A stretch of DNA of 64,000 nt from Streptomyces sp. NBC_01264 (GTDB lineage Bacteria; Actinomycetota; Actinomycetes; Streptomycetales; Streptomycetaceae). Every line of letters begins with the position of its first letter. Positions within the stretch are counted from its first letter, which is position 1. The stretch covers positions 124,001 through 188,000 of the forward strand of contig NZ_JAPEOX010000004.1 of assembly GCF_026340675.1 (NCBI RefSeq), read 5' to 3'. The notes below the pieces were generated by a model. That model saw only the letters and a program-made list of their open reading frames with translations. It had not been told where the DNA came from and made no database searches. Shown in pieces: positions 1 through 64,000 of the stretch. The translations under genes and the position numbers were made by a program.

Positions 1-1110
1 TCCCCCGGCGTGTACGGATACCTGACCGTCACCTACCGGGCGGCCCTCTACCTCCTGCAGAACACCCCGTCCCGCTTCGGCAAGGACCCGCAGCGCTGGG
101 AGGCCCTGCGGCGCGGGCAGGTCCCGGCCGACAGCCCGGCGCTGATGATGATGCAGCCGCGCGACAACGCCCTGTGGAAGGACGGGCCGGAGCACGCCCG
201 GCTGCGCCGGGCGATCACCTCCAGCCTCGCCCGCGTCGACACCCACGCCCTCGCCGCCACCGTCCGCCAGATCGCGGACCAGCTCCTCAGCGCCTTCGCT
301 GCCGACGGGCACGCCGACCTGGTCGCCCAGTACGCCGATCCGCTGCCGATGCTCACCATGATCGAAATGTTCGGGTGCCCGCCCGCCCTCGGCCGCCGCA
401 TCGTCATCGCGGTGACCCGCCTGTTCGACGCGGACGCCGACGGCGTGCAGGCCAACGCCGAACTCGAGGCGGCCTGCCTGGAACTGACCCGCCTCAAGCG
501 GGCCCAGCCCGGCCGGGACGTCACCACGTACCTGATCGCGGCGGGCCTGAGCGACGCCGAGATGGTCCAGACGATCCTTCTGGTCATCGGCGCCGGATCC
601 ACCCCCTCCAGCAACCTGATCATGAACTCGCTGCGGCGGATCATCACCGACCACCGGTTCGCGGGCACCGTCCATACCGGTGTCAAGCCGCTCGCCGACG
701 CCCTCGACGAAGTCCTCTGGGACACCCCGCCCGTCTCCAACTACAGCCCCCTGTACGCCATCGGCGAGCAGAGCTACGAAGGCGTCCACCTCCAGGAAGG
801 CTTCCCGATCCTGGTGTCCTTCGCCGCGGCCAACGCCGATCCCGCCCTTCCGTTCGCGGCGGGCGCCCGCTCGGGCAACCGCGGTCACCTCGCGTACTCG
901 GCCGGCGTCCACATGTGCCCTGCCCCCGACCTGGCGCGGATCATCGCCGAGACCGCCCTCGAATGCGCCGTCGACCGCCTCGGGGGCCTCACTCTCGCCG
1001 TGGACCCGGGCGAGCTCACCGCCCGGCCCGCGACCTTCCACGCCGGACTCACCGCACTGCCCGTCCGCTTCCAGCCCGACACCCACCTGCCCACGACCAG
1101 AAGGCGATGA
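1..1110 (+). CDS. CYP157-like cytochrome P450 without ExxR (5' partial)
   Basis: The reading frame is open from the first base, so the N-terminus (roughly 40 residues by family length) lies outside the window and the GTG at base 10 is not taken as the start. The heme loop with the axial cysteine is clear (AGVHMCPAPDLARI). Two near-universal P450 motifs are changed: the I-helix AGxxT reads AGSTPS, and the K-helix ExxR reads EVLW. Loss of ExxR is the published hallmark of the CYP157 family, which in Streptomyces sits in conservon (cvn) operons directly before a CYP154. The next gene overlaps by ATGA and is a normal P450 of that type, so the conservon sensor and GTPase genes probably lie just upstream. 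Family assignment is good; the substrate is unknown. Confidence 0.85.
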   Translation, partial: SPGVYGYLTVTYRAALYLLQNTPSRFGKDPQRWEALRRGQVPADSPALMMMQPRDNALWKDGPEHARLRRAITSSLARVDTHALAATVRQIADQLLSAFAADGHADLVAQYADPLPMLTMIEMFGCPPALGRRIVIAVTRLFDADADGVQANAELEAACLELTRLKRAQPGRDVTTYLIAAGLSDAEMVQTILLVIGAGSTPSSNLIMNSLRRIITDHRFAGTVHTGVKPLADALDEVLWDTPPVSNYSPLYAIGEQSYEGVHLQEGFPILVSFAAANADPALPFAAGARSGNRGHLAYSAGVHMCPAPDLARIIAETALECAVDRLGGLTLAVDPGELTARPATFHAGLTALPVRFQPDTHLPTTRRR

Positions 1111-2387
1111 CCATGACTTCCAGTACCCACAGCACCCAGGCCCCCACCGCCGGATGCCCCTACCGCATCGACGCCACCGGCTCCGACATCCACGGCGAGG
1201 CCACCGCCCTGCGCACCCGCGGCCCGGCCACCCGGGTCGTCCTGCCGGGCCTGCCCGACACCATCCCCACCTGGTCCGTCACCGACCCCGGCCTCATACG
1301 CCGCCTGCTCACGCACCCTGACATCTCCAAGGACGCCCACCAGCACTGGCCCGCCTACGTCAACGGCACGATCCCCGCCGACTGGCCGCTGCGGATCTGG
1401 GTCGACGTCCGCAACGCCCTGTCCGCCTACGGCGACGAGCACCAGCGCCTGCGCCGCCCGCTGGCCGCCGCGTTCAGCACCCGCCGGGTCCGCGCACTGG
1501 CCCCGCAGATCGAGGCGATCACCCACACCCTCCTCGACGACCTCCAGCACGCCGGCCCCGAGGAGACCGTCGACCTGCGCGCCCGCTTCGCCTGGCGCCT
1601 GCCGCTCCTCGTCGTCAACGCGATCCTCGGCGTTCCCGAGGACCTCCACGACGACTTCCGCGACGCGGTCGGCGCCCTGTTCTCCACCGACCTCACTCCC
1701 GAGGAGGCCGAGGCCACCCCGGTACGGGTCTACGAACTCATCGCCGCCCTGGTGGCCCGCAAACGCGAACAGCCCGGAGACGACGTCACCTCCGGCCTCA
1801 TCGCCGCCCACCACAGTGGCCAGCTCAGCGAACAGGAACTCGCCGACAGCCTCGTCCTGCTCATCGGCGCCGGACACGAGACCACCGTCGACCTTCTCGA
1901 CCACGCCATCACCAACCTCCTGACCCACCCCGACCAGCTCACTCGGGCAACCTCCGGCCAGACGGGCTGGGAACCCGTCGTCGAAGAGACCCTCCGCCAC
2001 CAGGCCCCGATCGCGACGATCATCCTGCGCTTCGCCGCACGCGAGGTGACGGACGACGCCACCGGCATCACCTTCACCCAGGGCGACGCCCTCGCCATCA
2101 ACTACGCCGCCGCCGGCCGCGACACCGAACTCCACGGCCCCAACGCCGACCAGTTCGACATCACCCGCCACAGCGCCCGCGACCACCTCGCCTTCGGCCA
2201 CGCCACCCACCTGTGCCTCGGCGCCGAACTCGCGCGCATCGAGGCCCGAATAGCCCTCGAAGCGCTCTTCACCCGATTCCCCCGCCTTCATCTGGCCGTC
2301 ACCCCTGATCAGCTCCGGCCCCTGGCCAGCTTCATCTCCAACGGCCACCAGGAGCTCCCCGTCCGCCTCGGCGCCCCCGCCGCCTGA
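1107..2387 (+). CDS. CYP154-like cytochrome P450
   Basis: A complete 426-residue cytosolic P450 monooxygenase with all canonical motifs: I-helix AGHETT, K-helix ETLR, and heme loop FGHATHLCLGAELAR with the thiolate cysteine. The ATG at 1107 overlaps the stop of the preceding CYP157-like gene (ATGA), so the two are translationally coupled; a second ATG lies two codons later. The tandem of an ExxR-less P450 followed by a canonical one matches the CYP157/CYP154 pair of conservons. CYP154 enzymes oxidise varied substrates such as steroids, flavonoids and macrolide precursors, so none is predicted. No ferredoxin gene is visible in the window. Confidence 0.88.
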   Translation: MTMTSSTHSTQAPTAGCPYRIDATGSDIHGEATALRTRGPATRVVLPGLPDTIPTWSVTDPGLIRRLLTHPDISKDAHQHWPAYVNGTIPADWPLRIWVDVRNALSAYGDEHQRLRRPLAAAFSTRRVRALAPQIEAITHTLLDDLQHAGPEETVDLRARFAWRLPLLVVNAILGVPEDLHDDFRDAVGALFSTDLTPEEAEATPVRVYELIAALVARKREQPGDDVTSGLIAAHHSGQLSEQELADSLVLLIGAGHETTVDLLDHAITNLLTHPDQLTRATSGQTGWEPVVEETLRHQAPIATIILRFAAREVTDDATGITFTQGDALAINYAAAGRDTELHGPNADQFDITRHSARDHLAFGHATHLCLGAELARIEARIALEALFTRFPRLHLAVTPDQLRPLASFISNGHQELPVRLGAPAA

Positions 2388-2414
2388 CTACCCACAACCG
2401 ACCAGGACCCCCAG

Positions 2415-2915
2415 ATGACCACCACAGCCCCCATCACGCCCGTCACCCCCGCCCAGAGACGGATCGCCGAACACCTGATTCAGGGCCTGACCAACAGCGA
2501 GATCGCCAGCGAAGAACAGCTGTCCCGCGGCACGGTGAGCTCCCACGTCCGCAGCATGCGCCAGAACCTCCACTGCCCGCCCCGTTCCTCCCGCCCGGTC
2601 CTCGCTCACGCCCTCCTGATGCACCGGCAGGTCGCCGTACCGTCGCTCTCCCCGCTGCAGCCGTCCTTCACGGCGGACGAGAACCAGCAGCGGCTGCTGA
2701 AGGCCATCGCCGAGCACTCCGCACCGGCCGACATCGCCCGCGCCGCGAAGATCCCCCTCGCTGACGTCAAGCCCTTCACGGAGGACCTCGTACGCGCGGC
2801 GGGCGCCAGCGACGCCACGCAACTCGTCGGCTGGGGACACGCCCTGGGCCTCCTCGGCGAGGGCGGACAGGACACCACGGACCTACCCGCCGCTTCCGAA
2901 GGAGCGGCACGGTGA
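2415..2915 (+). CDS. LuxR/GerE-type helix-turn-helix protein
   Basis: A 166-residue protein whose N-terminal part (about residues 12-60) is a GerE-type HTH: a TPAQRRIAEHLIQGLTNSEI start followed by LSRGTVSSHVRSM as the recognition helix. There is no response-regulator receiver domain. The C-terminal half (ENQQRLLKAIAEHSAPADIA) could form a second small helical HTH. It starts 27 bp after the P450 pair and overlaps the next gene by GTGA, so it probably belongs to the same transcript and may regulate it. DNA binding is inferred from the motif; the target is unknown. Confidence 0.7.
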   Translation: MTTTAPITPVTPAQRRIAEHLIQGLTNSEIASEEQLSRGTVSSHVRSMRQNLHCPPRSSRPVLAHALLMHRQVAVPSLSPLQPSFTADENQQRLLKAIAEHSAPADIARAAKIPLADVKPFTEDLVRAAGASDATQLVGWGHALGLLGEGGQDTTDLPAASEGAAR

Positions 2916-3583
2916 ACACCACCCACTCCACCGCCCGACCCGCGAGCGCACACCAGGGCGAGGAGCCGTCGGCCAGCCGACCGGCCGGCGCTCCGTACGA
3001 GATGCGACCGCTGAGCAGTGACGCCGACCGCACGGCGGCCGCCGCCCTCGTCGAGAGCCGTGCCCGCTGGCTCGCCGAGCGCGGCATCACCGTGCCCCAC
3101 CACCACGTCGCCGCGTACCGGGACGCCTGGGCAGAAGCTGTCGGCCTCTACGAGCACAACGCCGCCGGCGAGGAGATCCTCATCGGCTGTCTGCTCCTTC
3201 ACCGCCAGCCCGAGCCACGCCCCGGCGACACGGACACGCAGGAACCCAGCCTCGGGATCTCCCTCGTTTACACGGCCCCAGACCTCGATGACCAGTGCGG
3301 CTGGCTGATCACGGTCTGGGCCGGCGACTTCGCCGCACGGACCGGTGCGACGAGGGTGCACGCCGAGGCACCGTCCCCGGCGGGCGGTGACCATGCTGCG
3401 GACGCCCTGCTCCGCTACCTCCGGTCCCTCGGCTGGCTGGTCACCGGCACCGGGATCAACCGGGACGGCCACCGCGTGTCGCGCCTGAGGCTGAACGCTC
3501 AGCAGCGGGACGGTCTCGCGGGGCTGATCAACTGCACCGTCCCCGTCACCCGGCCGGAGCCTGGGAACGGAGGCTCGCGATGA
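2912..3583 (+). CDS. GNAT-like acetyltransferase-fold protein
   Basis: A 223-residue protein starting at a GTG that overlaps the preceding stop (GTGA), with a GGAG ribosome-binding sequence just upstream. After a low-complexity N-terminus (about 30 residues), the pattern resembles a GNAT fold: YEMRPLSSDAD as the first strand, a long helix with SRARWLAERGI, IGCLLLHRQ as the central strand, then CGWLITVWAGDFAARTGA and a C-terminal ALLRYLRSLGWLVTGTG. No clear Q/RxxGxG/A acetyl-CoA loop is visible, so catalysis is uncertain. The substrate is unknown. It is coupled to the next gene by ATGA. Confidence 0.5.
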   Translation: MNTTHSTARPASAHQGEEPSASRPAGAPYEMRPLSSDADRTAAAALVESRARWLAERGITVPHHHVAAYRDAWAEAVGLYEHNAAGEEILIGCLLLHRQPEPRPGDTDTQEPSLGISLVYTAPDLDDQCGWLITVWAGDFAARTGATRVHAEAPSPAGGDHAADALLRYLRSLGWLVTGTGINRDGHRVSRLRLNAQQRDGLAGLINCTVPVTRPEPGNGGSR

Positions 3584-4113
3584 ATGCCTCCACCCTCTCG
3601 GCCCGCGTACCCGACCTCGCCGTCGTGGCTCCGAGCCGTGCGCTCCCGCCGCGCCCCTACGGTCAGCGGCCCGAGCAGGCTAGGCCGCTGCCCGCACCGG
3701 CTCTCGCCTCGCTGGAGACACGGCGCCTCACGATGAATCAGGCGGCCCTCGCCGCCCCGGGCCCGCTGCACGTGCTGCTCTACGCCCTGACCGGACCCCA
3801 CCGGGAAGCCAACGGCGACCTGGCCGCCGCCCGGGGTTACGCCCAGACCCAGCACCTGACCGTGGCCGGCCCGCCGATCGTAGACACCCTCGACGAAGTC
3901 GACATCCGCACCGGCGGCGACGACCCCCTCCTGCGGCGCGGTTACGCCCGCGCCCTGCGGATGGTGGCCGACCCCGACTGCGCGGTGCGCGGCGTGGTCG
4001 CGGTCAGCCGGACCGCGATCACAGCGGCCGACCGGCTCTACGCGGACCAGCTGACCTGGTACGCCGATCGTCGCGCCGGGCTGTGGCTCGTACGCGGCGA
4101 AACCCAGATCTGA
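3580..4113 (+). CDS. hypothetical protein
   Basis: A 177-residue protein I do not recognise. The first 45 residues are Pro/Arg/Ala-rich and probably disordered. The rest looks like one small alpha/beta domain: HVLLYALTG as a first strand, a helix with DLAAARGYA, then LLRRGYARALRMVADPD, VRGVVAVSRTAI and a final GLWLV strand. The pattern faintly recalls the catalytic domain of serine recombinases, but no nucleophilic-serine motif is convincing. The ATG overlaps the preceding stop (ATGA) and the STAND ATPase starts 31 bp downstream, so it probably belongs to the same operon. Confidence 0.6.
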   Translation: MNASTLSARVPDLAVVAPSRALPPRPYGQRPEQARPLPAPALASLETRRLTMNQAALAAPGPLHVLLYALTGPHREANGDLAAARGYAQTQHLTVAGPPIVDTLDEVDIRTGGDDPLLRRGYARALRMVADPDCAVRGVVAVSRTAITAADRLYADQLTWYADRRAGLWLVRGETQI

Positions 4114-4144
4114 CCGACCGGACACGACGACGAGGTATCTGGCG

Positions 4145-6289
4145 ATGACCGAGCAGGCCCCCGGGACTCCGCTCCCGCCCGCGGTGGTGACCAACACCGT
4201 CGGCAACGCGGCTGTGCACACCAGCGTGCAGGCGGGCACGGTCGGCGCCGTCCACTTCCACCAGCCGCGCCACGAACCGCCGGTGCCCCGGCAGTTGCGG
4301 CCAGTGGCGCCCGCCTGGACCGACCGCGAGCGGGAGCAGGACCAGCTCACCCGGTGGATCGAGACCCAGCCCGAGTACGCCGTGCCCATCGCCGTGCTGA
4401 CCGGCCCCGCCGGCATCGGCAAGACCGCGCTGGCCGAGCGAATCCTCCACGGCCTGTCCGGCCGTTACCCGGGCGGCCAGCTCCACGTCGATCTGCGGGG
4501 ACAGAACCCGGACGGTCCCGCCCGCCCTGGGGAGGTCCTCGGCCGGATGCTGCGCTCCATCCTGCCGGGCCCGCTGCCCGCCGGAGTTGAGGAACTCGCG
4601 GCTTGGTGGCGGTCCGCGACGGCCGCCCGTCCCCCGATGTGCCTGCTCCTGGACGGGGTCTCCGATGCCGCCCAGATCCACCGTCTGCTGCCGGGCGGCA
4701 GCGGGCACCTCGTTGTCGCGACCAGCCGCATCCCGCTGCCGGAGCTCGCCCGCCACGGCGCGGCAACTCTCGCGCTGAGCCCCCTCGACCACGTTGCCGC
4801 CCGCTCCTACCTGGCGCGCTGCCTCGGACCTGACCGCGTTCAGCGCGAGACGGAGGCCGTCACCGAACTGATCGGGCTCACCGCCGGCCTGCCTCTCGCG
4901 CTCGCCCTCAGCATCACCCAGCTCGCCCGGCACCCGGACCGGCCACTCCGCGCCGCTGTCCGCGCCCTGAGCGAGCGCCGCCGCTGGGCGGCGAGCACGA
5001 GCCCCGCCCCCGACCTTCCCGGAGCGATCGTGACCTCTGCTCTCGACGCCGCGTACGCGGACCTCTCCCGCCCCGCCGCCCGCCTGTACCGCAAGCTCGC
5101 TCAACTGCCGGTGGAGAGCGTCGACGGCTCCCTCGCGGCGGCCGTCGCGCTGCTCACTCCCGCCGAAGCGGCCGACCTCCTCCAGGAGATCACCATCGGC
5201 GGCCTCCTGGTCCGGGACAGCGACCATCCCGTGCGCGGCCCTGTCTGGCGCTACTCCAGTGCCGCTCTCGCGCACGCCCGAGACCACGCCGCGCTGGAGA
5301 AGCTGGACGGAGCGGAGACCGAGGCCCGTCGGCGGGCGGCCGACTGGTACCTGGCCGCGGCCACTGCTGCCGAGCGGCTGCTGACGCCCAGCCACCGCCG
5401 GCTCGACCGGACCTATGTCTACCCCGCCGAGCACCCGGTCGAATTCCCGGACCGCGCGGCGGCCCTGTCCTGGCTCGACGCGCAGTCCGCCAACCTCCTG
5501 ACCGTGATCCGCAGCGCGCACGCGGCCGGCTCGTACGGACTGGTGTGGCAGCTCGTCCACGCCATGTGGCCCTGGTGGCGGGCCGCCAGGATGTACGACG
5601 CCTGGATCGACGCCCACCGCCTGGGCCTGGAAGCCGCCCGCCTCTACAACAGCGATCTCGCCGTGCAGGAGATGGCCAACACCCTTGGCATCGGCCTGCG
5701 CGGAGCCCGCAGCTTCGACGAGGCGGCCCGGATCTTCGCCGACGTCCTGGCCGGCGCCCGCGAGCGCCAGGACGTCCGGGGCGAGGCGCAGGCGCTCCAC
5801 GAGCTCGGCGCCACCGCGTACGAGGCCGGTCGCCCCGAGGAGGCTGTGGGGCACCTGGAGCAGGCCCGGACCCTGCGCGAGAGCCGGGAGGACCGCCGCG
5901 GAGTCGCCCTCACCGACATCCTCCTCGGGCAGGTCCATCTGGGCCGCGGCGATGCCGCCGCGGCCATCGAGGTCCTCGCCGCCGCCCGTGCCGCGCTCAT
6001 CGAGGTCGCGGACCCGCACGACGCGGCCCGGGCCCTGGCCTGGCTCGGCCGGGCGTACTCGGCTGCCGGGCGCCACGACGAAGCCCGACCGGCGGGTTCG
6101 ACGGCGCAGCAGGAGTTCGAGCAGACGGGATCCCGCCAGTGGATGGCCCGAAGTCTGGAACTCCTGGGCGAGAGCGTCGCAGCGGCAGGCGACGAGGAAG
6201 AGGCCCGAGAGCTCTTCGCCCGTGCACTGGCGGCGTACGAGCCGCTGAGCGCCACGGACGCCGCACGCGTCCGCGCTCGCCTGTCCTGA
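4145..6289 (+). CDS. STAND/NB-ARC ATPase with TPR repeats and N-terminal RHIM-like motif
   Basis: A 714-residue cytoplasmic signalling ATPase of the STAND class. The nucleotide-binding domain has Walker A GPAGIGKT (residues 87-94) and a Walker B-like MCLLLDGVSD, followed by an ATSR sensor motif. From about residue 480 to the end, tetratricopeptide-type helical pairs repeat (for example AQALHELGATAYEAGRPEEA and GRAYSAAGRHDEA). Instead of a catalytic effector domain, residues 15-39 hold a short beta-prone segment with the core V-Q-A-G flanked by Asn, Gly and Val residues. This resembles the RHIM-like BASS3 amyloid motifs reported on actinobacterial NLR-type proteins. No effector partner with a matching motif was found in this window. 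A role in defence or regulated cell death is inference. Confidence 0.8.
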   Translation: MTEQAPGTPLPPAVVTNTVGNAAVHTSVQAGTVGAVHFHQPRHEPPVPRQLRPVAPAWTDREREQDQLTRWIETQPEYAVPIAVLTGPAGIGKTALAERILHGLSGRYPGGQLHVDLRGQNPDGPARPGEVLGRMLRSILPGPLPAGVEELAAWWRSATAARPPMCLLLDGVSDAAQIHRLLPGGSGHLVVATSRIPLPELARHGAATLALSPLDHVAARSYLARCLGPDRVQRETEAVTELIGLTAGLPLALALSITQLARHPDRPLRAAVRALSERRRWAASTSPAPDLPGAIVTSALDAAYADLSRPAARLYRKLAQLPVESVDGSLAAAVALLTPAEAADLLQEITIGGLLVRDSDHPVRGPVWRYSSAALAHARDHAALEKLDGAETEARRRAADWYLAAATAAERLLTPSHRRLDRTYVYPAEHPVEFPDRAAALSWLDAQSANLLTVIRSAHAAGSYGLVWQLVHAMWPWWRAARMYDAWIDAHRLGLEAARLYNSDLAVQEMANTLGIGLRGARSFDEAARIFADVLAGARERQDVRGEAQALHELGATAYEAGRPEEAVGHLEQARTLRESREDRRGVALTDILLGQVHLGRGDAAAAIEVLAAARAALIEVADPHDAARALAWLGRAYSAAGRHDEARPAGSTAQQEFEQTGSRQWMARSLELLGESVAAAGDEEEARELFARALAAYEPLSATDAARVRARLS

Positions 6290-6301
6290 TACCCGACCGC
6301 T

Positions 6302-6327
6302 GCACGGCTGGCCAGCGGCCGCCGTGC
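6302..6327 (+). terminator. stem-loop after the STAND gene
   Basis: GCACGGC pairs with GCCGTGC (7 bp, 12-nt loop) and is followed by GTTTCCCC. It lies 12 bp after the stop in a convergent gap. As is common in streptomycetes, there is no long T-tract. Confidence 0.45.
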
Positions 6328-6495
6328 GTTTCCCCTCTGACTCCCGGAGCACCCTCTGTGACAACGGCATCCGACACCAGCAGTCGGTCAAGCATCATGG
6401 GCGCGCAGCGGCACTACAAATCGGTCACCAGTGGACTGGAAGCCGGACGCCGAAGGTACGGCAGCGGCGGCATCCACGTGTCATTCCTGCCCGAG

Positions 6496-7830
6496 TTATG
6501 CGACGGCGTGCAGCAGTTCAGGTACGCCTTCCGCCGTCCGGTAAGGAGTGAAGGCGGGAGCCAGATCGCGGACGAGCTGAACGCACCGCGGAGCTCCGAT
6601 CCGTTCGGCCAGGTGGAACGCTTCGAGAGCGTCGGCAGCTGCGGCTTCGGGTTCGCGACGGCTGAGGTGCCCCTGAGCCCGGTACGCGAGGAAGATACCG
6701 CGGGTCTTGTCCCGGCTGGCTGGCAGGAGGGCCTGGCCTTCGGCGATGAGGCGGTGTGCCTGCGTCGTATCGCCAAGGTCGAGCAGACAGCGCCCCGAGT
6801 CGACGGCGAGGTCGGCGGGCGACATCCACGAGCACCAAGCCGGGCTACCGCCCGCGTCCCCGGCACCGAGCAGGCGTTCTGCCGTATTCAGAGAGTTCAG
6901 GGTGGCGCGGCGTTCGCCGAGCGCCGCTTGAGCGCGTGCCAGCCGCAGGTGCAGCAGGGAGCTGGCCGCAGGGTGGGTGGTGCGGCGGAGGGCCTTGGTG
7001 AGGATGCCCGCGGCGGTGGTGGGATCGTCCCGCCAAGAAGCCTGGTAGGCGAGGTCACTGAGAAGGGCCGCGCCCATGTCCCGGTCGTCCCCGGCGTGGG
7101 CGTTGTGCAGGCCGGCAATCCAGTACCGGCTGGCGGCGCCGTGCTGGCCATGGTCGAAGCGGATCCAGGCGACCGTCTGGGAGAGGCTGGCGGCGAGCTG
7201 GTGCAGGCGCACTCCCACGGGGCGGGAGTAGCGCTGCTCGTCGATCAGGTCGGTCACGCGAGCAAGGTGCGCGTCGTAGAGGGGAGCGATGTGCTGGCGC
7301 TGCTCGGTGGCCATAGCGTTCAGGCGGCCGCTGGTCTCCTCCAGCAGGGCCACGACGTCCTCGCCGACCGCGGCGCCGGGGCGCGGGGGACCGGCGGCGA
7401 GAGCCGTGGGTTCGGTTCCGGCCCAGCTTCCAGCCAGGACGACGAGCGCGGATCCGGGGATGACGCTGAGCAGGGTTCGACGGTCCATAGTGTGCAGGGC
7501 CTCTCGCAGTGCGGGCACGGAGTTGGCGTGGCCGAGCGGCACGACACCTCGGTCGACGCGAGGAAGCCAGGCAGGCCAGGCGGCATGGTCGACGTCACCG
7601 GCCGGGATGCCCAAGACCTCCGCGATGTAGGTCTGGGAGACGGCGTCGGGCCGCACCCCGTTGACCTCCCACTTCCGCACCCGGTGCTTGTCGACGCCGG
7701 AGCGAAGCCCGCGACGACGGGCAGCGTCGTGCACGGCCTCGGCGAACTCCACGCGGTCCAAGCCGAGCGCGAGGCGCAGGGCGGCAAGCGGGTGGGGTGT
7801 GCGCTCTTCCTCGTCCACGACGAAATCCAA
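6496..7830 (-). CDS. XRE-type transcriptional regulator with TPR-like C-terminus
   Basis: A 444-residue protein. An N-terminal helix-turn-helix (about residues 14-75) contains LRLALGLDRVEFAEAVHDAA and KHRVRKWEVNGVRPD. It is followed by MDRRTLLSVIPGSALVVLAG, a twin-arginine-like hydrophobic stretch in the middle of the protein. The remaining roughly 300 residues are TPR-like helical repeats that could bind a peptide or small-molecule signal. Translation starts at TTG (7830); a GTG four codons later is possible and neither has a strong ribosome-binding site. It is divergent from the operon starting at 8052, which makes it a candidate regulator of it. The protein at 48201 has the same architecture. 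Confidence 0.75.
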   Translation of the reverse strand: MDFVVDEEERTPHPLAALRLALGLDRVEFAEAVHDAARRRGLRSGVDKHRVRKWEVNGVRPDAVSQTYIAEVLGIPAGDVDHAAWPAWLPRVDRGVVPLGHANSVPALREALHTMDRRTLLSVIPGSALVVLAGSWAGTEPTALAAGPPRPGAAVGEDVVALLEETSGRLNAMATEQRQHIAPLYDAHLARVTDLIDEQRYSRPVGVRLHQLAASLSQTVAWIRFDHGQHGAASRYWIAGLHNAHAGDDRDMGAALLSDLAYQASWRDDPTTAAGILTKALRRTTHPAASSLLHLRLARAQAALGERRATLNSLNTAERLLGAGDAGGSPAWCSWMSPADLAVDSGRCLLDLGDTTQAHRLIAEGQALLPASRDKTRGIFLAYRAQGHLSRREPEAAAADALEAFHLAERIGAPRCVQLVRDLAPAFTPYRTAEGVPELLHAVA

Positions 7831-7928
7831 TCAGGCAGGCACGGCCTGAGCGTACTGCCGGATGCGGCGGGACCCCCGGGGGACCCCCGTCAAACCCTGT
7901 GGCAGGACGCACAGTTGACCGACACTCG

Positions 7929-7972
7929 ATCACCCCGGCGACCTCTCAGGCGCTGTGACGCATCACCCCGGC
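7929..7972. promoter_or_regulatory. two 11-bp direct repeats 33 bp apart in a divergent promoter region
   Basis: ATCACCCCGGC occurs at 7929-7939 and 7962-7972, three helical turns apart, in the 221-bp gap between the minus-strand XRE regulator and the plus-strand operon at 8052. A TTGACC hexamer lies at 7915-7920, but no good -10 follows at 16-18 bp. The repeats are a plausible binding site for the divergent regulator. Confidence 0.4.
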
Positions 7973-8051
7973 ACCGTCTGCACGGTGCCCCTGTGCGCAC
8001 CCGGCTGCGTCCCTCGACGCCGAGCAGGTGCCTTGCGAAAGGACTTCCTCA

Positions 8052-8660
8052 GTGATCAAGCAACCCTTGACGGTTGACGAAGTCGTCGGCGGCGTGGCCG
8101 ACCGTTACGCCGCTCTCGGTTTCCAGACCCGTGGAGATCTCGGGCAGCACTTCCTGCGAACCCCGGACGCCGCTTACGCCCTCCTGGAGCGGGCCGGTAT
8201 CCCGGCCGGAGCACCCGTGCTCGAGGTCGGAGCGGGACTGGGCACGCTCTCGTCCGCGATCGCGACCGCCGGACACCGCATCTGGGCGGTGGAGAAGGAC
8301 GAGCGTCTGCGAGACCACCTGACAGAGCGCCTTGCCCCGTTCGGGGACAGGGCCCGCGTCACCTTCGACGACGTACGCCGCGTCGACCTGGACAGCGGCC
8401 TGGATCCCGGCAGCGCGCTGGTGTCCATCATGCCGTTCGACCCCCGTCTGGCCGCCGACCTGATCTGCCACGTGTTCACCTGTCCCCGCTTGGAGTACGG
8501 GCTCGTGGTCGCACCCAGCGCCAGCGCCGAACTGCTCTCCCGGAGCACGGACTTGGCCGTGGTGGAGGTCGACGGCATCGCCAGGTCCTCCTTCTGGCCG
8601 CCGGCGCCCACCGTGCTGCGAGTCCTCGCAATCGGCCGGAGGTCGACGTGCAGGAGCTGA
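8052..8660 (+). CDS. KsgA/Erm-like SAM-dependent methyltransferase, altered motif IV
   Basis: A 202-residue class I methyltransferase of the RsmA/Erm type. It has the family-specific entry GQHFLRTPDAAYALLE and SAM motif I VLEVGAGLGTLS. The catalytic motif IV, normally N-(I/L)-P-(Y/F), reads IMPF, so the asparagine that positions the target adenine is missing. The protein is also shorter than KsgA (about 270), with little C-terminal domain. The GTG at 8052 is chosen because AAAGGA lies 8 bp upstream; a GTG at 8028 has no such site. It is the first gene of the operon. Ribosomal self-resistance is one possible role, but the altered motif allows another substrate. Its end overlaps the next gene by 13 bp. 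Confidence 0.7.
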   Translation: MIKQPLTVDEVVGGVADRYAALGFQTRGDLGQHFLRTPDAAYALLERAGIPAGAPVLEVGAGLGTLSSAIATAGHRIWAVEKDERLRDHLTERLAPFGDRARVTFDDVRRVDLDSGLDPGSALVSIMPFDPRLAADLICHVFTCPRLEYGLVVAPSASAELLSRSTDLAVVEVDGIARSSFWPPAPTVLRVLAIGRRSTCRS

Positions 8661-9826
8661 TCGCCACGGGCTGCTTCCACTCCGCGCTACCCGGCGGCCA
8701 CCGTGCCCTGTCGGCGCTGCGCTCCGCGCGGAAGGCCGGAGCCCTGGCCGTCGACGCCGGTGACTTCTTCTCCGGCAGCGCCTTTCACACCTACTCCGGC
8801 GGCCGCGTCGAGGAGAAGCTCCTGGCTGAGCTGTACGACGCGGTGATCCCCGGCAACCACGACCTTCCCGACCTGATGCGGCTGCGCCGTCCCGAGGCGT
8901 TCCCGCCGGTCGTCTGCGCCAACGTCTCGCCCCCGCCCGCTTTCGCCGGCCGATGGACGAGCGGGCTGGTGCTGCACGGAGCGTCGCTTCGCGTCGGGAT
9001 CGTCGGTTACCTGGGGGAGCAGGCGTACGGGGCGATTCCCGCGGCTGAGCGCGCGGGCTTCACCTACCGGCCCCCGACGGCCGCGCTGATCGCCGTCGAG
9101 GCCGACGTGCTGCGCTTGGCGGGTGCTGACGTCGTGGTGGGAGTGAGCCACAGCGGTTTCCTCGCCGATGTCGCCGACCAGGAGGCCGAGTGGCCGCTGA
9201 CCACGGTGATCTCCTCGCACTGCCACTCGCCGTGGACGCATTGGACGCAGGGCATCCGGCACGTGGCCAAGCCAGCCGCGCAGGGCGCCGGGCTGCTCCG
9301 CCTCAACCTCGGTGTCGACGGTCCCCTTAGCGTCCGCCACGACGGCCCCTACGGCAGCGGCCCCGAACATGTGGCCTCCGACCTGGACGCGGATTTCGAG
9401 GCGTTCACAGCGTGGGGGAAGCACTCGGTGGGCCATCTCGCGGCCGCCCTGCCCGGCCGCCAGGACGTCGCCCGTCTTCTGGCGGCCCGCGCGCTGCGTG
9501 CGACGGGCGCCGACGCCTTCATCCTCAACACCTACACGCTGCGCGGAGGACTGCCGGCCGAGGTGACCCGCGCGGCGCTGTGGGCCTGCGCGCCGTTCGA
9601 CAGCGACCTCGTGGTGCTCGACGGCACCCACCCACCGCGTGCCCTGGCCGACCGGGCCCGCGAACTGGGCGAGGACCTCACCCTCGCTCCCGCCCCGGCA
9701 AGCGACGCACCGGGGCGCATCGCCACCACCGCCTACCTCGCCGGACGACTGGGACTGCCCGCCCGGCCTCCTGTCCAGCCGTGCACGCTGCACGGCGTCC
9801 TCACCGCTCGTCTGGAGACGTCATGA
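8648..9826 (+). CDS. calcineurin-like metallophosphoesterase / 5'-nucleotidase family
   Basis: A 392-residue protein with the metallophosphoesterase core: DAGDFFSG (metal ligand Asp), IPGNHDL (the GNHD motif), GVSHSG and SHCHSP (C-terminal histidine ligands). After about residue 230 there is a further domain like the C-terminal substrate-binding half of 5'-nucleotidases (ADAFILNTYTLRGGLP). The usual first motif DxH reads C-F-H (ATGCFHS), so one metal ligand may differ. No signal peptide is seen, so it should act in the cytosol, unlike secreted UshA. Next to dCTP-deaminase-fold proteins, a nucleotide or nucleotide-sugar phosphatase role is reasonable. It is coupled to the next gene by ATGA. 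Confidence 0.75.
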   Translation: MQELIATGCFHSALPGGHRALSALRSARKAGALAVDAGDFFSGSAFHTYSGGRVEEKLLAELYDAVIPGNHDLPDLMRLRRPEAFPPVVCANVSPPPAFAGRWTSGLVLHGASLRVGIVGYLGEQAYGAIPAAERAGFTYRPPTAALIAVEADVLRLAGADVVVGVSHSGFLADVADQEAEWPLTTVISSHCHSPWTHWTQGIRHVAKPAAQGAGLLRLNLGVDGPLSVRHDGPYGSGPEHVASDLDADFEAFTAWGKHSVGHLAAALPGRQDVARLLAARALRATGADAFILNTYTLRGGLPAEVTRAALWACAPFDSDLVVLDGTHPPRALADRARELGEDLTLAPAPASDAPGRIATTAYLAGRLGLPARPPVQPCTLHGVLTARLETS

Positions 9827-10638
9827 CCGACCTGCTGCATCTGGACGCCCGCGAGCTGACCTTCGGCCCGACCGCGCCGGACGCCCTCGCGCACGCCTTC
9901 GACGGCTCCGGTGAGGGCCGGGCGCTCGTCACCTTCGAATCCCAGGAGCACGGCCCCAACCTGGACCTCGCGCTGAGCCTGCTGTCCACGCTCGGCACGG
10001 TCCTGGCCCTCTACCCGGACCGAGGCTGCTGGGACGAGCTGACGGTCCGCGATGACGTGGACCCCGGACGCACCCACGGCGTGGGCGAGAACCGGCTGCA
10101 CGTCGACCTCGTCGACCGCGACCGCGCCCCGCGCCTGATCGCTCTGTACTGCGTGCGCGCGGACCCGGCGGGCGGCGGCGCCTCCGCCCTGTCCGACCTC
10201 CACACCGCCACCGGGGACCTCGACCATGCGGATCGCGAGCTGCTGCGGCAGCCGGTCTTCTCCTACTTCACCGACCACGGAGTGCACGGCGTCGGTGCGG
10301 GGATGGCCCGCTTCGCCGTCCTGCCCGAGCGCCTTGACGGCCGGGAACCGATCCGGTTCACCTCCAAGATGCTCCCCCACCTCCAGCGCGGCGAGCTGGT
10401 GGACGGAGGCGCCCCCGAGCAGGTCGCTGCCGCGTTCGGTCGCCTCGTGGCCGCCGTCGAGGAGCGGCGCACCACCGTGCGGCTGCAGCCCGGCCAGCTC
10501 CTCCTCTTCGACCAGTGGCGCTACGCCCACGGCCGCATGCCCATGGGTCCGGGCCAGAGCGAACTGCCGCCCGGCCAGCGCCGACTGCTGAAGCAGGCCT
10601 ATGGTCACCGCCCCGAGCCGACCGGAGGAGCACGATGA
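9823..10638 (+). CDS. TauD/clavaminate-synthase-like Fe(II)/2-oxoglutarate dioxygenase
   Basis: A 271-residue protein with a jelly-roll 2OG-dioxygenase pattern. The facial triad can be read as HVD (in RLHVDLVD, around residue 91) and a distal His in QWRYAHGRMPMG. The 2OG-binding Arg is likely in the following GQRRLLKQAY. The segment RTHGVGENRLHVD resembles the TauD and clavaminate synthase families. It probably hydroxylates, desaturates or cyclises a pathway intermediate in the cytosol. It overlaps both neighbours by ATGA (9823 and 10635), which fixes it in the operon. Confidence 0.78.
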   Translation: MTDLLHLDARELTFGPTAPDALAHAFDGSGEGRALVTFESQEHGPNLDLALSLLSTLGTVLALYPDRGCWDELTVRDDVDPGRTHGVGENRLHVDLVDRDRAPRLIALYCVRADPAGGGASALSDLHTATGDLDHADRELLRQPVFSYFTDHGVHGVGAGMARFAVLPERLDGREPIRFTSKMLPHLQRGELVDGGAPEQVAAAFGRLVAAVEERRTTVRLQPGQLLLFDQWRYAHGRMPMGPGQSELPPGQRRLLKQAYGHRPEPTGGAR

Positions 10639-11195
10639 TCCTGACCGGACCCGCGATCCGCGAGGCCGTCGCCAAGGGGACGATCACCATCGACCCGTTC
10701 GAGCCGGACCTGCTCAACCCCAACAGCTACAACTACCGGCTCGGCGACCAGCTCGAGGAGCTCGTCAGTCGGCCAGCCGACCCCACCGTGCCCGCCCGGA
10801 CGCGCACCATCGACCTGAGCGCCGACGGCTTCGTGCTCCAGCCGGGCACCGTCTACCTGGGCACGACCGTCGAGACGATCGGCAGCGCGGCCTTCGTCAC
10901 AAGCCTGATCGGCCGCTCCTCCCTCGGACGGCTCGGCTGCTTCCTGCAGATCTCCGCCGACCTCGGCCAGCTCGGCGCCGTGCACCGCTGGACGCTGGAG
11001 GTCACCGTGGTCCAGCCCCTGCGGATCTATCCGGGCATGCGCGTCGGGCAGGTTTCCTTCTGGCGTCCGGCCGGCAGCCGCTCCCCCTACAACGGGCACT
11101 ACGGCACCCTCAGCGTCCCCGCCGCCTGGTCCCCGCGCGCGGCCGCCGGCCACGGCGCGGCCCCCGCCCCGCTCCTTCAGGAGGTGACCGCATGA
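10635..11195 (+). CDS. dCTP-deaminase-fold protein A (catalytic Glu present)
   Basis: A 186-residue protein of the dCTP deaminase/dUTPase fold, close to the length of Dcd (about 190). Family motifs are clear: NPNSYNYRLGD near the N-terminus, GRSSLGRLG (the RSS nucleotide-binding segment), and WTLEVTVVQPLRIYPGM, in which the Glu matches the catalytic Glu of E. coli Dcd. It may therefore deaminate or hydrolyse a cytosine nucleotide (BlsM of blasticidin biosynthesis is a nucleotide hydrolase related to this fold). The ATG overlaps the preceding stop. A paralogue lacking the Glu follows immediately; the two may form a mixed trimer. Confidence 0.8.
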   Translation: MILTGPAIREAVAKGTITIDPFEPDLLNPNSYNYRLGDQLEELVSRPADPTVPARTRTIDLSADGFVLQPGTVYLGTTVETIGSAAFVTSLIGRSSLGRLGCFLQISADLGQLGAVHRWTLEVTVVQPLRIYPGMRVGQVSFWRPAGSRSPYNGHYGTLSVPAAWSPRAAAGHGAAPAPLLQEVTA

Positions 11196-11716
11196 TTCTC
11201 ACCGGCCCCGAGATCACGTCCCGCGTCAGGGACGGCCGCATTCGCATCGAGCCGTTCGACGCGAGCCACGCACAGCCCAATTCCTACGACTTCCACCTCG
11301 GCGAGACCGTCGGCTCGTACACCAGCCACGTGCTGGACTGCGCCCGCGACAACCCCTTCGAGCAGCACCCCATCCCCCCGGACGGGTTCGAACTCCAGCC
11401 GCACCGTATCTACCTGGCCGCCACACAGGAGCGGATCGGCAGTGACCTCGTCGTGCCCGTCATCCGGGCCCGTTCCTCCATCGCCCGCCTGGGCTTGTTC
11501 GTCCACGTCACCGCCGACCTGATCGACCTCGGCTCCTTCGGCCAGCTCACTCTGCAACTGCACGCCGTGCAGCCGGTGCGCATCTATCCGGGCATGCTGA
11601 TCGGCCAGGTCACCTTCTGGGAGACGACCGGAGAGCGGGTCCTGTACGACGGCAAGTACCAGGGCAGCCGCGGCCCGCAGCCTTCGAAGTCCCACCTCGA
11701 CTTCGAGGTCCGGTGA
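11192..11716 (+). CDS. dCTP-deaminase-fold protein B (catalytic Glu replaced by Gln)
   Basis: A 174-residue paralogue of the previous protein. It shares the start MILTGP, QPNSYDFHLGE, RARSSIARLG and VRIYPGMLIGQVTFW. At the catalytic position it has Gln (LTLQLHAVQPV) where protein A has Glu. Dcd needs this Glu to activate water, so this copy should be catalytically impaired, structural, or specialised for binding. The two genes overlap by ATGA, which favours co-assembly. It is equally well linked to the next gene by a GTGA overlap. Confidence 0.8.
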   Translation: MILTGPEITSRVRDGRIRIEPFDASHAQPNSYDFHLGETVGSYTSHVLDCARDNPFEQHPIPPDGFELQPHRIYLAATQERIGSDLVVPVIRARSSIARLGLFVHVTADLIDLGSFGQLTLQLHAVQPVRIYPGMLIGQVTFWETTGERVLYDGKYQGSRGPQPSKSHLDFEVR

Positions 11717-12456
11717 TCACCCCTGCGGCCCTCTGCCGCGAGCCGAAGGGTCCTGTGCCCGGCGGGCGGGGAGAGCGGGTGGTGGCGCTGGTCGCCCACC
11801 CGGACGACGCCGAGCTGCTGTGCTACGGAACGCTGCGCCGGGCCGTCGGTGCCGGGGCGACCGTGACGGTGGTCGTGGTTACCCACGGAGCGAACGGCGT
11901 CTCCCTGGCCGACGCCGCCGACGGCCGCCGGCTCGGCACGGGCGAAAGGGCCGAGGAGGTCCGCGCGGCCTGGCTCTCCACCGGAATCCAGCTCGCATTC
12001 CTAGGCTTACCCGATGGCGCCCTGGTGGCCGACCGGCACCTGATCTCCGCCGTGGAGGCCGAACTGACGCGCCTGGGCTGCACGCTGCTGATCACCCACA
12101 GCCTCAACGCCAGCACCGACCACCAGGACCATCGGGCACTGGCCCTCGCCGCTGCGAACGCCGCCACCCGCGTGACCACCTGCCACACCGTGCTCCACGG
12201 CGAGCCCCACGCCCCCCGCTCCACCTTCACCCCCACCGTCCTCGTCGACATCACCGAGCACCTCGACGACAAGGTCACCGCCCTGGCCGCGCACCGCACC
12301 CAGGCGGGCCGCTGGTACCTCGGCAAGGAGTACACCAACCACCGCGCTGTCCAGGCCGGATGGCGCCTGCGCCCGGCGGCAGCAGCCGCCGGGCGCGCGT
12401 ACGAGTCCTTCGAGACCTCCGTGCTCACCCTGTTCACCCAGGAGGACCGGTCGTGA
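11713..12456 (+). CDS. PIG-L/LmbE family deacetylase with a TTA codon
   Basis: A 247-residue zinc-dependent N-deacetylase of the PIG-L family (MshB, LmbE, GlcNAc-PI deacetylase). The signature AHPDDAEL supplies the zinc ligands and general base, with a second metal site in DHQDHRAL. The usual substrate is an N-acetylated amino sugar, so the pathway probably makes or modifies an amino-sugar intermediate, consistent with the GT4 and MurG-like enzymes downstream. An in-frame TTA codon lies at 12007-12009 (Leu in GLPDG). TTA is rare in Streptomyces and makes translation depend on the bldA tRNA, so production is probably developmentally timed. GTGA overlaps join it to both neighbours. Confidence 0.85.
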   Translation: MITPAALCREPKGPVPGGRGERVVALVAHPDDAELLCYGTLRRAVGAGATVTVVVVTHGANGVSLADAADGRRLGTGERAEEVRAAWLSTGIQLAFLGLPDGALVADRHLISAVEAELTRLGCTLLITHSLNASTDHQDHRALALAAANAATRVTTCHTVLHGEPHAPRSTFTPTVLVDITEHLDDKVTALAAHRTQAGRWYLGKEYTNHRAVQAGWRLRPAAAAAGRAYESFETSVLTLFTQEDRS

Positions 12457-13193
12457 CCTTGACCTACATCGAGCAGCCGCCCTTCGCGCCCTGGCTCGGG
12501 TTCTGCGAGGCGCTCTTCGCCTGCGAGACCGTCGCTCTCTACGACGACGTGCCCTACACCGACGGCGGTTACCAGAACCGTAACCGGATCAAGACCGCCG
12601 ACGGGGTGCAGTGGCTGACCGTGCCGGTCAACCGCGCCGTCGGGCAGCTGATCCGCGACACTCCCGTCGCCGCCTCCTTCGACGCCGACAGCATGCTGCG
12701 GGCGATCCGCCTGGCCTACGCCCGTACCCCGCACGTCGAGGAGTTGCTGAACGTCCTGCGGCCTGTCCTCGACGCGAGCCACGCGTGGTTGGTCGATCTG
12801 AACCTCGACCTGCTCACCCAGCTTGCCGCCGCCCTCGGCGCCCCCGCGCGCCTACGGCTCACCTCCGAGCTGGCCGTCGACGCCGACGACAAAACCAGAC
12901 GTCTGGCGGGCATCTGCGCAGCCACCGGCGCCGACGTCCTGTGGGCGGGATCGGGCACCCGCACCTACCTCGACACCACAACCCTGGCCGAGCACGGCGT
13001 GCAGGTGCGGTGGAACGAGTACGCCGACCGTCACCCGGTCTACCGCCAGGCCTGGAGCCGGCAGGGCTTCGTGCCCAACCTGTCCGTCATCGACACCGTC
13101 TGCTCGCTGGGCTGGGCGGGCACCGCGGCGCTCCTGCGCACCGGACTTGCCGCCTACCACCAGCAGCCCGCCCCGAAGGAGGCGACCGCATGA
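12453..13193 (+). CDS. WbqC-like family protein
   Basis: A 246-residue protein matching the WbqC-like family, with the typical start YIEQPPFAPWLGFCEALFAC, then YDDVPYTDGGYQNRNRIKT and WLTVPV. WbqC-like proteins occur in polysaccharide and secondary-metabolite clusters. Their biochemical role is poorly defined; acyl or aminoacyl transfer to amino sugars has been proposed for some. It is coupled to the deacetylase upstream (GTGA) and the glycosyltransferase downstream (ATGA). In a cluster with a tRNA synthetase it is one candidate for the enzyme that uses an activated amino acid, but nothing in the sequence proves this. Confidence 0.75.
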   Translation: MTLTYIEQPPFAPWLGFCEALFACETVALYDDVPYTDGGYQNRNRIKTADGVQWLTVPVNRAVGQLIRDTPVAASFDADSMLRAIRLAYARTPHVEELLNVLRPVLDASHAWLVDLNLDLLTQLAAALGAPARLRLTSELAVDADDKTRRLAGICAATGADVLWAGSGTRTYLDTTTLAEHGVQVRWNEYADRHPVYRQAWSRQGFVPNLSVIDTVCSLGWAGTAALLRTGLAAYHQQPAPKEATA

Positions 13194-14296
13194 CGCGCCC
13201 GCTGATCCTCACCGGCATCGACCTGCCCCTGGAACCCTCCTGCGGCTCGACCATCTGGTGCAGCGACGTCTACACCCGCCTGGCCGGCCACGGCTTCGAA
13301 ACGGTGTTCGCGCACCTGCCCGGCAGCGGCACCTGGCAGCACGGCTTCGCCGACACAGCCCAACTGACCGCTGACAAAGCGCCGTACGGGCCCGGGTTCG
13401 ACGCGTACGCCGACGCGCTCACCGACGAAGTCCGCGGCCTCGTACGCCAACGCCGGCCGGGCCTGATCCATGCCCAGCACCTGGGGTTCGGCCTCGCTCT
13501 CGCCTTCGCGCGGGCGGCCGGCGGCACGCCGATGGTGTCCGTCGCGCACGGTACCGACGTCATCGCCGCCACCGAGCACGAGCAGGCGCGAGCCGTCCTG
13601 AACGAGATCGTCGACGCGAGCGTGTACGTCATCGTCCCGAACGCGGCCATGGCCGACGGGGTGAACCGGCTCACTGACGGCCGCCACACCGACCGCCTGG
13701 TGGTCGTGCCCTGGGGTGTCCCGCTGCCCGCGGCACCGACCGCACACCCGCGCCCGGGAAAGCACCTGAGCCTGGTGCACGCGGGCCGTCTCGACGGCAA
13801 CAAGGACACGATCACCGCGATCGAGGCTCTGGCGCGGACCACCGGACATCACCTCACCGTGATCGGCAGCGGCAGCGAACTCGAGACCCTCATCCGGCGC
13901 GCCGCCGAGCTCAACCTCGCCGACCGCGTGATGTTCGAGCCGTTCCTGCCCCGTCAGGACCTGTTCAAGCGGTTCGGCGACTTCGACGCGATGGTGTTCA
14001 CCACCCGCACGCTGGAGGCCTACGGGCTCGTCGCCGTCGAAGCCCAAGCGCACGGCCTGCCCGTCCTCCACAGCGACGTCCCCGGGCTGGCGGTCACGCT
14101 CGGCACCGGCGGTCTGAGCTTCCCGCCGGGCGACGCCGCCGCCCTTGCCTCGCTCATCGACAACCTGGCCGCCAGCCCGGCCACCCGCCGGCTCCTACAC
14201 CAGGCGGCCGTCGCCAACGCCTGCGGCCACGACATCGCCCACACTGCGGCCCACCTTGCCGCGCTGTCCCGCACCGCGAGGGAAGGCGCCCGATGA
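13190..14296 (+). CDS. GT4-family glycosyltransferase
   Basis: A 368-residue GT-B glycosyltransferase. The N-terminal acceptor domain contains HAQHLGFGLALAFARAAGG and VSVAHGTDV. The C-terminal nucleotide-sugar domain has LSLVHAGRLDGNKD, the strand LTVIGSGSE, and the donor-binding TRTLEAYGLVAVEAQAHGLP with the GT4 ExxxxxxxE-type signature (EAYGLVAVE). It should transfer a sugar from a nucleotide donor in the cytosol; the acceptor is unknown. It lies between the WbqC-like protein and the synthetase with ATGA overlaps on both sides. Confidence 0.87.
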   Translation: MTRPLILTGIDLPLEPSCGSTIWCSDVYTRLAGHGFETVFAHLPGSGTWQHGFADTAQLTADKAPYGPGFDAYADALTDEVRGLVRQRRPGLIHAQHLGFGLALAFARAAGGTPMVSVAHGTDVIAATEHEQARAVLNEIVDASVYVIVPNAAMADGVNRLTDGRHTDRLVVVPWGVPLPAAPTAHPRPGKHLSLVHAGRLDGNKDTITAIEALARTTGHHLTVIGSGSELETLIRRAAELNLADRVMFEPFLPRQDLFKRFGDFDAMVFTTRTLEAYGLVAVEAQAHGLPVLHSDVPGLAVTLGTGGLSFPPGDAAALASLIDNLAASPATRRLLHQAAVANACGHDIAHTAAHLAALSRTAREGAR

Positions 14297-15963
14297 ACGA
14301 CGTCCCCCTGTACGCCAGTCGCCTGTGGCCGCCGGTCCGGCCGCGCACCGGCGACGCTTCCGCCTCCACCATCGACCTGCTGCACACCCTCGGCCTGATC
14401 GCCCGCACCGACGCGACCGGCGTGCACAGCCTCCTGCCGCTCGGTCTCCGGGTCCACGACCGACTCACCGCCATCGCCCGGCACGCCTTCGAGGAACGCG
14501 GCGCCCTGACCTTCGCCCCGCCCACGCTGCAGAGCCGCACCCTGTGGGAGCAGACCGGACGCTGGGACGTCTACCGCCGCGAAGGGGCGCTGCTGACCGT
14601 GTCCTCCTCCAGCGGCGAGGAGATGTGCCTGGCCCCCACCTCAGAGGAGATCGCGGCCGCCACCGTCCGCGAGCACCTGCGCTCCCACCGGGACCTGCCC
14701 GTCCGCCTGTCGCTGAGCACCACCAAGTTCCGCGACGAGCTCTCCCCGCGAGGCGGGCTGATGCGCGGCCGCGAGTTCACCATGGCCGACGCCTACACCT
14801 TCGACACCGGCCCCGACACCATGCGCGCCTCCGTCGACTTCCTCAACGAGGCCTGCACCGCCGCCCTCACCGGCATGGGCCTGAGCGGCACCTTCACCGC
14901 GCCCGCCGACGGCGGCAGCATCTCCGCCGGCCCCAGCACCGAACACCTCGTCCTCGCCGACAGCGGACAGGGCACCATCGTCGCCTGCACCCACTGCGGC
15001 AACCGCGGCGACGGCGCCGTCGTCGCCGCCGGGCCCCCGCCGCCCGGCCCGGACCCGGTCGTCAACGTCATCGCCTTCACCCTCACCCTGCCCGATGGCG
15101 CCACCCAGACCGCGACCGTCGCCATCCGCTCCGACCTCCACGTCAGCCCCCGCAAGATCGCCGCCACCACAGGCGCCGCCCGCGTCGACCTCATCGACCC
15201 CGACCTTCTTCCCGACCTGCTCGGCAAGAAGGCCGGCACCCTCACCCCCTGGGACGCCGCCGGCGCTTCCGATGTCCTGCCGCTCTACGACCTGTCCGTC
15301 GCCGACCTGGAGACCTTCGCCATCTCCGACGGAGGTGCCGGCCTGCGCACAGGGGTCCGCTGGAGCGGCGGCCGCGGCCTGCCCACGCTGCACCCCCGCG
15401 GCGTCGACCTGCATCACGCGACCGAACACAGCGGATGCGGGGCCTGTCGCCAGGGCCACTACAGCGTCCTGCGTGCCGTCGAGGTCGCCCACGTCTTCGA
15501 GCTGGGCACGCAGTACGCCGACCCGATGAACCTCCGCTACAGCGATCCCGACGGCCGCTCCGCCACACCCTGGATGGCCTGCTCAGGCATCGGCATCACC
15601 CGCTGTCTGCAAACCGCCGCCGACCTCAACCGCGACCGGCACGGCCTGCGATGGGCACCGCGCACCGGCCCGGCCGACGTCCACCTCGTGGTGCTACGCG
15701 CCGACCAGCCCGACATGCGCGACCGCGCCGACCGTCTCGCCCACAGCCTCACCGAGCGCCGGGTGAGCGTACTCGTCGACGACCGGCCCCTACCCGCCGG
15801 CGACAAACTCCGCTACGCCCGCCTCCTCGGCCTGCCCCACGCCGCCGTCCTCTCCCCCGACCACCCCGACACCGAGATCGAAGTCATCACCCGCTCCACC
15901 GGACGTACCACTCATACCGATCTCAGCCACATCGCCGACCAGAATCCCATCACCCGCACATAG
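14293..15963 (+). CDS. prolyl-tRNA synthetase paralogue (bacterial type, full length)
   Basis: A 556-residue class II synthetase with the complete architecture of bacterial ProRS. Motif 1 lies around LLPLGLRVHDRL (residues 47-58). APTSEE at 114-119 corresponds to the proline-site TxEE. Motif 2 is FRDELSPRGGLMRGREF (146-162), motif 3 is CSGIGITRCL, and between them is an editing-like insertion of about 180 residues. The C-terminal anticodon-binding domain ends in VDDRPLPAGDKLRYARLLGLP. The key residues for proline activation appear present. The gene is the last of a tightly overlapping biosynthetic operon, and an unusual tRNA gene follows 196 bp downstream. This argues for a dedicated biosynthetic synthetase rather than housekeeping ProS; a drug-resistant duplicate of ProS is the main alternative. 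Confidence 0.88.
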   Translation: MNDVPLYASRLWPPVRPRTGDASASTIDLLHTLGLIARTDATGVHSLLPLGLRVHDRLTAIARHAFEERGALTFAPPTLQSRTLWEQTGRWDVYRREGALLTVSSSSGEEMCLAPTSEEIAAATVREHLRSHRDLPVRLSLSTTKFRDELSPRGGLMRGREFTMADAYTFDTGPDTMRASVDFLNEACTAALTGMGLSGTFTAPADGGSISAGPSTEHLVLADSGQGTIVACTHCGNRGDGAVVAAGPPPPGPDPVVNVIAFTLTLPDGATQTATVAIRSDLHVSPRKIAATTGAARVDLIDPDLLPDLLGKKAGTLTPWDAAGASDVLPLYDLSVADLETFAISDGGAGLRTGVRWSGGRGLPTLHPRGVDLHHATEHSGCGACRQGHYSVLRAVEVAHVFELGTQYADPMNLRYSDPDGRSATPWMACSGIGITRCLQTAADLNRDRHGLRWAPRTGPADVHLVVLRADQPDMRDRADRLAHSLTERRVSVLVDDRPLPAGDKLRYARLLGLPHAAVLSPDHPDTEIEVITRSTGRTTHTDLSHIADQNPITRT

Positions 15964-16109
15964 ATTCGCCGCGTTAAACCGCTGAAGAATGCCAGATGAC
16001 ATCGACCCTGATGGCGTCTCGCATTGCCATACCCGAAATCGGAGAACAGGCGGGCAGTTCAATGGATCCGTACGGCGGCGGAATATCTTCGCTCGGCCGC
16101 ACGGACCCG

Positions 16110-16138
16110 TTGACCGCAGTTCACCAGGGGGCTAGCGT
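16110..16138 (+). promoter_or_regulatory. sigma-HrdB-type promoter for the tRNA gene
   Basis: TTGACC (16110-16115) and TAGCGT (16133-16138) are separated by exactly 17 bp and match the vegetative promoter consensus of streptomycetes. Transcription should start near 16145, giving a 5' leader of about 15 nt before the tRNA. The rest of the gap after the synthetase (15964-16109) shows no gene. Confidence 0.75.
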
Positions 16139-16159
16139 CCCTGCCATCGCAACTCGAAA

Positions 16160-16234
16160 CGGGTCGTAGCTCAATTGGTGGAGCACGGCAAAAGCGTTGC
16201 CGAGGAGCTGGTTCAAATCCAGCCGACCCGACCA
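16160..16234 (+). tRNA. non-canonical tRNA with tRNA-Pro-like acceptor end
   Basis: The 75-nt sequence folds into a full cloverleaf. The acceptor stem is CGGGTCG/CGACCCG (7 perfect pairs). The D-arm is GCTC/GAGC with a loop containing GG. The anticodon stem is CGGCA/TGCCG, the variable loop has 4 nt, and the T-arm is GCTGG/CCAGC with loop TTCAAAT. Discriminator A73 and the CCA end are encoded. C1-G72 plus A73 are the acceptor identity elements of bacterial tRNA-Pro. The 7-nt anticodon loop is AAAGCGT: position 33, normally an invariant U, is A. The nominal anticodon AGC would read an Ala codon, but Streptomyces does not normally use tRNA-Ala(AGC). It probably does not decode normally. Its neighbour is a ProRS paralogue, its likely charging enzyme. 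Confidence 0.85.
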
Positions 16235-16309
16235 ATTTGCCACCTTCAAGGCGCCAGGAAGAGCGCTTCCGTGGTGAAACACGGTGCGTTCATTTCAGAA
16301 AAGGGACCG

Positions 16310-17389
16310 ATGAAAATCGCCATCACGGGCGGCGCCAGCGCCGGTCACGTCGTTCCGGCCCTCGCTGTCGCCAGCCAGCTCCGCGACCGCGGCGCTGAGC
16401 TGGTCTTCCTCGGGCGTGAGAGCACCATCGAGCACGACTACGCCCAGCGGGCCGGCATCCCCTTCCGCCACGTCCCCTCGGCCGGGCTGCGCCGTCACCG
16501 CTCCGCCAGCAACCTGCTGATGCCGTTCACCGTCGCCCGGGGCGTCCTCGCCGCCTACAGGGCGCTGCGGCGTGAACGGCCCGACGCCCTGTTCTCCAAG
16601 GGCTCCTACGTCTCGGTGCCCGTCGGCATCGGGGCCGCCCTGGCCCGCGTCCCCGTCGTCATCCACGAGAGCGACCACTCCCTGGGCCTCGCGAACAGGA
16701 TCCTCGGACGCCTGGCCACCACCATCTGCCTGAGCGTCCCCGCCTCCGGCCCGATGCCGCGCTGGATGCGCGGCAAGACCCAGGTGACCGGACTGCCGCT
16801 GCGCGCGGACCTCACCGACGCCAAGCCCGACGTGCTACGCGACCGCCTCGGCATTCGCGCCGACAAGCCGGTACTGCTGATCTTCTGCGGAAGCAGCGGA
16901 TCCCAGCGGATCAATACCGCCATCCGCGCCCAACTCCCCGCGCTGTGCGAGCGGTACAGCGTGCTACACGTCGTCGGCAAGGGCAACCTCGACCCCCAGG
17001 TCTCCGACCGGCCCGGGTACTGGCAGCTGGAGTACCTGCACGACGACATGCCTCACGCCCTGACCCTGGCGGATCTCGTCATCGGCCGGGCGGGGGCCAC
17101 CACCCTGGCCGAACTCGCCGCCCTGGACCTGCCTGCCGTACTCGTGCCGCTGCCCGCCTCCGTCAGCCGCGGGGACCAGCTCGACAACGCGCGGGCCTAC
17201 GCCGCTCAGCACCCGGAGCGCTGCCGCGTCATCGCCGACGAGGAGCTGGCCGACACCGGCGTACTCGTCCAGGCATGCGCTGCCCTGTCCGCCGTCCCCC
17301 GCGACGGACAGGGCACCCGCGCCCGTCCGGAGGCCGCGGCCGAACTCATCGCCGATCTCGTCCTGCAGGCGGCGGACCCGCGCCGGTAG
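16310..17389 (+). CDS. MurG-like glycosyltransferase paralogue
   Basis: A 359-residue GT-B enzyme of the MurG family (GT28). It has the N-terminal glycine-rich loop GGASAGHVVPALAVA, the MurG-specific KGSYVSVPVGIGAALARVPV and IHESDHSLGLANRIL, and the donor-binding GRAGATTLAELAAL with DQLDNARAY. MurG adds GlcNAc to lipid I at the inner face of the membrane. This copy lies outside a cell-division cluster and follows the tRNA, so it is probably specialised to another acceptor. The ATG at 16310 is chosen because AAAAGGGA precedes it by a few bases and the glycine-rich loop starts at residue 7. It is probably co-transcribed with the tRNA. Confidence 0.88.
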   Translation: MKIAITGGASAGHVVPALAVASQLRDRGAELVFLGRESTIEHDYAQRAGIPFRHVPSAGLRRHRSASNLLMPFTVARGVLAAYRALRRERPDALFSKGSYVSVPVGIGAALARVPVVIHESDHSLGLANRILGRLATTICLSVPASGPMPRWMRGKTQVTGLPLRADLTDAKPDVLRDRLGIRADKPVLLIFCGSSGSQRINTAIRAQLPALCERYSVLHVVGKGNLDPQVSDRPGYWQLEYLHDDMPHALTLADLVIGRAGATTLAELAALDLPAVLVPLPASVSRGDQLDNARAYAAQHPERCRVIADEELADTGVLVQACAALSAVPRDGQGTRARPEAAAELIADLVLQAADPRR

Positions 17390-17396
17390 CACGGTG

Positions 17397-17774
17397 TCAG
17401 TCGTGGTTGCCGTACATGTCGAGGATCGCCGCCTCGCTCTCGCCCCGGTAGACGACGTGCCAGTGCTGGTGCTTGGACTCCTGGTACATGCCCAGGTTCG
17501 TCGTCACCGAGCAAGACCCGTACTCCTTCTCCACACCGGCGGCCACTTCCCGTACCACCGCCACGACCTCGTGCAGGAGGTCCTCGTCGGAGTTGCCGAG
17601 ATCGGTGAGCGAGGGGACATGCTCCTTGGGGATCACCACGATGTGCACCGGGTACGAGGGGTTGGTGTGATGGAAGGCCAGGACCCGTTCGGTCTCCTTC
17701 ACCCTCTCGATGGGAACCACGCCGGCCAGCGCCTGATGGCAGTAGAAGTCGGAAACGGTCGCAGTACCGGTCAC
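17397..17774 (-). CDS. HIT-family (histidine triad) nucleotide hydrolase
   Basis: A 125-residue protein with a HIT domain: HHTNPSYPVHIVVIPKEHV, then the histidine triad HQHWHVV. HINT-type proteins hydrolyse nucleoside phosphoramidates and aminoacyl-adenylates such as those released by tRNA synthetases. The start is GTG at 17774. It is convergent with the MurG-like gene, only 7 bp from its stop. A link to the nearby ProRS paralogue, removing stray aminoacyl-AMP, is attractive but unproven. Confidence 0.88.
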   Translation of the reverse strand: MTGTATVSDFYCHQALAGVVPIERVKETERVLAFHHTNPSYPVHIVVIPKEHVPSLTDLGNSDEDLLHEVVAVVREVAAGVEKEYGSCSVTTNLGMYQESKHQHWHVVYRGESEAAILDMYGNHD

Positions 17775-18257
17775 AGGTGCACACCCTCGCTAGGCAGAAG
17801 TCTCGGAAGGACGCGTGCCCAACGTGGACATCGGGCAGGGCCTCAACGCCAGCGTAGCGATCAGCCAACTCGTAGCCGAATCGACTCAACACCAGGCCCG
17901 CGAACGGGTGTTCGTGGAACTGGGATCGCTCGCCCTTCAAGTCATCGGCCGCTGCTTCCCAGCTATCTCCCTCACCCTCCTCAGTCCTTGGCTCCGTCTC
18001 GTTCTGAACTGCGCGTCCGCCACCATGCCGGCGGCATCCCCGTCGCGGCCCGGTCCGTGCTGCCCGCTACCCCTGAAAGGGGACGACACCCAGGGGTTGA
18101 ACGCGTCCGCTCCGGCGCCGACCTTCGCGGCAGCCGGGAGTTCCATCATCGGCGTTTCGGCCAACCACGCCTCCGCGCGCACCCGGTGCGGCGGGCGGAT
18201 CCGTGCATCCTCCACCTGTCGACGCGCGCACCATCTCGGGATTCCAGACTCGACCGA
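17775..18257. other. gap without a convincing gene
   Basis: About 480 bp between the HIT gene and the next operon. A plus-strand frame from GTG 17815 and a minus-strand frame from ATG 17940 are both open. The minus-strand start (about 55 codons, with GYELADRYAGVEALPDVHVG) reads protein-like but then runs out of frame into the HIT gene. I recognise neither. It may hold a decayed gene and the promoters of the flanking genes. Confidence 0.35.
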
Positions 18258-18310
18258 AACACATGTGTTCGATATCGCGGCGTGGTCGTTGAGCTTCACG
18301 ACCACGCCGC
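18258..18310. promoter_or_regulatory. 12-bp palindrome plus perfect 13-bp hairpin upstream of the 47-codon ORF
   Basis: AACACATGTGTT (18258-18269) is a perfect palindrome of operator type. Eight bases on, GCGGCGTGGTCGT (18277-18289) pairs perfectly with ACGACCACGCCGC (18298-18310) across an 8-nt loop. The hairpin ends 19 nt before the ATG at 18330, close to its GAGGG ribosome-binding site. It has no T-tract, so it could be an attenuator or mRNA-stability element rather than a simple terminator. Confidence 0.5.
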
Positions 18311-18329
18311 ACGACCGTCGAGAGGGACC

Positions 18330-18473
18330 ATGTTGACCTCGGCCGCCACGAACGAGCAACAGCCCGCAGCGCCCCCGTCGCCCGCCACCGTGCCCCGAGC
18401 CCTCTCCGCTGCCGACGCCTTCGCACCCCGCTCCTCGCGTGCTTCGCGCCCGGGCACGAGGAGCACGACGTGA
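18330..18473 (+). CDS. 47-residue ORF coupled to the APH-like gene
   Basis: A short ORF (MLTSAATNEQQPAAPP...SRPGTRSTT) with ATG preceded by GAGAGGGA at good spacing. Its stop overlaps the start of the next gene by GTGA, as in genuine coupled genes of this locus. The composition is Ala/Pro/Ser/Arg-rich with no recognised domain, signal peptide or cysteine-rich core. It could be a leader peptide that couples translation to the structured upstream RNA, a small modified peptide, or simply a translated leader. No modification enzyme specific for ribosomal peptides is evident in the operon. Confidence 0.45.
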   Translation: MLTSAATNEQQPAAPPSPATVPRALSAADAFAPRSSRASRPGTRSTT

Positions 18474-19354
18474 GGCAGACAAAACCGCTTCCCGCGACGG
18501 TGCGGGACTGGGCGGAGCAGCGAACCGGGCCGACCGAAGTCGTACGCGACGCCTCACACGACTGGCACCGTTCCCGAGTGTGGGAGCTCGCCGACGAAGA
18601 CGGGGGCCGCTGGTACGTGATGGTCTCGCCGTCGGCGAAGTTCCTCGCCCGCGAGACCAGGGCCTACCGCCACGTCGTTCCCGCGCTCGGGCACAGCCGG
18701 GCTCCCCATCTCCTCGACAGCCGCGCGGAGGACCTGGCCTTGCTGCTCACGGTCGCGCCGGGCGCTCCGACGCAGATTCTGGCCCTTTCCTCCGCCGTGT
18801 GGCGGGCTGTGCACGCGCGGGCCGGCATGCTGTGCGCCCAGCTACACGAGGCCGGTGAGCTTGACCGCGGCGACCGGGCCGAGGCCGAGGGGGCTCTGAG
18901 GGCCGCGGCCGACGGCGCGGAACAGTACCTGGGCCGCGCCGGGGACCGCCTCACCAAAGGCGAGCAGCAGCTGGTCCGTGACTACGCGGCCCAGCTGCGC
19001 CGCGTCGGCCCGGTGCCGCTCGGCTACATCCACGGCAACAACCAGCCGAGGTACTGGCTGTGGTCGGGGTCTGCGGTCGCGTTCGTCGACTTCGAGCGGA
19101 CCCGGCCGGCCGCCCGCGTGCAGGACCTGGTCATCCTCGCCGTCACCGCGTGGCTCGACCACCCCGACCGTAAGCAGGCCTTCCTCCGCTCGTACGGGCG
19201 AGGGCTCACCGCTGCCGAGCGGCACGCGCTGCGCTGTCTGACCGCGCTGGACGCGGTCAACTGCCTGGCCTGGGGCCCGGACAACGACCATCCCGAGGTC
19301 ACCGCCCGGGGCCGGCGGACCCTGGACCGGCTCATGAAGGAGGACCGGCCGTGA
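18470..19354 (+). CDS. aminoglycoside-phosphotransferase-fold protein with HGN in place of HGD
   Basis: A 294-residue protein of the APH/choline-kinase superfamily. The catalytic loop, normally HGDxxxxN, reads HGNNQPRYW (in GYIHGNNQPRYWLW): the catalytic Asp is Asn and the Mg-binding Asn position is not conserved. The later metal motif is FVDFERT. The N-terminal ATP lobe is weak. It may be a pseudokinase or use a different mechanism. It is coupled to the 47-codon ORF before it and to the NUDIX gene after it (both GTGA). Confidence 0.7.
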   Translation: MRQTKPLPATVRDWAEQRTGPTEVVRDASHDWHRSRVWELADEDGGRWYVMVSPSAKFLARETRAYRHVVPALGHSRAPHLLDSRAEDLALLLTVAPGAPTQILALSSAVWRAVHARAGMLCAQLHEAGELDRGDRAEAEGALRAAADGAEQYLGRAGDRLTKGEQQLVRDYAAQLRRVGPVPLGYIHGNNQPRYWLWSGSAVAFVDFERTRPAARVQDLVILAVTAWLDHPDRKQAFLRSYGRGLTAAERHALRCLTALDAVNCLAWGPDNDHPEVTARGRRTLDRLMKEDRP

Positions 19355-19827
19355 GCGAAGTCCACCGGAGCATCGTGCACGTCATGGTCCTGCTCCAGCA
19401 TCCCGTTGACGGCCGGGTGCTTACCGTGAGGCACCAGCCGCACTCGTGGCATTCCCCGGGCCTGCTCACGGTCGTCGGCGGCCGGCTCGAAGCCGGCGAG
19501 TTCTTCGACGAGGGCGCCGCGCGCGAGCTCGCCGAGGAGACCGGCATCATGATCGCCCCGGAGCGGCTGGAGTTCTGTCAGCTGGTTCACCTGCATGCCG
19601 CGGACGGGGAACGGGTGACCGGTGTGGTGTTCCTGGCGCGGGAGTGGGATGGCGAGCCGTACAACCGGGAGCCGGACACCCATAGCGACCTGCTCTGGAC
19701 GGATCCCGGCAGCCCTCCCGAGGACTGCCACCCCTTCACCCACGAGGTCCTGCGACACTTCGCCGCAGGCCTTCGCTACGCCAACGTGATCGCCCCGGAG
19801 CTGAAGGGCGGGGGTGGGACTCCGTGA
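19351..19827 (+). CDS. NUDIX hydrolase
   Basis: A 158-residue protein with a perfect Nudix box: GRLEAGEFFDEGAARELAEE followed by TGI, matching Gx5Ex7REUxEExGU. It binds Mg and hydrolyses a nucleoside diphosphate linked to another group (X). The strand pattern before the box (VHVMVLLQHPVDGRVLTVRH) fits the fold. Substrate unknown; within this operon it could trim a nucleotide-activated intermediate. It starts at GTG overlapping the preceding stop and overlaps the MFS gene by GTGA. Confidence 0.92.
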   Translation: MSEVHRSIVHVMVLLQHPVDGRVLTVRHQPHSWHSPGLLTVVGGRLEAGEFFDEGAARELAEETGIMIAPERLEFCQLVHLHAADGERVTGVVFLAREWDGEPYNREPDTHSDLLWTDPGSPPEDCHPFTHEVLRHFAAGLRYANVIAPELKGGGGTP

Positions 19828-21110
19828 CGGTCGCCGCCCAGAACGCGAAGACCACCACTTGGTCGAGGCCCGCCTTCCGGTTCCTGCTCGGCAGCGAAGC
19901 CGTGACCCTGTCCGGATCGGCAGTGAGCGCCGTCGCTCTACCTGCGCTGGCCGTGCTGGAACTGCACGCGTCCACCACCGAGGTCGCCGTGCTCGCATTC
20001 CTCGGACAGCTTCCGAACGCGGTCGCGCTATGGGCCGGGGCCCTGTCCGACCGGCATCCCAAGCGGCCCCAGCTGATCGCCTCGGACCTGACGGCGGCCG
20101 GCGCGCTGGTGACCGTTCCGGTCGCCGCCCTCGCCGGAGCGCTCACCGTCGGGCAGCTGTGCGCGGTGGCAATCGTGCTCGGTGCGGCCAAGGTGGTGCA
20201 CGATGCCGCGGCGATCAGCCTCCTGCCCGCCGTCGTCGATCCGGAACAACTCCATGACGCGAACGCGAAGCTCGGCGCGGCGTCGTCGGTGGCCGACAGC
20301 ATCGGCACCAACGCCGGTGCCGCCCTGGTCGGTGCCGTCGGCGCGGCCCGCTCGGTCCTGGTCGACGCCGTGTCCTTCCTGGTCTCCGCCGTGCTCGTCT
20401 GGCGAATGCGTGTCCCCGAGACCGCCACCGCGCCGGACGCGGCCCGCCCGAGCCTGGCGCGGGACATCGCCGAAGGCGTGCGCTACGTGGCCCGGCAGCC
20501 CACGATTCGCACCGTGATTGCGGCCCTGTCGACCCTGTCCTTCGGCCTGGCAATCATGAACACCTACTGGGCGTTCTATCTCCTAGACCGACTCGGAGCC
20601 TCCCCGTCCGCCTTCGGCGTGATCATGGGCATCGGCGGTGCCGGCGGCGTGGCCGGTGCGCTACTCGCACCGAAGATCGCCGCCCGGATCGGCATCGGTC
20701 CCACGATCATCGCGGGGTTCGCGGTCAGCCCTCTCGCCCAAGTACCCCTGCTCCTCGCAGAGCCCGGACTGCGGTGGCAGATCGTCCTGGCCGCCGCGCT
20801 GGCCGGGCAGCTGTTCTGGGCGACCGCGTCGGGGACCAGCCAACGGTCCCTGCGCCAGGCCGTATGCGACCCCGATTTCCAGGGCCGAATGCAGTCCGCC
20901 AGCACCACGCTCACCGCCGGGGCCCGCCCACTCGCCGCCGCCACCGCCGGCGGCCTGGTCCTCCTCCTCGATGTCCGGGCCACCCTCGCCATCGGCGCGC
21001 TCCTCCAAGTCGTACCCATCGTCCTCCTGGTCGCCTCCCCCATCCGCACGCTGCGGAGAATCCCTGCCCGCGTCTCCGTGCCGCCCGCCCGTGAGGGAGC
21101 CCCTTCGTGA
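19824..21110 (+). CDS. MFS transporter
   Basis: A 428-residue membrane protein with about 12 hydrophobic helices. The MFS loop motif between helices 2 and 3 is readable as GALSDRHPKRPQLIASDL. The layout resembles drug or metabolite exporters of the MFS_3/enterobactin-exporter type. It is the only transporter visible in the two neighbouring operons, so it probably exports or imports their product or precursor at the cytoplasmic membrane. It is joined by GTGA overlaps to the NUDIX gene and the first methyltransferase. Confidence 0.88.
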   Translation: MTVAAQNAKTTTWSRPAFRFLLGSEAVTLSGSAVSAVALPALAVLELHASTTEVAVLAFLGQLPNAVALWAGALSDRHPKRPQLIASDLTAAGALVTVPVAALAGALTVGQLCAVAIVLGAAKVVHDAAAISLLPAVVDPEQLHDANAKLGAASSVADSIGTNAGAALVGAVGAARSVLVDAVSFLVSAVLVWRMRVPETATAPDAARPSLARDIAEGVRYVARQPTIRTVIAALSTLSFGLAIMNTYWAFYLLDRLGASPSAFGVIMGIGGAGGVAGALLAPKIAARIGIGPTIIAGFAVSPLAQVPLLLAEPGLRWQIVLAAALAGQLFWATASGTSQRSLRQAVCDPDFQGRMQSASTTLTAGARPLAAATAGGLVLLLDVRATLAIGALLQVVPIVLLVASPIRTLRRIPARVSVPPAREGAPS

Positions 21111-21688
21111 CCACAGCGTCCACCGAGGCCGTGACCTACTGGGAGCGGCTCTGGTCCCAGGGCCGCCGCTACCGGCAACTCGACGACACTGAGAACCGGC
21201 TGCTGGAGGACCACCTCGGCCCCGGCCGCGAACGCCCCGCCCTCGACATCGGCTGTGGCGACGGCTCGCTTGCCCGACGCCTCGCCTGGCTCGGCTACCG
21301 CACGACCGGCATCGACTGCTCCCCCAGCGCCGTCGAGCTCGCCGCCGCCCAGAACCCCGGGCCCGGTCACGAACCGGTCTGGCGGTGCATGGACATCACC
21401 ACCGACGACCTCGGCGTCCTGCCGGAGCCGGCGTACGCGGTCGTCACCTGTCGCCTGGTCTACCGGTGGATCGACGACAAAGCCACCTTCCTCGACCGCG
21501 TCCGCCGCCTCGTTGCCCCGGGCGGGACCTTCTGGGTGGTCACCGAGATCTCCGGGCGCCGCGCCGCTACCGACCCCTTGCAGGGCCTCGGAATCACCCC
21601 CGCCCAGGCCGAGATCCTCACCGCGGGCTGGTCCAACGTTCAGACCGCCGACCTCGACGTCCTGCGCTGCTACGCCCTACGCCCATGA
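21107..21688 (+). CDS. class I SAM-dependent methyltransferase
   Basis: A 193-residue Rossmann-fold methyltransferase. Motif I is ALDIGCGDGSLARRL, motif II the acidic end of TTGIDCSPSAV, and the post-motif region YAVVTCRLVYRWIDD with LVAPGGTFWVVTE is typical of Methyltransf_11/25 enzymes. Substrate unknown. The GTG overlaps the transporter stop, and the stop overlaps the next gene by ATGA, so two methyltransferases are translated in series. Confidence 0.85.
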   Translation: MTTASTEAVTYWERLWSQGRRYRQLDDTENRLLEDHLGPGRERPALDIGCGDGSLARRLAWLGYRTTGIDCSPSAVELAAAQNPGPGHEPVWRCMDITTDDLGVLPEPAYAVVTCRLVYRWIDDKATFLDRVRRLVAPGGTFWVVTEISGRRAATDPLQGLGITPAQAEILTAGWSNVQTADLDVLRCYALRP

Positions 21689-22521
21689 CCCCCGCCGCCC
21701 GCGATCTGATGGAGAACCTGGTGACCACTGAGTCGGACACCGTCGAGACCTGGAACGCCTACGGCGCCCACCAACTGGCCAGAGGGCTGGAGCTGCCCAA
21801 GCTGGACCGGTGGGACTGGGGCATTCGGGACGTCCGCCCCGGCATCGAAGCCCTCGGTGACGTGAACGGGCTGCGCGTCCTCGACCTTGGCAGCGGCCTT
21901 GGCCGGCACGCCGCTGACCTCGCCGCCCGGGGCGCCGACGTCACCGCCGTGGATGCCTCCCCCGCCCAGCACCAGCGTGCCCTCGCCCGCTACCCGGACG
22001 TCCCGGGTCTGCACCTGGTGTGCGCCGACGCCGTGGCCCACCTGCGCGACGCCGATCCGTACGACCTGATCTACTCCGTCGGCTCCATGCCGTACCTGGA
22101 CCCCGACCGGCTGCTGCCCGTCCTGGCCAACAGCCTCGAGCCGGGCGGCCGACTGCTGTTCTCGGCGCTGCACACCAACTCGGACGGCATCGGGCCGTCG
22201 GCCGCGCTGGTGCCGCGCCCCGAGATCCTGCGGCTGCCCGGTACCACCGAAGACCATCCCGTGACGATGTGGGTCCTTACCCCGCAGCTGTGGGAGGACC
22301 TCTTGGTCCAGCACGGCCTCAGAATGGAATCGGTCACGGCGATCGACTCCCCGACGCCGGACAACGCCGTCCGCTACCGGCTGTACGCAGCCCGGCGTCC
22401 ACAGCGGGAGCCAAACCCGGCCTGCGGCGGACACGCTGTGCCAGTCCCCCGGAACGACGACCGAACCGTCGACCGGGAGCCGACGGCGGCCTCAGGGGAG
22501 GCGCCACCGTGGACGCGCTGA
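21685..22521 (+). CDS. class I SAM-dependent methyltransferase
   Basis: A 278-residue methyltransferase. Motif I is VLDLGSGLGRHAADL, followed by VTAVDASPAQHQRA, CADAVAHL, and the motif IV region YDLIYSVGSMPYLDP. The SMPY signature (x-x-P-Y) near motif IV suggests an N-methyltransferase-like active site, but the family is broad. The N-terminal WNAYGAHQLARG is typical of small-molecule methyltransferases of actinobacteria. The last about 40 residues are low complexity. It overlaps the upstream gene by ATGA and the following exonuclease gene by 13 bp. Confidence 0.83.
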   Translation: MTPAARDLMENLVTTESDTVETWNAYGAHQLARGLELPKLDRWDWGIRDVRPGIEALGDVNGLRVLDLGSGLGRHAADLAARGADVTAVDASPAQHQRALARYPDVPGLHLVCADAVAHLRDADPYDLIYSVGSMPYLDPDRLLPVLANSLEPGGRLLFSALHTNSDGIGPSAALVPRPEILRLPGTTEDHPVTMWVLTPQLWEDLLVQHGLRMESVTAIDSPTPDNAVRYRLYAARRPQREPNPACGGHAVPVPRNDDRTVDREPTAASGEAPPWTR

Positions 22522-23174
22522 TGCATGATCCCCGCTTCGCCGCGATGACGTTCGTGGTGATCGACTTCGAGGGCCTCACCCCAGCAGGACGGCCCGCCGA
22601 GCCGATCGAGGTCGCGGCGCTGGCACTGCGCCCCCTGGATGGCCGACTGGTGGAAGCCGGCCGGTTCGAGGAACTGATGCGACCGCCTGCCGACGTGCCC
22701 GTGACCGCGCGGGACGTCCAGCTCAAGGGCATCACCCAGCGGATGCTCACCTCGGCGGCCCCCGCTGCCGAGGTGATGGCGCAGCTCGACGCGCGCTTGA
22801 CTTCACCGCCGTACCGACTGGTCGCCCACCACGCCTCGACGGAAGCCGGAATCATCGCCCGCCAGGCAGAGCACTGCCCCGTACTCGCCGCGACACCGCT
22901 GCTGGACACGTTGCGCCTGGCCAAGGCCGTCGTGCCCGGTCTCGGCTCCTACGGATTGGACAGCCTGCTCGGCCACTACGGCATCCCAAAGCCTGCCGGA
23001 CGGCATCGGGCGATGCCGGATGTCGAGGTCACCGCCCAGGTGCTGACCCGGCTCCTGGACGACGGGTGCGCGGGCGGCCGGTGGAGCACGCTGCTCGAGC
23101 TGGACGTGGCCGCCGGATTGCAGCCCACACGGCCACCCGCGGCCCCGGACGCGGAACAGGGAGCGCTGTTCTGA
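22509..23174 (+). CDS. DnaQ-like (DEDDh) 3'-5' exonuclease
   Basis: A 221-residue protein with the DEDDh exonuclease motifs: ExoI VIDFEG (Asp and Glu), ExoII in AHHASTEAGII, and ExoIII HRAMPDVEVT (His and Asp). Such enzymes cut single-stranded DNA or RNA from the 3' end. The GTG at 22509 is chosen because GGGGAGG lies 7 bp upstream. A nuclease is unexpected in a small-molecule operon. Beside a pathway with its own tRNA, RNA trimming is a thought, but there is no direct evidence. Confidence 0.85.
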   Translation: MDALMHDPRFAAMTFVVIDFEGLTPAGRPAEPIEVAALALRPLDGRLVEAGRFEELMRPPADVPVTARDVQLKGITQRMLTSAAPAAEVMAQLDARLTSPPYRLVAHHASTEAGIIARQAEHCPVLAATPLLDTLRLAKAVVPGLGSYGLDSLLGHYGIPKPAGRHRAMPDVEVTAQVLTRLLDDGCAGGRWSTLLELDVAAGLQPTRPPAAPDAEQGALF

Positions 23175-23290
23175 CGGGGCGGCCCGTAGGAGACGCGCCC
23201 GATGCGCTGGCGACCCGTGGGGTGGCCCACCGCTGCCGAGGTGGCTGCTGATCATTCCGCCCGTACGCACTCCAAGGAGGCCTCTTCACC

Positions 23291-24064
23291 ATGAACCGCC
23301 CGCACTGTCCTTCGCTACTGGGGGTGTTCGCGCACCCGGACGACGAGAGCCTCTTGGCCGGGGGCGTGCTCGCCCAGCACCACGCCGCCGGCGCCCGTAC
23401 CGCCGTCGTCACAGCAACCTGGGGGCCGGACAGCCGCCGCGCTCCCGAACTCAGCGATGCGCTGGCCGCCTTGGGGGCCGGCGCCCCACGTCTGCTCGGT
23501 TACAACGACGCCCGCAACCCAGAGGCGGCCCCCGGCCGGCCACGCCTCGTCGACGCTCCCCTCGACGAAGCGGTCAGCCGCCTCGTCGCCCACATCCGCG
23601 ACTTCCGACCCGACATCGTCGTCGGACACGACGCCCTCGGCCAGCTGACCGGCCACCCCGACCACGTACGCACGCACCAGATCACCCTCCTCGCCGTCGA
23701 AGCCGCCGGCCTCGCCCACCTGCATCCCGAAGCGGGCCCGCCCTGGCAGCCAGCCGCGCTGTACGCGGCCACGCACCCCGAGTCCGGCGTCGGCCTGCTC
23801 CGCCCGCTACTCGAAGGGGTGGGCAAGACCGTCCTCGCGGTCCCGGACTCGTACGTGACCACCAGCGTCGACGTCACCCCCTGGGCGGACGCGAAGTGGG
23901 CCGCGATCCTCGCGCACCGCAGCGAAGTCGCACGCGAGCGTCCCCTGCCCGGCATCCTCGCCCGGCTTGCCGAAACCGACCGCAACCGGATCATCCGAAC
24001 CGAGCACTTCACCCGCCTCACCCCCGGTCCCGCAGAGGGCGACCGAGTTCAGCTGACCGCCTGA
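23291..24064 (+). CDS. PIG-L/LmbE family deacetylase (second copy)
   Basis: A 257-residue zinc-dependent deacetylase. The signature is AHPDDESLLAGG, with the second site in GHPDHVRTH. It is distinct from the copy at 11713 and closer to MshB/Mca-type enzymes, with longer loops. A strong AAGGAGG site about 10 bp before the ATG fixes the start. It is separated from the exonuclease gene by 116 bp. The substrate is presumably an N-acyl amino sugar or cysteine conjugate. Confidence 0.87.
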   Translation: MNRPHCPSLLGVFAHPDDESLLAGGVLAQHHAAGARTAVVTATWGPDSRRAPELSDALAALGAGAPRLLGYNDARNPEAAPGRPRLVDAPLDEAVSRLVAHIRDFRPDIVVGHDALGQLTGHPDHVRTHQITLLAVEAAGLAHLHPEAGPPWQPAALYAATHPESGVGLLRPLLEGVGKTVLAVPDSYVTTSVDVTPWADAKWAAILAHRSEVARERPLPGILARLAETDRNRIIRTEHFTRLTPGPAEGDRVQLTA

Positions 24065-24237
24065 CTCCCGGGCCCGTGCCGACCGCCTCTTCACCACCCA
24101 CGAGCAAGCATTCACCGATCGGAGCGAGATGACTTCGACTTCCGCACGTGGCAGGGGTCCCAGTATGACGCGCGGTCGAGAATGCGGGAGCGCGTTCGAA
24201 TCCGGGCAGCACCTTTCGGCCACACCAAGCAATTAGA

Positions 24238-24286
24238 CGCAATTTCCTGCAATAGGGGAACGAAATTGCGGCGTGGGCCCTATTCT
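24238..24286 (+). promoter_or_regulatory. inverted repeat and possible leaderless promoter
   Basis: CGCAATTTC (24238-24246) and GAAATTGCG (24262-24270) form a perfect 9-bp inverted repeat with a 15-nt spacer, in an unusually AT-rich patch. TATTCT (24281-24286) ends 6 bp before the ATG at 24293, where no ribosome-binding site is visible, suggesting a leaderless transcript. No good -35 was seen. Confidence 0.4.
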
Positions 24287-24292
24287 TTTCCC

Positions 24293-25066
24293 ATGACAAA
24301 GCCTGACAGCGGAACAAGGTCGGCCAGTCACCTCCTTCCGGCGCAGAAGAACCTGCCGGACGTACCGAACGTGCGCAACTTCCGGGACGCATGCATTTCC
24401 CCTATGCGGCCCGGGATCCTCTACCGATCCGGTTCTTTGAACCGGCTGACCGCAGTAGGCGCCGGGCGCATACGAGAGCTGGGCGTTCGCACGGTGATCG
24501 ACCTGCGCAGCGGTGTCGAAAGCAACGTCTGGCCCGGGCAGACGCACGGGCTCGACATTGAATGGGTTCCGATTCCGGCGCTGCCTGAACTGGACGCCCT
24601 CAAGGCGATGGGCTTCACCGACTTCTCGGGCTTCGACGGCAAGCCGTGGCCCGTGGACCCCGCCGCCCTGTACCCCTTCATGGCCACCTACGGGGCTCCG
24701 GCGATCGCAGCGCTGATCAAGCGGCTGGCCGAGCCGACCGCGCTGCCGGCGGTCGTGCAGTGCGCCGTGGGCAAGGACCGCACAGGTCTCGCGGTGGCGG
24801 TGATCCAGTCGCTGCTGGGCGCGCCGTGGGACCAGGTCGTCGGGGATTACGTGCGGTCCAACGTCGAGCTGGAGCTGACGGCTGGACCGACGTCCTTCCA
24901 GGACGAGGCGGGGGTCACCCGGTACTCGCACCCGGTCAGTGAGTCCCTGCTGGCCTCGGCGATGGACACGATTCTGACCGGGTTCGGCTCCATCCCCGCC
25001 TACCTGGCACCCCACGGAATCACGGAGGCCGACCTGGAAGCCCTGCGCTCCAACCTGCTCGCCTGA
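24293..25066 (+). CDS. tyrosine-specific protein phosphatase family protein
   Basis: A 257-residue protein of the Y_phosphatase3 type (MptpB-like lipid/protein phosphatases). The P-loop CAVGKDRTG (CxxxxxR) carries the nucleophilic Cys and phosphate-binding Arg. N-terminal family motifs are PNVRNFRDA, RSGSLNRLT and TVIDLRSG. The ATG at 24293 lacks a Shine-Dalgarno sequence, but a -10-like TATTCT lies just upstream; an earlier in-frame start at 24182 would add 37 basic residues with no counterpart in the family. A strong terminator follows. It probably dephosphorylates a protein or phosphorylated small molecule. Confidence 0.88.
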   Translation: MTKPDSGTRSASHLLPAQKNLPDVPNVRNFRDACISPMRPGILYRSGSLNRLTAVGAGRIRELGVRTVIDLRSGVESNVWPGQTHGLDIEWVPIPALPELDALKAMGFTDFSGFDGKPWPVDPAALYPFMATYGAPAIAALIKRLAEPTALPAVVQCAVGKDRTGLAVAVIQSLLGAPWDQVVGDYVRSNVELELTAGPTSFQDEAGVTRYSHPVSESLLASAMDTILTGFGSIPAYLAPHGITEADLEALRSNLLA

Positions 25067-25077
25067 TCAGACCCGCC

Positions 25078-25116
25078 CAGCTGCGCCCGCGATCCGGTGG
25101 ATCGCGGGCGCAGCTG
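25078..25116 (+). terminator. strong 18-bp terminator hairpin
   Basis: CAGCTGCGCCCGCGATCC pairs perfectly with GGATCGCGGGCGCAGCTG across a 3-nt loop, 11 bp after the phosphatase stop. It has no T-tract, which is usual in high-GC actinobacteria. It marks the end of the 18330-25066 block. Confidence 0.85.
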
Positions 25117-25467
25117 CGTGAGCACTCCGGCCGGCGCAGCCGCGCGTCGATGCCACGTCATCCGTTCGGGTGACGTTCGCTACGCGACCCACCGCGTGAA
25201 CGTCGTGCCGCCGACATCGACTCCCAGCATCGCCGCAGGCCACGCCGGTGCGCTTTGATCAATTCCGAAGCCGGAAGTATTGAATTCGATCTTGAGAATG
25301 CCAGACTCTACATGCAGCAGGGCGAGTTGGTCACCCCGGGGCCGCTGCGCAGGGCGGCTCGTATAACATCGCTTGGGTCGCAAGGCGAGCCCTGGTGTCC
25401 TAGCGTGGAAATGTGCTGCCAGTAGACCCATGGGCCGATTCGGGATCAAGGTATGGGAGCGACTTAA
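25117..25467. other. intergenic stretch, lower GC, possible gene remnant on the minus strand
   Basis: 350 bp without a complete gene. The minus strand from about 25330 to 25180 reads LLHVESGILKIEF...GVDVGGTTFTRWVA then stop, with no start codon or ribosome-binding site. The GVDVGGT piece resembles a sugar-kinase phosphate loop but sits at the C-terminus, so it may be chance or a remnant. The upstream region of the kinase at 25468 contains a TAGCGT hexamer (25401-25406) without a clear -35. Confidence 0.3.
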
Positions 25468-26205
25468 ATGACTGATGCGCCTGGTGTTGCGGTCCCACTT
25501 TCCGGCGGACGAATGACCGACGGCGTCGTCCAGGTCGACGATTCTGTGCGCAGACCGGTATCGGATTCTTCGGAATTCGTCGCCACCCTCCTGAAAGTAT
25601 TCGAGCAGCAGGAATTCGACGGCGCCCCGAAATATCTCGGTCAGGCCGACGGTATGGACATTCTGAGCTTTCTCCCGGGTGAAGTTCCGGCGCGTTTCCA
25701 GGTGTGGGAGGACGATCAGGTGGCGGCGGCCGGTGCGCTGCTGAGGGCCATGCACGACGCCACGCGGGGTAGCGCGCTGGCCGGCCGCTCGCCCGTGGTG
25801 TGTCATCACGATGTGGGCCCGAACAACGCCGTTTTCGTCGACGGCCTGCCCACCGCATGGATCGACTTCGACACCTCGGCTCCCGGCTCGCCCCTGGAAG
25901 ACCTCGGATACGCCGCGTGGACGTGGTGCATCGCGTCCAAGTGCACCGTCCCGGTGGAGCGGCAGGCTGAGCAGGTGAAGATCCTCGCCGACGCCTACGG
26001 CATTCAGGGGCCGGAGCGCGGTGCGGTGGTCGACGCCATCTTGGAGCGGCAGGCGCGCAACGCCCGGTTCTGGGCGGAGCTGATGGCCTCGCCCGACACC
26101 GCGCCCGCCGAGCCCGAGGTGCTGGCCTCCCGGATCGAGTGGAGCCGCCGCGAGTTCGCGTTCACCGCATCGAACCGGTCGGTGTTCGAGGACGCTCTGG
26201 CCTGA
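25468..26205 (+). CDS. phosphotransferase (APH-fold kinase)
   Basis: A 245-residue APH/choline-kinase-fold enzyme with an intact catalytic loop CHHDVGPNNAVF (H-D-x4-N) and metal motif AWIDFDTSAPGSPLED. This contrasts with the altered site of the protein at 18470. The GGGAG site 8 bp before the ATG fixes the start. The N-terminal lobe is short, as in streptomycete trifolitoxin-immunity-like kinases (DSSEFVATLLKVFE, DILSFLPGEVP). It is monocistronic and convergent with the IPNS-like gene. A role in self-protection by phosphorylation is possible. Confidence 0.83.
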   Translation: MTDAPGVAVPLSGGRMTDGVVQVDDSVRRPVSDSSEFVATLLKVFEQQEFDGAPKYLGQADGMDILSFLPGEVPARFQVWEDDQVAAAGALLRAMHDATRGSALAGRSPVVCHHDVGPNNAVFVDGLPTAWIDFDTSAPGSPLEDLGYAAWTWCIASKCTVPVERQAEQVKILADAYGIQGPERGAVVDAILERQARNARFWAELMASPDTAPAEPEVLASRIEWSRREFAFTASNRSVFEDALA

Positions 26206-26220
26206 GCCGGCACTTCGTGC

Positions 26221-27045
26221 TCAGACGGTGGGCGGGGCCAGGACCGGCGCCGGGGGCAGTCCGAACATCGAGCCGCTGGTCCGTGCCAGTGCCGCGACGT
26301 CCACGGCTTCGCCCCCTTCCGTGGTGTAGGGGGAGATGTTCCGGTCCAGCCTGGGGTTGACCAGGAAGAGTGTGGTGATGCGCCGCTCCAGCTGGTGGTT
26401 GCGGACCTGGTGGTAGAGCGGCGGGATCCGGCCGGCGGTCATCGCGGTGAGCACGCTGCCGGGCATGACGAGCAGGCGGCCGTCACCGACGGCCGCCTGC
26501 TTCATCTCCCCGTCGGTCTCGATCTCCAGTCCGGGGCCGTCGGAGGTGGCGAGGGTGAACAGGTGGCCGTCCTCGTGGCGGTCCTGGAGCAGGTCCCGCT
26601 CGGGTTCCCGGAGGTACCAGTTGATCTCCAGGTAGGACGAGGTGCGGAACTGCAGGTCGTCGCGGTAGCCGAAGTGGTCGGCCAGGCCGGTCAGCACCTG
26701 GTCGGCGGCGTCGGCGGCGACCCGCCAGTACGCGCCCAGGGCTTTGAGGAACGGGGCGACGGAGTCGGCCTCGTGCCCGGGAACCCTGGCCGGGTCGTTC
26801 GCCCAGTAGGTGAACGAGCTGTTCATGTCGGGCCGTTCGGGACTGACGGAGTACTGGCGTCCGTAGGGCCGGTAGCCGAAGTTGAAGTCGCCGCTGCCGT
26901 GCCGGAGCTTGGTCTCCTCGTCCTGGCTGAAGAACCGAGCCGCGTGGGTGCGCAGCTCCGCGAGGGCCTCGGCGTCTGCAGCGGGCAGCGGAATCGTCGC
27001 GTGGCCGCGGTCGAGGAGGTCGCGGGCCGGGCTGGTGAGGGACAT
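26221..27045 (-). CDS. isopenicillin-N-synthase-like Fe(II)/2OG oxygenase
   Basis: A 274-residue member of the IPNS/2OG-Fe(II) oxygenase family, last gene of the minus-strand NRPS operon. The metal triad reads HED (in RHEDGHLFTL) and the distal His in YHQVRNH; the 2OG-binding Arg lies in the following RRITTLF. It has no long N-terminal DIOX domain beyond about 100 residues (ARFFSQDEETK). It probably hydroxylates, desaturates or cyclises the peptide product after assembly. It starts 30 bp after the urease alpha-like stop. Confidence 0.85.
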   Translation of the reverse strand: MSLTSPARDLLDRGHATIPLPAADAEALAELRTHAARFFSQDEETKLRHGSGDFNFGYRPYGRQYSVSPERPDMNSSFTYWANDPARVPGHEADSVAPFLKALGAYWRVAADAADQVLTGLADHFGYRDDLQFRTSSYLEINWYLREPERDLLQDRHEDGHLFTLATSDGPGLEIETDGEMKQAAVGDGRLLVMPGSVLTAMTAGRIPPLYHQVRNHQLERRITTLFLVNPRLDRNISPYTTEGGEAVDVAALARTSGSMFGLPPAPVLAPPTV

Positions 27046-27075
27046 GCGGGCGCTCCTGGGTGTCTCGGGCCTGGG

Positions 27076-28749
27076 TTACAGGAAGTAGAGCTGGCTGAGG
27101 GCGGTGGCCTGGGCGGGCGGAGAGCTGATGGGGTCGCCGTCGAGGGTGACCTGCCCGGTGCCCGGGTGGACGCGGACGTCGCTGAGCCGGTCGTTGCGGA
27201 GCATGGTGGCCAGGCCGATCGTGCGGGTGTCGCGGACGGCGACGCGGCGGCGCCGGGTCGGCAGGGTGTCGGTGCCGCTGTCGTGCGCGGACCGGCTGAC
27301 GAAGGCGACGGACAGGTCGGCCGCGGTTGCCCCGTACGCGCCGACCTGCGGCCCGAGGACGAGGGGCTGGCTCGTCTCGGTGGAGGCGTTGGGGTCGCCG
27401 GTGACGCCCCAGGCGGGGTAGCCGGCCTTGAGGACGAGCTGCGGCTTGGCACCGAAGTAGGCCGGGTTCCACAGCACGATGTCCGCGAGGCGGCCAGGGG
27501 TGAGCGCGCCGACCTCGTGGGCCATGCCGTGGGCGATGGCCGGGTTGATGGTCAGCTTGGCGATGTAGCGCAGGACGCGTTCGTTGTCGTCACCGCCCGG
27601 CTCGGGGTCCAGGGCGCGCATTTTGGCGGCGATCGCGAAGGTGCGGCGGACGGTCTCCCCAATGCGGCCCATGGCCTGGGAGTCGGAAGAGGTGATGGGG
27701 ATGACCCCGAGGTCATGGAGGACGTCCTCGGCGCCGAGCGTGCCGGTGCGGATCCGATCGTGGGCCATCCGCCGACAGTCGGGGTCGTCCGGGTCGAGCC
27801 GGTGGACGGTGGCGATCATGTTCAGGTGCTCGGCGGCGGTGTCGCGGGTGTAGGGCAGGCTCGGGTTGGTGGAAGACCCGATGATGTTCGCCAGGCCGGC
27901 CAGCTGCAGGACGTTCGGGGCGTGGCCGCCGCCGCAGCCCTCGACGTGGAAGGCGTGCAGGGTGCGGCCGCCGATGACCGCGAGGGTGTCCTGGACGAAC
28001 ATGGCCTCGTTGAGGGTATCGCTGTGCAGCGCGACCTGGACGTCGTGGTCGTCGGCGACGGTCAGGGCGGTGTCCAGGGCGCGGGCGTGGGCGCCCATGT
28101 CCTCGTGGACCTTGAACCCGGAGGCGCCGCCCTGCTCCAGGGCGCGCAGCAGCGGGTCCGGGTGGGATGAGGAGCCGCGGGCCAGCATGGCGATGTTGAC
28201 CGGGAAGGCGTCGAAGGCGCGCAGTGCGTGGCGTAGTTCGGCGGGGCTGGTGACGCCGCAGCCCCAGGTCGGGCCGAAGTTCTGGGAGACGATCGTGGTG
28301 ACCCCGGAGGCGAGGGCGGCGCCCATGATGCCGGGTGAGCAGAGGTGGACGTGGGTGTCGACGATGCCGGGGGTGGCGATGAGGCCCTCGCCGGGGATGA
28401 CGGTGGTGCCGGTGCCCGCGAGGACGTCGACGCCTTCCAGGGTGTCGGGGTTACCGGCGCGGCCGACGGCGGCGATGCGTCCGTCCTTGATGCCGATCGA
28501 GGCCTTGCGGATGCCGAGGACGGGGTCGACGAGCAGGACGTTGCTGACGATCAGGTCGCAGGTCCGGTCGGTGAGGCGGGCCTGGTAGTGGATGCCGTCG
28601 CGGCCGGTCTTGGCGTAGCCGACCAGGAACTCCTCGCCCCGGCGTTGGGCGTCGGCTTCGACGCGCAGGGTCAGGCCGGTGTCGGCCAGGCAGACGCGGT
28701 CGCCGGTGGTGGGGCCGTGCTGCTGCGCGTAGGTGAGGTGGCTGCTCAC
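27076..28749 (-). CDS. ureC: urease alpha subunit (UreC), flap Cys replaced by Val
   Basis: A 557-residue urease alpha-type amidohydrolase. The nickel site is intact: HVH in DTHVHLCSPG, the carbamylated Lys in GFKVHEDMG, ALHSDTLNE, EGCGGGHAPN, and the Asp in SSDSQAMGR. The mobile flap, which in Klebsiella urease reads MVCHHLDP with the active-site Cys, reads TVHRLDP here, so the Cys is Val and the second flap His is Arg. No accessory genes (ureDEFG) occur in the window. Its start overlaps the ureAB stop (GTGA). Streptomyces often carry a second, accessory-free ureAB-C pair. Here it sits inside an NRPS operon, so a urea or ureido/carbamoyl substrate from tailoring is possible. Confidence 0.9.
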   Translation of the reverse strand: MSSHLTYAQQHGPTTGDRVCLADTGLTLRVEADAQRRGEEFLVGYAKTGRDGIHYQARLTDRTCDLIVSNVLLVDPVLGIRKASIGIKDGRIAAVGRAGNPDTLEGVDVLAGTGTTVIPGEGLIATPGIVDTHVHLCSPGIMGAALASGVTTIVSQNFGPTWGCGVTSPAELRHALRAFDAFPVNIAMLARGSSSHPDPLLRALEQGGASGFKVHEDMGAHARALDTALTVADDHDVQVALHSDTLNEAMFVQDTLAVIGGRTLHAFHVEGCGGGHAPNVLQLAGLANIIGSSTNPSLPYTRDTAAEHLNMIATVHRLDPDDPDCRRMAHDRIRTGTLGAEDVLHDLGVIPITSSDSQAMGRIGETVRRTFAIAAKMRALDPEPGGDDNERVLRYIAKLTINPAIAHGMAHEVGALTPGRLADIVLWNPAYFGAKPQLVLKAGYPAWGVTGDPNASTETSQPLVLGPQVGAYGATAADLSVAFVSRSAHDSGTDTLPTRRRRVAVRDTRTIGLATMLRNDRLSDVRVHPGTGQVTLDGDPISSPPAQATALSQLYFL

Positions 28750-29456
28750 AGGTCGCCTTCCTGATCGGTGGTGGGGCCGGTGTCGAGGTAGCCGGCGACG
28801 TGGGCGCGGGTGAGCGCGGTCTCGCGTGCTCCGGGGGCGTCCAGGGGGCCGTCGACCAGGCCGGCGAAGCCGATGACGACTCGGTCGCCGCCGATCGGGG
28901 TCAGCTCGACCTGCTGGGTGGTGCCGGGTTCGAAGCGGGTGCTGGCGCCGACGGGCAGGGCGAGGTGGCGGCCGTAGGCGGCACGGCGGTCGAAGGCCAG
29001 GGCGCGGTTGGCCTCGAAGAAGTGGAAGTGCGAGGTGACGGTGACCGGCACGTCGGCGGTGTTGGTGACCTCGACCCGCACGACGTCGGCCAGCTCGGGC
29101 GGCGGCTGGTCGGCGGGCAGGACGGCACCGGGGGCATGGGCCGGGTCGGCGGGCGGCCCGAGGGGGTGGGTGATGACGATGAGCTTGGAGCCGTCGGCGA
29201 AGACGGCCTCGACCTGGATCTCGGTCAGGATGCCCGGCACCTCGGGCAGCACGTCCGCGGCGGTGAGGGCCGCGCGCCCGGCGGCGACCGCGTCCCCGAG
29301 CCGGCCGCCGTCCCGGGCGGCCTCGCACGCGGCGTGCGCGATCAGCGCGGTCGCCTCGGGCACGTTGAGCTTCACGCCGCGCTGGTGGCGCTCGCGAGCC
29401 AGCAGGGTGGCCGTGTACAGCAGCAGCCGTCCCTGCTCGGCGGGGGTCAGGTGCAC
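28746..29456 (-). CDS. ureAB: urease gamma-beta fusion (UreAB)
   Basis: A 236-residue protein that fuses the urease gamma subunit (residues 1 to about 100: LTPAEQGRLLLYTATLLARE, LNVPEATALIAHAACEAARDG, VPGILTEIQVEAVFADG) to the beta subunit (DVVRVEVTNTADVPVTVTSH, HFFEANRALAFDRRAAYG, RFEPGTTQQVELTPIGGDR). It starts at GTG and has the usual structural role around the alpha active site. The 31-bp gap to the radical SAM gene and the GTGA overlap with ureC place both in the NRPS operon. Confidence 0.92.
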   Translation of the reverse strand: MHLTPAEQGRLLLYTATLLARERHQRGVKLNVPEATALIAHAACEAARDGGRLGDAVAAGRAALTAADVLPEVPGILTEIQVEAVFADGSKLIVITHPLGPPADPAHAPGAVLPADQPPPELADVVRVEVTNTADVPVTVTSHFHFFEANRALAFDRRAAYGRHLALPVGASTRFEPGTTQQVELTPIGGDRVVIGFAGLVDGPLDAPGARETALTRAHVAGYLDTGPTTDQEGDL

Positions 29457-29487
29457 GGCGTCTCCTTCCGGACGGGGGCGGTCGGAT

Positions 29488-31074
29488 TCATTCGCCGATG
29501 ACCACGCCGCACGCCTTGGCGTGGGAGCGGATCGTGGCGCGGGCCTGGGCGAGGTCGTCGAAGGTGATCTCGGGCATCAGCGCGAGGGTGTAGTCCCGCA
29601 TCGCGTCCTCCGGCATCACCACGTCCTGGTGCGCCCAGCGGGCCGAGACGGCGGCGAGGGTGGCGTCGTCGGCGACCGTGAGGCCGAGCTTCGCGGCGGC
29701 CTGCCGGGCGGCGTCGGGGGTGGTGAGGTAGGTGTAGTCGCGGGCGCCGGGCTGCGGGGAGAGCACCTCCGCGTCGATCGCCGAGAACACGCCGTGCTTG
29801 CCGCCTTCGGTGATCAGGGCCAGGATCCGCTCGAGGTTCTCGGTCAGCAGGGCCCGGGTCATGCCGATGTGGCCGACGACGAAACCGGCGCGGATCAGCA
29901 TGCCGTGGTCGCGGGCGACCGTGATCGCCTCCGAGTTGAGCTCGTACAGCTTCTCGGCCTCCGCGAGGACGTTGCGGCGGCGGCCGCCGACCGGCTTGTT
30001 CATCGCGGCAAGGGATGTCGCGGCGCCGGCGTCCATGCCGATCATGATCTGGCGCACTCCGAGAGAGGTGAGCAGCGCGGTCTTGCGGGGGTCGGCGATG
30101 CCGTCGGCGCGGCCGTACCCGACCAGGAGGGGCCGCTCGTCCTCGCTGAGGGCGGACCACCAGGCGGGGGCGTTCGCGGCCATGCCGGTCAGCAGCTGGG
30201 CGAACGTCAGGGGCAGTTCGTCGGCGGTCAGGTAGTGGTAGTCGTAGCCGGCGTTCCAGGCAGCCTCGATGGCGGCCCACGCCTGAGCGGGGGTGAGCTG
30301 GTTGCGCCACAGCTGTCCGGGGTGGATGGAGCAGAAGGAGCAGGCGTCGTCGGCGGCGAACTTCACGCAGCCGCGGCCGATGTCGACCGGCATGCCGGCC
30401 GTGACGGTTCGGCCGAGAAGTTCGTGGATCCGCGGGGCGATCCGGTGGCCGAACTGCCGGGTGTACAGCGGCGTCTGGGGGAAGGCCCGGTCCACCAGGG
30501 TGTAGTCGTAGCCGGAGAACACCGGCTCGGCCCGCGAAGGGGTGGCGTGGACGAGGCCGTCGGCGCGGTACACCAGACCGGGGAACGCCGTCGGGTCGAT
30601 CGGCGCCGCGGCCCGCAGGGCGCCGATCAGGTCGGTGAAGGGCCCCACGACCTCGTTGCCGACGAATCCGTAGTCCAGGCTGGGGGACGCGTTCATGCAC
30701 GCCGTGGCCAGGGAGCTGAAGTGGTCGTTGCCCGCGACGGTGGTGATCCGGGCGTCGGTGTCCTTGGCGTGCCGGGCGATCAGGACGCCGGCCTCGTAGT
30801 TCGCGGTCAGCATGCCCAGGCAGACCGCCAGGATCCGGTCGGCGTGGGCGGTGATGTACTCCAGGACGTCGTCCAGGGGCGTGATCGTGCCGTCGACGTA
30901 GACCGGCTCCAGGGCGGGATTCGTCGCCAGCGAGGAGACGAGGGACAGCGCGCCCAGGCACAGAAAGTCCGACCAGTCGGAGTGCTCCTCGGGGCGGGTG
31001 ACGGTCAGCAGCCGGCCGGTGATAACGGTGTTGGAGTTCGGCGGGACGACGACCAGGACAAGATCACGGGGCAT
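29488..31074 (-). CDS. B12-binding-type radical SAM enzyme with CX8CX2C cluster motif
   Basis: A 528-residue protein. The N-terminal about 190 residues have the alternating pattern of a cobalamin-binding Rossmann domain (ILAVCLGMLTANYEAGVLI, ARITTVAGNDHFSSL). The radical SAM domain follows, with GRGCVKFAADDACSFCSIHP. Its cluster cysteines are spaced CX8CX2C instead of CX3CX2C, with an aromatic residue before the last Cys as expected. Later RSAM motifs include LLVGYGRADG and IMIGMDAG. Such enzymes methylate unactivated carbons or rearrange skeletons, so it is probably a tailoring enzyme for the thiazole peptide. The ATG at 31074 is preceded only by a weak site. Confidence 0.78.
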   Translation of the reverse strand: MPRDLVLVVVPPNSNTVITGRLLTVTRPEEHSDWSDFLCLGALSLVSSLATNPALEPVYVDGTITPLDDVLEYITAHADRILAVCLGMLTANYEAGVLIARHAKDTDARITTVAGNDHFSSLATACMNASPSLDYGFVGNEVVGPFTDLIGALRAAAPIDPTAFPGLVYRADGLVHATPSRAEPVFSGYDYTLVDRAFPQTPLYTRQFGHRIAPRIHELLGRTVTAGMPVDIGRGCVKFAADDACSFCSIHPGQLWRNQLTPAQAWAAIEAAWNAGYDYHYLTADELPLTFAQLLTGMAANAPAWWSALSEDERPLLVGYGRADGIADPRKTALLTSLGVRQIMIGMDAGAATSLAAMNKPVGGRRRNVLAEAEKLYELNSEAITVARDHGMLIRAGFVVGHIGMTRALLTENLERILALITEGGKHGVFSAIDAEVLSPQPGARDYTYLTTPDAARQAAAKLGLTVADDATLAAVSARWAHQDVVMPEDAMRDYTLALMPEITFDDLAQARATIRSHAKACGVVIGE

Positions 31075-31139
31075 GGCGGTCTGCTCTCTGCAGGGTCGGG
31101 GGCGCGCCCGGCGGGGCGCGCGGATCACGGGTGGCCGGC

Positions 31140-32069
31140 CTACGGCTGAAGCTGCGGCCAGCGGTCGGACAGAGACTTCGCGAGGTGGTGCATGGCGGCG
31201 GCTGAGCGCCCGGCGGGCAGGCGGCGGTGCTCCCGTTGCCAGCGGTGGCGGCGCAGCGCGACGAGCACGGCCGCGTACAGGGCCGCGTCGCGCACCAGGT
31301 CGCCGTTCAGCGCGGCTGTGCTGCCCTGCTGGTAGCCGGCCAGGAGGTGGCGGGCGCGTCGGGGGGAGAATCCGCGCCGGCCGCACAGGCCGAGCAGCGC
31401 CATCCCCACGTCCAAGTGGGGCAAGTCCAGCGAGCCGTCCTCCCAGTCGAGGAAGACCAGGCTCCGGCCGCCGCGGACGACGATGTTGTCCGGGAACAGA
31501 TCGCCGTGGACCGGAACATGGGGGCCGTCGTGCTCGGTGACGTGGCCGACGGCGTGCCAGGTGGAGCGCGCCCACTGGGCGAACGGCCCGTCGGGCAGCG
31601 TGGCGAGGGTGTCGGCGTCGTCGCCGTGCAGTCGCAGGTGCGGGGGCAGCGCATTGTCGAAGCCGGCCGCCGCGGTGCGGTGCACCCGCCCGAGGAGGAG
31701 CCCGGCCTCGTGGACCAGGCGGACCGGTAGCCGGGCGGGGCTGCGCCCGTCGACGAAGTCGCAGACGATGACCGGCCGGCCGCGGTGGCGGGTGACCCAG
31801 CCGCCGGCGCGCAGCGGCCGCAGCCGCGGTGCCGGGGCGCCGGTGAGCTCCAGGTGACGCAGGAAGCGTGCGTACTCCTCGGCCTGCGCCGGCGACTTCT
31901 TGTTCAGCACGGTCACCACGACCGTGCCGGTGGCCGTCTGCGCCTTGAGGTGGGCGTTCTCCATTCCGCCCGGCAGAGGTCGTGCCCGGCGCAGCGTCAG
32001 GCCGTACGCGTCGAGCAGCTCGGCGGCGTCCAGCTCGGAGAGCGGCTCCGCTGCCGCAGCGGTGCTCAC
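31140..32069 (-). CDS. phosphotransferase (APH/homoserine-kinase-II fold)
   Basis: A 309-residue kinase of the APH family with an intact catalytic loop VHGDLFPDNIVV (HGDxxxxN) and metal motif VFLDWEDGSLD. The N-terminal lobe (LPGGMENAHLKAQTATG, VVVTVLNKK) resembles ThrB-type homoserine kinases. Its GTG start overlaps the stop of the lone condensation domain (GTGA). It could phosphorylate a hydroxyl of the pathway product, for example the glyceryl unit, or provide protection by reversible phosphorylation. Confidence 0.85.
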   Translation of the reverse strand: MSTAAAAEPLSELDAAELLDAYGLTLRRARPLPGGMENAHLKAQTATGTVVVTVLNKKSPAQAEEYARFLRHLELTGAPAPRLRPLRAGGWVTRHRGRPVIVCDFVDGRSPARLPVRLVHEAGLLLGRVHRTAAAGFDNALPPHLRLHGDDADTLATLPDGPFAQWARSTWHAVGHVTEHDGPHVPVHGDLFPDNIVVRGGRSLVFLDWEDGSLDLPHLDVGMALLGLCGRRGFSPRRARHLLAGYQQGSTAALNGDLVRDAALYAAVLVALRRHRWQREHRRLPAGRSAAAMHHLAKSLSDRWPQLQP

Positions 32070-33483
32070 CGGGCCTCCGGCCGGGGCGTAGGCAGGGTAG
32101 CGGTGATGTCGGCGAGGGTGGTGCGGGGGTTGGTGACGGCGCGCAGCGCCTGGTCGAGGCCGGTGAGCGTGGCCTTGATGGCGGGCCGGGTGGCGGTGTC
32201 GGTGCGCCAGGTCAGCGTTCCGGCCAGATGGCCGGCGTGCTCGTCCAGGACCCAGCGCTGCTCGATGCTGGTCGGCGCGAGGCGGGGGCCGACCCGCTCC
32301 AGGTCGACGTCCTGGCAGTGCAGGCCGTCCAGGGTCAGCGAGGTGGTGCGCATCGTGTTGAGCGCGAGCGTGACCCGGTACAGCGGGCCCGGCCCGAGGG
32401 CGCCGGTGTCGCGCAGGTCCTGGTAGAGGTCCTGGATGGGCAGGGCCTGGTGCTCGATGGCCTCGGTGACGGCGGTGTTCGCCTGCGTCACCAGATCCCC
32501 GGCGGTCATCGTCGGGTCGACGTGCAGTCGGATCACGGCGGTGTTCACGAAGTAGCCGATCAGGTGCTCGGCTCCGGGCCGGGCCCGGTTGGAGATCATC
32601 ATGCCGATCCGCACGTCCCGCTCGCCGTCGGCGTGGTGGAGGACCAGGGCGAGCGCGGCGAGGAACGGTCCGGCCACGCCGCCGCGCTGCGCGCTGGTGG
32701 CCGCGGTCTCGCGCAGGCTCCGGACGAGGTCGGCAGGCACGAGGACCGGGTCGCCGTCCACCCGGCTGAGGCCGTCGGCCGGTGGCTCGGCCCGGTGGCC
32801 GGGCAGTGGCGGGGCGAGTCGGCGGCGCCAGTAGGCGAGCTGGCGCTGCTCCTCGGGGCCGCCGCGCTCGGCGCGCATCTGCCGGCTGTGGGCGGCGAAG
32901 CTGCGGGGGATGGCGGGCAGGTCCGCGTCCCGCCCGGCCCGGGCGGCGTTGTAGAGCTCGGACAGGTCGCGGTAGAGGACGCCGATGGACCAGCCGTCGC
33001 TGACGGCGTGGTGGATCTGCAGCAGCAGGACGTGCCTCTCCTGGTCCAGGCGTAGCAGGTGGACTCGGAAGAGCGGGTCGTGGCGGGGGTCGACCAGCTG
33101 GGCCGGGGCGTGGCGCAGCAGTTCCTCGGCCGTGGGGAACTCCTGCCCGGCCGCGAGGTCGAGCGCCCCGAGGCTCATCGGGTTCGGGGCGCGGTCGGTG
33201 ACGAGCTGGACGGGCGCGCCATCGGGCCGCCGGCGGAAGGTGGTGCGCAGCGCGGACTGCCGGGCCACGAGCGCGGTGACGGCGCGCCGGAGTGCGGCGA
33301 TGTCCAGGGGGCCGTCGATGCGGATGGCGCCGGTGTCGATCGGGCGCAGCGGGGTCGGCGTGCCCGGAGTGGGCCAGGAGCCGTCGGGTAGGACGAACTC
33401 GGCGTCGAACAGGCGCTCCTGGCCGGGTGAGAGCGGCGCGATGTCGGTGACGAGCGAGGGCTCGCCGGCGGCGGTGGTCGCGG

Positions 33484-33487
<4 letters not shown>
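32066..33487 (-). CDS. stand-alone NRPS condensation domain
   Basis: A 473-residue single C domain with active-site HHAVSDG (in IHHAVSDGWS), and other C motifs LSPGQERLF, LRTTFRRRPDG, IGMMISNRARPG and IGYFVNTAVIR. It follows the last multimodular NRPS with an ATGA overlap. Because no thioesterase is seen in the operon, it may release the chain by condensation with a free amine or alcohol, or join a second acyl unit. It is cytosolic and must dock with the upstream carrier protein. Confidence 0.92.
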
Positions 33488-38984
<5,497 letters not shown>

Positions 38985-38988
<4 letters not shown>

Positions 38989-41900
38989 CCCTCGAACGTG
39001 GCGGTGATCCGGCTCAGGTCGGCGGCCGAGAGCCCGGCCGGCCCGGTGGCGGTATGCGGGCGGATGGTGAGCGTGGAGGCCGCGCGGCGGGCGAAGGCGT
39101 CGGCGAGGCGCTGGACGGTGGCGGCCGGGATGAACGCCTCGTCGAAGCGCCACCTGACCTCGACCGTCTCCGGCCCGGTCCACACGACGGCCTCCAGGCC
39201 GAACAGCGGGTTCGCGGCGGTGTCCGGAAGGTCGGGGCCGCGGCCGGCCGCGAGGTCGCCCAGGTAGTTGAGCGCCACCGGCGGCAGCGCTCCGCTCCAA
39301 TCCCGGGGCTCCTCGATCCGGCGGTGCAGGGCGGCGGCCAGCGCCGCCGGGCCGGCAAGCACATGCGGCTCGGCCCGCAGCGGCCGGAAGTCGGTGAGCC
39401 AGCCCACCGCGGCCGCCAGGTCGAGCCCGGGCCGGTCACGGCCGTGGAGCTCCACGCACAGCGCGGGCGGCAGGTCCGGGCGCACCTCGGCGAGCGCACG
39501 CAGCAGCCCGGCCCCCAGCACGGCGAGAGCCCAACGCGGAGCGTCCCGGTGTCCTTCGGCCAGGGCCCGGCGGGCGTCCACGCTCAGCCGCGAGGCGGCG
39601 GTACGGCACGCGGTCGGCCCGCCGGACCCGGGCCAGGTGGGGAAGGGCGTGGTGGGCCGTCCGTCCTGGTCCCGCAGCCACACCGCGTACCCGTCTCCGT
39701 GCCGCTGCACCGGCTGGGCCGGGCTCGCGTAGGCGTGCCAGAGCTCCTGGTTCAGGCTCTGCAGGGAGACGACGTCGGCGACCAGGTGGTGGACGATCCA
39801 CACGACCCTCTCCGCCTGTCCGGCGGAGCGGATCAGGCACAGGCCCACCAGCCGGCCGGCGAGGTCGATCCCGTCCTCCACCTGCTCCAGGGCGGCGGCC
39901 ACGGCCCGCTCCCGCTCGGCGGCCGGGACGCCGTCCAGGTCGAGGACGTGCACGGGCACCGGGCCGGGCTCGCCCAGCCGGGCCGTCCACCGGCCGTCGG
40001 CGTGCGTGAACGACGTCCACAGCGCCTCGTGCCCGGCGACGGTCGCGGCGAGCGCCCGCTCCAGGCGCCCGGTGTCGACCGGGGCGGGAGCGTTGGCGCT
40101 CCACCGCACGGTCCACCGCTCGGGCCGGGCGGCGGCGCGCGCGAGGAACCCGGCCTGGTGGGGCGTCAGCGGCACGGGCCCGGGCTCCACCGCATCCCGC
40201 ACGCCGGCCGGACGCGCGGCGGCCGCGATCCGGCGCAGGGTCCGGCGCTGAAGGATGTCGTGCACGGTCAGCTCCAGGCCCGCCCTCTGCGCCCGGCCGG
40301 CCAGCAGGACCGCCTTGATGGAGTCGCCACCCTCGGCGAAGAAGTTGGCGTCCGGGCTGCTCGGCGGCGCGGAGAGGACCTCGCTCCACAGCGCGGCGAC
40401 CACGGCGAGCTGCGGGTCGGCCGCGTCCAGCGCCTCCCCGGTGACGGGCGCGGGGCGTTCGGCCAGAGCCCGGCGGTCGACCTTGCCGTTGCCGCGCAGC
40501 GGCAGCCGGTCGAGGACCTCGTACCGGTCGGGGCGGGCGTAGAACGGCAGCCGGTCGGCCGCGAGCGCGGCGGCGGCCTCGGGCAGGGCGGCCGGGTCGG
40601 CGTCGGGGGCGGGGACGAGGAACGCGGCGAGCACCGGTGTGCCGCCGGTGGTGGTGACGGCGGCGGTGACGGCGGCCGCCGTGATCCCGGGGTGGCTGGT
40701 CAGGACGGCTTCGATCTCGCCGGGTTCGATGCGGTAGCCGTGGATCTTGAGCTGGTCGTCGCCGCGGCCGAGCATCACCAGCTGCCCGCCGGGGCCGAGG
40801 AGGGCGAGGTCGCCGGTCCGGTAGGAGCGGGTGCCGGTGTGCGGGTCGGTGGTGAAGCGGGCGGCGGTCTCGGCAGGCCGGTCCAGGTAGCCGGCCGCGA
40901 CACCGGGCCCGGTGACGACGAGTTCCCCGGCGGTGCCGGGCAGGGCGAGCCGGCCGTCCGGCGTGCGCAGCTCGATCGTCGTGTTGTGGATCGGCGTGCC
41001 GATGGGCACCGGTCCGGCCGCGGGGTGCTCGCCCAGGCGCAGGGTGTGGGCGCAGCAGCCGACGGTGGCCTCGGTGGGTCCGTACTCGTTGGTGACGAGC
41101 AGGCCGGGTGCGTCCAGGAGGTCCAGGGTGGCGGCGGTCAGCTGCTCGCCTCCGACGACCAGGTGCCGGGCGGCCCGGGTGATCTGGGTGCCGGTCAGGA
41201 AGGTGCTGAGCAGGCGCAGGCCGCCGGGGGTGACCTTCAGCGGGCTCAGGTCGCGGGCCCGGGTGAGGGCTGCGGCCAGGTCCTTGGGTTCGTCGGAGGG
41301 CAGCAGGGTGACGGCCTGTCCGGTCAGCAGCGGCAGGAACAGGCTGGTGATGGTCATGTCGACGCTGATCGATGAATGGGCCAGGGTGCCGCTGCCGTCC
41401 GCGGTGCCGTAGCGGCGTGAGGCCCAGCCGAGGTAGTTCATCAGCGCCGTGTGGCTGATGGGGACGCCCTTGGGGCGGCCGGTCGAGCCGGAGGTGTAGA
41501 TCACGTACGCGTCCGTCTCCGGTCCGGCCGCGACCGGCTCGGGTCCGGCCGCCGGGGTGCCGGTCGGCAGCGTGTCGATGCGGAGCACGGGCGGACAGTC
41601 GGCCGGCGGGAGGTCGGGGCGGTGCTGGTCCGTGACGAACAGTCGCGGGTCGGCGTCGGCGAGCAGGTCGGTCACTCGGCTGGCCGGGAGGGCCGGGTCG
41701 ATCGGTACGAACGCGGCGCCGCGGCGGGCGACGGCCAGCAGCACGGCCAGCAGTGGCGCCCGGCGGCTCATGGAAACGGCCACCCGGTCCCCGGGGGCCA
41801 CGCCCCGGTTGGCCAGCGTCCGGGCGAGCTCGGCGCTCGCGTCGTGCAGTTCGCGGTAGGTGACCTCTTGGTCGTCGTCGCGGGCGGCGTAGGCGGCCGG

Positions 41901-43187
41901 GGTGCGCACCACTTGGGCGTCGAACGCCTCCACCAGGGTGGTGGGCGCCACGGTGCCGGCCCTGGCCTGGTCGGCGCCGTGCAGGCGGCTGTCGGAGGCG
42001 TACGGGTCAAGGATCCGCGCGGCCGCGAGCCCGGCCGGGGTGTCGAGGTGGTCCGGCAGGCCGGTGCACAGGGCGGCCAGCCAGTCGGCCAGGCGTCGGG
42101 CGCTCTCCTCGGTGACGGCGGCGCGATCCGCTTCCACGGTGAGGCGGAGCCGGCCGCCGATGTGCAGGGAGTGCAGGTCGAGGCGGATGCGGTCGGTCGC
42201 GGCCCGCAGCGCTTCGACGGTGACGTCCAGGCCCGGTCCGAAGTCCAGCGGGGGCGCGTCCACGTGCCGGAATCCGACGGTGAACTCGCCGCCCGGCAGC
42301 GGGTGGGTGAAGAAGTCGCCGAACCGGGCGGCGAACAGGTCCTCGCGGTGGCAGCCGCGGACGGCATCCGCCAGCGTGTCGGCGGTCTGCGGGCGTAGCG
42401 GCATGGGGACGCAGCGGCCCAGCAGGCCGATCGTGTCCGGCAGCTGCTCCACCGGTCCGGGGGTGAACAGGCCCAAGGCCCCGTCCTCGCCGGGCGCGAT
42501 GCGGTTCAGCAGCAGCCGCCACACCGTCACCACGACGGCGTCCACGCCGACCTCCAGGTCCCGGGCGAGGCGGACGAGCCGGTCTCCGGCAGCGTCGTCC
42601 AGCGGCACGGGAAGGTGCAGACGCGGGCCGGGCGCGGCGGTGCGCATCACCAGAGCGCGGGCCAGGTCCTCCGCCAGGGGGTCCAGCCGGCGGGTCTGCC
42701 AGTGCTCGCGGCCGGCGTCGGCTCCCGGGTCGGTGAGCAGGCCGGTGAGGAAGGCGTCGACCGTCTGCGGGTCCGGGCCGCCCGCCCCGGCGGCCTTGGT
42801 CCGGTAGCCGGCGGCGAGGGCTGCCGCGGCCCGCCGCAGGCCGGTGGTGTCCACCGAGCCGAGCGCTGGGCTCAGGCAGAGGGTGTGGCTGCCGTCGGCG
42901 GTGCGGACGAGCCGGACCAGGGGCTTCTCCCCGCCGGTGGCGGTGGCGTCGAGGCGGCGGCGCAGCGCGGGGTGCTCGCGCACGGTGTGTTTGGCGGCCT
43001 CGCGAAGTCGGTCGGCGTCCAGCGGTCCGGTCAGCCGCAGTTCGAGGATCGGGGTGGTGAAGGCGGCCTCGGGGTGGGAGGCCAAGTGGAGGTGCTGTGG
43101 TGCGGCCGGTGCGACGGCCGGGCCGTCGGCGGCGTCGATCTGCCACACGGTGGTGGCGGTGGCGTGTCGGGGGCTCGAGGTGGTCAC
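38985..43187 (-). CDS. NRPS: degenerate C-A(Asn)-T-E
   Basis: A 1400-residue synthetase. The N-terminal about 400 residues look like a condensation domain without HHxxxDG (the equivalent segment reads SPALGSVD), so it is probably inactive or structural. The A domain (IYTSGSTGRPKG, NEYGPTEA, RTGDLALLG) has specificity residues D-M-T-K-V-G-E-V-G by my alignment, close to the recalled Asn code DLTKLGEVG. The carrier domain has GGDSIKAV. The C-terminal domain has HHLVAD and the epimerase-specific VGWLTDFRPL and LNYLGDL, so D-Asn is predicted. It starts at GTG overlapping the upstream stop and is joined by ATGA to the thiazole module. Confidence 0.88.
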
Positions 43188-46100
43188 CGGGATTCGCCGT
43201 CCTCTCGCAGGTTGGCCAGTCGGTCACGGAGCAGGTCGTGCACGGTGGCGGTGCCGGGCCGCAGCAGGATCCGCAGCCGCTGCAGGGGCAGTTCGGGCAG
43301 GGTGCAGAGCGCGGCCAGGACGAGCGGGTACGCCTCGACCAGCCACGGCGGATCCACGGGGTGGCGGGCGTGGGCGTCGAACCGCAGCAGCGCGCTCGCC
43401 CCGTCAGCGTGCTCCTGGACGTCGAGCATCAGCGGGTACGGCACCGGCCACAGGGCCGGTTCGCTGCCCGTGATGGTGCAGCCGTCGAGGCGCAGCGGGT
43501 GCGTGGCGGGTGGCTGGAGGGTGAAGAGCGTGTCGAAGACCGCACCGGCGCCGTCGGCGACCAGCCCGTAGGGCACCTCGGCGTGGCTCAGCGCCTCGGC
43601 CGTGGCGGCAACTGCCGTATCAAGGTGCCCGCCGGCGGTGGCGGACCAGTCGAAGCGGACCGGGACGGGGACGAGGTTGGCGAAGAAGCCGACCGTGTCG
43701 GCGAACGCCTCCTCGTTGCGGCCCGCGACCGGGCAGCCCGTCGCCACCGCATCCGTGCCGGCCGCGGCCGCGAGCAGGAGCTGCCAGGAGGCGAGGTGGA
43801 CCGCGACCGGCGTGACAGACCGGCTTCGCGCCGCCGCCCGAACCGAGCCCATCAGGTCGGAGCCCAGTGCGAAGCGAAGGTGGCAGGGCTCGGTGGGCAG
43901 CCCGGAGGGCGTGCTCCAGGGGCGGGCGGCTGCCCGGTCGAGCGCGGCGCGGACGGCGGCCGCGCCCGGGTCGAACGTGCCGCTCTCGCGCCGCCGGAGG
44001 GCCGCAGCACTGTACTGGGCGAACGTCGCACCGACCGGAACGCCGGCCAGGGCCTGCGGATCCGTGTACGCGGCGCCCAGGTCGCGCTGGAGGACGTCGA
44101 CGGACCAGCCGTCGGCCGCGCTGTGGTGCAGCATCAGCAGCAGCACATGGTCGTCCGGGCCCAGCCGCAGCACGGTCGCGCGCAGCATCACGTCCCGGCC
44201 GATGTCGAACGTCGCCTGGAAGAACCGGCGGGCCAGCAGGTCCGCCCGGCCGGCACGGTCGGTCTCCGGCAGGCTCGACACGTCGTGGACCTTGATGTCG
44301 ACCCCCTCGCAGGCGGTCAGCCGGCGCTGCATCAGCGCCCCGCCGCCGTCGACCAGCACGGTGCGCAGGGCCGGGTGCCGGGCGACGAGCGCCTCCAGCG
44401 CCGAGCGCAGCCGGCCGAGATCGAGCGGGCCGGCGATCCGGTTCGTCAGGGGGATGACCTGGGCGTTTCCGCGCTCGCCGATCGCCTCCGCAGCCCAGAC
44501 GCGCTGCTGCCCGAGCGACGCAGGCGCGGTGTCCGCGTCCGGCGGCAGCTCGTTGGCAGGCCGCTGCCACGCGCCCGCCTGCCGGGCCGCCCCGCGGATG
44601 GTCGGATGCGCCAGGAGCTCGTGGACCGCCAGCTCCACTCCGTGTCGGCGAAGGCGCGCGCAGATCACCGCGGCGGTCAGCGAGTCGCAGCCCAGCGTGA
44701 ACAGGTCGTCGTGGACGCCGATCGGTGCGACCTTGAGCGTCTCCTCCCACACCGCTGCGATCCGGCGCTCCGTCTCGGTCTGCGGCGCGACGTACGGGGT
44801 GGTGGACGCCGTCTCGCCGGGGAGCCGGTAGGCCTCAGCGGCCAGCGCCGCGGCCTGTTGCGAGACGGGCCAGCGCACCCGCGACGACACCCCGGTGGAC
44901 GGGAGCTCACCGGCGATCGGGGCCGCGGCGGCGGCCTGCGGCGCGGTGAGGAGCCGCCAGTCCAAGGTCGCGGCCGCCGAAGCATCTACCAGGTCGGGCG
45001 CATCCGAGAGGTTGAACCGGGTCCGTGCCGCGTCGGCGAACTCCAGGGCTGGCCGGTTGCGCGGGCCCGGCGTGCCGGTGAGAGCGATGCCGTCCAGGCC
45101 TCGAGCGCCGGCCCGCCCGGCCAGCTCTCGCAGGACGCACCACTCGACGTTGCGTCCCAGGGCGCGGCAGCTGACGAAGAAGTCCCTCACCCGCAGCACC
45201 CGGCCGTCGGCGTCGGCCGAGGCGAAGCCGACGAGCCCGTAGTCACCGAAGCGGTCGCGCACCCGGACCGACAGCGCCACCCCAGTGGCACCGAGGACCT
45301 GACGGACTGTTCCCGGCGTATGGCCGCGCAGCGCCAGGTTGAACTGGGTGGTGCGGGCCGCGAGCTGCGCGATCCGCTCCACCTCGTCCTCCGTCGCCTC
45401 GGACACCTCCACATGGAGATCCAGCTGCTCCAGGTACTCAGCCGTCGTCGCCGCCTGCGCCGCAGTCCTCCGGCGCCGGGCCTCCCCCGCGATCAGGGCC
45501 GCCCGCGCGCGGTCCTCCGCGGTCCCGGTGCCCTCCAGCGCCAGCTGCCACGTACCACGCAGGGCGGCGGTGAAAGCCTCAGCCTCGGCGGGCAGGTCGA
45601 CGACCGTGACTCCCGGGTACGCGATGGCCACCTCGGCCCGCTCGGCCGCGCTGTCGTCGACGAAGACCAGCGACTCCACCCCGAAGCCGAGCTCGTCGGC
45701 GATCTCACCGACGGCGACGGACTTCGGGCCCCAGCCCGCTCGCACCACCGTGAAGTCCCCCAGGCCCAACGGCATGTCCGGGTGGGCGGCGAACACCGCC
45801 TCCAGGTCGCCCGGGTTGTTGCGCGAGCACAGGCACAGCACCCGCCCGGCCTCCTGCTGCGCGCGCAGCGCCTCCTGCACCAGCCGGTAGGAGCCGCCCG
45901 TGTCCACGTTCTCGGGCCCGATCTCGCCGCATACTCCGCCCCACAGCGTGTTGTCGCCGTCCACGACCACGGCCTTGACCACTGGCCGATGCGCGGAGGT
46001 CATCCGTCGCAGCACCGCCTCTGCCCACGCCAGCACCACACGCGGCTTCTCGGCGGCGACGTCGGCCGGTGTGAGGGGCGGCGGCTCGACCCAGGTCAGG

Positions 46101-47935
46101 CCGCGGGCTGCGACGGCCTTACGGGCGATCTGCGTCTCGGCGGGCATCGCGCCGGGGCGAGAGGTCACATACAGGGGCAGGGCTGAGGTCTGGGCCCAGC
46201 GTTCGGCGGCCGCGATCTGGCTCTCCATCCACGGGACTTCGGGGCGCGAGGCGCCGGGCCGCAGCCCGTACAGCATGTAGATCTCCGATCCGGCGAACAA
46301 CGCGTCCTGTTCGAGGACCGTCTCGAAGCCCCAGCGCTGGAGGAGGGTTCTGAGCCTGTCCACCCGTCCGTCCCGGTCGTGGACCTCGGCGACGACCTGG
46401 CCGATACGGGGCCAGTGCTCGTCGTCGAGCCCGGCGAGGACGTCCTCCTCGGCGCGCTCGGCGTCGACCTTCAGGAGGTCGATGCGGCTCACGGCGTTGT
46501 CGCGGATCCAGTCCGACAGGCGGATCACCGGAACCTGGAGCTCCTGCCGCTCGGCCGTACGTGCGCGGGCTGTCGGCGCGAGGGCCTCGGCGACGGCCGC
46601 TCGCAGCTCGGCGGGGAGTCCGGGAAGTGCCTCAGCCTGGTGGCGGGCGTACTCCCCCACGATGTGCTGGTCGCCCTCGGCGTCGGCGTAGAAGCCGGAC
46701 TGCAGCGACGACTGCGGGTAGAAGGTGAGCGCCCGGACGCCTGCGCTCGCTCCGGCAGCAGCGCAGCTCACCGTGCCGCTGATCCCGTACAGGCTCATGT
46801 TCGTCTGCAGTGCGCGGGCCACGATGGGGACCGGCTCGAAGGCGTGGACCGTGACCTTGCTCGCCTGCGCGGCGGCGAACAGAGCGAACATCCCGATGTT
46901 GGCCCCGACATCGACGACGGTGTCGCCGTCGCAGAGCTGCACGCCGTGTCGCAGGTACTGGTTGCGGACGACGATCTCGTCGTAGAGCTCACGTGTCTCG
47001 TTCGCGTTCGTCTGCGCGATAGGGCGGCCGTCCGGCAGCGCTCCCAGGCCCGTCCCCAGCGCGGTCTCACCTTCCGGGGCTGCCTCGTGCTTCGGCTGCG
47101 GGAGGTTACCGAGGCCCTGCTCCAGGATGACGAGATTCGCTCCCCACGCCGCCGGCCGGAGCCCTCCTCCAGCCGGCCCCGACGACGCCTGCGTCTGCTC
47201 GGTCTCGACGCGGTGCACCGTCACGGGCAGCCCGACCGCGTACCCCCAACCGCGAAGCGCGGTGGTCACTTCAGCAAGTCCGGTACCCCCCAGGACCTGG
47301 GTCTCGAAGCCCAGCGGCCCGGCCTGCTCCGCGGCCTGGGCCACGGTCAGGTCCGGTACAGCAGCCAGAGAGTGCAGTACGGCTTCAACTAGGCCGGCGA
47401 GTGCCCACAGCCTGTCCTCGTCGGCGACTCCGGGCAGAGCGCTGAGGGTCCACTCCCAGCCCGCCGGAACGACGCGGACCGAGCAGACGAGTGGAGACAG
47501 CGCCGGGGGCGGGGTCTGCCCGGCCGCCGAAAAGCGGAACGCCGGCAGCGCGCTGGAGTCGATCAGCTGCTGCAGGCCCGGGAGCCCGCCGACCTTGGTC
47601 AGCGGCGGCGAGCTGTCGGCCCACCGTGCGCAGAGGTGGCGGATCGCGGCTTGCGGAAGCACCTGCAGAGCCTCAACCCGCGATGGCTCCCCAGCCGCGG
47701 TGGTGCCGCACACCATCTGCACGTCCTCGACGCCGGAGCTGATCGCCAAGACGACCGCGAACGCCGTTCGTGCGAGCAGGCCGACTTCGACGCCGGCCGG
47801 TGCATCCGTCCAGCCGCCGGGCGGGCGGGTGAGGGATGACACCGTCACCCGATGACGCCCCCGGTCGGGGGCCGTATGGGCCCGGCGCGTGCACGGCCGT
47901 CCGAGATCGGCTGGTTCAGTCCATGCAGACGCCAT
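43184..47935 (-). CDS. hybrid loading protein: truncated C - FkbM - FkbH - T - C
   Basis: A 1583-residue protein, first in the NRPS operon. Residues 30-240 resemble the C-terminal half of a condensation domain (ARTAFAVVLAISSGVEDVQM). Next comes an FkbM-type methyltransferase (VDVGANIGMFALFAA, DLLKVDAERAEEDVL), then an FkbH-type HAD domain (VVVDGDNTLWGG, FVDDSAAERAEV) with its GNAT-like C-terminal part. A carrier domain (LFTLGCDSLTA) and a C domain with HHSAADG follow. FkbH loads a glyceryl unit from 1,3-bisphosphoglycerate onto a carrier, and FkbM can O-methylate it, so a (methyl)glyceryl starter amidated to Asn is predicted. The ATG at 47935 is chosen over upstream in-frame starts because GAGGGGG precedes it by 4 nt. 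Confidence 0.9.
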   Translation of the reverse strand: MASAWTEPADLGRPCTRRAHTAPDRGRHRVTVSSLTRPPGGWTDAPAGVEVGLLARTAFAVVLAISSGVEDVQMVCGTTAAGEPSRVEALQVLPQAAIRHLCARWADSSPPLTKVGGLPGLQQLIDSSALPAFRFSAAGQTPPPALSPLVCSVRVVPAGWEWTLSALPGVADEDRLWALAGLVEAVLHSLAAVPDLTVAQAAEQAGPLGFETQVLGGTGLAEVTTALRGWGYAVGLPVTVHRVETEQTQASSGPAGGGLRPAAWGANLVILEQGLGNLPQPKHEAAPEGETALGTGLGALPDGRPIAQTNANETRELYDEIVVRNQYLRHGVQLCDGDTVVDVGANIGMFALFAAAQASKVTVHAFEPVPIVARALQTNMSLYGISGTVSCAAAGASAGVRALTFYPQSSLQSGFYADAEGDQHIVGEYARHQAEALPGLPAELRAAVAEALAPTARARTAERQELQVPVIRLSDWIRDNAVSRIDLLKVDAERAEEDVLAGLDDEHWPRIGQVVAEVHDRDGRVDRLRTLLQRWGFETVLEQDALFAGSEIYMLYGLRPGASRPEVPWMESQIAAAERWAQTSALPLYVTSRPGAMPAETQIARKAVAARGLTWVEPPPLTPADVAAEKPRVVLAWAEAVLRRMTSAHRPVVKAVVVDGDNTLWGGVCGEIGPENVDTGGSYRLVQEALRAQQEAGRVLCLCSRNNPGDLEAVFAAHPDMPLGLGDFTVVRAGWGPKSVAVGEIADELGFGVESLVFVDDSAAERAEVAIAYPGVTVVDLPAEAEAFTAALRGTWQLALEGTGTAEDRARAALIAGEARRRRTAAQAATTAEYLEQLDLHVEVSEATEDEVERIAQLAARTTQFNLALRGHTPGTVRQVLGATGVALSVRVRDRFGDYGLVGFASADADGRVLRVRDFFVSCRALGRNVEWCVLRELAGRAGARGLDGIALTGTPGPRNRPALEFADAARTRFNLSDAPDLVDASAAATLDWRLLTAPQAAAAAPIAGELPSTGVSSRVRWPVSQQAAALAAEAYRLPGETASTTPYVAPQTETERRIAAVWEETLKVAPIGVHDDLFTLGCDSLTAAVICARLRRHGVELAVHELLAHPTIRGAARQAGAWQRPANELPPDADTAPASLGQQRVWAAEAIGERGNAQVIPLTNRIAGPLDLGRLRSALEALVARHPALRTVLVDGGGALMQRRLTACEGVDIKVHDVSSLPETDRAGRADLLARRFFQATFDIGRDVMLRATVLRLGPDDHVLLLMLHHSAADGWSVDVLQRDLGAAYTDPQALAGVPVGATFAQYSAAALRRRESGTFDPGAAAVRAALDRAAARPWSTPSGLPTEPCHLRFALGSDLMGSVRAAARSRSVTPVAVHLASWQLLLAAAAGTDAVATGCPVAGRNEEAFADTVGFFANLVPVPVRFDWSATAGGHLDTAVAATAEALSHAEVPYGLVADGAGAVFDTLFTLQPPATHPLRLDGCTITGSEPALWPVPYPLMLDVQEHADGASALLRFDAHARHPVDPPWLVEAYPLVLAALCTLPELPLQRLRILLRPGTATVHDLLRDRLANLREDGESR

Positions 47936-47998
47936 TTTTCCCCCTCGTCGACGTGCACATCCCGGGCTCACGACAAGTCGGCTTCATGCGGCCGAGGC

Positions 47999-48122
47999 CC
48001 CGCACCGTGCGGGTTCTACGGACGCGCCAGTTGGCCGCCCTCAAGGAGACCGCCGGTCGACAGCGGCAGGAAGAGCGCTGTCGTCATCTCGAGTGGCCTC
48101 GCGGTCATCCAGCGGTCATCCA
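47999..48122. promoter_or_regulatory. dyad and tandem 11-bp repeats in a divergent promoter region
   Basis: Between the NRPS operon start and the TTG-started regulator lie a dyad CCCGCAC-C-GTGCGGG (47999-48013) and a perfect tandem direct repeat GCGGTCATCCA (48101-48111, 48112-48122), with a further GTCATC at 48083. Repeats on an 11-bp period put all copies on one DNA face. They are plausible operators for the adjacent XRE-TPR regulator. No clear -35/-10 pair was found. Confidence 0.45.
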
Positions 48123-48200
48123 CCTGTACCGGGGGTCTCCCATGAAGGGCTTCGCCCGGGGACACTTGGACAGCCGGTCCAGCAGCGGAGGGGAGCACCG

Positions 48201-49541
48201 TTGAGCGAGGTCGGGGATCTTCTCGACTACCTCGTCGCACATCACGGGGGTAAGGCCGAAGCGTTCCTGAAACGGATCGCGGCCCGCCATGAGCACATGG
48301 GGTTCGGCAGCATGGCAACCCATAAGCAGAAGCTCCACCGCTGGAAGACCGGTACTCGGCCGGACAGAACCACCCAATTCGCGCTTGCCGATTTTCTGGG
48401 TTTCCCCCGGCGCGACGTTGTGGAACTCGGCTGGCCGGCCTGGCTGCATCGCGCAGTTCCCGATGCACTGCTCGCACCGCGCCGCGCGACCCCGACCGCG
48501 CTGAAGGCCCCACGAAAGGCCGGTGAAACCGTGGAACGTCGTCGGTTCATGATCACAGCCGCCGCCGGCGGCATGGCCCTCGCCCTTGCACCCGGCACCC
48601 CAGCCACGGCCAGTGCCGGCCGCAGAGTCGGCGATGGCCTGGCCGCCCTTCACGAACAGCGCTTGATCGCCCTACGGCACCTCGACGACAAGGTCGGCTC
48701 GGGCCACGTCTACAACGCCGCCGTCAACGAGTTCGACATGATCGCGGGAGCGCTGCGCACCGCGACCTACAGCGAGGCAACTGGTCGGCGTCTCCTCGCC
48801 GCCGCAGCCGACGCACAGCGAGCAGCCGGCTGGACCGCCTACGACAGCGGGCACCCCGATCGCGCGGAGACCCACTTCGCGGACGCCTCCGAAGACGCAC
48901 TTTCTTCCCAGGATCCCGAGGTCCTGGCCACGACCCTCTCCTTCTGGGCGATCAAGCTGTATTCAACCGGTGCACCCCAGGAAGCAGTTTCGCTGGTGGA
49001 AGCCGCGAAGGTTCACGGTCGTGCAACCGGATCCGCCCGGATGCTTGCGATGCTTCACGCCCGGGCCTGTCGTGCCCACGCGCGGGCGGGCGACCTGCGT
49101 GCTTCCGACCGGGAAGCGAACGCGGCCCTGGACGCATACAGCAACGCCATCTGCCTCACCGAGGATCTTCCGTCGCTGTACTGGGTCAACCTGGGAGAGA
49201 TCTACCAACTCCTGGGCAGCTCCGCGCTCAACCTCGGTCATCCCACCCGCGCGCTGGACCACTTCCAACAGGCCGCCACCGCTGGCGTGGCCGAGCTCCA
49301 AGAGAGTTACGACGGCGACTCCTTCCCCCGCGGGGCCGCGATCTACGAGGCACGCGCCGCCGAAGCACACCTCGAACTCGACGCAGTCGAACAGGCCGTA
49401 GCCGTAGCCCACCTAGCCGTCGAACACATGGGCGGCGTGAACTCCGCCCGCGGCAGCACTGCCCTGGCCGACCTCCGAACGAAGCTGCGGGCGCATCAGG
49501 GCGTACCTGAAGTCAGAAACTTCCTGGAGTTCACCGCGTAG
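48201..49541 (+). CDS. XRE-type regulator with TPR-like C-terminus (paralogue of 6496-7830)
   Basis: A 446-residue protein built like the one at 6496-7830. It has an N-terminal HTH (KQKLHRWKTGTRPDRTTQFA, ADFLGFPRRDVVELGWPAWL), then VERRRFMITAAAGGMALALA with twin arginines and a hydrophobic run, then TPR-like helices (AGWTAYDSGHPDRAETHFAD, ALNLGHPTRALDHFQQAAT). The TTG at 48201 is the chosen start because GGAGGGGA lies about 7 bp upstream. It is divergent from the NRPS operon and is its best candidate pathway regulator. The ligand is unknown. Confidence 0.75.
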   Translation: MSEVGDLLDYLVAHHGGKAEAFLKRIAARHEHMGFGSMATHKQKLHRWKTGTRPDRTTQFALADFLGFPRRDVVELGWPAWLHRAVPDALLAPRRATPTALKAPRKAGETVERRRFMITAAAGGMALALAPGTPATASAGRRVGDGLAALHEQRLIALRHLDDKVGSGHVYNAAVNEFDMIAGALRTATYSEATGRRLLAAAADAQRAAGWTAYDSGHPDRAETHFADASEDALSSQDPEVLATTLSFWAIKLYSTGAPQEAVSLVEAAKVHGRATGSARMLAMLHARACRAHARAGDLRASDREANAALDAYSNAICLTEDLPSLYWVNLGEIYQLLGSSALNLGHPTRALDHFQQAATAGVAELQESYDGDSFPRGAAIYEARAAEAHLELDAVEQAVAVAHLAVEHMGGVNSARGSTALADLRTKLRAHQGVPEVRNFLEFTA

Positions 49542-49699
49542 CAGGCGGGCCCAGGAGTGTCGGCCGAGCCGCTTCCGGACAACCTCATCCATCCCGGCGT
49601 CGGCCAGGTTGCGTTGTCGAGACGCTCCCTGGCTCGGACAAGACCGTGCAACTGCCGAAGTACGCGCGACTCCGGCACGTTAGCCCTGCGCCGTCGAGG

Positions 49700-50536
49700 T
49701 CAGCGGTCGGGGTTCTGGCGCCGGAGGAACTCCCGGGCTCCGCGAAGGCGGGTGGCGAGGGTCTTCTGGGAGACGCGGCTGTCGAGGTGGACCCGGAGTC
49801 CGCCTGGGAGACCGCTGTCGGCGCGACGGCCGGTCGGCAACAGCGACGGGTCAAGGCCGTCCCGCTGCGCTATAAGGGTGCCGAGTTCGTGACGGCTGAC
49901 GGCGTCGGGGCCGGCGAGGTGAAAGACGCCAGCCATATCGGACAAGGTGAGCTCCCACAGTGCGGCGGCTAGATCGCCGACGTGGACGGGACATCGGACG
50001 TCGTCCATGAACAGGGCCCCGTCACGCGTGCCGGCGGCCAGAGCGTGCACCAGGCGTTCGTGCTCGGACCCGCCATCGCCGATGATCAGAGAGGTCCGTG
50101 CGACGACGGCACCCGCACCCAGTAGCCGCACGGCCGTCTCAGCCACCGCCTTTGCCGCCCCGTACGGTGTTACTGGGTCGGGTAGAAACGTCTCGTTATA
50201 CAGGTTGTCGCGGCCGGAGAACACGGCGTCACTCGAGACGTGGACCAGCTTGATGCCCCGTTGTGCCGCGGCTTGGGCCAGACGCATCCCGCCCTCCGCC
50301 GTGACTGCCCACTCGGCTCCACCGCTGCTCGCGTTGATGACCGCCCTTGGCCTGATGGCATCCAGCGCTTCGTTGAGGCTCGCAGGGTTGCGTAGATCAA
50401 GGCGGTGCCACGACACACCAGCGATCTGGCCGGGGCTCGAGTGGAAGGTGGCGGCCGTCGCCGAACCCGCTGAACGTCCCTGGCGGACAAGCTCAGCGCC
50501 CAAGAACCCGCTGCCGCCCACAATCAGTACCGTCAT
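49700..50536 (-). CDS. RmlD-like NAD(P)-dependent sugar-nucleotide reductase/epimerase
   Basis: A 278-residue extended short-chain dehydrogenase. It has the nucleotide-binding GGSGFLGAELV, the catalytic YGAAKAVAE (YxxxK) and VHVSSDAVFSG, which is characteristic of the dTDP-4-dehydrorhamnose reductase (RmlD) group. Substrate assignment within SDRs is uncertain; no other deoxysugar genes are adjacent. It is encoded alone on the minus strand, convergent with the regulator. Confidence 0.82.
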   Translation of the reverse strand: MTVLIVGGSGFLGAELVRQGRSAGSATAATFHSSPGQIAGVSWHRLDLRNPASLNEALDAIRPRAVINASSGGAEWAVTAEGGMRLAQAAAQRGIKLVHVSSDAVFSGRDNLYNETFLPDPVTPYGAAKAVAETAVRLLGAGAVVARTSLIIGDGGSEHERLVHALAAGTRDGALFMDDVRCPVHVGDLAAALWELTLSDMAGVFHLAGPDAVSRHELGTLIAQRDGLDPSLLPTGRRADSGLPGGLRVHLDSRVSQKTLATRLRGAREFLRRQNPDR

Positions 50537-50621
50537 GCCATCCCACGCTAGGACAGCAAGGTACGTCCTGGAGCGAAACCGACTGAAGCAGTCGGGTTGG
50601 AGCCCAGCCCTCCGTGCGAAA

Positions 50622-51380
50622 TCACCCGTCGGATCGGATCTGGTGCTGCTCCGGGAGTAGCCGCTCGACGACGCGATTTTCGCGCAGGTGCGCCTCGACC
50701 TGCTGAGTCAGCAGAGCGACGCCGAGATCGGAGAGGTGTACGCCGTCGCTCCACAGCATCGGCGTTTCCGTGCTCCGGTGGCGGGCGAGTGCGTATGCGG
50801 TCTCGGTGAACGGGGTCCAGACGTCGATGAAGGGGACGCCGGCGTTGGCCGCGCGCTGGCCGGCGGCCTGGTTGTAGCGAGCGAGATCCTCGTTCATCGC
50901 GGCGACAGTCTGCGGATCCGCGATGGGCCCGATCGGGGTCTCGGAGACGCAGACGATGTGACGCGCCCGCGCGGCCAGGACGGTGAGGGTGGTCGTGTAG
51001 TGCTCTGCGTACTCATCGATGGACACGGCCTCGGCATCACGCCCCTGATAGGCACGCCAGACGTCGTTGATGCCGCACCCGAAGACAGCGATGTCGAATG
51101 TGGTTCCGGTGGAGAGGTCGCGCGCGGCGCGGGCAAGGTCGCGGGAGGTGGCGCCGCCCTGCCCTTGGTTGTGGCATACGAAGGCCACCCGGGGGTGGGC
51201 CAGCTGGAGTGCGAGGTGGATGTTATGCACGTATCCGTACGAGCGGTGCTCCTCGATGCGGACCGTTTCCCCGACCTGGGCAAGGTTCGTCGGGTCGGTC
51301 AGCCGCGGGCTGTAAGCCTGACGGTGTTCCATGATCGAAGTTCCGAGCCACAAAATCTGCAAGGTGATCTCCAAGGTCAT
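50622..51380 (-). CDS. SGNH/GDSL-type hydrolase
   Basis: A 252-residue SGNH-fold esterase/lipase-like protein. Block I reads LGTSIM (GTS instead of GDS, catalytic Ser), the Gly block lies near HNQGQGGATS, block III is GINDVW (Asn) and block V is DGVHLSD (Asp-His). All catalytic positions appear filled. No signal peptide is seen, so an intracellular acyl-ester hydrolase is likely. The ATG at 51380 begins the fold directly (ITLQILWLGTS); a longer frame upstream is open but has no family sequence. Confidence 0.82.
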   Translation of the reverse strand: MTLEITLQILWLGTSIMEHRQAYSPRLTDPTNLAQVGETVRIEEHRSYGYVHNIHLALQLAHPRVAFVCHNQGQGGATSRDLARAARDLSTGTTFDIAVFGCGINDVWRAYQGRDAEAVSIDEYAEHYTTTLTVLAARARHIVCVSETPIGPIADPQTVAAMNEDLARYNQAAGQRAANAGVPFIDVWTPFTETAYALARHRSTETPMLWSDGVHLSDLGVALLTQQVEAHLRENRVVERLLPEQHQIRSDG

Positions 51381-51615
51381 GGGCGTCCCGTCTGGTCCGA
51401 TGCGGCCTGGAGCTAGACCCGCACTCAGGCCAAGAAGCCTCTTTTGTCGATCTTCCGGTAATAGGGCATCAGAGCTGCCCGTTGTCCCTCCCCCTTGGCG
51501 ACCGCGATCCGCTGCATCTGGGGGCCGTGAGGTCGCCCGCCACCAGGGTCCGCGGGTGTTGGGCGTCTCGAGGACAGTAGCCGTCAGCTGACTGGGACAG
51601 ACCCGCACCAGCGGT

Positions 51616-52203
51616 TCAGTGTCCGCCCTGGGCACCTTGGCTTGCCCCTTCCAGCGGGCCGACCACGCCAGCGAGCAGTTCATCCGCGGTCAGCAGCTGC
51701 TGAGGGCTGATGTTGCGCCGTGCGAGGAGGAGCGCCGCCTCGTGGTACTCCAGGCCCCCGGTCGATGCGCAGGCGTCCGTCACGATCCAGGGCAGGATGC
51801 CTGAGTGGTACGCGGCGATCGCCGTGTCGTAGACACAGGCGTCGGTGTCGATGCCCGCAAGTACGAGGTCCGTCCATCCGGCTGTCTGGACGAGCCGAAT
51901 GAACTCGGGGGTCAGGGCGCTGGAGCTGGGCTTGTCGATGACCGCGGCGGCGGACCGGACGTACGGTGCGAGCTCCTCCACGATGCGTTGTTCCTCCGGT
52001 GTCCTCAGGTCTGTCCATCCGGTCACGCGTTCGTACGGGGAGCCGGGGGGGTTGTAGAACCGGGTGAAGACCACTGGTCGGCCTGCGGCTACCCAAGCGT
52101 GAACCAGTCGTACGACCGGCGGAACGGCGCCCTTGCTGTGGTCGTTGATGAAGCCGGCCTGCACGTCCACGATGACGAGCGCGGCCGATTGGGGTGGATT
52201 CAC
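51616..52203 (-). CDS. isochorismatase-like cysteine hydrolase
   Basis: A 195-residue protein with the catalytic triad of the family: Asp in LVIVDVQAGF, Lys in IDKPSSSAL, and Cys in GIDTDACVYDTA with the usual non-prolyl cis-peptide context. Members hydrolyse isochorismate, nicotinamide, N-carbamoyl amides or similar. With a urease-like enzyme in the neighbouring operon, an amidohydrolase role is conceivable, but the substrate cannot be read from the sequence. The GTG start lies 20 bp after the HTH-protein gene, with GGAGGA upstream, so the two form an operon. Confidence 0.88.
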   Translation of the reverse strand: MNPPQSAALVIVDVQAGFINDHSKGAVPPVVRLVHAWVAAGRPVVFTRFYNPPGSPYERVTGWTDLRTPEEQRIVEELAPYVRSAAAVIDKPSSSALTPEFIRLVQTAGWTDLVLAGIDTDACVYDTAIAAYHSGILPWIVTDACASTGGLEYHEAALLLARRNISPQQLLTADELLAGVVGPLEGASQGAQGGH

Positions 52204-52223
52204 TCAGGTCCTCCTCTTGGGGT

Positions 52224-53399
52224 TCAGATGCCGGATTCGCGCAGCGCTTCCTGCGCTGCGCGAAGTCTGTCGGGGAGCTGGCTGGTCGTGAGGATGGCTT
52301 CGCGCATCAGTTGGTGCTGCGCTGTCTCCTGCGCGCGGGCCGCCGTCAGCCGGGAGTAGGCGCCGCGCAGGAACCGCCATCCGTAGTCCTTGGGCATGAC
52401 GGGGTCGCGGCCCGCTTCGACCTCGTCGAGGACGTAGGTACTGAGGGCCCAGAGTGTCTGGACGTCCAGTTCGAGCGCGACCACGGAACTCATGGGAAGG
52501 GCCCGCTCAGGAGCGATGGGGTGGTAGGCGACGCCTGACCAGCCGGCGAGCCCAAGGGCTACTGCGCGGCTGCCGAAGTCGATGACGTCCGCGTGCTCGA
52601 ACCCCTCGACCAGGAGTTTGCGTTCGACGTCATCGCCCAGGCGAACCGCGGCCTCCGGGTCCTGTCGGTCGACCAGGACCGAGGGCGTGGTGAGCAGCTG
52701 GAGGGCTGACTCCAGGTCGGTTCCCTGCCAGGGCGAGTCCTCCAGCAGATAGGCCGACAGGACGTAGGTCGGTGCAGGAGTACGCGTCTGGGCTTGCGCG
52801 GAGAGCAGCTCACGGATTCGGCTGTCCGCCCAGCGCAGGTCGGCGGCATAGGTGCGGTAGCGCCAGGCCGCGAGCTCTCCGAGGCTCTGTACGTGGAGGG
52901 GCTGGACCAGGTGCGCGATCACAACGCCGCAGTCGTAAAGGTGCAGTTGGGAGTCCGCCGAGGCATCTGGATGCGCCGCTGGGGTCGATCGGTGTTCCAG
53001 GCCGCCGGGACCGGGGCCTCTTGGCGTGCCCGTGATCGCCTGAACGGCTTCACCGACGTAGACGGGGATGAACTTGTGGCTCACCACGGTTGCCGGGCCA
53101 AGGGCGGGCGTGCCTTCCGGATCCGGCTCGGCAGACTGGACACCGACCGCCGGATCGTCTCCCTCTTCGGCGAGGGAGGCGTGGAAGGTCTCCAGCACGT
53201 CCGGCGTGCAGCGCAGTTTCATCGCGTCCAGCATGTCCGCCGTTTCCGGTCGGAGTTTTATGGAACGCCCGTGCTTGCGCCACTTCGTGACGGTCTTCGG
53301 GTTCACCCCGAGCTGCTCCGCGTACACGCGAATTGGCAGCCTCATTGCCTGTCCCAAGAGAGCGGCTTCGCGCCCTGTCCACTGCACCACGGCTGCCAT
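52224..53399 (-). CDS. HTH DNA-binding protein with large C-terminal domain
   Basis: A 391-residue protein. The N-terminus has a clear HTH (MRLPIRVYAEQLGVNPKTVT then KWRKHG), used for DNA binding. The rest, from about residue 110, is an unrecognised helical region (LGELAAWRYRTYAADLRWAD and LPMSSVVALELDVQTLWALS) of a kind common in streptomycete regulators. The ATG at 53399 is chosen because GGAGGGAG precedes it by about 6 nt. Three phased GGCCCACA repeats lie immediately upstream, suggesting autoregulation. Confidence 0.7.
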   Translation of the reverse strand: MAAVVQWTGREAALLGQAMRLPIRVYAEQLGVNPKTVTKWRKHGRSIKLRPETADMLDAMKLRCTPDVLETFHASLAEEGDDPAVGVQSAEPDPEGTPALGPATVVSHKFIPVYVGEAVQAITGTPRGPGPGGLEHRSTPAAHPDASADSQLHLYDCGVVIAHLVQPLHVQSLGELAAWRYRTYAADLRWADSRIRELLSAQAQTRTPAPTYVLSAYLLEDSPWQGTDLESALQLLTTPSVLVDRQDPEAAVRLGDDVERKLLVEGFEHADVIDFGSRAVALGLAGWSGVAYHPIAPERALPMSSVVALELDVQTLWALSTYVLDEVEAGRDPVMPKDYGWRFLRGAYSRLTAARAQETAQHQLMREAILTTSQLPDRLRAAQEALRESGI

Positions 53400-53442
53400 T
53401 TGACACTCCCTCCGCAGGCGTGAGTTGCAGATTACGGGCCTG

Positions 53443-53472
53443 GGCCCACACCAGGCCCACATCGGGCCCACA
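53443..53472. promoter_or_regulatory. three GGCCCACA direct repeats with exact 11-bp period
   Basis: GGCCCACA occurs at 53443, 53454 and 53465, each 11 bp apart, 44-73 bp upstream of the HTH gene on the minus strand. The strict helical phasing suggests cooperative binding of a regulator on one DNA face, possibly by the HTH protein itself. The remaining gap to 53631 shows no gene. Confidence 0.55.
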
Positions 53473-53630
53473 GGCGGACCTCTCGCTGTCCGCCGCCGGT
53501 CGGGATGCTGGAGGCCAAATCCGATCTTGCTCGGACCTGCCGTCCTGGGAGCATCACCGTGGAGAGAAACGTTCAGCTTGGAAGCGGCCTCTTCGCTCCG
53601 CCGCGTCTCCAGTTGGGCGTCGTCGGCGCT

Positions 53631-54392
53631 TTACAGTTCGTAGGCGTATTCCACGACATACGAGGCGCTGTCCATCGTCGTTTGCTCCACGCCGATCGCC
53701 TGTCCGTTGCCGTCGATGGCAACCCGGTAGGCCTCCAGGACGAACCGTCCGATGGGGATTCCGAGCCGATTTGCCTCCTCGCTGAAGGGTGCTCTTCCTC
53801 GGACCTCCTCGCGGATGTACTCGGGATGGAGCCCCAGTTCGGCGAGCATCGACTGCAGGTCGCCCGGCGCGGAGTCGGCGCGGGCGACCGCGCCTCCTCT
53901 GGAGAGCCGCGTCGGCAGGTACGTGCGGACGAGCTTCACCGGACGGCCGTCGACGAGGAAGCGGCAGTCGCAGACCAGAGCGTCTTCCTCGGCGTGGAGG
54001 CCGAGAACCGCAGCGACGCCGGACGGGGCTGGTTCCTCGTTGACCTCCACCTGATCGATGGTCGGCCTCTGCGTTTCGTTCGCCGGCCAGATCCTCGGGC
54101 CGGCCGCCCACTGGCCATCTGTTCGACGAGGCGTGCCGTGCCGTCTGAGGAGCTGCAGATCCTGCACGTAGACGCCCGACCCGCGGCGCCCAGCGAGGAA
54201 GCCGTCGTTCTTGAGCAGCTCAACTGCGCGCTGGATGGTGACCGCGCCGACCCCGTACTCCTTGGCGAGAGCGTCCTCGCCGGGAAGTCGCTCGCCGGCA
54301 CGGTGGCGGCCCTCCGCGATTGCAGCCCTGAGCTGGTCGGCGATGCGCTGGTACTGGAACTTGGGCTGCGCGGGGCCCGGCGCGTCGGTCAT
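53631..54392 (-). CDS. GntR-family regulator (HutC/UTRA type)
   Basis: A 253-residue GntR regulator. The winged helix covers about residues 12-75 (QYQRIADQLRAAIAEGRHRA, GERLPGEDALAKEYGVGAVT, FLAGRRGSGVYV), followed by a UTRA-like effector domain (VCDCRFLVDGRPVKLVRTYL, FVLEAYRVAIDGNGQAIGVE). Such regulators (KorSA type) control transfer functions of streptomycete integrative elements. Its position next to the transfer module fits that role. Three TTCC-N4-GGAA-like sites lie upstream of its start. Confidence 0.88.
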   Translation of the reverse strand: MTDAPGPAQPKFQYQRIADQLRAAIAEGRHRAGERLPGEDALAKEYGVGAVTIQRAVELLKNDGFLAGRRGSGVYVQDLQLLRRHGTPRRTDGQWAAGPRIWPANETQRPTIDQVEVNEEPAPSGVAAVLGLHAEEDALVCDCRFLVDGRPVKLVRTYLPTRLSRGGAVARADSAPGDLQSMLAELGLHPEYIREEVRGRAPFSEEANRLGIPIGRFVLEAYRVAIDGNGQAIGVEQTTMDSASYVVEYAYEL

Positions 54393-54480
54393 GCGTCTCC
54401 TCTGGCTTTCTCCTTAGCGACCTGATCGTACGGGCGGCCCAGCCGCGCTGACCGCCCAACGATGGGCAAACCCTAGAGCT

Positions 54481-54539
54481 TCCACGTGGACATTCCAAAG
54501 TTCCCCATGGAACCTCTTGATCTCCATGTGGAACTTTGG
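54481..54539. promoter_or_regulatory. three TCC-N4-GGA operators, 21-bp period
   Basis: TCCACGTGGA (54481-54490), TCCCCATGGA (54502-54511) and TCCATGTGGA (54523-54532) have centres exactly 21 bp apart. A perfect inverted repeat CCAAAGTTCC/GGAACTTTGG (54495-54504, 54530-54539) overlies sites 2 and 3. They lie about 90-150 bp upstream of the GntR gene and are its likely operators, controlling it and the divergent transfer genes. Confidence 0.65.
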
Positions 54540-55056
54540 TTCACTGAGGGCATCGCAACGAGCGCTCCACAGGCTCGAGTTGATGTCCCACCCCGCCTCT
54601 TCTGCCGTTCGAGACAGCCCCACCCCGGGCCCAGGACGTCGGAAATAGGGCGGATCGATCTTGAAAACTGCACAGAGTGATCCACCGCAGCACGACAGCC
54701 GCGAGCACACCGGCTGTGGCGTGTGGAGACCAGCCGGCCGAGAAAAGGCCTTGCCTACGACGAATCGCGCAACCGGCTTGAGAGAACGGTGCGGCGACAT
54801 TGCGCTGCGAGGACCGCCAGGGACTGACCTCCCAGGGCGTGAGCAGTCCGCACCGATTGAGGTCAAGCGCGCTGGAAACGCGCACCGATCACCAGTAACC
54901 GCAGCGGCCGACGCCCGGCAGAGCACGTCGAGCGTCGGCGGCCGCGGCCACTCGTGGCACCGACAGAACACCGCGCAACCGCCTCAACGGCTGCAGCCCC
55001 GGAGCACCCCGGGGCCGCAGCCGGTCGTACATCCACCGCGAGAGAGGACCACGACC
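54540..55056. other. gap without a convincing gene
   Basis: About 500 bp between the operator array and the small gene at 55057. A plus-strand frame runs from 54660 into the 41-codon gene, but it has no ribosome-binding site and low-complexity content. It probably holds the promoter of the rightward transfer operon and its leader. Confidence 0.35.
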
Positions 55057-55182
55057 ATGACCTCCAGCATCGCGGCGCCCCTGCTGAGCGCCGCACAGGA
55101 CAGCGACCAGACGGACGACCCGCAGATCGAGCAGCCGCTGCGGCGCGTTCAGCAGACCGCCCAGCGCGGCGGGTCGAAGTGA
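55057..55182 (+). CDS. 41-residue small protein coupled to the ATP-binding protein
   Basis: A short ORF (MTSSIAAPLLSAAQ...QQTAQRGGSK) with AGAGAGGA about 8 bp before its ATG, and its stop overlapping the next start by GTGA. It is Gln/Ala/Asp-rich with no known domain. The ribosome-binding site and coupling make it likely to be translated. Confidence 0.5.
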   Translation: MTSSIAAPLLSAAQDSDQTDDPQIEQPLRRVQQTAQRGGSK

Positions 55183-55664
55183 GCGGCCGGACGATCTGCA
55201 GGACTGGACACGTGGTCACCGACCGGCCGGAGCTTCCGGCATCCGAGCCCGGTCTGTACCTCAGGCACCGCGACCGCGGATTCGTCGCGCACATGCTCGC
55301 CGGACCTCAGCGGCTCAGCCTCACCCGCCGCCTGACGGCCGAGATTTTGCTGGCCTACGGCGTCTCGGCCGAGACCTCGGCAACGGCGCAGCTGATCCTC
55401 TCAGAGCTGGTCGGCAACGCGATCCGCGCCTGCGGCGACGACGTCCCCCTGGTCGTCGAGGTGTACATCAGCGACACCGGGGCCGCAGTCGCTGTCCACG
55501 ACCCGGCCCCCGACCTGCTTCCCCGGCCCGCCGCCTCCGCGATGGACAGCGACGTGGCCGAGTCCGGACGCGGCTTACCTCTGCTGAACCTGCTCTGCAC
55601 CGACATCGCGGTCACCACCTCGCCCATCGGCAAGCAGATCCGCTGCCTCCTCGAGCCCACGTAA
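55179..55664 (+). CDS. ATP-binding protein, anti-sigma-kinase (RsbW-like) family
   Basis: A 161-residue HATPase_c_2 protein, similar to the streptomycete serine-kinase/anti-sigma group. The N-box is ILSELVGNAIRAC, the G1-like segment is VAVHDPAPDL (D-x-G replaced by D-P-A), and the G2 box is ESGRGLPLLNLL. It may phosphorylate an anti-sigma antagonist or bind a sigma factor. Such genes are commonly found both in chromosomal signalling and on mobile elements. It starts at GTG coupled to the small ORF. Confidence 0.8.
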   Translation: MSGRTICRTGHVVTDRPELPASEPGLYLRHRDRGFVAHMLAGPQRLSLTRRLTAEILLAYGVSAETSATAQLILSELVGNAIRACGDDVPLVVEVYISDTGAAVAVHDPAPDLLPRPAASAMDSDVAESGRGLPLLNLLCTDIAVTTSPIGKQIRCLLEPT

Positions 55665-55803
55665 AACCCCGTGACCGGGGGCGGGGCCGCCAGGTAGGTC
55701 AGCCGCATCCAGCCGCCGAGATCACCAGGCCCCTCCCCTTCCACCGCCTCCGATTCCGCCTGGAACCGGAGTCCACTGCCCTCCACCGAAAGGACGTACC
55801 GCC

Positions 55804-56061
55804 ATGGACTGGCGCCACAACTCCGTTTGCCGCGAGGAAGACCCCGAGCTCTTCTTCCCCATCGGCAACACCGGTCCCGCGCTGCTGCAGATCGAGGAAG
55901 CCAAGGCCGTCTGCCGCCGCTGCCCCGTCATGGAGCAGTGCCTGCAGTGGGCGCTCGAGTCCGGCCAGGACTCCGGCGTCTGGGGCGGCCTCAGCGAGGA
56001 CGAGCGCCGCGCAATGAAGCGCCGCGCCGCTCGCAACCGGGCGCGCAACGCGACCGCCTGA
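55804..56061 (+). CDS. WhiB-family iron-sulfur regulator
   Basis: An 85-residue Wbl protein. Four cysteines bind a [4Fe-4S] cluster: C9 in SVCREEDPELFF, then CRRCPVMEQCLQWA (CxxCx5C). The downstream turn GVWGGLSEDERRAMKRR contains the conserved G(V/I)WGG and a basic C-terminal DNA-binding tail. GAAAGGA lies 12-18 bp before the ATG. Wbl proteins act with the principal sigma factor; on mobile elements they often regulate transfer or host interactions. Confidence 0.95.
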   Translation: MDWRHNSVCREEDPELFFPIGNTGPALLQIEEAKAVCRRCPVMEQCLQWALESGQDSGVWGGLSEDERRAMKRRAARNRARNATA

Positions 56062-56062
56062 C

Positions 56063-56113
56063 TCCGGGGGAGCGCGGCGCCGACGGGCAACGTCGGCCGT
56101 GCGCTCCCCCGGA
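56063..56113 (+). terminator. nested terminator hairpin after the WhiB gene
   Basis: TCCGGGGGAGCGC pairs perfectly with GCGCTCCCCCGGA (13 bp), and an inner stem GCCGAC/GTCGGC strengthens it. It begins right after the stop codon. Confidence 0.85.
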
Positions 56114-56237
56114 CAGCCGCCGTGCTCTGACGTACGGCCGGCACCACCTGACCCGGAACCCGGCACGGCCCCGAGCGCGGACAGGCGCATCGGGGCCGCA
56201 TAGCCACCAACTCGTCTCTCACACAGGAGTTGATCGC

Positions 56238-56711
56238 GTGCACACCAGGATGCCCGATGCCGCAGCAGTCCACCTCACCGAGACCCGCCCGCGACCGGCC
56301 ACACGCAGCGCCGCCGCGACCTCGCCGCGCGCCGGCCGCCTGGCCGTCGAGTTCCTCGCCGCTTCGGGCCGACCCAGCTGGGGCCGCCTGACCCAGCGGC
56401 CCACCGGCACGCTGGTCACCGCGGTCGGCACGGTGACCGTGCTCCACGTCCTCGACGGGGTCCTGGGGGTGACCCTCACCGGCTCGACGGGCGACACGGT
56501 GCTGTGCTCGGTCGACTCCGATCACTACTTCGACCTCTGCTCTCACCTGTTCGACGGGACCGAGGTAGAGGTCAGCGGCAAGGTCCGGCGCCCGGCACAC
56601 GGCCCCTCGCCGCTCGTCGACGCGCTGATCATCCGTCCGTCCACCACGGCGTCCGACAACTCGCGCCAGCCCCTTCGCCGTGCGGCGATGGCTCTGGGAG
56701 GTGTCCGCTGA
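56238..56711 (+). CDS. OB-fold nucleic-acid-binding-like protein
   Basis: A 157-residue protein. After a 50-residue low-complexity start, it has a small beta-barrel pattern: GRLAVEFLAASGRPSWG, HVLDGVLGVTLTGSTGDTV, and VEVSGKVRRPAHGPSPLVDA with a final LIIRP. This resembles OB-fold (tRNA_anti-like) domains of mobile-element proteins. The GTG is preceded by ACAGGAG at 8 bp. It may bind single-stranded DNA during transfer. It is coupled to the next gene by a TGATG overlap. Confidence 0.6.
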   Translation: MHTRMPDAAAVHLTETRPRPATRSAAATSPRAGRLAVEFLAASGRPSWGRLTQRPTGTLVTAVGTVTVLHVLDGVLGVTLTGSTGDTVLCSVDSDHYFDLCSHLFDGTEVEVSGKVRRPAHGPSPLVDALIIRPSTTASDNSRQPLRRAAMALGGVR

Positions 56712-56986
56712 TGTCCAGCACCCCCACCGAGGCGCCGGCCGAGACCGAGGCCCCGCTCCTTCCGGAACTGAACCGGGGCGCGGGCATTCTGATCATCGTC
56801 GTCGCCTTCATCGGGACGATCGCCAGCACCATCGACGTGTTCGTCAACGGCTGGCTGTCCGCCGTGGCCCACCTCGCCTGGTTCATCGGAATCCTTCTCC
56901 TGTTGAGCTTCGTCCTCGCGACGCTCGTGACGCTCGTCGCAGGACCTCGTGGAGGGCGGGAACCGATCCCCCTCGGCAGCTCCTGA
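56711..56986 (+). CDS. small membrane protein with two helices
   Basis: A 91-residue protein with an acidic, Pro/Thr-rich N-terminus and two predicted transmembrane helices, ILIIVVAFIGTIASTIDVFV and HLAWFIGILLLLSFVLATLV. It resembles the small Spd-type membrane proteins encoded near streptomycete transfer genes. Its start overlaps the preceding stop by one base. Function unknown. Confidence 0.65.
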   Translation: MSSTPTEAPAETEAPLLPELNRGAGILIIVVAFIGTIASTIDVFVNGWLSAVAHLAWFIGILLLLSFVLATLVTLVAGPRGGREPIPLGSS

Positions 56987-57024
56987 CTCCGAGGGCCGGC
57001 CAGCGAAGTGTGAGACCTCCGCCT

Positions 57025-57058
57025 GGGCCGCACGTCGACTGCATTCGGCGTGCGGCCC
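57025..57058 (+). terminator. terminator hairpin
   Basis: GGGCCGCACG pairs perfectly with CGTGCGGCCC (10 bp, 14-nt loop) 39 bp after the small membrane-protein gene. Confidence 0.7.
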
Positions 57059-57179
57059 TGACGTCCCTCCGCGAAGCTCCGCCTCCTGAGCCACCAGGTG
57101 TCGCCCCGAGCGCACCCACGGCTCGCGCTGGCTCACCCCTCCCCCCGCACTCCAGTACAGCCGAAAGGAACCGCCCGTC

Positions 57180-59804
57180 ATGGCCGCACAGAACGGCCGC
57201 AAGCAGAACCGCCGCGGTGTCACCGCCGCGACGAAAGCCGCCTCTCCCGGGACCGCGCCAGGGATGGCCGAGGCCCGCGCGACGGCGGACGGCATCATCG
57301 CGGAGGCGGAGAAGCTGGCCGGCGCCCGAGTTGCCGAAGCCGTCAAGGAGGCCGAAGCGGCCGTCGGGGAACTCCTCGACGAGGCGCAGAAGACCGCCGA
57401 CAGCCTCCAGAGCGATGCGGAGAAGTCCGCCGAGCAGGTACGCAACAGCACCCAGGAGAGTGCGCACGAGCTGCTCGCCGAGGCCCGCAGGCACTCCGAA
57501 GAGCTCCTGCAGGCCAGCCGCACGGACGCCGAGAAGCTGAGCGCCGAGGCCGCCGAGGCCGCCGCGGAGCTCCGCGAGCGGCGCGAGGCTGAGGCCGGGG
57601 GGCTCGTCGCCGAGGCGACCGCGAAAGCGGAGCAGCTCCTCGCCGCGGCCGCACAGCGTGCCGAGGAGGTGCGCGCACAGGCGCAGACCTCGGCGGACGA
57701 CCTGCTCGACGAGGCGCAGCGTCAGGCTGTAGCCGTCCTGGGCGAGGCCCGGGCGAAGGCGGACCAGATCCGCGCCGACGCGGAGGGCGCGCTGGCCAGC
57801 GGCCGCGCTGACGCGCAGAAGATCCGTGCGGAGGCCGATGCTGAGGCCGACCGCGCCCGCCGTGCCGGAACTGCCGACCGCGACCGGGCCCAGAGCGAGG
57901 CCGCCTCCGTACGCGCCGAGACGGAACAGCTTCGCCAGCATGCCGAGGGGACAGCCCGGGCGCTTCGCAAGCAGGCAGAGGAGACCGCAGACCGGATCCG
58001 GCTGGCCGTGACGGACGAGATCGCCCTGCTGCGCAGGGACGTGGCCGAGGAGGCCGAACACACCCGCCGAGCGGCCGCCGATGAGGCAGGCCGTCTGCGC
58101 ACCGGTGCCCGTACCGCGGTCGCTGAGTCGGAGAAGCTCGCCGAGCACGTGGTCGTCCAGGCCCGAGAGGAGGCCGCCGGCATTCTCGCCCGGGCGGAGA
58201 ACCAGGCGCGCGAACTGACTGCGCAGGCCGAGACCGCCATGCAGGACGCCAGGGCCGCCCGGGTCCAGGCGAACGCCGACGCCGACACCTTGCGAAAGGA
58301 GGCCGCTCAGGACCGGGATCTGGCCGCCGAGGAACTGGAGCGGGCTCTGTCCCCGACGCTTCGGAAACTGGAGAAGCGGAACCTCCGGGACGACGACGCC
58401 GAGCGCCGTCGGGTCAGGAAGCGGAAGGAGAAGGACGACCTGGCGGAGCAGCGTCGTACGAGCCGGGCGCAGCGCAAGGCCGGCCGCCCCACCGTCGTCG
58501 ACCGGGTGCAGAAGTTCTTCCGGGACAACGCCCGGCGCCTCATGGTCGTCGGGCCGATCAGTGCCCCGATGGCCGTCGCGTGGAGCTCGCAGACCAGCTA
58601 CGCCATGGACGCCTTCGGCTGGTGGCTGATCGCCGCTCTCGGCTTCGCCGCTGCTTGGGAGCTGACCACCACGTTCACGGCGTGGATGTACCACCAGTCC
58701 CGATCCCAGGGCGACAGCGGTCTCATCTACCGCTTCATGACCTGGGTGTTCGCAGCCGGCGCCGCAGCAATGAACTACGCCCACCACTGCGGTCCGGACG
58801 GTCGGCCCACTCAGGCCGCAGTCGCCTTCGCGACCATGTCGATCGTCGGCATGATCCTTTGGGAGCTGTACGCGTCCCTGCTTCACCGCGAACATGCCCG
58901 GGCCGAGGGCCGGGTCGCGAAGGCCCGTCCGCGTATCGGGCTCATCCGCTGGGTGCGCTACCCCCGACAGTCCTGGACGGCATGGTCCTTGACCATCAAC
59001 AACCAGGCACTGGACACGCTGGAGAAGGCGTGGGAGGCGGCCGACCGGAGCCTGGCCCAGGCCGGCATGATCCGACACGCCTCGGGGCTGAACCCCCTGC
59101 GCCGGGCCGTCGCCGCGCTCATCGGTGTTGGCCAGTGGGTCCCCGTCCGCAGTCTCCCCCCAGTCCCGCGGACCTGGCGGGTACTCCCGGTTTCCGGGGC
59201 GGCAAGCCCTAGCGGGATCCCGGCCTATGCAGTCCTGGAGCGGGTCTCGGTCTCCGCCGAGATCCTTGAAACCGAGACCCGGGCGGCCTTGCCGATCGGC
59301 GAGACCCTCCGGTCTCACGAGACCTGCGAGACCGGGTCTCACGCCCGTACCGCCGACGAGACCGGGACCATCGAGACCCGTGAGACCGGGTCTCGTGAGA
59401 CCGCCGAGACCGGGTCTCACGGGTCTCGTACGAGCACGGAGACCGGCGAGACCGGATCCGGTGAGACCCGTCGAGACCGGTCTCACGGGTCTCGCGATGC
59501 CGACCGCACCCGGTCTCGCCGGGCAGGAGACGGCGGGTCTCCGCGCGAGATGTCCGCTGGCCAGGTCTCGCCACTGCGAGACAAGCCCTCTGAGGTCCAG
59601 AGACTGCTGGACGTCATGTGGGCACGCGGTGACGGCCTCGCCGTACAGCTCGGGTCCAAGTCTCAGCCTGGGGAGGCCGAGGAGATCACTGGCTGCCCGC
59701 GGTCCACGGCAGGTAAGCGCCTGGCGGAAGCCCGCGCGCTCTTCGCGGCTGGCCACCGCACGTACAGCGAGACCGAGACCCGGGCCACCGGGACCGACGG
59801 CTGA
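57180..59804 (+). CDS. long coiled-coil DUF2637 (SpdB-like) membrane protein
   Basis: An 874-residue protein. Residues about 25-420 form a near-continuous Ala/Glu-rich coiled coil (for example AEAVKEAEAAVGELLDEAQK). A basic stretch (RRRVRKRKEKDDLAEQRR) leads into four transmembrane helices of DUF2637 (MDAFGWWLIAALGFAAAW, WVFAAGAAAMNYAHHC, FATMSIVGMILWELYASLL). The C-terminus has Glu-Thr-Gly-Ser repeats from GAGACC-rich DNA, then an HTH-like EEITGCPRSTAGKRLAEARA. DUF2637 proteins aid plasmid spread between hyphae, and an N-terminal coiled coil this long is unusual. A GAAAGGA site precedes the ATG. Confidence 0.82.
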   Translation: MAAQNGRKQNRRGVTAATKAASPGTAPGMAEARATADGIIAEAEKLAGARVAEAVKEAEAAVGELLDEAQKTADSLQSDAEKSAEQVRNSTQESAHELLAEARRHSEELLQASRTDAEKLSAEAAEAAAELRERREAEAGGLVAEATAKAEQLLAAAAQRAEEVRAQAQTSADDLLDEAQRQAVAVLGEARAKADQIRADAEGALASGRADAQKIRAEADAEADRARRAGTADRDRAQSEAASVRAETEQLRQHAEGTARALRKQAEETADRIRLAVTDEIALLRRDVAEEAEHTRRAAADEAGRLRTGARTAVAESEKLAEHVVVQAREEAAGILARAENQARELTAQAETAMQDARAARVQANADADTLRKEAAQDRDLAAEELERALSPTLRKLEKRNLRDDDAERRRVRKRKEKDDLAEQRRTSRAQRKAGRPTVVDRVQKFFRDNARRLMVVGPISAPMAVAWSSQTSYAMDAFGWWLIAALGFAAAWELTTTFTAWMYHQSRSQGDSGLIYRFMTWVFAAGAAAMNYAHHCGPDGRPTQAAVAFATMSIVGMILWELYASLLHREHARAEGRVAKARPRIGLIRWVRYPRQSWTAWSLTINNQALDTLEKAWEAADRSLAQAGMIRHASGLNPLRRAVAALIGVGQWVPVRSLPPVPRTWRVLPVSGAASPSGIPAYAVLERVSVSAEILETETRAALPIGETLRSHETCETGSHARTADETGTIETRETGSRETAETGSHGSRTSTETGETGSGETRRDRSHGSRDADRTRSRRAGDGGSPREMSAGQVSPLRDKPSEVQRLLDVMWARGDGLAVQLGSKSQPGEAEEITGCPRSTAGKRLAEARALFAAGHRTYSETETRATGTDG
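59226..59802 (+). repeat. GAGACC/GGTCTC-rich repeats inside the DUF2637 gene
   Basis: Between about 59226 and 59560 the hexamer GAGACC and its complement recur, often as the near-palindrome GAGACCGGGTCTC, encoding Glu-Thr-Gly-Ser repeats. The frame is kept. The same hexamer dominates the following non-coding tandem repeat, so both seem to come from one expansion. Confidence 0.75.
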
Positions 59805-59990
59805 GACCGAAACCGCGAGACCAGGACCGGGACCGGGACCGGGACCGGGACCCACGGCTGAGACCGAGACCGCGAGACCGGGACCGGGACCCACGGCTGA
59901 GACCGAGACCGCGAGACCGGGACCGGGACCCACGGCTGAGACCGAGACCGCGAGACCGGGACCGGGACCGGGACCCACGCGTGAGACCGG
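59802..59990 (+). repeat. 39-bp tandem repeat downstream of the DUF2637 gene
   Basis: A 39-bp unit (starting CCCACGGCTGAGACC, ending GGGACCGGGA) is repeated perfectly at 59851-59889, 59890-59928 and 59929-59967, flanked by partial copies and short GGGACC runs. It begins at the stop codon of the upstream gene. The period is a multiple of three and stays open in the frame of the next small gene. A clt-like site for TraB is one possibility. Confidence 0.85.
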
Positions 59991-60069
59991 CGGCCCGGGG
60001 TGTAGAGACCGCCTCCGGGCCGCCGGCACTGCGAGACCACCGAGACGACACCGAAAGGGAGACCGAGAC

Positions 60070-60333
60070 ATGGCAGTCAACCCCCCGCTCTACCAGTGGA
60101 ACGCCACCACCGCGCAGGAGGCCGAGACCTCCCTCAAGGCGGCCAGGAGCCTCATCGACGCCCACCTCATGACCCTCGCCCCCGGCAGCGCCTACATCAC
60201 GCACGAGACCCGGTGCGAGACTCCACTCACCCTCCGGATCTCCCTCGATCTCGGCCCGGTGATCGCGGCCATCAACGCGGCGGACCAGCCCGATGAGCAG
60301 GCCGCGCCGGGCGACGTTGCCTCGGATTCCTGA
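60070..60333 (+). CDS. small hypothetical transfer-region protein
   Basis: An 87-residue protein (MAVNPPLYQWNATT...DVASDS) with AAAGGGAG upstream. It reads as one small alpha/beta domain (AETSLKAARSLIDAHLMTLA, LTLRISLDLGPVIAAINAAD). I do not recognise the family. It lies between the two large membrane proteins of the transfer module, so a transfer-associated role is likely by context only. Confidence 0.6.
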   Translation: MAVNPPLYQWNATTAQEAETSLKAARSLIDAHLMTLAPGSAYITHETRCETPLTLRISLDLGPVIAAINAADQPDEQAAPGDVASDS

Positions 60334-60713
60334 CCCGGCATAAAGGGCCCTCGTCCCGGCCTGCGAGTAGGGAGGTTTCACCCTGCTCCAGGAGACCTTC
60401 CCCTACCAGCTGCCCCCACGGCTACGAGCTCTCGCAGCGCCGGCCGATGAGCCGGAACCCGGCCGCAGGCGCCGCAGATCGCTACTCACCCGCCTCAGCG
60501 TTCTGTAACTCAACGTGACGTGAAGCTGGCGCGTCAACGACAACGTCAACGCCCGGACTTGACGCAGATGCTCCTCTTCCTGGCCCAGATACCCAAGAGC
60601 GGCCCTCTGAGCAGCGAAATTGACGTTGACGCGCGCCCTTGACGTTGACGTTGACGCTCCGGCTTGACGCCATGAACACCACGCACAGTCACCATCCCTG
60701 AGAGGACCACCCC
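60334..60713. repeat. intergenic GTTGACG/CGTCAAC repeat cluster
   Basis: This 380-bp gap has no gene. From 60531 to 60670, CGTCAAC copies (60532, 60544) face GTTGACG copies (about 60624, 60642, 60648) plus lone TTGACGC at 60558 and 60664, some at 6-bp period. The arrangement suggests an operator or iteron-like array upstream of the gene at 60714. Confidence 0.6.
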
Positions 60714-63017
60714 GTGAGCACCCCCGACTACGACGTGGCGCTGCCGGCCGCCACGGCGCCCGCGCCGTCGCCTGGCGCCGTGCAGCCCTCGGCGTCGGGC
60801 TCGACATCAGCTGCCGATCCCCAGACTCAGCGCGCTTCGCGCCGTGACTCCACGTCCCGCGGAGAAGGGAGTCTTGCCGGGGTCCTCATCCCCGGGGGCG
60901 CCCTGATCGGACTCATCTCGTTGTGCTGGCTGATTCACCAGTTCGGTCTTCCCGTCGTGATCTTCGCGATTCTGGCCGCCGCCGCCACCGCCACCACCGC
61001 GCTCGTCATCAAGGTCGGCCGGCGTGTGGCGAAAGGGCACCGCGCCGGCCGCACGGCCCGGGGTGCCGGCGGTGCCGGTCCGGGCGGCTCCGCTGGCGGC
61101 CGGGCTGCCCGCGGTGGCGGGTCGCTGGGCCAGGGGAACCGTTCCAGCAGCACCGGGCACACGCCCCGGCGGACCGGCAGCGGCAAGAGCTCACCGACGC
61201 CTGGGGCTCTGTCACGCAAGCCCGCAGGCATGGGCTCGGTGAAGGCACCGAGCAGCCGCACGGGTTCGGGCTCCAAGAACGCCTCTACACGCACCCCCGG
61301 CAAGGGCCTGACCAGCGCACGGTCAGGCGCTGCGAAGCCGTACAAGGGGAGTCTCTTCGGCGGCCGCCCCGGCAGCGGTTCGGCTGGTGCCCAGGGCGGA
61401 GGCGGCAAGCACCGCAAGCCGCCCACGCCGGGCGCCCAGACCTCGCGCCGCGGCCTGCTGAATCGCAGGACTCCCGGAAGCGGAACGGGTATTGGTGCCA
61501 CGGCGCCTACCTCGCCGAAGCAGAACCGGAACGGACCCTCTCAGGTCGGAGGAAAGGGCCGTGGCGGTACCGGGACGGCGCCGAAGAACTCCGCCGGCGG
61601 GAAGGGCAGGACGAAGATCATTCCCTTCCCGCGTCGCGGGAAGGGATCGGGGAAGGGCCCGGGCAAGGCGGGCTCTGGCGGCGGTAAGGGCAAGACGCCG
61701 GTCCCGAAGGGCCCCGGCAAGAAGAAGACCGGGAAGGCGAAGGCACCTCGGCACCGCCGCTACACGTGGAAGAGGCCGCATCGCAAGCTCGCTGCCGCTG
61801 TCGGCCGGGGCTACAAGAAGGTCACCAGCAAGAAGTTCCGGCGCGGCGTGCGCCGGGCGGGGACGCCGTTCCGGGCCGTCTATCGGGGGACCAAGAAGCA
61901 CGGCGGCAAGCTCCTGGCCAACACCATGCGCTGGGGCGGCCGGGCGATGCTCAGCATCCACTCCGTGCTCGGCAGCGTCCGCTACTCCTCGGCAGGCCCG
62001 AACTGGTTCCGCCCGCTGTCCAAGGTCATGTACTGGGCGACCAGCCCGCTGGCCAAGCTCGTCACCGTCTCGCGCACCTGGACGTGGCTGAACTCCTGGG
62101 TCTACCGGACCGCGACCGCCCGGCCCACCCCGAAGCCGGCCGCCGCGACGGCTCCGGCTGCGGGGACCGGCACACCCGCCGCCCCGCCCTCCGGTGGGCA
62201 CACCCCCGTGCCGTCACCGGCCGCAGCAACCGCACCGAAGGGAACACCCGTGGACAACAGCCCGGTTCAGCACACCTACCCCCTCATCTACGCGGCCGAC
62301 GCCATCCGCACAGCGGGGCAGGCGTTCGCCGCCGCGCCGGCCGACTCCATGAAGGGGTACGAGGCGGTGATCGAGCACCTCGGACAGGTCAACTACGCGA
62401 TGTTCGAGCTGATGCACCGCGTCGCGACCGTCACCCAGGACGACTTCAAGGTGGACCCGAACATCCCGGACCAGTTCCGCGTAATCAGCAGGCACTTCCT
62501 GGCCCTGGGGCAGTTCATCGACTCGGCCCACGGGCTCTACCGGCAGATCCACGCCGCGCAGCTCGAGAACATCGAGAACCCCACCTGGCAGGGCCGCAAG
62601 TGGGACGTCAGCGTGAACTGGGCGCACATCATGCCGACGTATGCCTGGGCCAACCCGCTGGTCCACGCGATGCCGCTGCTGTTCGCGTCCGCTGCGGTCC
62701 GGGACGCCGGAGCCCACATCCAGATGCACCCCGCCGGCTCGATGGCCGGCTACGAGATGACCATCGAGCACCTGGCGCCCCTGGCCGAGGAGCTCTACGT
62801 GCTGATGGAGACGGTCGCCGCAGTCACCGAGTCCGAGTTCAGCGTCAGCCCGGCCGTCACCGAGATGCACCGGGACGCGGCGCAGCGCTTCCGTGACCTG
62901 GGAGGCGCGATCCAGGGCGTCCACCTGATGTACCGCGTCGTGCACGCGGAGCAGCTGCACAACCTGGAGAACCCGACGTACCAGGGGGCGAAGTGGGACC
63001 AGTCCCGCAACGCGTAG
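60714..63017 (+). CDS. membrane-anchored Gly/Lys-rich transfer-region protein with duplicated C-terminal domain
   Basis: A 767-residue protein. Two hydrophobic helices (LAGVLIPGGALIGLISLCWL, LPVVIFAILAAAATATTALV) precede about 270 residues that are strongly basic, Gly/Ser/Pro/Lys-rich and probably DNA-binding or disordered. The C-terminal about 260 residues are two copies of one domain: MKGYEAVIEHLGQVNYAMFE with ENIENPTWQGRKWD, and MAGYEMTIEHLAPLAEELYV with HNLENPTYQGAKWD. Its place before TraB suggests a spread or mating-channel protein. GAGAGGA precedes the GTG start. Confidence 0.7.
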   Translation: MSTPDYDVALPAATAPAPSPGAVQPSASGSTSAADPQTQRASRRDSTSRGEGSLAGVLIPGGALIGLISLCWLIHQFGLPVVIFAILAAAATATTALVIKVGRRVAKGHRAGRTARGAGGAGPGGSAGGRAARGGGSLGQGNRSSSTGHTPRRTGSGKSSPTPGALSRKPAGMGSVKAPSSRTGSGSKNASTRTPGKGLTSARSGAAKPYKGSLFGGRPGSGSAGAQGGGGKHRKPPTPGAQTSRRGLLNRRTPGSGTGIGATAPTSPKQNRNGPSQVGGKGRGGTGTAPKNSAGGKGRTKIIPFPRRGKGSGKGPGKAGSGGGKGKTPVPKGPGKKKTGKAKAPRHRRYTWKRPHRKLAAAVGRGYKKVTSKKFRRGVRRAGTPFRAVYRGTKKHGGKLLANTMRWGGRAMLSIHSVLGSVRYSSAGPNWFRPLSKVMYWATSPLAKLVTVSRTWTWLNSWVYRTATARPTPKPAAATAPAAGTGTPAAPPSGGHTPVPSPAAATAPKGTPVDNSPVQHTYPLIYAADAIRTAGQAFAAAPADSMKGYEAVIEHLGQVNYAMFELMHRVATVTQDDFKVDPNIPDQFRVISRHFLALGQFIDSAHGLYRQIHAAQLENIENPTWQGRKWDVSVNWAHIMPTYAWANPLVHAMPLLFASAAVRDAGAHIQMHPAGSMAGYEMTIEHLAPLAEELYVLMETVAAVTESEFSVSPAVTEMHRDAAQRFRDLGGAIQGVHLMYRVVHAEQLHNLENPTYQGAKWDQSRNA

Positions 63018-63081
63018 TACCGACCGCGCCTGCGCGCCCCCGTTCCCCGGTCTTGCCCACGAACTGAAGGAGTTCCCCACC

Positions 63082-64000
63082 ATGTCCCGCTCGAAGGACC
63101 GCGAGGTCACCCCCTGGGTGCACGGCGTGTTCTCCACACCGCTGTTCACCTCGGGGGTCATCTACCTCGGCGGTGTCGGACTGGGCACCGTCGAGGACCT
63201 CGGTCACACCGTCCCGCTGGACCTGCTGGGGCTGGGCTCGGCCGGTGGTGTGGTCGCCGCCGCTGCCGCGCGCTACATGCGCACCGGCGGCCCGGGGGCG
63301 AGCAGGAAGGCCCGCTGGTTCCACACGGCCTTCACGGGCGTGTGGACCGGCGCGGCCGCCGCCTGGCTGAACTACACCTCGCACGGCACGCCGTGGACGC
63401 TGGCCTCAGCGGCGGCGGTGGGCGCGGTCACCGTGTGCCTGGCGCCGTTCTACTCAGTCGACCGGTATCTGCGCGCGCCGGAGATCGCGCAGCTGTGGCA
63501 GCGCGAGGAGGCGTCGCTGGCCAGGCCTCTCACGGACTGGGCGGACATGTTCACGGCGGCCGGCGCCCGCGGTGTCTTCGTGACGAGGCGCGACAAGGCG
63601 CACAACGGGTTCACGCTGACGCTGCGGCTGACCGAGACCGACTACGAGGGCCTGCAGCCGCTGCTGAAGAAGCTGGAGATGAAGGCCGGAGTCCGGCCCG
63701 GCGCGCTGACCCTCAAGCCGGGCGAGATGGCCGACGAGGCGTTCCTGTCGGTATCGACGCGCAACGTCCTGGCGGAGCTCGTCGAGCTCGACGAGGGCGA
63801 CCACCCGATCACCATCAACGAGCCGCTGACGCTGGGCATGCTGGAGTCCGGTGAGCCCATCGAACTGCTGATGCGCCAGAACTCCGTGTTCATCGCCGGC
63901 AAGAAGGGCAGCGGCAAGAGCGTGCTGCTGCACGTGCTGATCTCCCTGCTGACCCGCTGCATCGACGCGGTGATCTGGATGGTCGACATGGCCGGCGGCA
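63082..64000 (+). CDS. FtsK/SpoIIIE-type DNA translocase (TraB-like), 3' partial
   Basis: At least 306 residues are visible; the gene runs off the window. Two N-terminal hydrophobic segments (GVIYLGGVGLGTVE, TLASAAAVGAVTVCLAPFY) precede a cytosolic part with Walker A AGKKGSGKSVLLHVLI and the start of a following strand (AVIWMVDMAGG). This fits the hexameric TraB translocases that move double-stranded DNA in streptomycete conjugation. GAAGGAG lies about 10 bp before the ATG. The C-terminal winged-helix that recognises the 8-bp TRS repeats would lie outside the window. Confidence 0.85.
   Translation, partial: MSRSKDREVTPWVHGVFSTPLFTSGVIYLGGVGLGTVEDLGHTVPLDLLGLGSAGGVVAAAAARYMRTGGPGASRKARWFHTAFTGVWTGAAAAWLNYTSHGTPWTLASAAAVGAVTVCLAPFYSVDRYLRAPEIAQLWQREEASLARPLTDWADMFTAAGARGVFVTRRDKAHNGFTLTLRLTETDYEGLQPLLKKLEMKAGVRPGALTLKPGEMADEAFLSVSTRNVLAELVELDEGDHPITINEPLTLGMLESGEPIELLMRQNSVFIAGKKGSGKSVLLHVLISLLTRCIDAVIWMVDMAGG

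Follow-up and report, generated by a model that had tools for sequence, protein, structure and literature searches.

Why should a biosynthetic operon in a streptomycete end with a paralogue of prolyl-tRNA synthetase (termed here ProRS2), and why should this gene be followed, 196 bp beyond its ORF end, by a tRNA? The question is raised by the window analysed here, a stretch of 64,000 nucleotides from Streptomyces sp. NBC_01264, in which an earlier note had seen a dedicated synthetase-tRNA pair--a reading that is partly supported by the present analysis. To our knowledge, known tRNA-dependent pathways borrow the cell's translation tRNAs; a cluster that encodes a private synthetase and a private non-decoding tRNA would, if real, hold a natural orthogonal pair that serves metabolism instead of protein synthesis and is useful in engineering, and the tRNA would be a handle for finding similar pathways.

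The core of the cluster spans 9.7 kb, from the methyltransferase gene to the HIT gene (Table 1), and its product is probably a sugar-containing natural product. The genes of the operon overlap: ProRS2, the last of them, shares 4 bases with the preceding GT4 ORF (14293/14296), just as had been claimed for a ProRS-type enzyme terminating a tight operon. Two ORF calls were corrected: the deaminase region consists of two overlapping genes, and what follows the MurG-like gene is a conserved minus-strand gene for a HIT protein, which is less cluster-specific because it has relatives elsewhere in Streptomyces. The metallophosphoesterase falls slightly below the Pfam Metallophos cut-off; in the second deaminase-fold protein the Glu of TLE is replaced by Gln; and the putative regulator has a single, sub-threshold Pfam match (TPR), the neighbour in NBC_00239 being annotated as an XRE family regulator. 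PADLOC, applied to ten ORFs, returned nothing beyond one weak methyltransferase match.

Table 1. Features of the cluster, with positions in the window
Feature	Position	Strand	Evidence
XRE/TPR-type regulator, probably cluster-linked	6496..7818	-	relatives in 7/12 loci (window included)
KsgA/Erm-like class I methyltransferase	8028..8660	+	Pfam RrnaAD 1.1e-8; matched in 11/11 loci
5'-nucleotidase-like metallophosphoesterase	8648..9826	+	top PDB sequence matches are 5'-nucleotidases, 5.9e-8; 11/11 loci
TauD-type iron/2-oxoglutarate dioxygenase	9823..10638	+	Pfam TauD 4.8e-16; 11/11 loci
dCTP-deaminase-fold protein 1, with TLE motif	10635..11195	+	separate gene in NBC_00239
dCTP-deaminase-fold protein 2	11192..11716	+	Pfam DCD 4e-38; PDB dCTP deaminases
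PIG-L family deacetylase	11713..12456	+	Pfam PIG-L 1.2e-20; 11/11 loci
WbqC family protein (BshC-like fold predicted), candidate aminoacyl transferase	12453..13193	+	
GT4 glycosyltransferase	13190..14296	+	Pfam Glycos_transf_1 6.7e-22; 11/11 loci
ProRS2, bacterial-type prolyl-tRNA synthetase paralogue	14293..15963	+	Pfam, distribution, motif comparison
Promoter-like pair TTGACC / TAGCGT, 17-bp spacer, 5' of tRNA	16110..16138	+	
Cluster tRNA, loop AAAGCGT, A33, encoded CCA	16160..16234	+	ARAGORN, Rfam, alignment
MurG-like GT28 glycosyltransferase	16310..17389	+	Pfam GT28 N and C domains; 11/11 loci
HIT domain protein, convergent with MurG-like gene	17397..17774	-	Pfam HIT 1.3e-14; ORF in 11/12 loci

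ProRS2 (556 aa) matches the Pfam families tRNA-synt_2b, tRNA_edit and HGTP_anticodon, and falls below the curated cut-offs of the NCBIfam proline--tRNA ligase equivalogs (NF006625, 323 bits versus 558; TIGR00409, 282 versus 306.7). Motifs were counted over 76 full-length ProRS2 proteins, with 39 ordinary ProRS as the comparison set. The class II core is kept (the Pro-type loop PTxEE in 76/76, motifs 2 and 3 in 75/76 each); the editing-domain (INS) block is filled in none of the 76, versus all 39 ordinary ProRS; the regular expression K(T/N)L matches 1/76 versus 35/39; and the anticodon-domain motif is changed in 74/76. Because bacterial ProRS without editing domains exist, the missing block bars full ProRS membership only. 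As judged from sequence, this divergence of the editing and anticodon domains fits a pair that would work outside of translation.

Synthetase copies inside clusters are often resistance genes, however, and the antibiotic phosmidosine carries proline. The cluster might likewise make a ProRS inhibitor, with ProRS2 as the insensitive copy that sustains translation and with the HIT protein perhaps destroying aminoacyl-nucleotides--for which speak the nucleotide-type enzymes and the HIT protein in the cluster and the listing of phosmidosine, a nucleotide antibiotic, as a probable ProRS inhibitor in the part of PMC7689648 considered here. Yet the domain changes just described would make ProRS2 a poor replacement for the housekeeping enzyme, and self-resistance, which leaves a conserved, non-decoding tRNA without a role, appears unlikely.

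That tRNA, labelled tRNA-Ala(AGC) by ARAGORN, scores 54.1 bits against the Rfam tRNA model (gathering score 29) and, as the earlier note had stated, is complete, with C1-G72, A73 and an encoded CCA. C1, G72 and A73 are invariant among 12 aligned cluster tRNAs, two further tRNAs being identical at these positions, and CCA is encoded in 12 of the 14. Within the alignment 99.2% of the pairing cells pair, and 5 of 21 base pairs show compensatory (both-sided) changes, three of these five coming from Kitasatospora phosalacinea alone; for one of the five measures, that of further pair types, 67 of 500 shuffles attained the observed value. The note was likewise right that a Pro anticodon is absent: the loop AAAGCGT implies A33 and no NGG anticodon, A33 recurs in all 14 tRNAs (with anticodon AGC in ten and AGU in four), so that the elongator tRNA-Pro hallmarks, NGG and U33, are missing throughout. 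The cluster tRNA also lacks G36, a Pro determinant, which speaks against charging with proline. Because of A33 and the lack of a Pro anticodon, the tRNA looks unable to decode; this appearance, its Pro-type acceptor end and the divergence of ProRS2 together fit a pair that would be used outside of translation. It is scarcely credible that the pair instead serves translation, inserting proline where Ala or Thr is encoded or while a special mRNA is read: ARAGORN does assign AGC or AGU anticodons, but U33 is lost in 14/14, orthologues carry two different anticodons, and Ala or Thr codons would be mistranslated by such a pair.

The tRNA would presumably be transcribed; a TTGAC with a second hexamer at 16-18 bp spacing occurs in 12/14 loci, as scored against a promoter consensus and without a chance control. 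Its RNA could serve as a regulator or sensor of the cluster--that is, as a pseudo-tRNA read or controlled by ProRS2--much as the Bacillus cereus pseudo-tRNA is believed to belong to a regulatory RNA (in the part of PMC3399842 considered); but the adjoining conserved synthetase, the retained acceptor end and the encoded CCA point to charging, and we regard a regulatory role as very unlikely. The idea of a mere integration site was dropped, as in the mapped loci the tRNA is flanked by ProRS2 on one side and by the MurG-like gene on the other.

The cluster is rare among Streptomyces. ProRS2 occurs in 8 of 392 genomes of this genus, and a pattern built from the cluster tRNAs finds the same eight and none besides. 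The tRNA lies ~200 bp 3' of ProRS2 in 14/14 loci examined (which represent a minority of the 81 ProRS2 proteins, distant ones such as the Nocardia, Pseudonocardiaceae and S. hayashii types lying outside the set), and hence its absence from related clusters, which the note had named as grounds against a dedicated pair, is not what these loci display. ARAGORN found no tRNA in three Paenibacillus loci (16-22 kb) around ordinary ProRS genes, and the placement in the cluster is taken as more than chance. The genome has two further odd tRNAs, C1:2878095 and C2:1746505; scans of eight and two ORFs next to them, respectively, turned up no synthetase. Beyond the genus, ProRS2 was found in 1 of 396 genomes of a phylum sample (the window's own genome), in 1 of 35 genomes of the genus of G641 (this one with cluster and tRNA), in 0 of 14 of the genus of G581 and, with a Nocardia ProRS2 as query, in 0 of 148 of the genus of G697 (Nocardia-like by guess only, so that this count carries no information). 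An order-level profile search at E 1e-90 matched 234 of 391 genomes, with scores at the level of ordinary ProRS in all but two (G000 and G058), and was discarded as a count for being too permissive.

What might a charged tRNA be used for? The families GT4, PIG-L and WbqC are encoded side by side in the cluster, and the predicted fold of the WbqC protein finds its best match in BshC, the cysteine-adding enzyme of bacillithiol synthesis. The likeness is one of fold only, not of sequence: no Foldseek match reached E 1e-3 (BshC scored E 5.8e-3 with TM 0.39), Pfam reports WbqC only, a profile search of PDB sequences with WbqC found no BshC, and hhalign against BshC (two BshC sequences only) gave a probability of 0.1. 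The neighbourhood resembles BshA-BshB-BshC of bacillithiol and MshA-MshB-MshC of mycothiol in its adjacent GT4, PIG-L and predicted BshC-like protein; it differs in that WbqC and BshC share no detectable sequence similarity, in that the GT4 scores far under the NCBIfam cut-offs of both MshA (its best relative) and BshA, and in that ProRS and a tRNA stand in place of the cysteine ligase, along with many more enzymes. When PIG-L and GT4 are compared with PDB entries, the BSH enzymes do not stand out among the matches.

On balance, ProRS2 and the adjacent tRNA are somewhat probably a dedicated charging pair, from which the BshC-like WbqC protein would move the aminoacyl group onto a deacetylated amino sugar. 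In the order of steps that we infer, ProRS2 would join proline, or something closely analogous, to the tRNA by an ester bond, making the non-decoding tRNA an aminoacyl donor; GT4 would glycosylate an acceptor with an N-acetyl amino sugar; PIG-L would liberate the sugar amine; WbqC would transfer the tRNA-borne aminoacyl group to the freed amine; and the TauD, methyltransferase and MurG-like enzymes would decorate the product. The acceptor is our guess: perhaps nucleoside-like, because the cluster has two proteins of deaminase fold and a 5'-nucleotidase-like enzyme. These same proteins and the KsgA/Erm-like methyltransferase could also act on the tRNA itself, as scaffold or substrate, its 3' nucleotides and amino acid being modified and cut off to yield an aminoacyl-nucleoside product. 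Such a route is distinctly unlikely, given a conserved core without a nuclease (an RNase T-like gene, 22518-23174, lies outside it) and a methyltransferase that, in the alignment, does not retain the Asn of N-[LI]-P-[FY], the motif of rRNA-adenine methyltransferases.

Nor need the amide come from WbqC: ProRS2 alone could be a tRNA-independent ligase in the manner of MshC, the mycothiol ligase (described as tRNA-independent in the part of PMC2922099 considered), and the tRNA merely an activator or relic. The chance of this seems small, for the tRNA fold is kept by double changes and CCA remains encoded. In a second PIG-L/WbqC/GT4 cluster a tRNA is missing, as is, among the ten ORFs scanned, a synthetase; WbqC may therefore do without a dedicated tRNA. 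As a tentative and rather doubtful extension of the charging-pair reading, the WbqC/BshC fold class may use aminoacyl-tRNA generally: prolyl-tRNA from ProRS2 here and, by the same logic, Cys-tRNA in BshC, whose mechanism of cysteine ligation was still called unknown in a 2015 review. The GT4/PIG-L/BshC-like neighbourhood offers a direct test of how BshC obtains an activated amino acid.

Natural-product enzymes that use aminoacyl-tRNA include valanimycin SerRS/VlmA, AcmF, SbzA, CDPS and PEARL (from parts of PMC12945691 and PMC2922099). The present cluster is like these in having a synthetase paralogue among biosynthetic genes and an amino acid that is probably tRNA-delivered; it differs in its own non-decoding tRNA (none is mentioned in those parts of the two papers), its class II ProRS and a candidate transferase of WbqC/BshC fold rather than GNAT, CDPS or LanB-like. 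In Staphylococcus aureus, the non-proteinogenic tRNA-Gly that serves the building of peptidoglycan bridges is likewise reserved for amide formation, but avoids translation through weak EF-Tu binding (from part of PMC4052509), whereas the cluster tRNA has an altered loop (A33) and a private synthetase. The B. cereus tRNA-Other is also a tRNA-like gene that does not function in translation, but it is thought to belong to a larger regulatory RNA, and the same part of PMC3399842 mentions no linked, dedicated synthetase. Among the matches listed from open-licence PMC literature, titles and abstract openings mention no tRNA gene inside a natural-product cluster, and neither the present cluster nor a WbqC-BshC link.

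From position 18470 on, the genes (kinase-like, NUDIX, MFS, methyltransferases, RNase T-like and a second PIG-L) were excluded from the core because they form separate blocks in their matches to other plasmid regions and because their relatives, intact or partial, occur in only 2 of 7 flanking regions compared, where they lie away from the core.

Comparison across related loci makes a strong case that the cluster carries a synthetase/tRNA pair of its own. Within the window, a run of plus-strand genes (with predicted starts, several of them set by hand) is closed by ProRS2, a paralogue of bacterial-type prolyl-tRNA synthetase; genes in this run overlap, mostly by 4 bases (at 9823/9826, 10635/10638, 11192/11195, 11713/11716, 12453/12456, 13190/13193 and 14293/14296). 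The tRNA that follows has a 7 bp acceptor stem with C1-G72, A73 and CCA, together with D, anticodon and T stems of 4, 5 and 5 bp, and its anticodon loop, AAAGCGT, has A at position 33, where U is usual; ARAGORN labels it tRNA-Ala(AGC). Both the gene arrangement and the tRNA features described in the earlier note (a ProRS-type enzyme ending an overlapping operon with a tRNA shortly beyond it; C1-G72, A73, an encoded CCA and a non-Pro anticodon) are borne out.

Coordinates of the features discussed (positions within the stretch named)
Feature	Stretch	Coordinates	Strand	Remark
ProRS2	window	14293-15963	+	
Cluster tRNA	window	16160-16234	+	196 bp past ProRS2 end
Second deaminase-fold protein	window	11192-11716		
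Urease-alpha/amidohydrolase, 2-oxoglutarate oxygenase, APH domains	window	26221-32069	-	outside conserved core
Further tRNA matches, window's contig	L136 and L141 (own genome, contig C4)	13570-14179 and 38442-38517		
Odd tRNA-Ala(AGC)-like gene	L152 (own genome, C1:2878095)	9095-9169		chromosomal
Second cluster type	L170 (G015, C1:6177500-6197400)	4333-18197		
Genes just past cluster	L163 (plasmid NZ_CP108096.1)	20169-24650		
tRNA-Trp gene	L036 (Streptomyces sp. RP5T)	14419-14495		~1.3 kb past MurG-like gene

ProRS2 is present in 8 of 392 Streptomyces genomes (E 1e-70), one copy (in genome G058) being broken, and in all eight ARAGORN places a tRNA shortly downstream. A pattern of the acceptor, D and anticodon arms, derived from these eight genomes' tRNAs so that diverged tRNAs elsewhere would escape it, matches exactly the same 8 of 392 genomes, every match adjoining ProRS2. 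A scan of genome contigs yielded 24 loci, namely 8 with ProRS2 (61-86% identity) and 16 others (28-39%); four of the eight were new (Streptomyces CNH099, S. canus, S. turgidiscabies and Kitasatospora phosalacinea), each with the tRNA. With a plasmid of Streptomyces NBC_00239 and genome G1216, the synteny comparison proposed earlier finds the tRNA beside ProRS2 in 14 of the 14 loci examined. At the protein level, at least 81 ProRS2 proteins occur among the best 120 of 169 search matches, the cut-off being a step in identity from at least 44% down to 33-34%.

Among the twelve aligned tRNAs (all 14 loci except the later-found NBC_00239 and G1216), mean identity by column is 92% and 99.2% of 252 cloverleaf cells pair, as against 20-49% in slid controls. 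Both sides have changed in 5 of 21 pairs (5-68, 6-67, 27-43, 48-65 and 51-63), each double change occurring in one sequence and three of the five coming from K. phosalacinea. Of 500 shuffles, not one attains the figure seen on four of five measures; on the remaining one (further pair types), 67 do. The loop reads (A/T)AAG(C/T)(G/A)T in all 14 tRNAs, with anticodon AGC in ten and AGU in four, and CCA is encoded in 12 (the others being MnatMP-M17 and the decayed G058). Upstream of the tRNA, 12 of 14 loci have TTGAC (CNH099 has TTGCC, G058 TCGAC), followed after 16-18 bp by a second hexamer, such as TAGCGT or TAGCTT; judged by the promoter consensus, these sites look like a putative private promoter.

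Synthetase and tRNA have decayed jointly in G058: ProRS2 lies in two pieces with an internal stop, GT4 (the glycosyltransferase gene directly before it) is fragmented, and neither CCA nor the 31-39 pair survives in the tRNA; upstream cluster genes had no matches within the stretch compared (L019).

The own genome's housekeeping ProRS is a separate gene with 33% identity to ProRS2, and in a tree built on 22 rows of ProRS2 and 21 of other ProRS, ProRS2 is set apart by a branch supported at 100/100, with long branches on both sides. Among 76 of the 81 ProRS2 proteins (those of at least 500 aa), PTxEE is kept in 76 and motifs 2 and 3 in 75 each, whereas the editing-domain block that reads K(T/N)L in ordinary ProRS, presumably the site of the editing lysine, is filled in none (versus 39/39 ordinary ProRS); likewise the anticodon-domain motif KFxDA occurs in 0/76 versus 35/39, and a KFRYA-type motif in 74/76 versus 0/39. 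E. coli Pro identity depends on G72, G35 and A37, next on G36 and A73, with further elements varying by isoacceptor (PMC9976931); the cluster tRNA has G72, G35 and A73 and lacks G36. The cut editing domain, the changed anticodon domain and an adjoining tRNA without a Pro anticodon fit a putative charging pair outside translation.

The strain's own genome yields 76 tRNA matches; the nearest of those extracted have about 50 of 72 positions in common with the cluster tRNA, and tRNA-Pro(GGG) has 49 and the same CGGG...CCCG-ACCA end. Of 63 different calls, excluding the cluster tRNA, U33 is clear in 50, ambiguous by script in 11 and absent from two odd tRNA-Ala calls. The window's contig holds four more tRNA matches, one called as tRNA-Ala(CGC) and having A33; the odd tRNA-Ala(AGC)-like gene has C33 and lies amid fatty-acid-type genes, with no synthetase in eight ORFs scanned.

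Synthetase paralogues in clusters and tRNA-dependent enzymes are already known (PMC12945691, PMC2922099), as is the escape of S. aureus tRNA-Gly isoacceptors from translation (PMC4052509). What appears new is the private tRNA carried alongside, of which no report within a biosynthetic cluster was found among titles and abstract openings of the literature searched.

Nine protein queries (methyltransferase, 5'-nucleotidase-like, TauD, deaminase region, PIG-L, WbqC, GT4, ProRS2 and MurG-like) each matched in 11/11 loci, and, where positions were compared, gene order is identical in six loci, NBC_00239 and G1216. Of 12 loci, the window included, 11 have an opposite-strand HIT ORF and 7 an XRE-type regulator; Pfam finds no polyketide synthetase, peptide synthetase or transporter in the core. 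In the second deaminase-fold protein, Gln replaces the Glu of the TLE motif, as it does in eight relatives (together the 9 loci, of 13, in which the motif search matched), so this protein may not deaminate and may have a changed or structural role.

A second cluster type (L170), which has neither a tRNA nor ProRS2, combines PIG-L, WbqC and two GT4 genes, with QueC and PTPS genes, an MFS gene and a 5'-3' exonuclease next to them. Just past the cluster in L163 lie two radical SAM proteins, an LD-carboxypeptidase and another amino acid--tRNA ligase-related protein; the tRNA-Trp gene in L036 looks ordinary.
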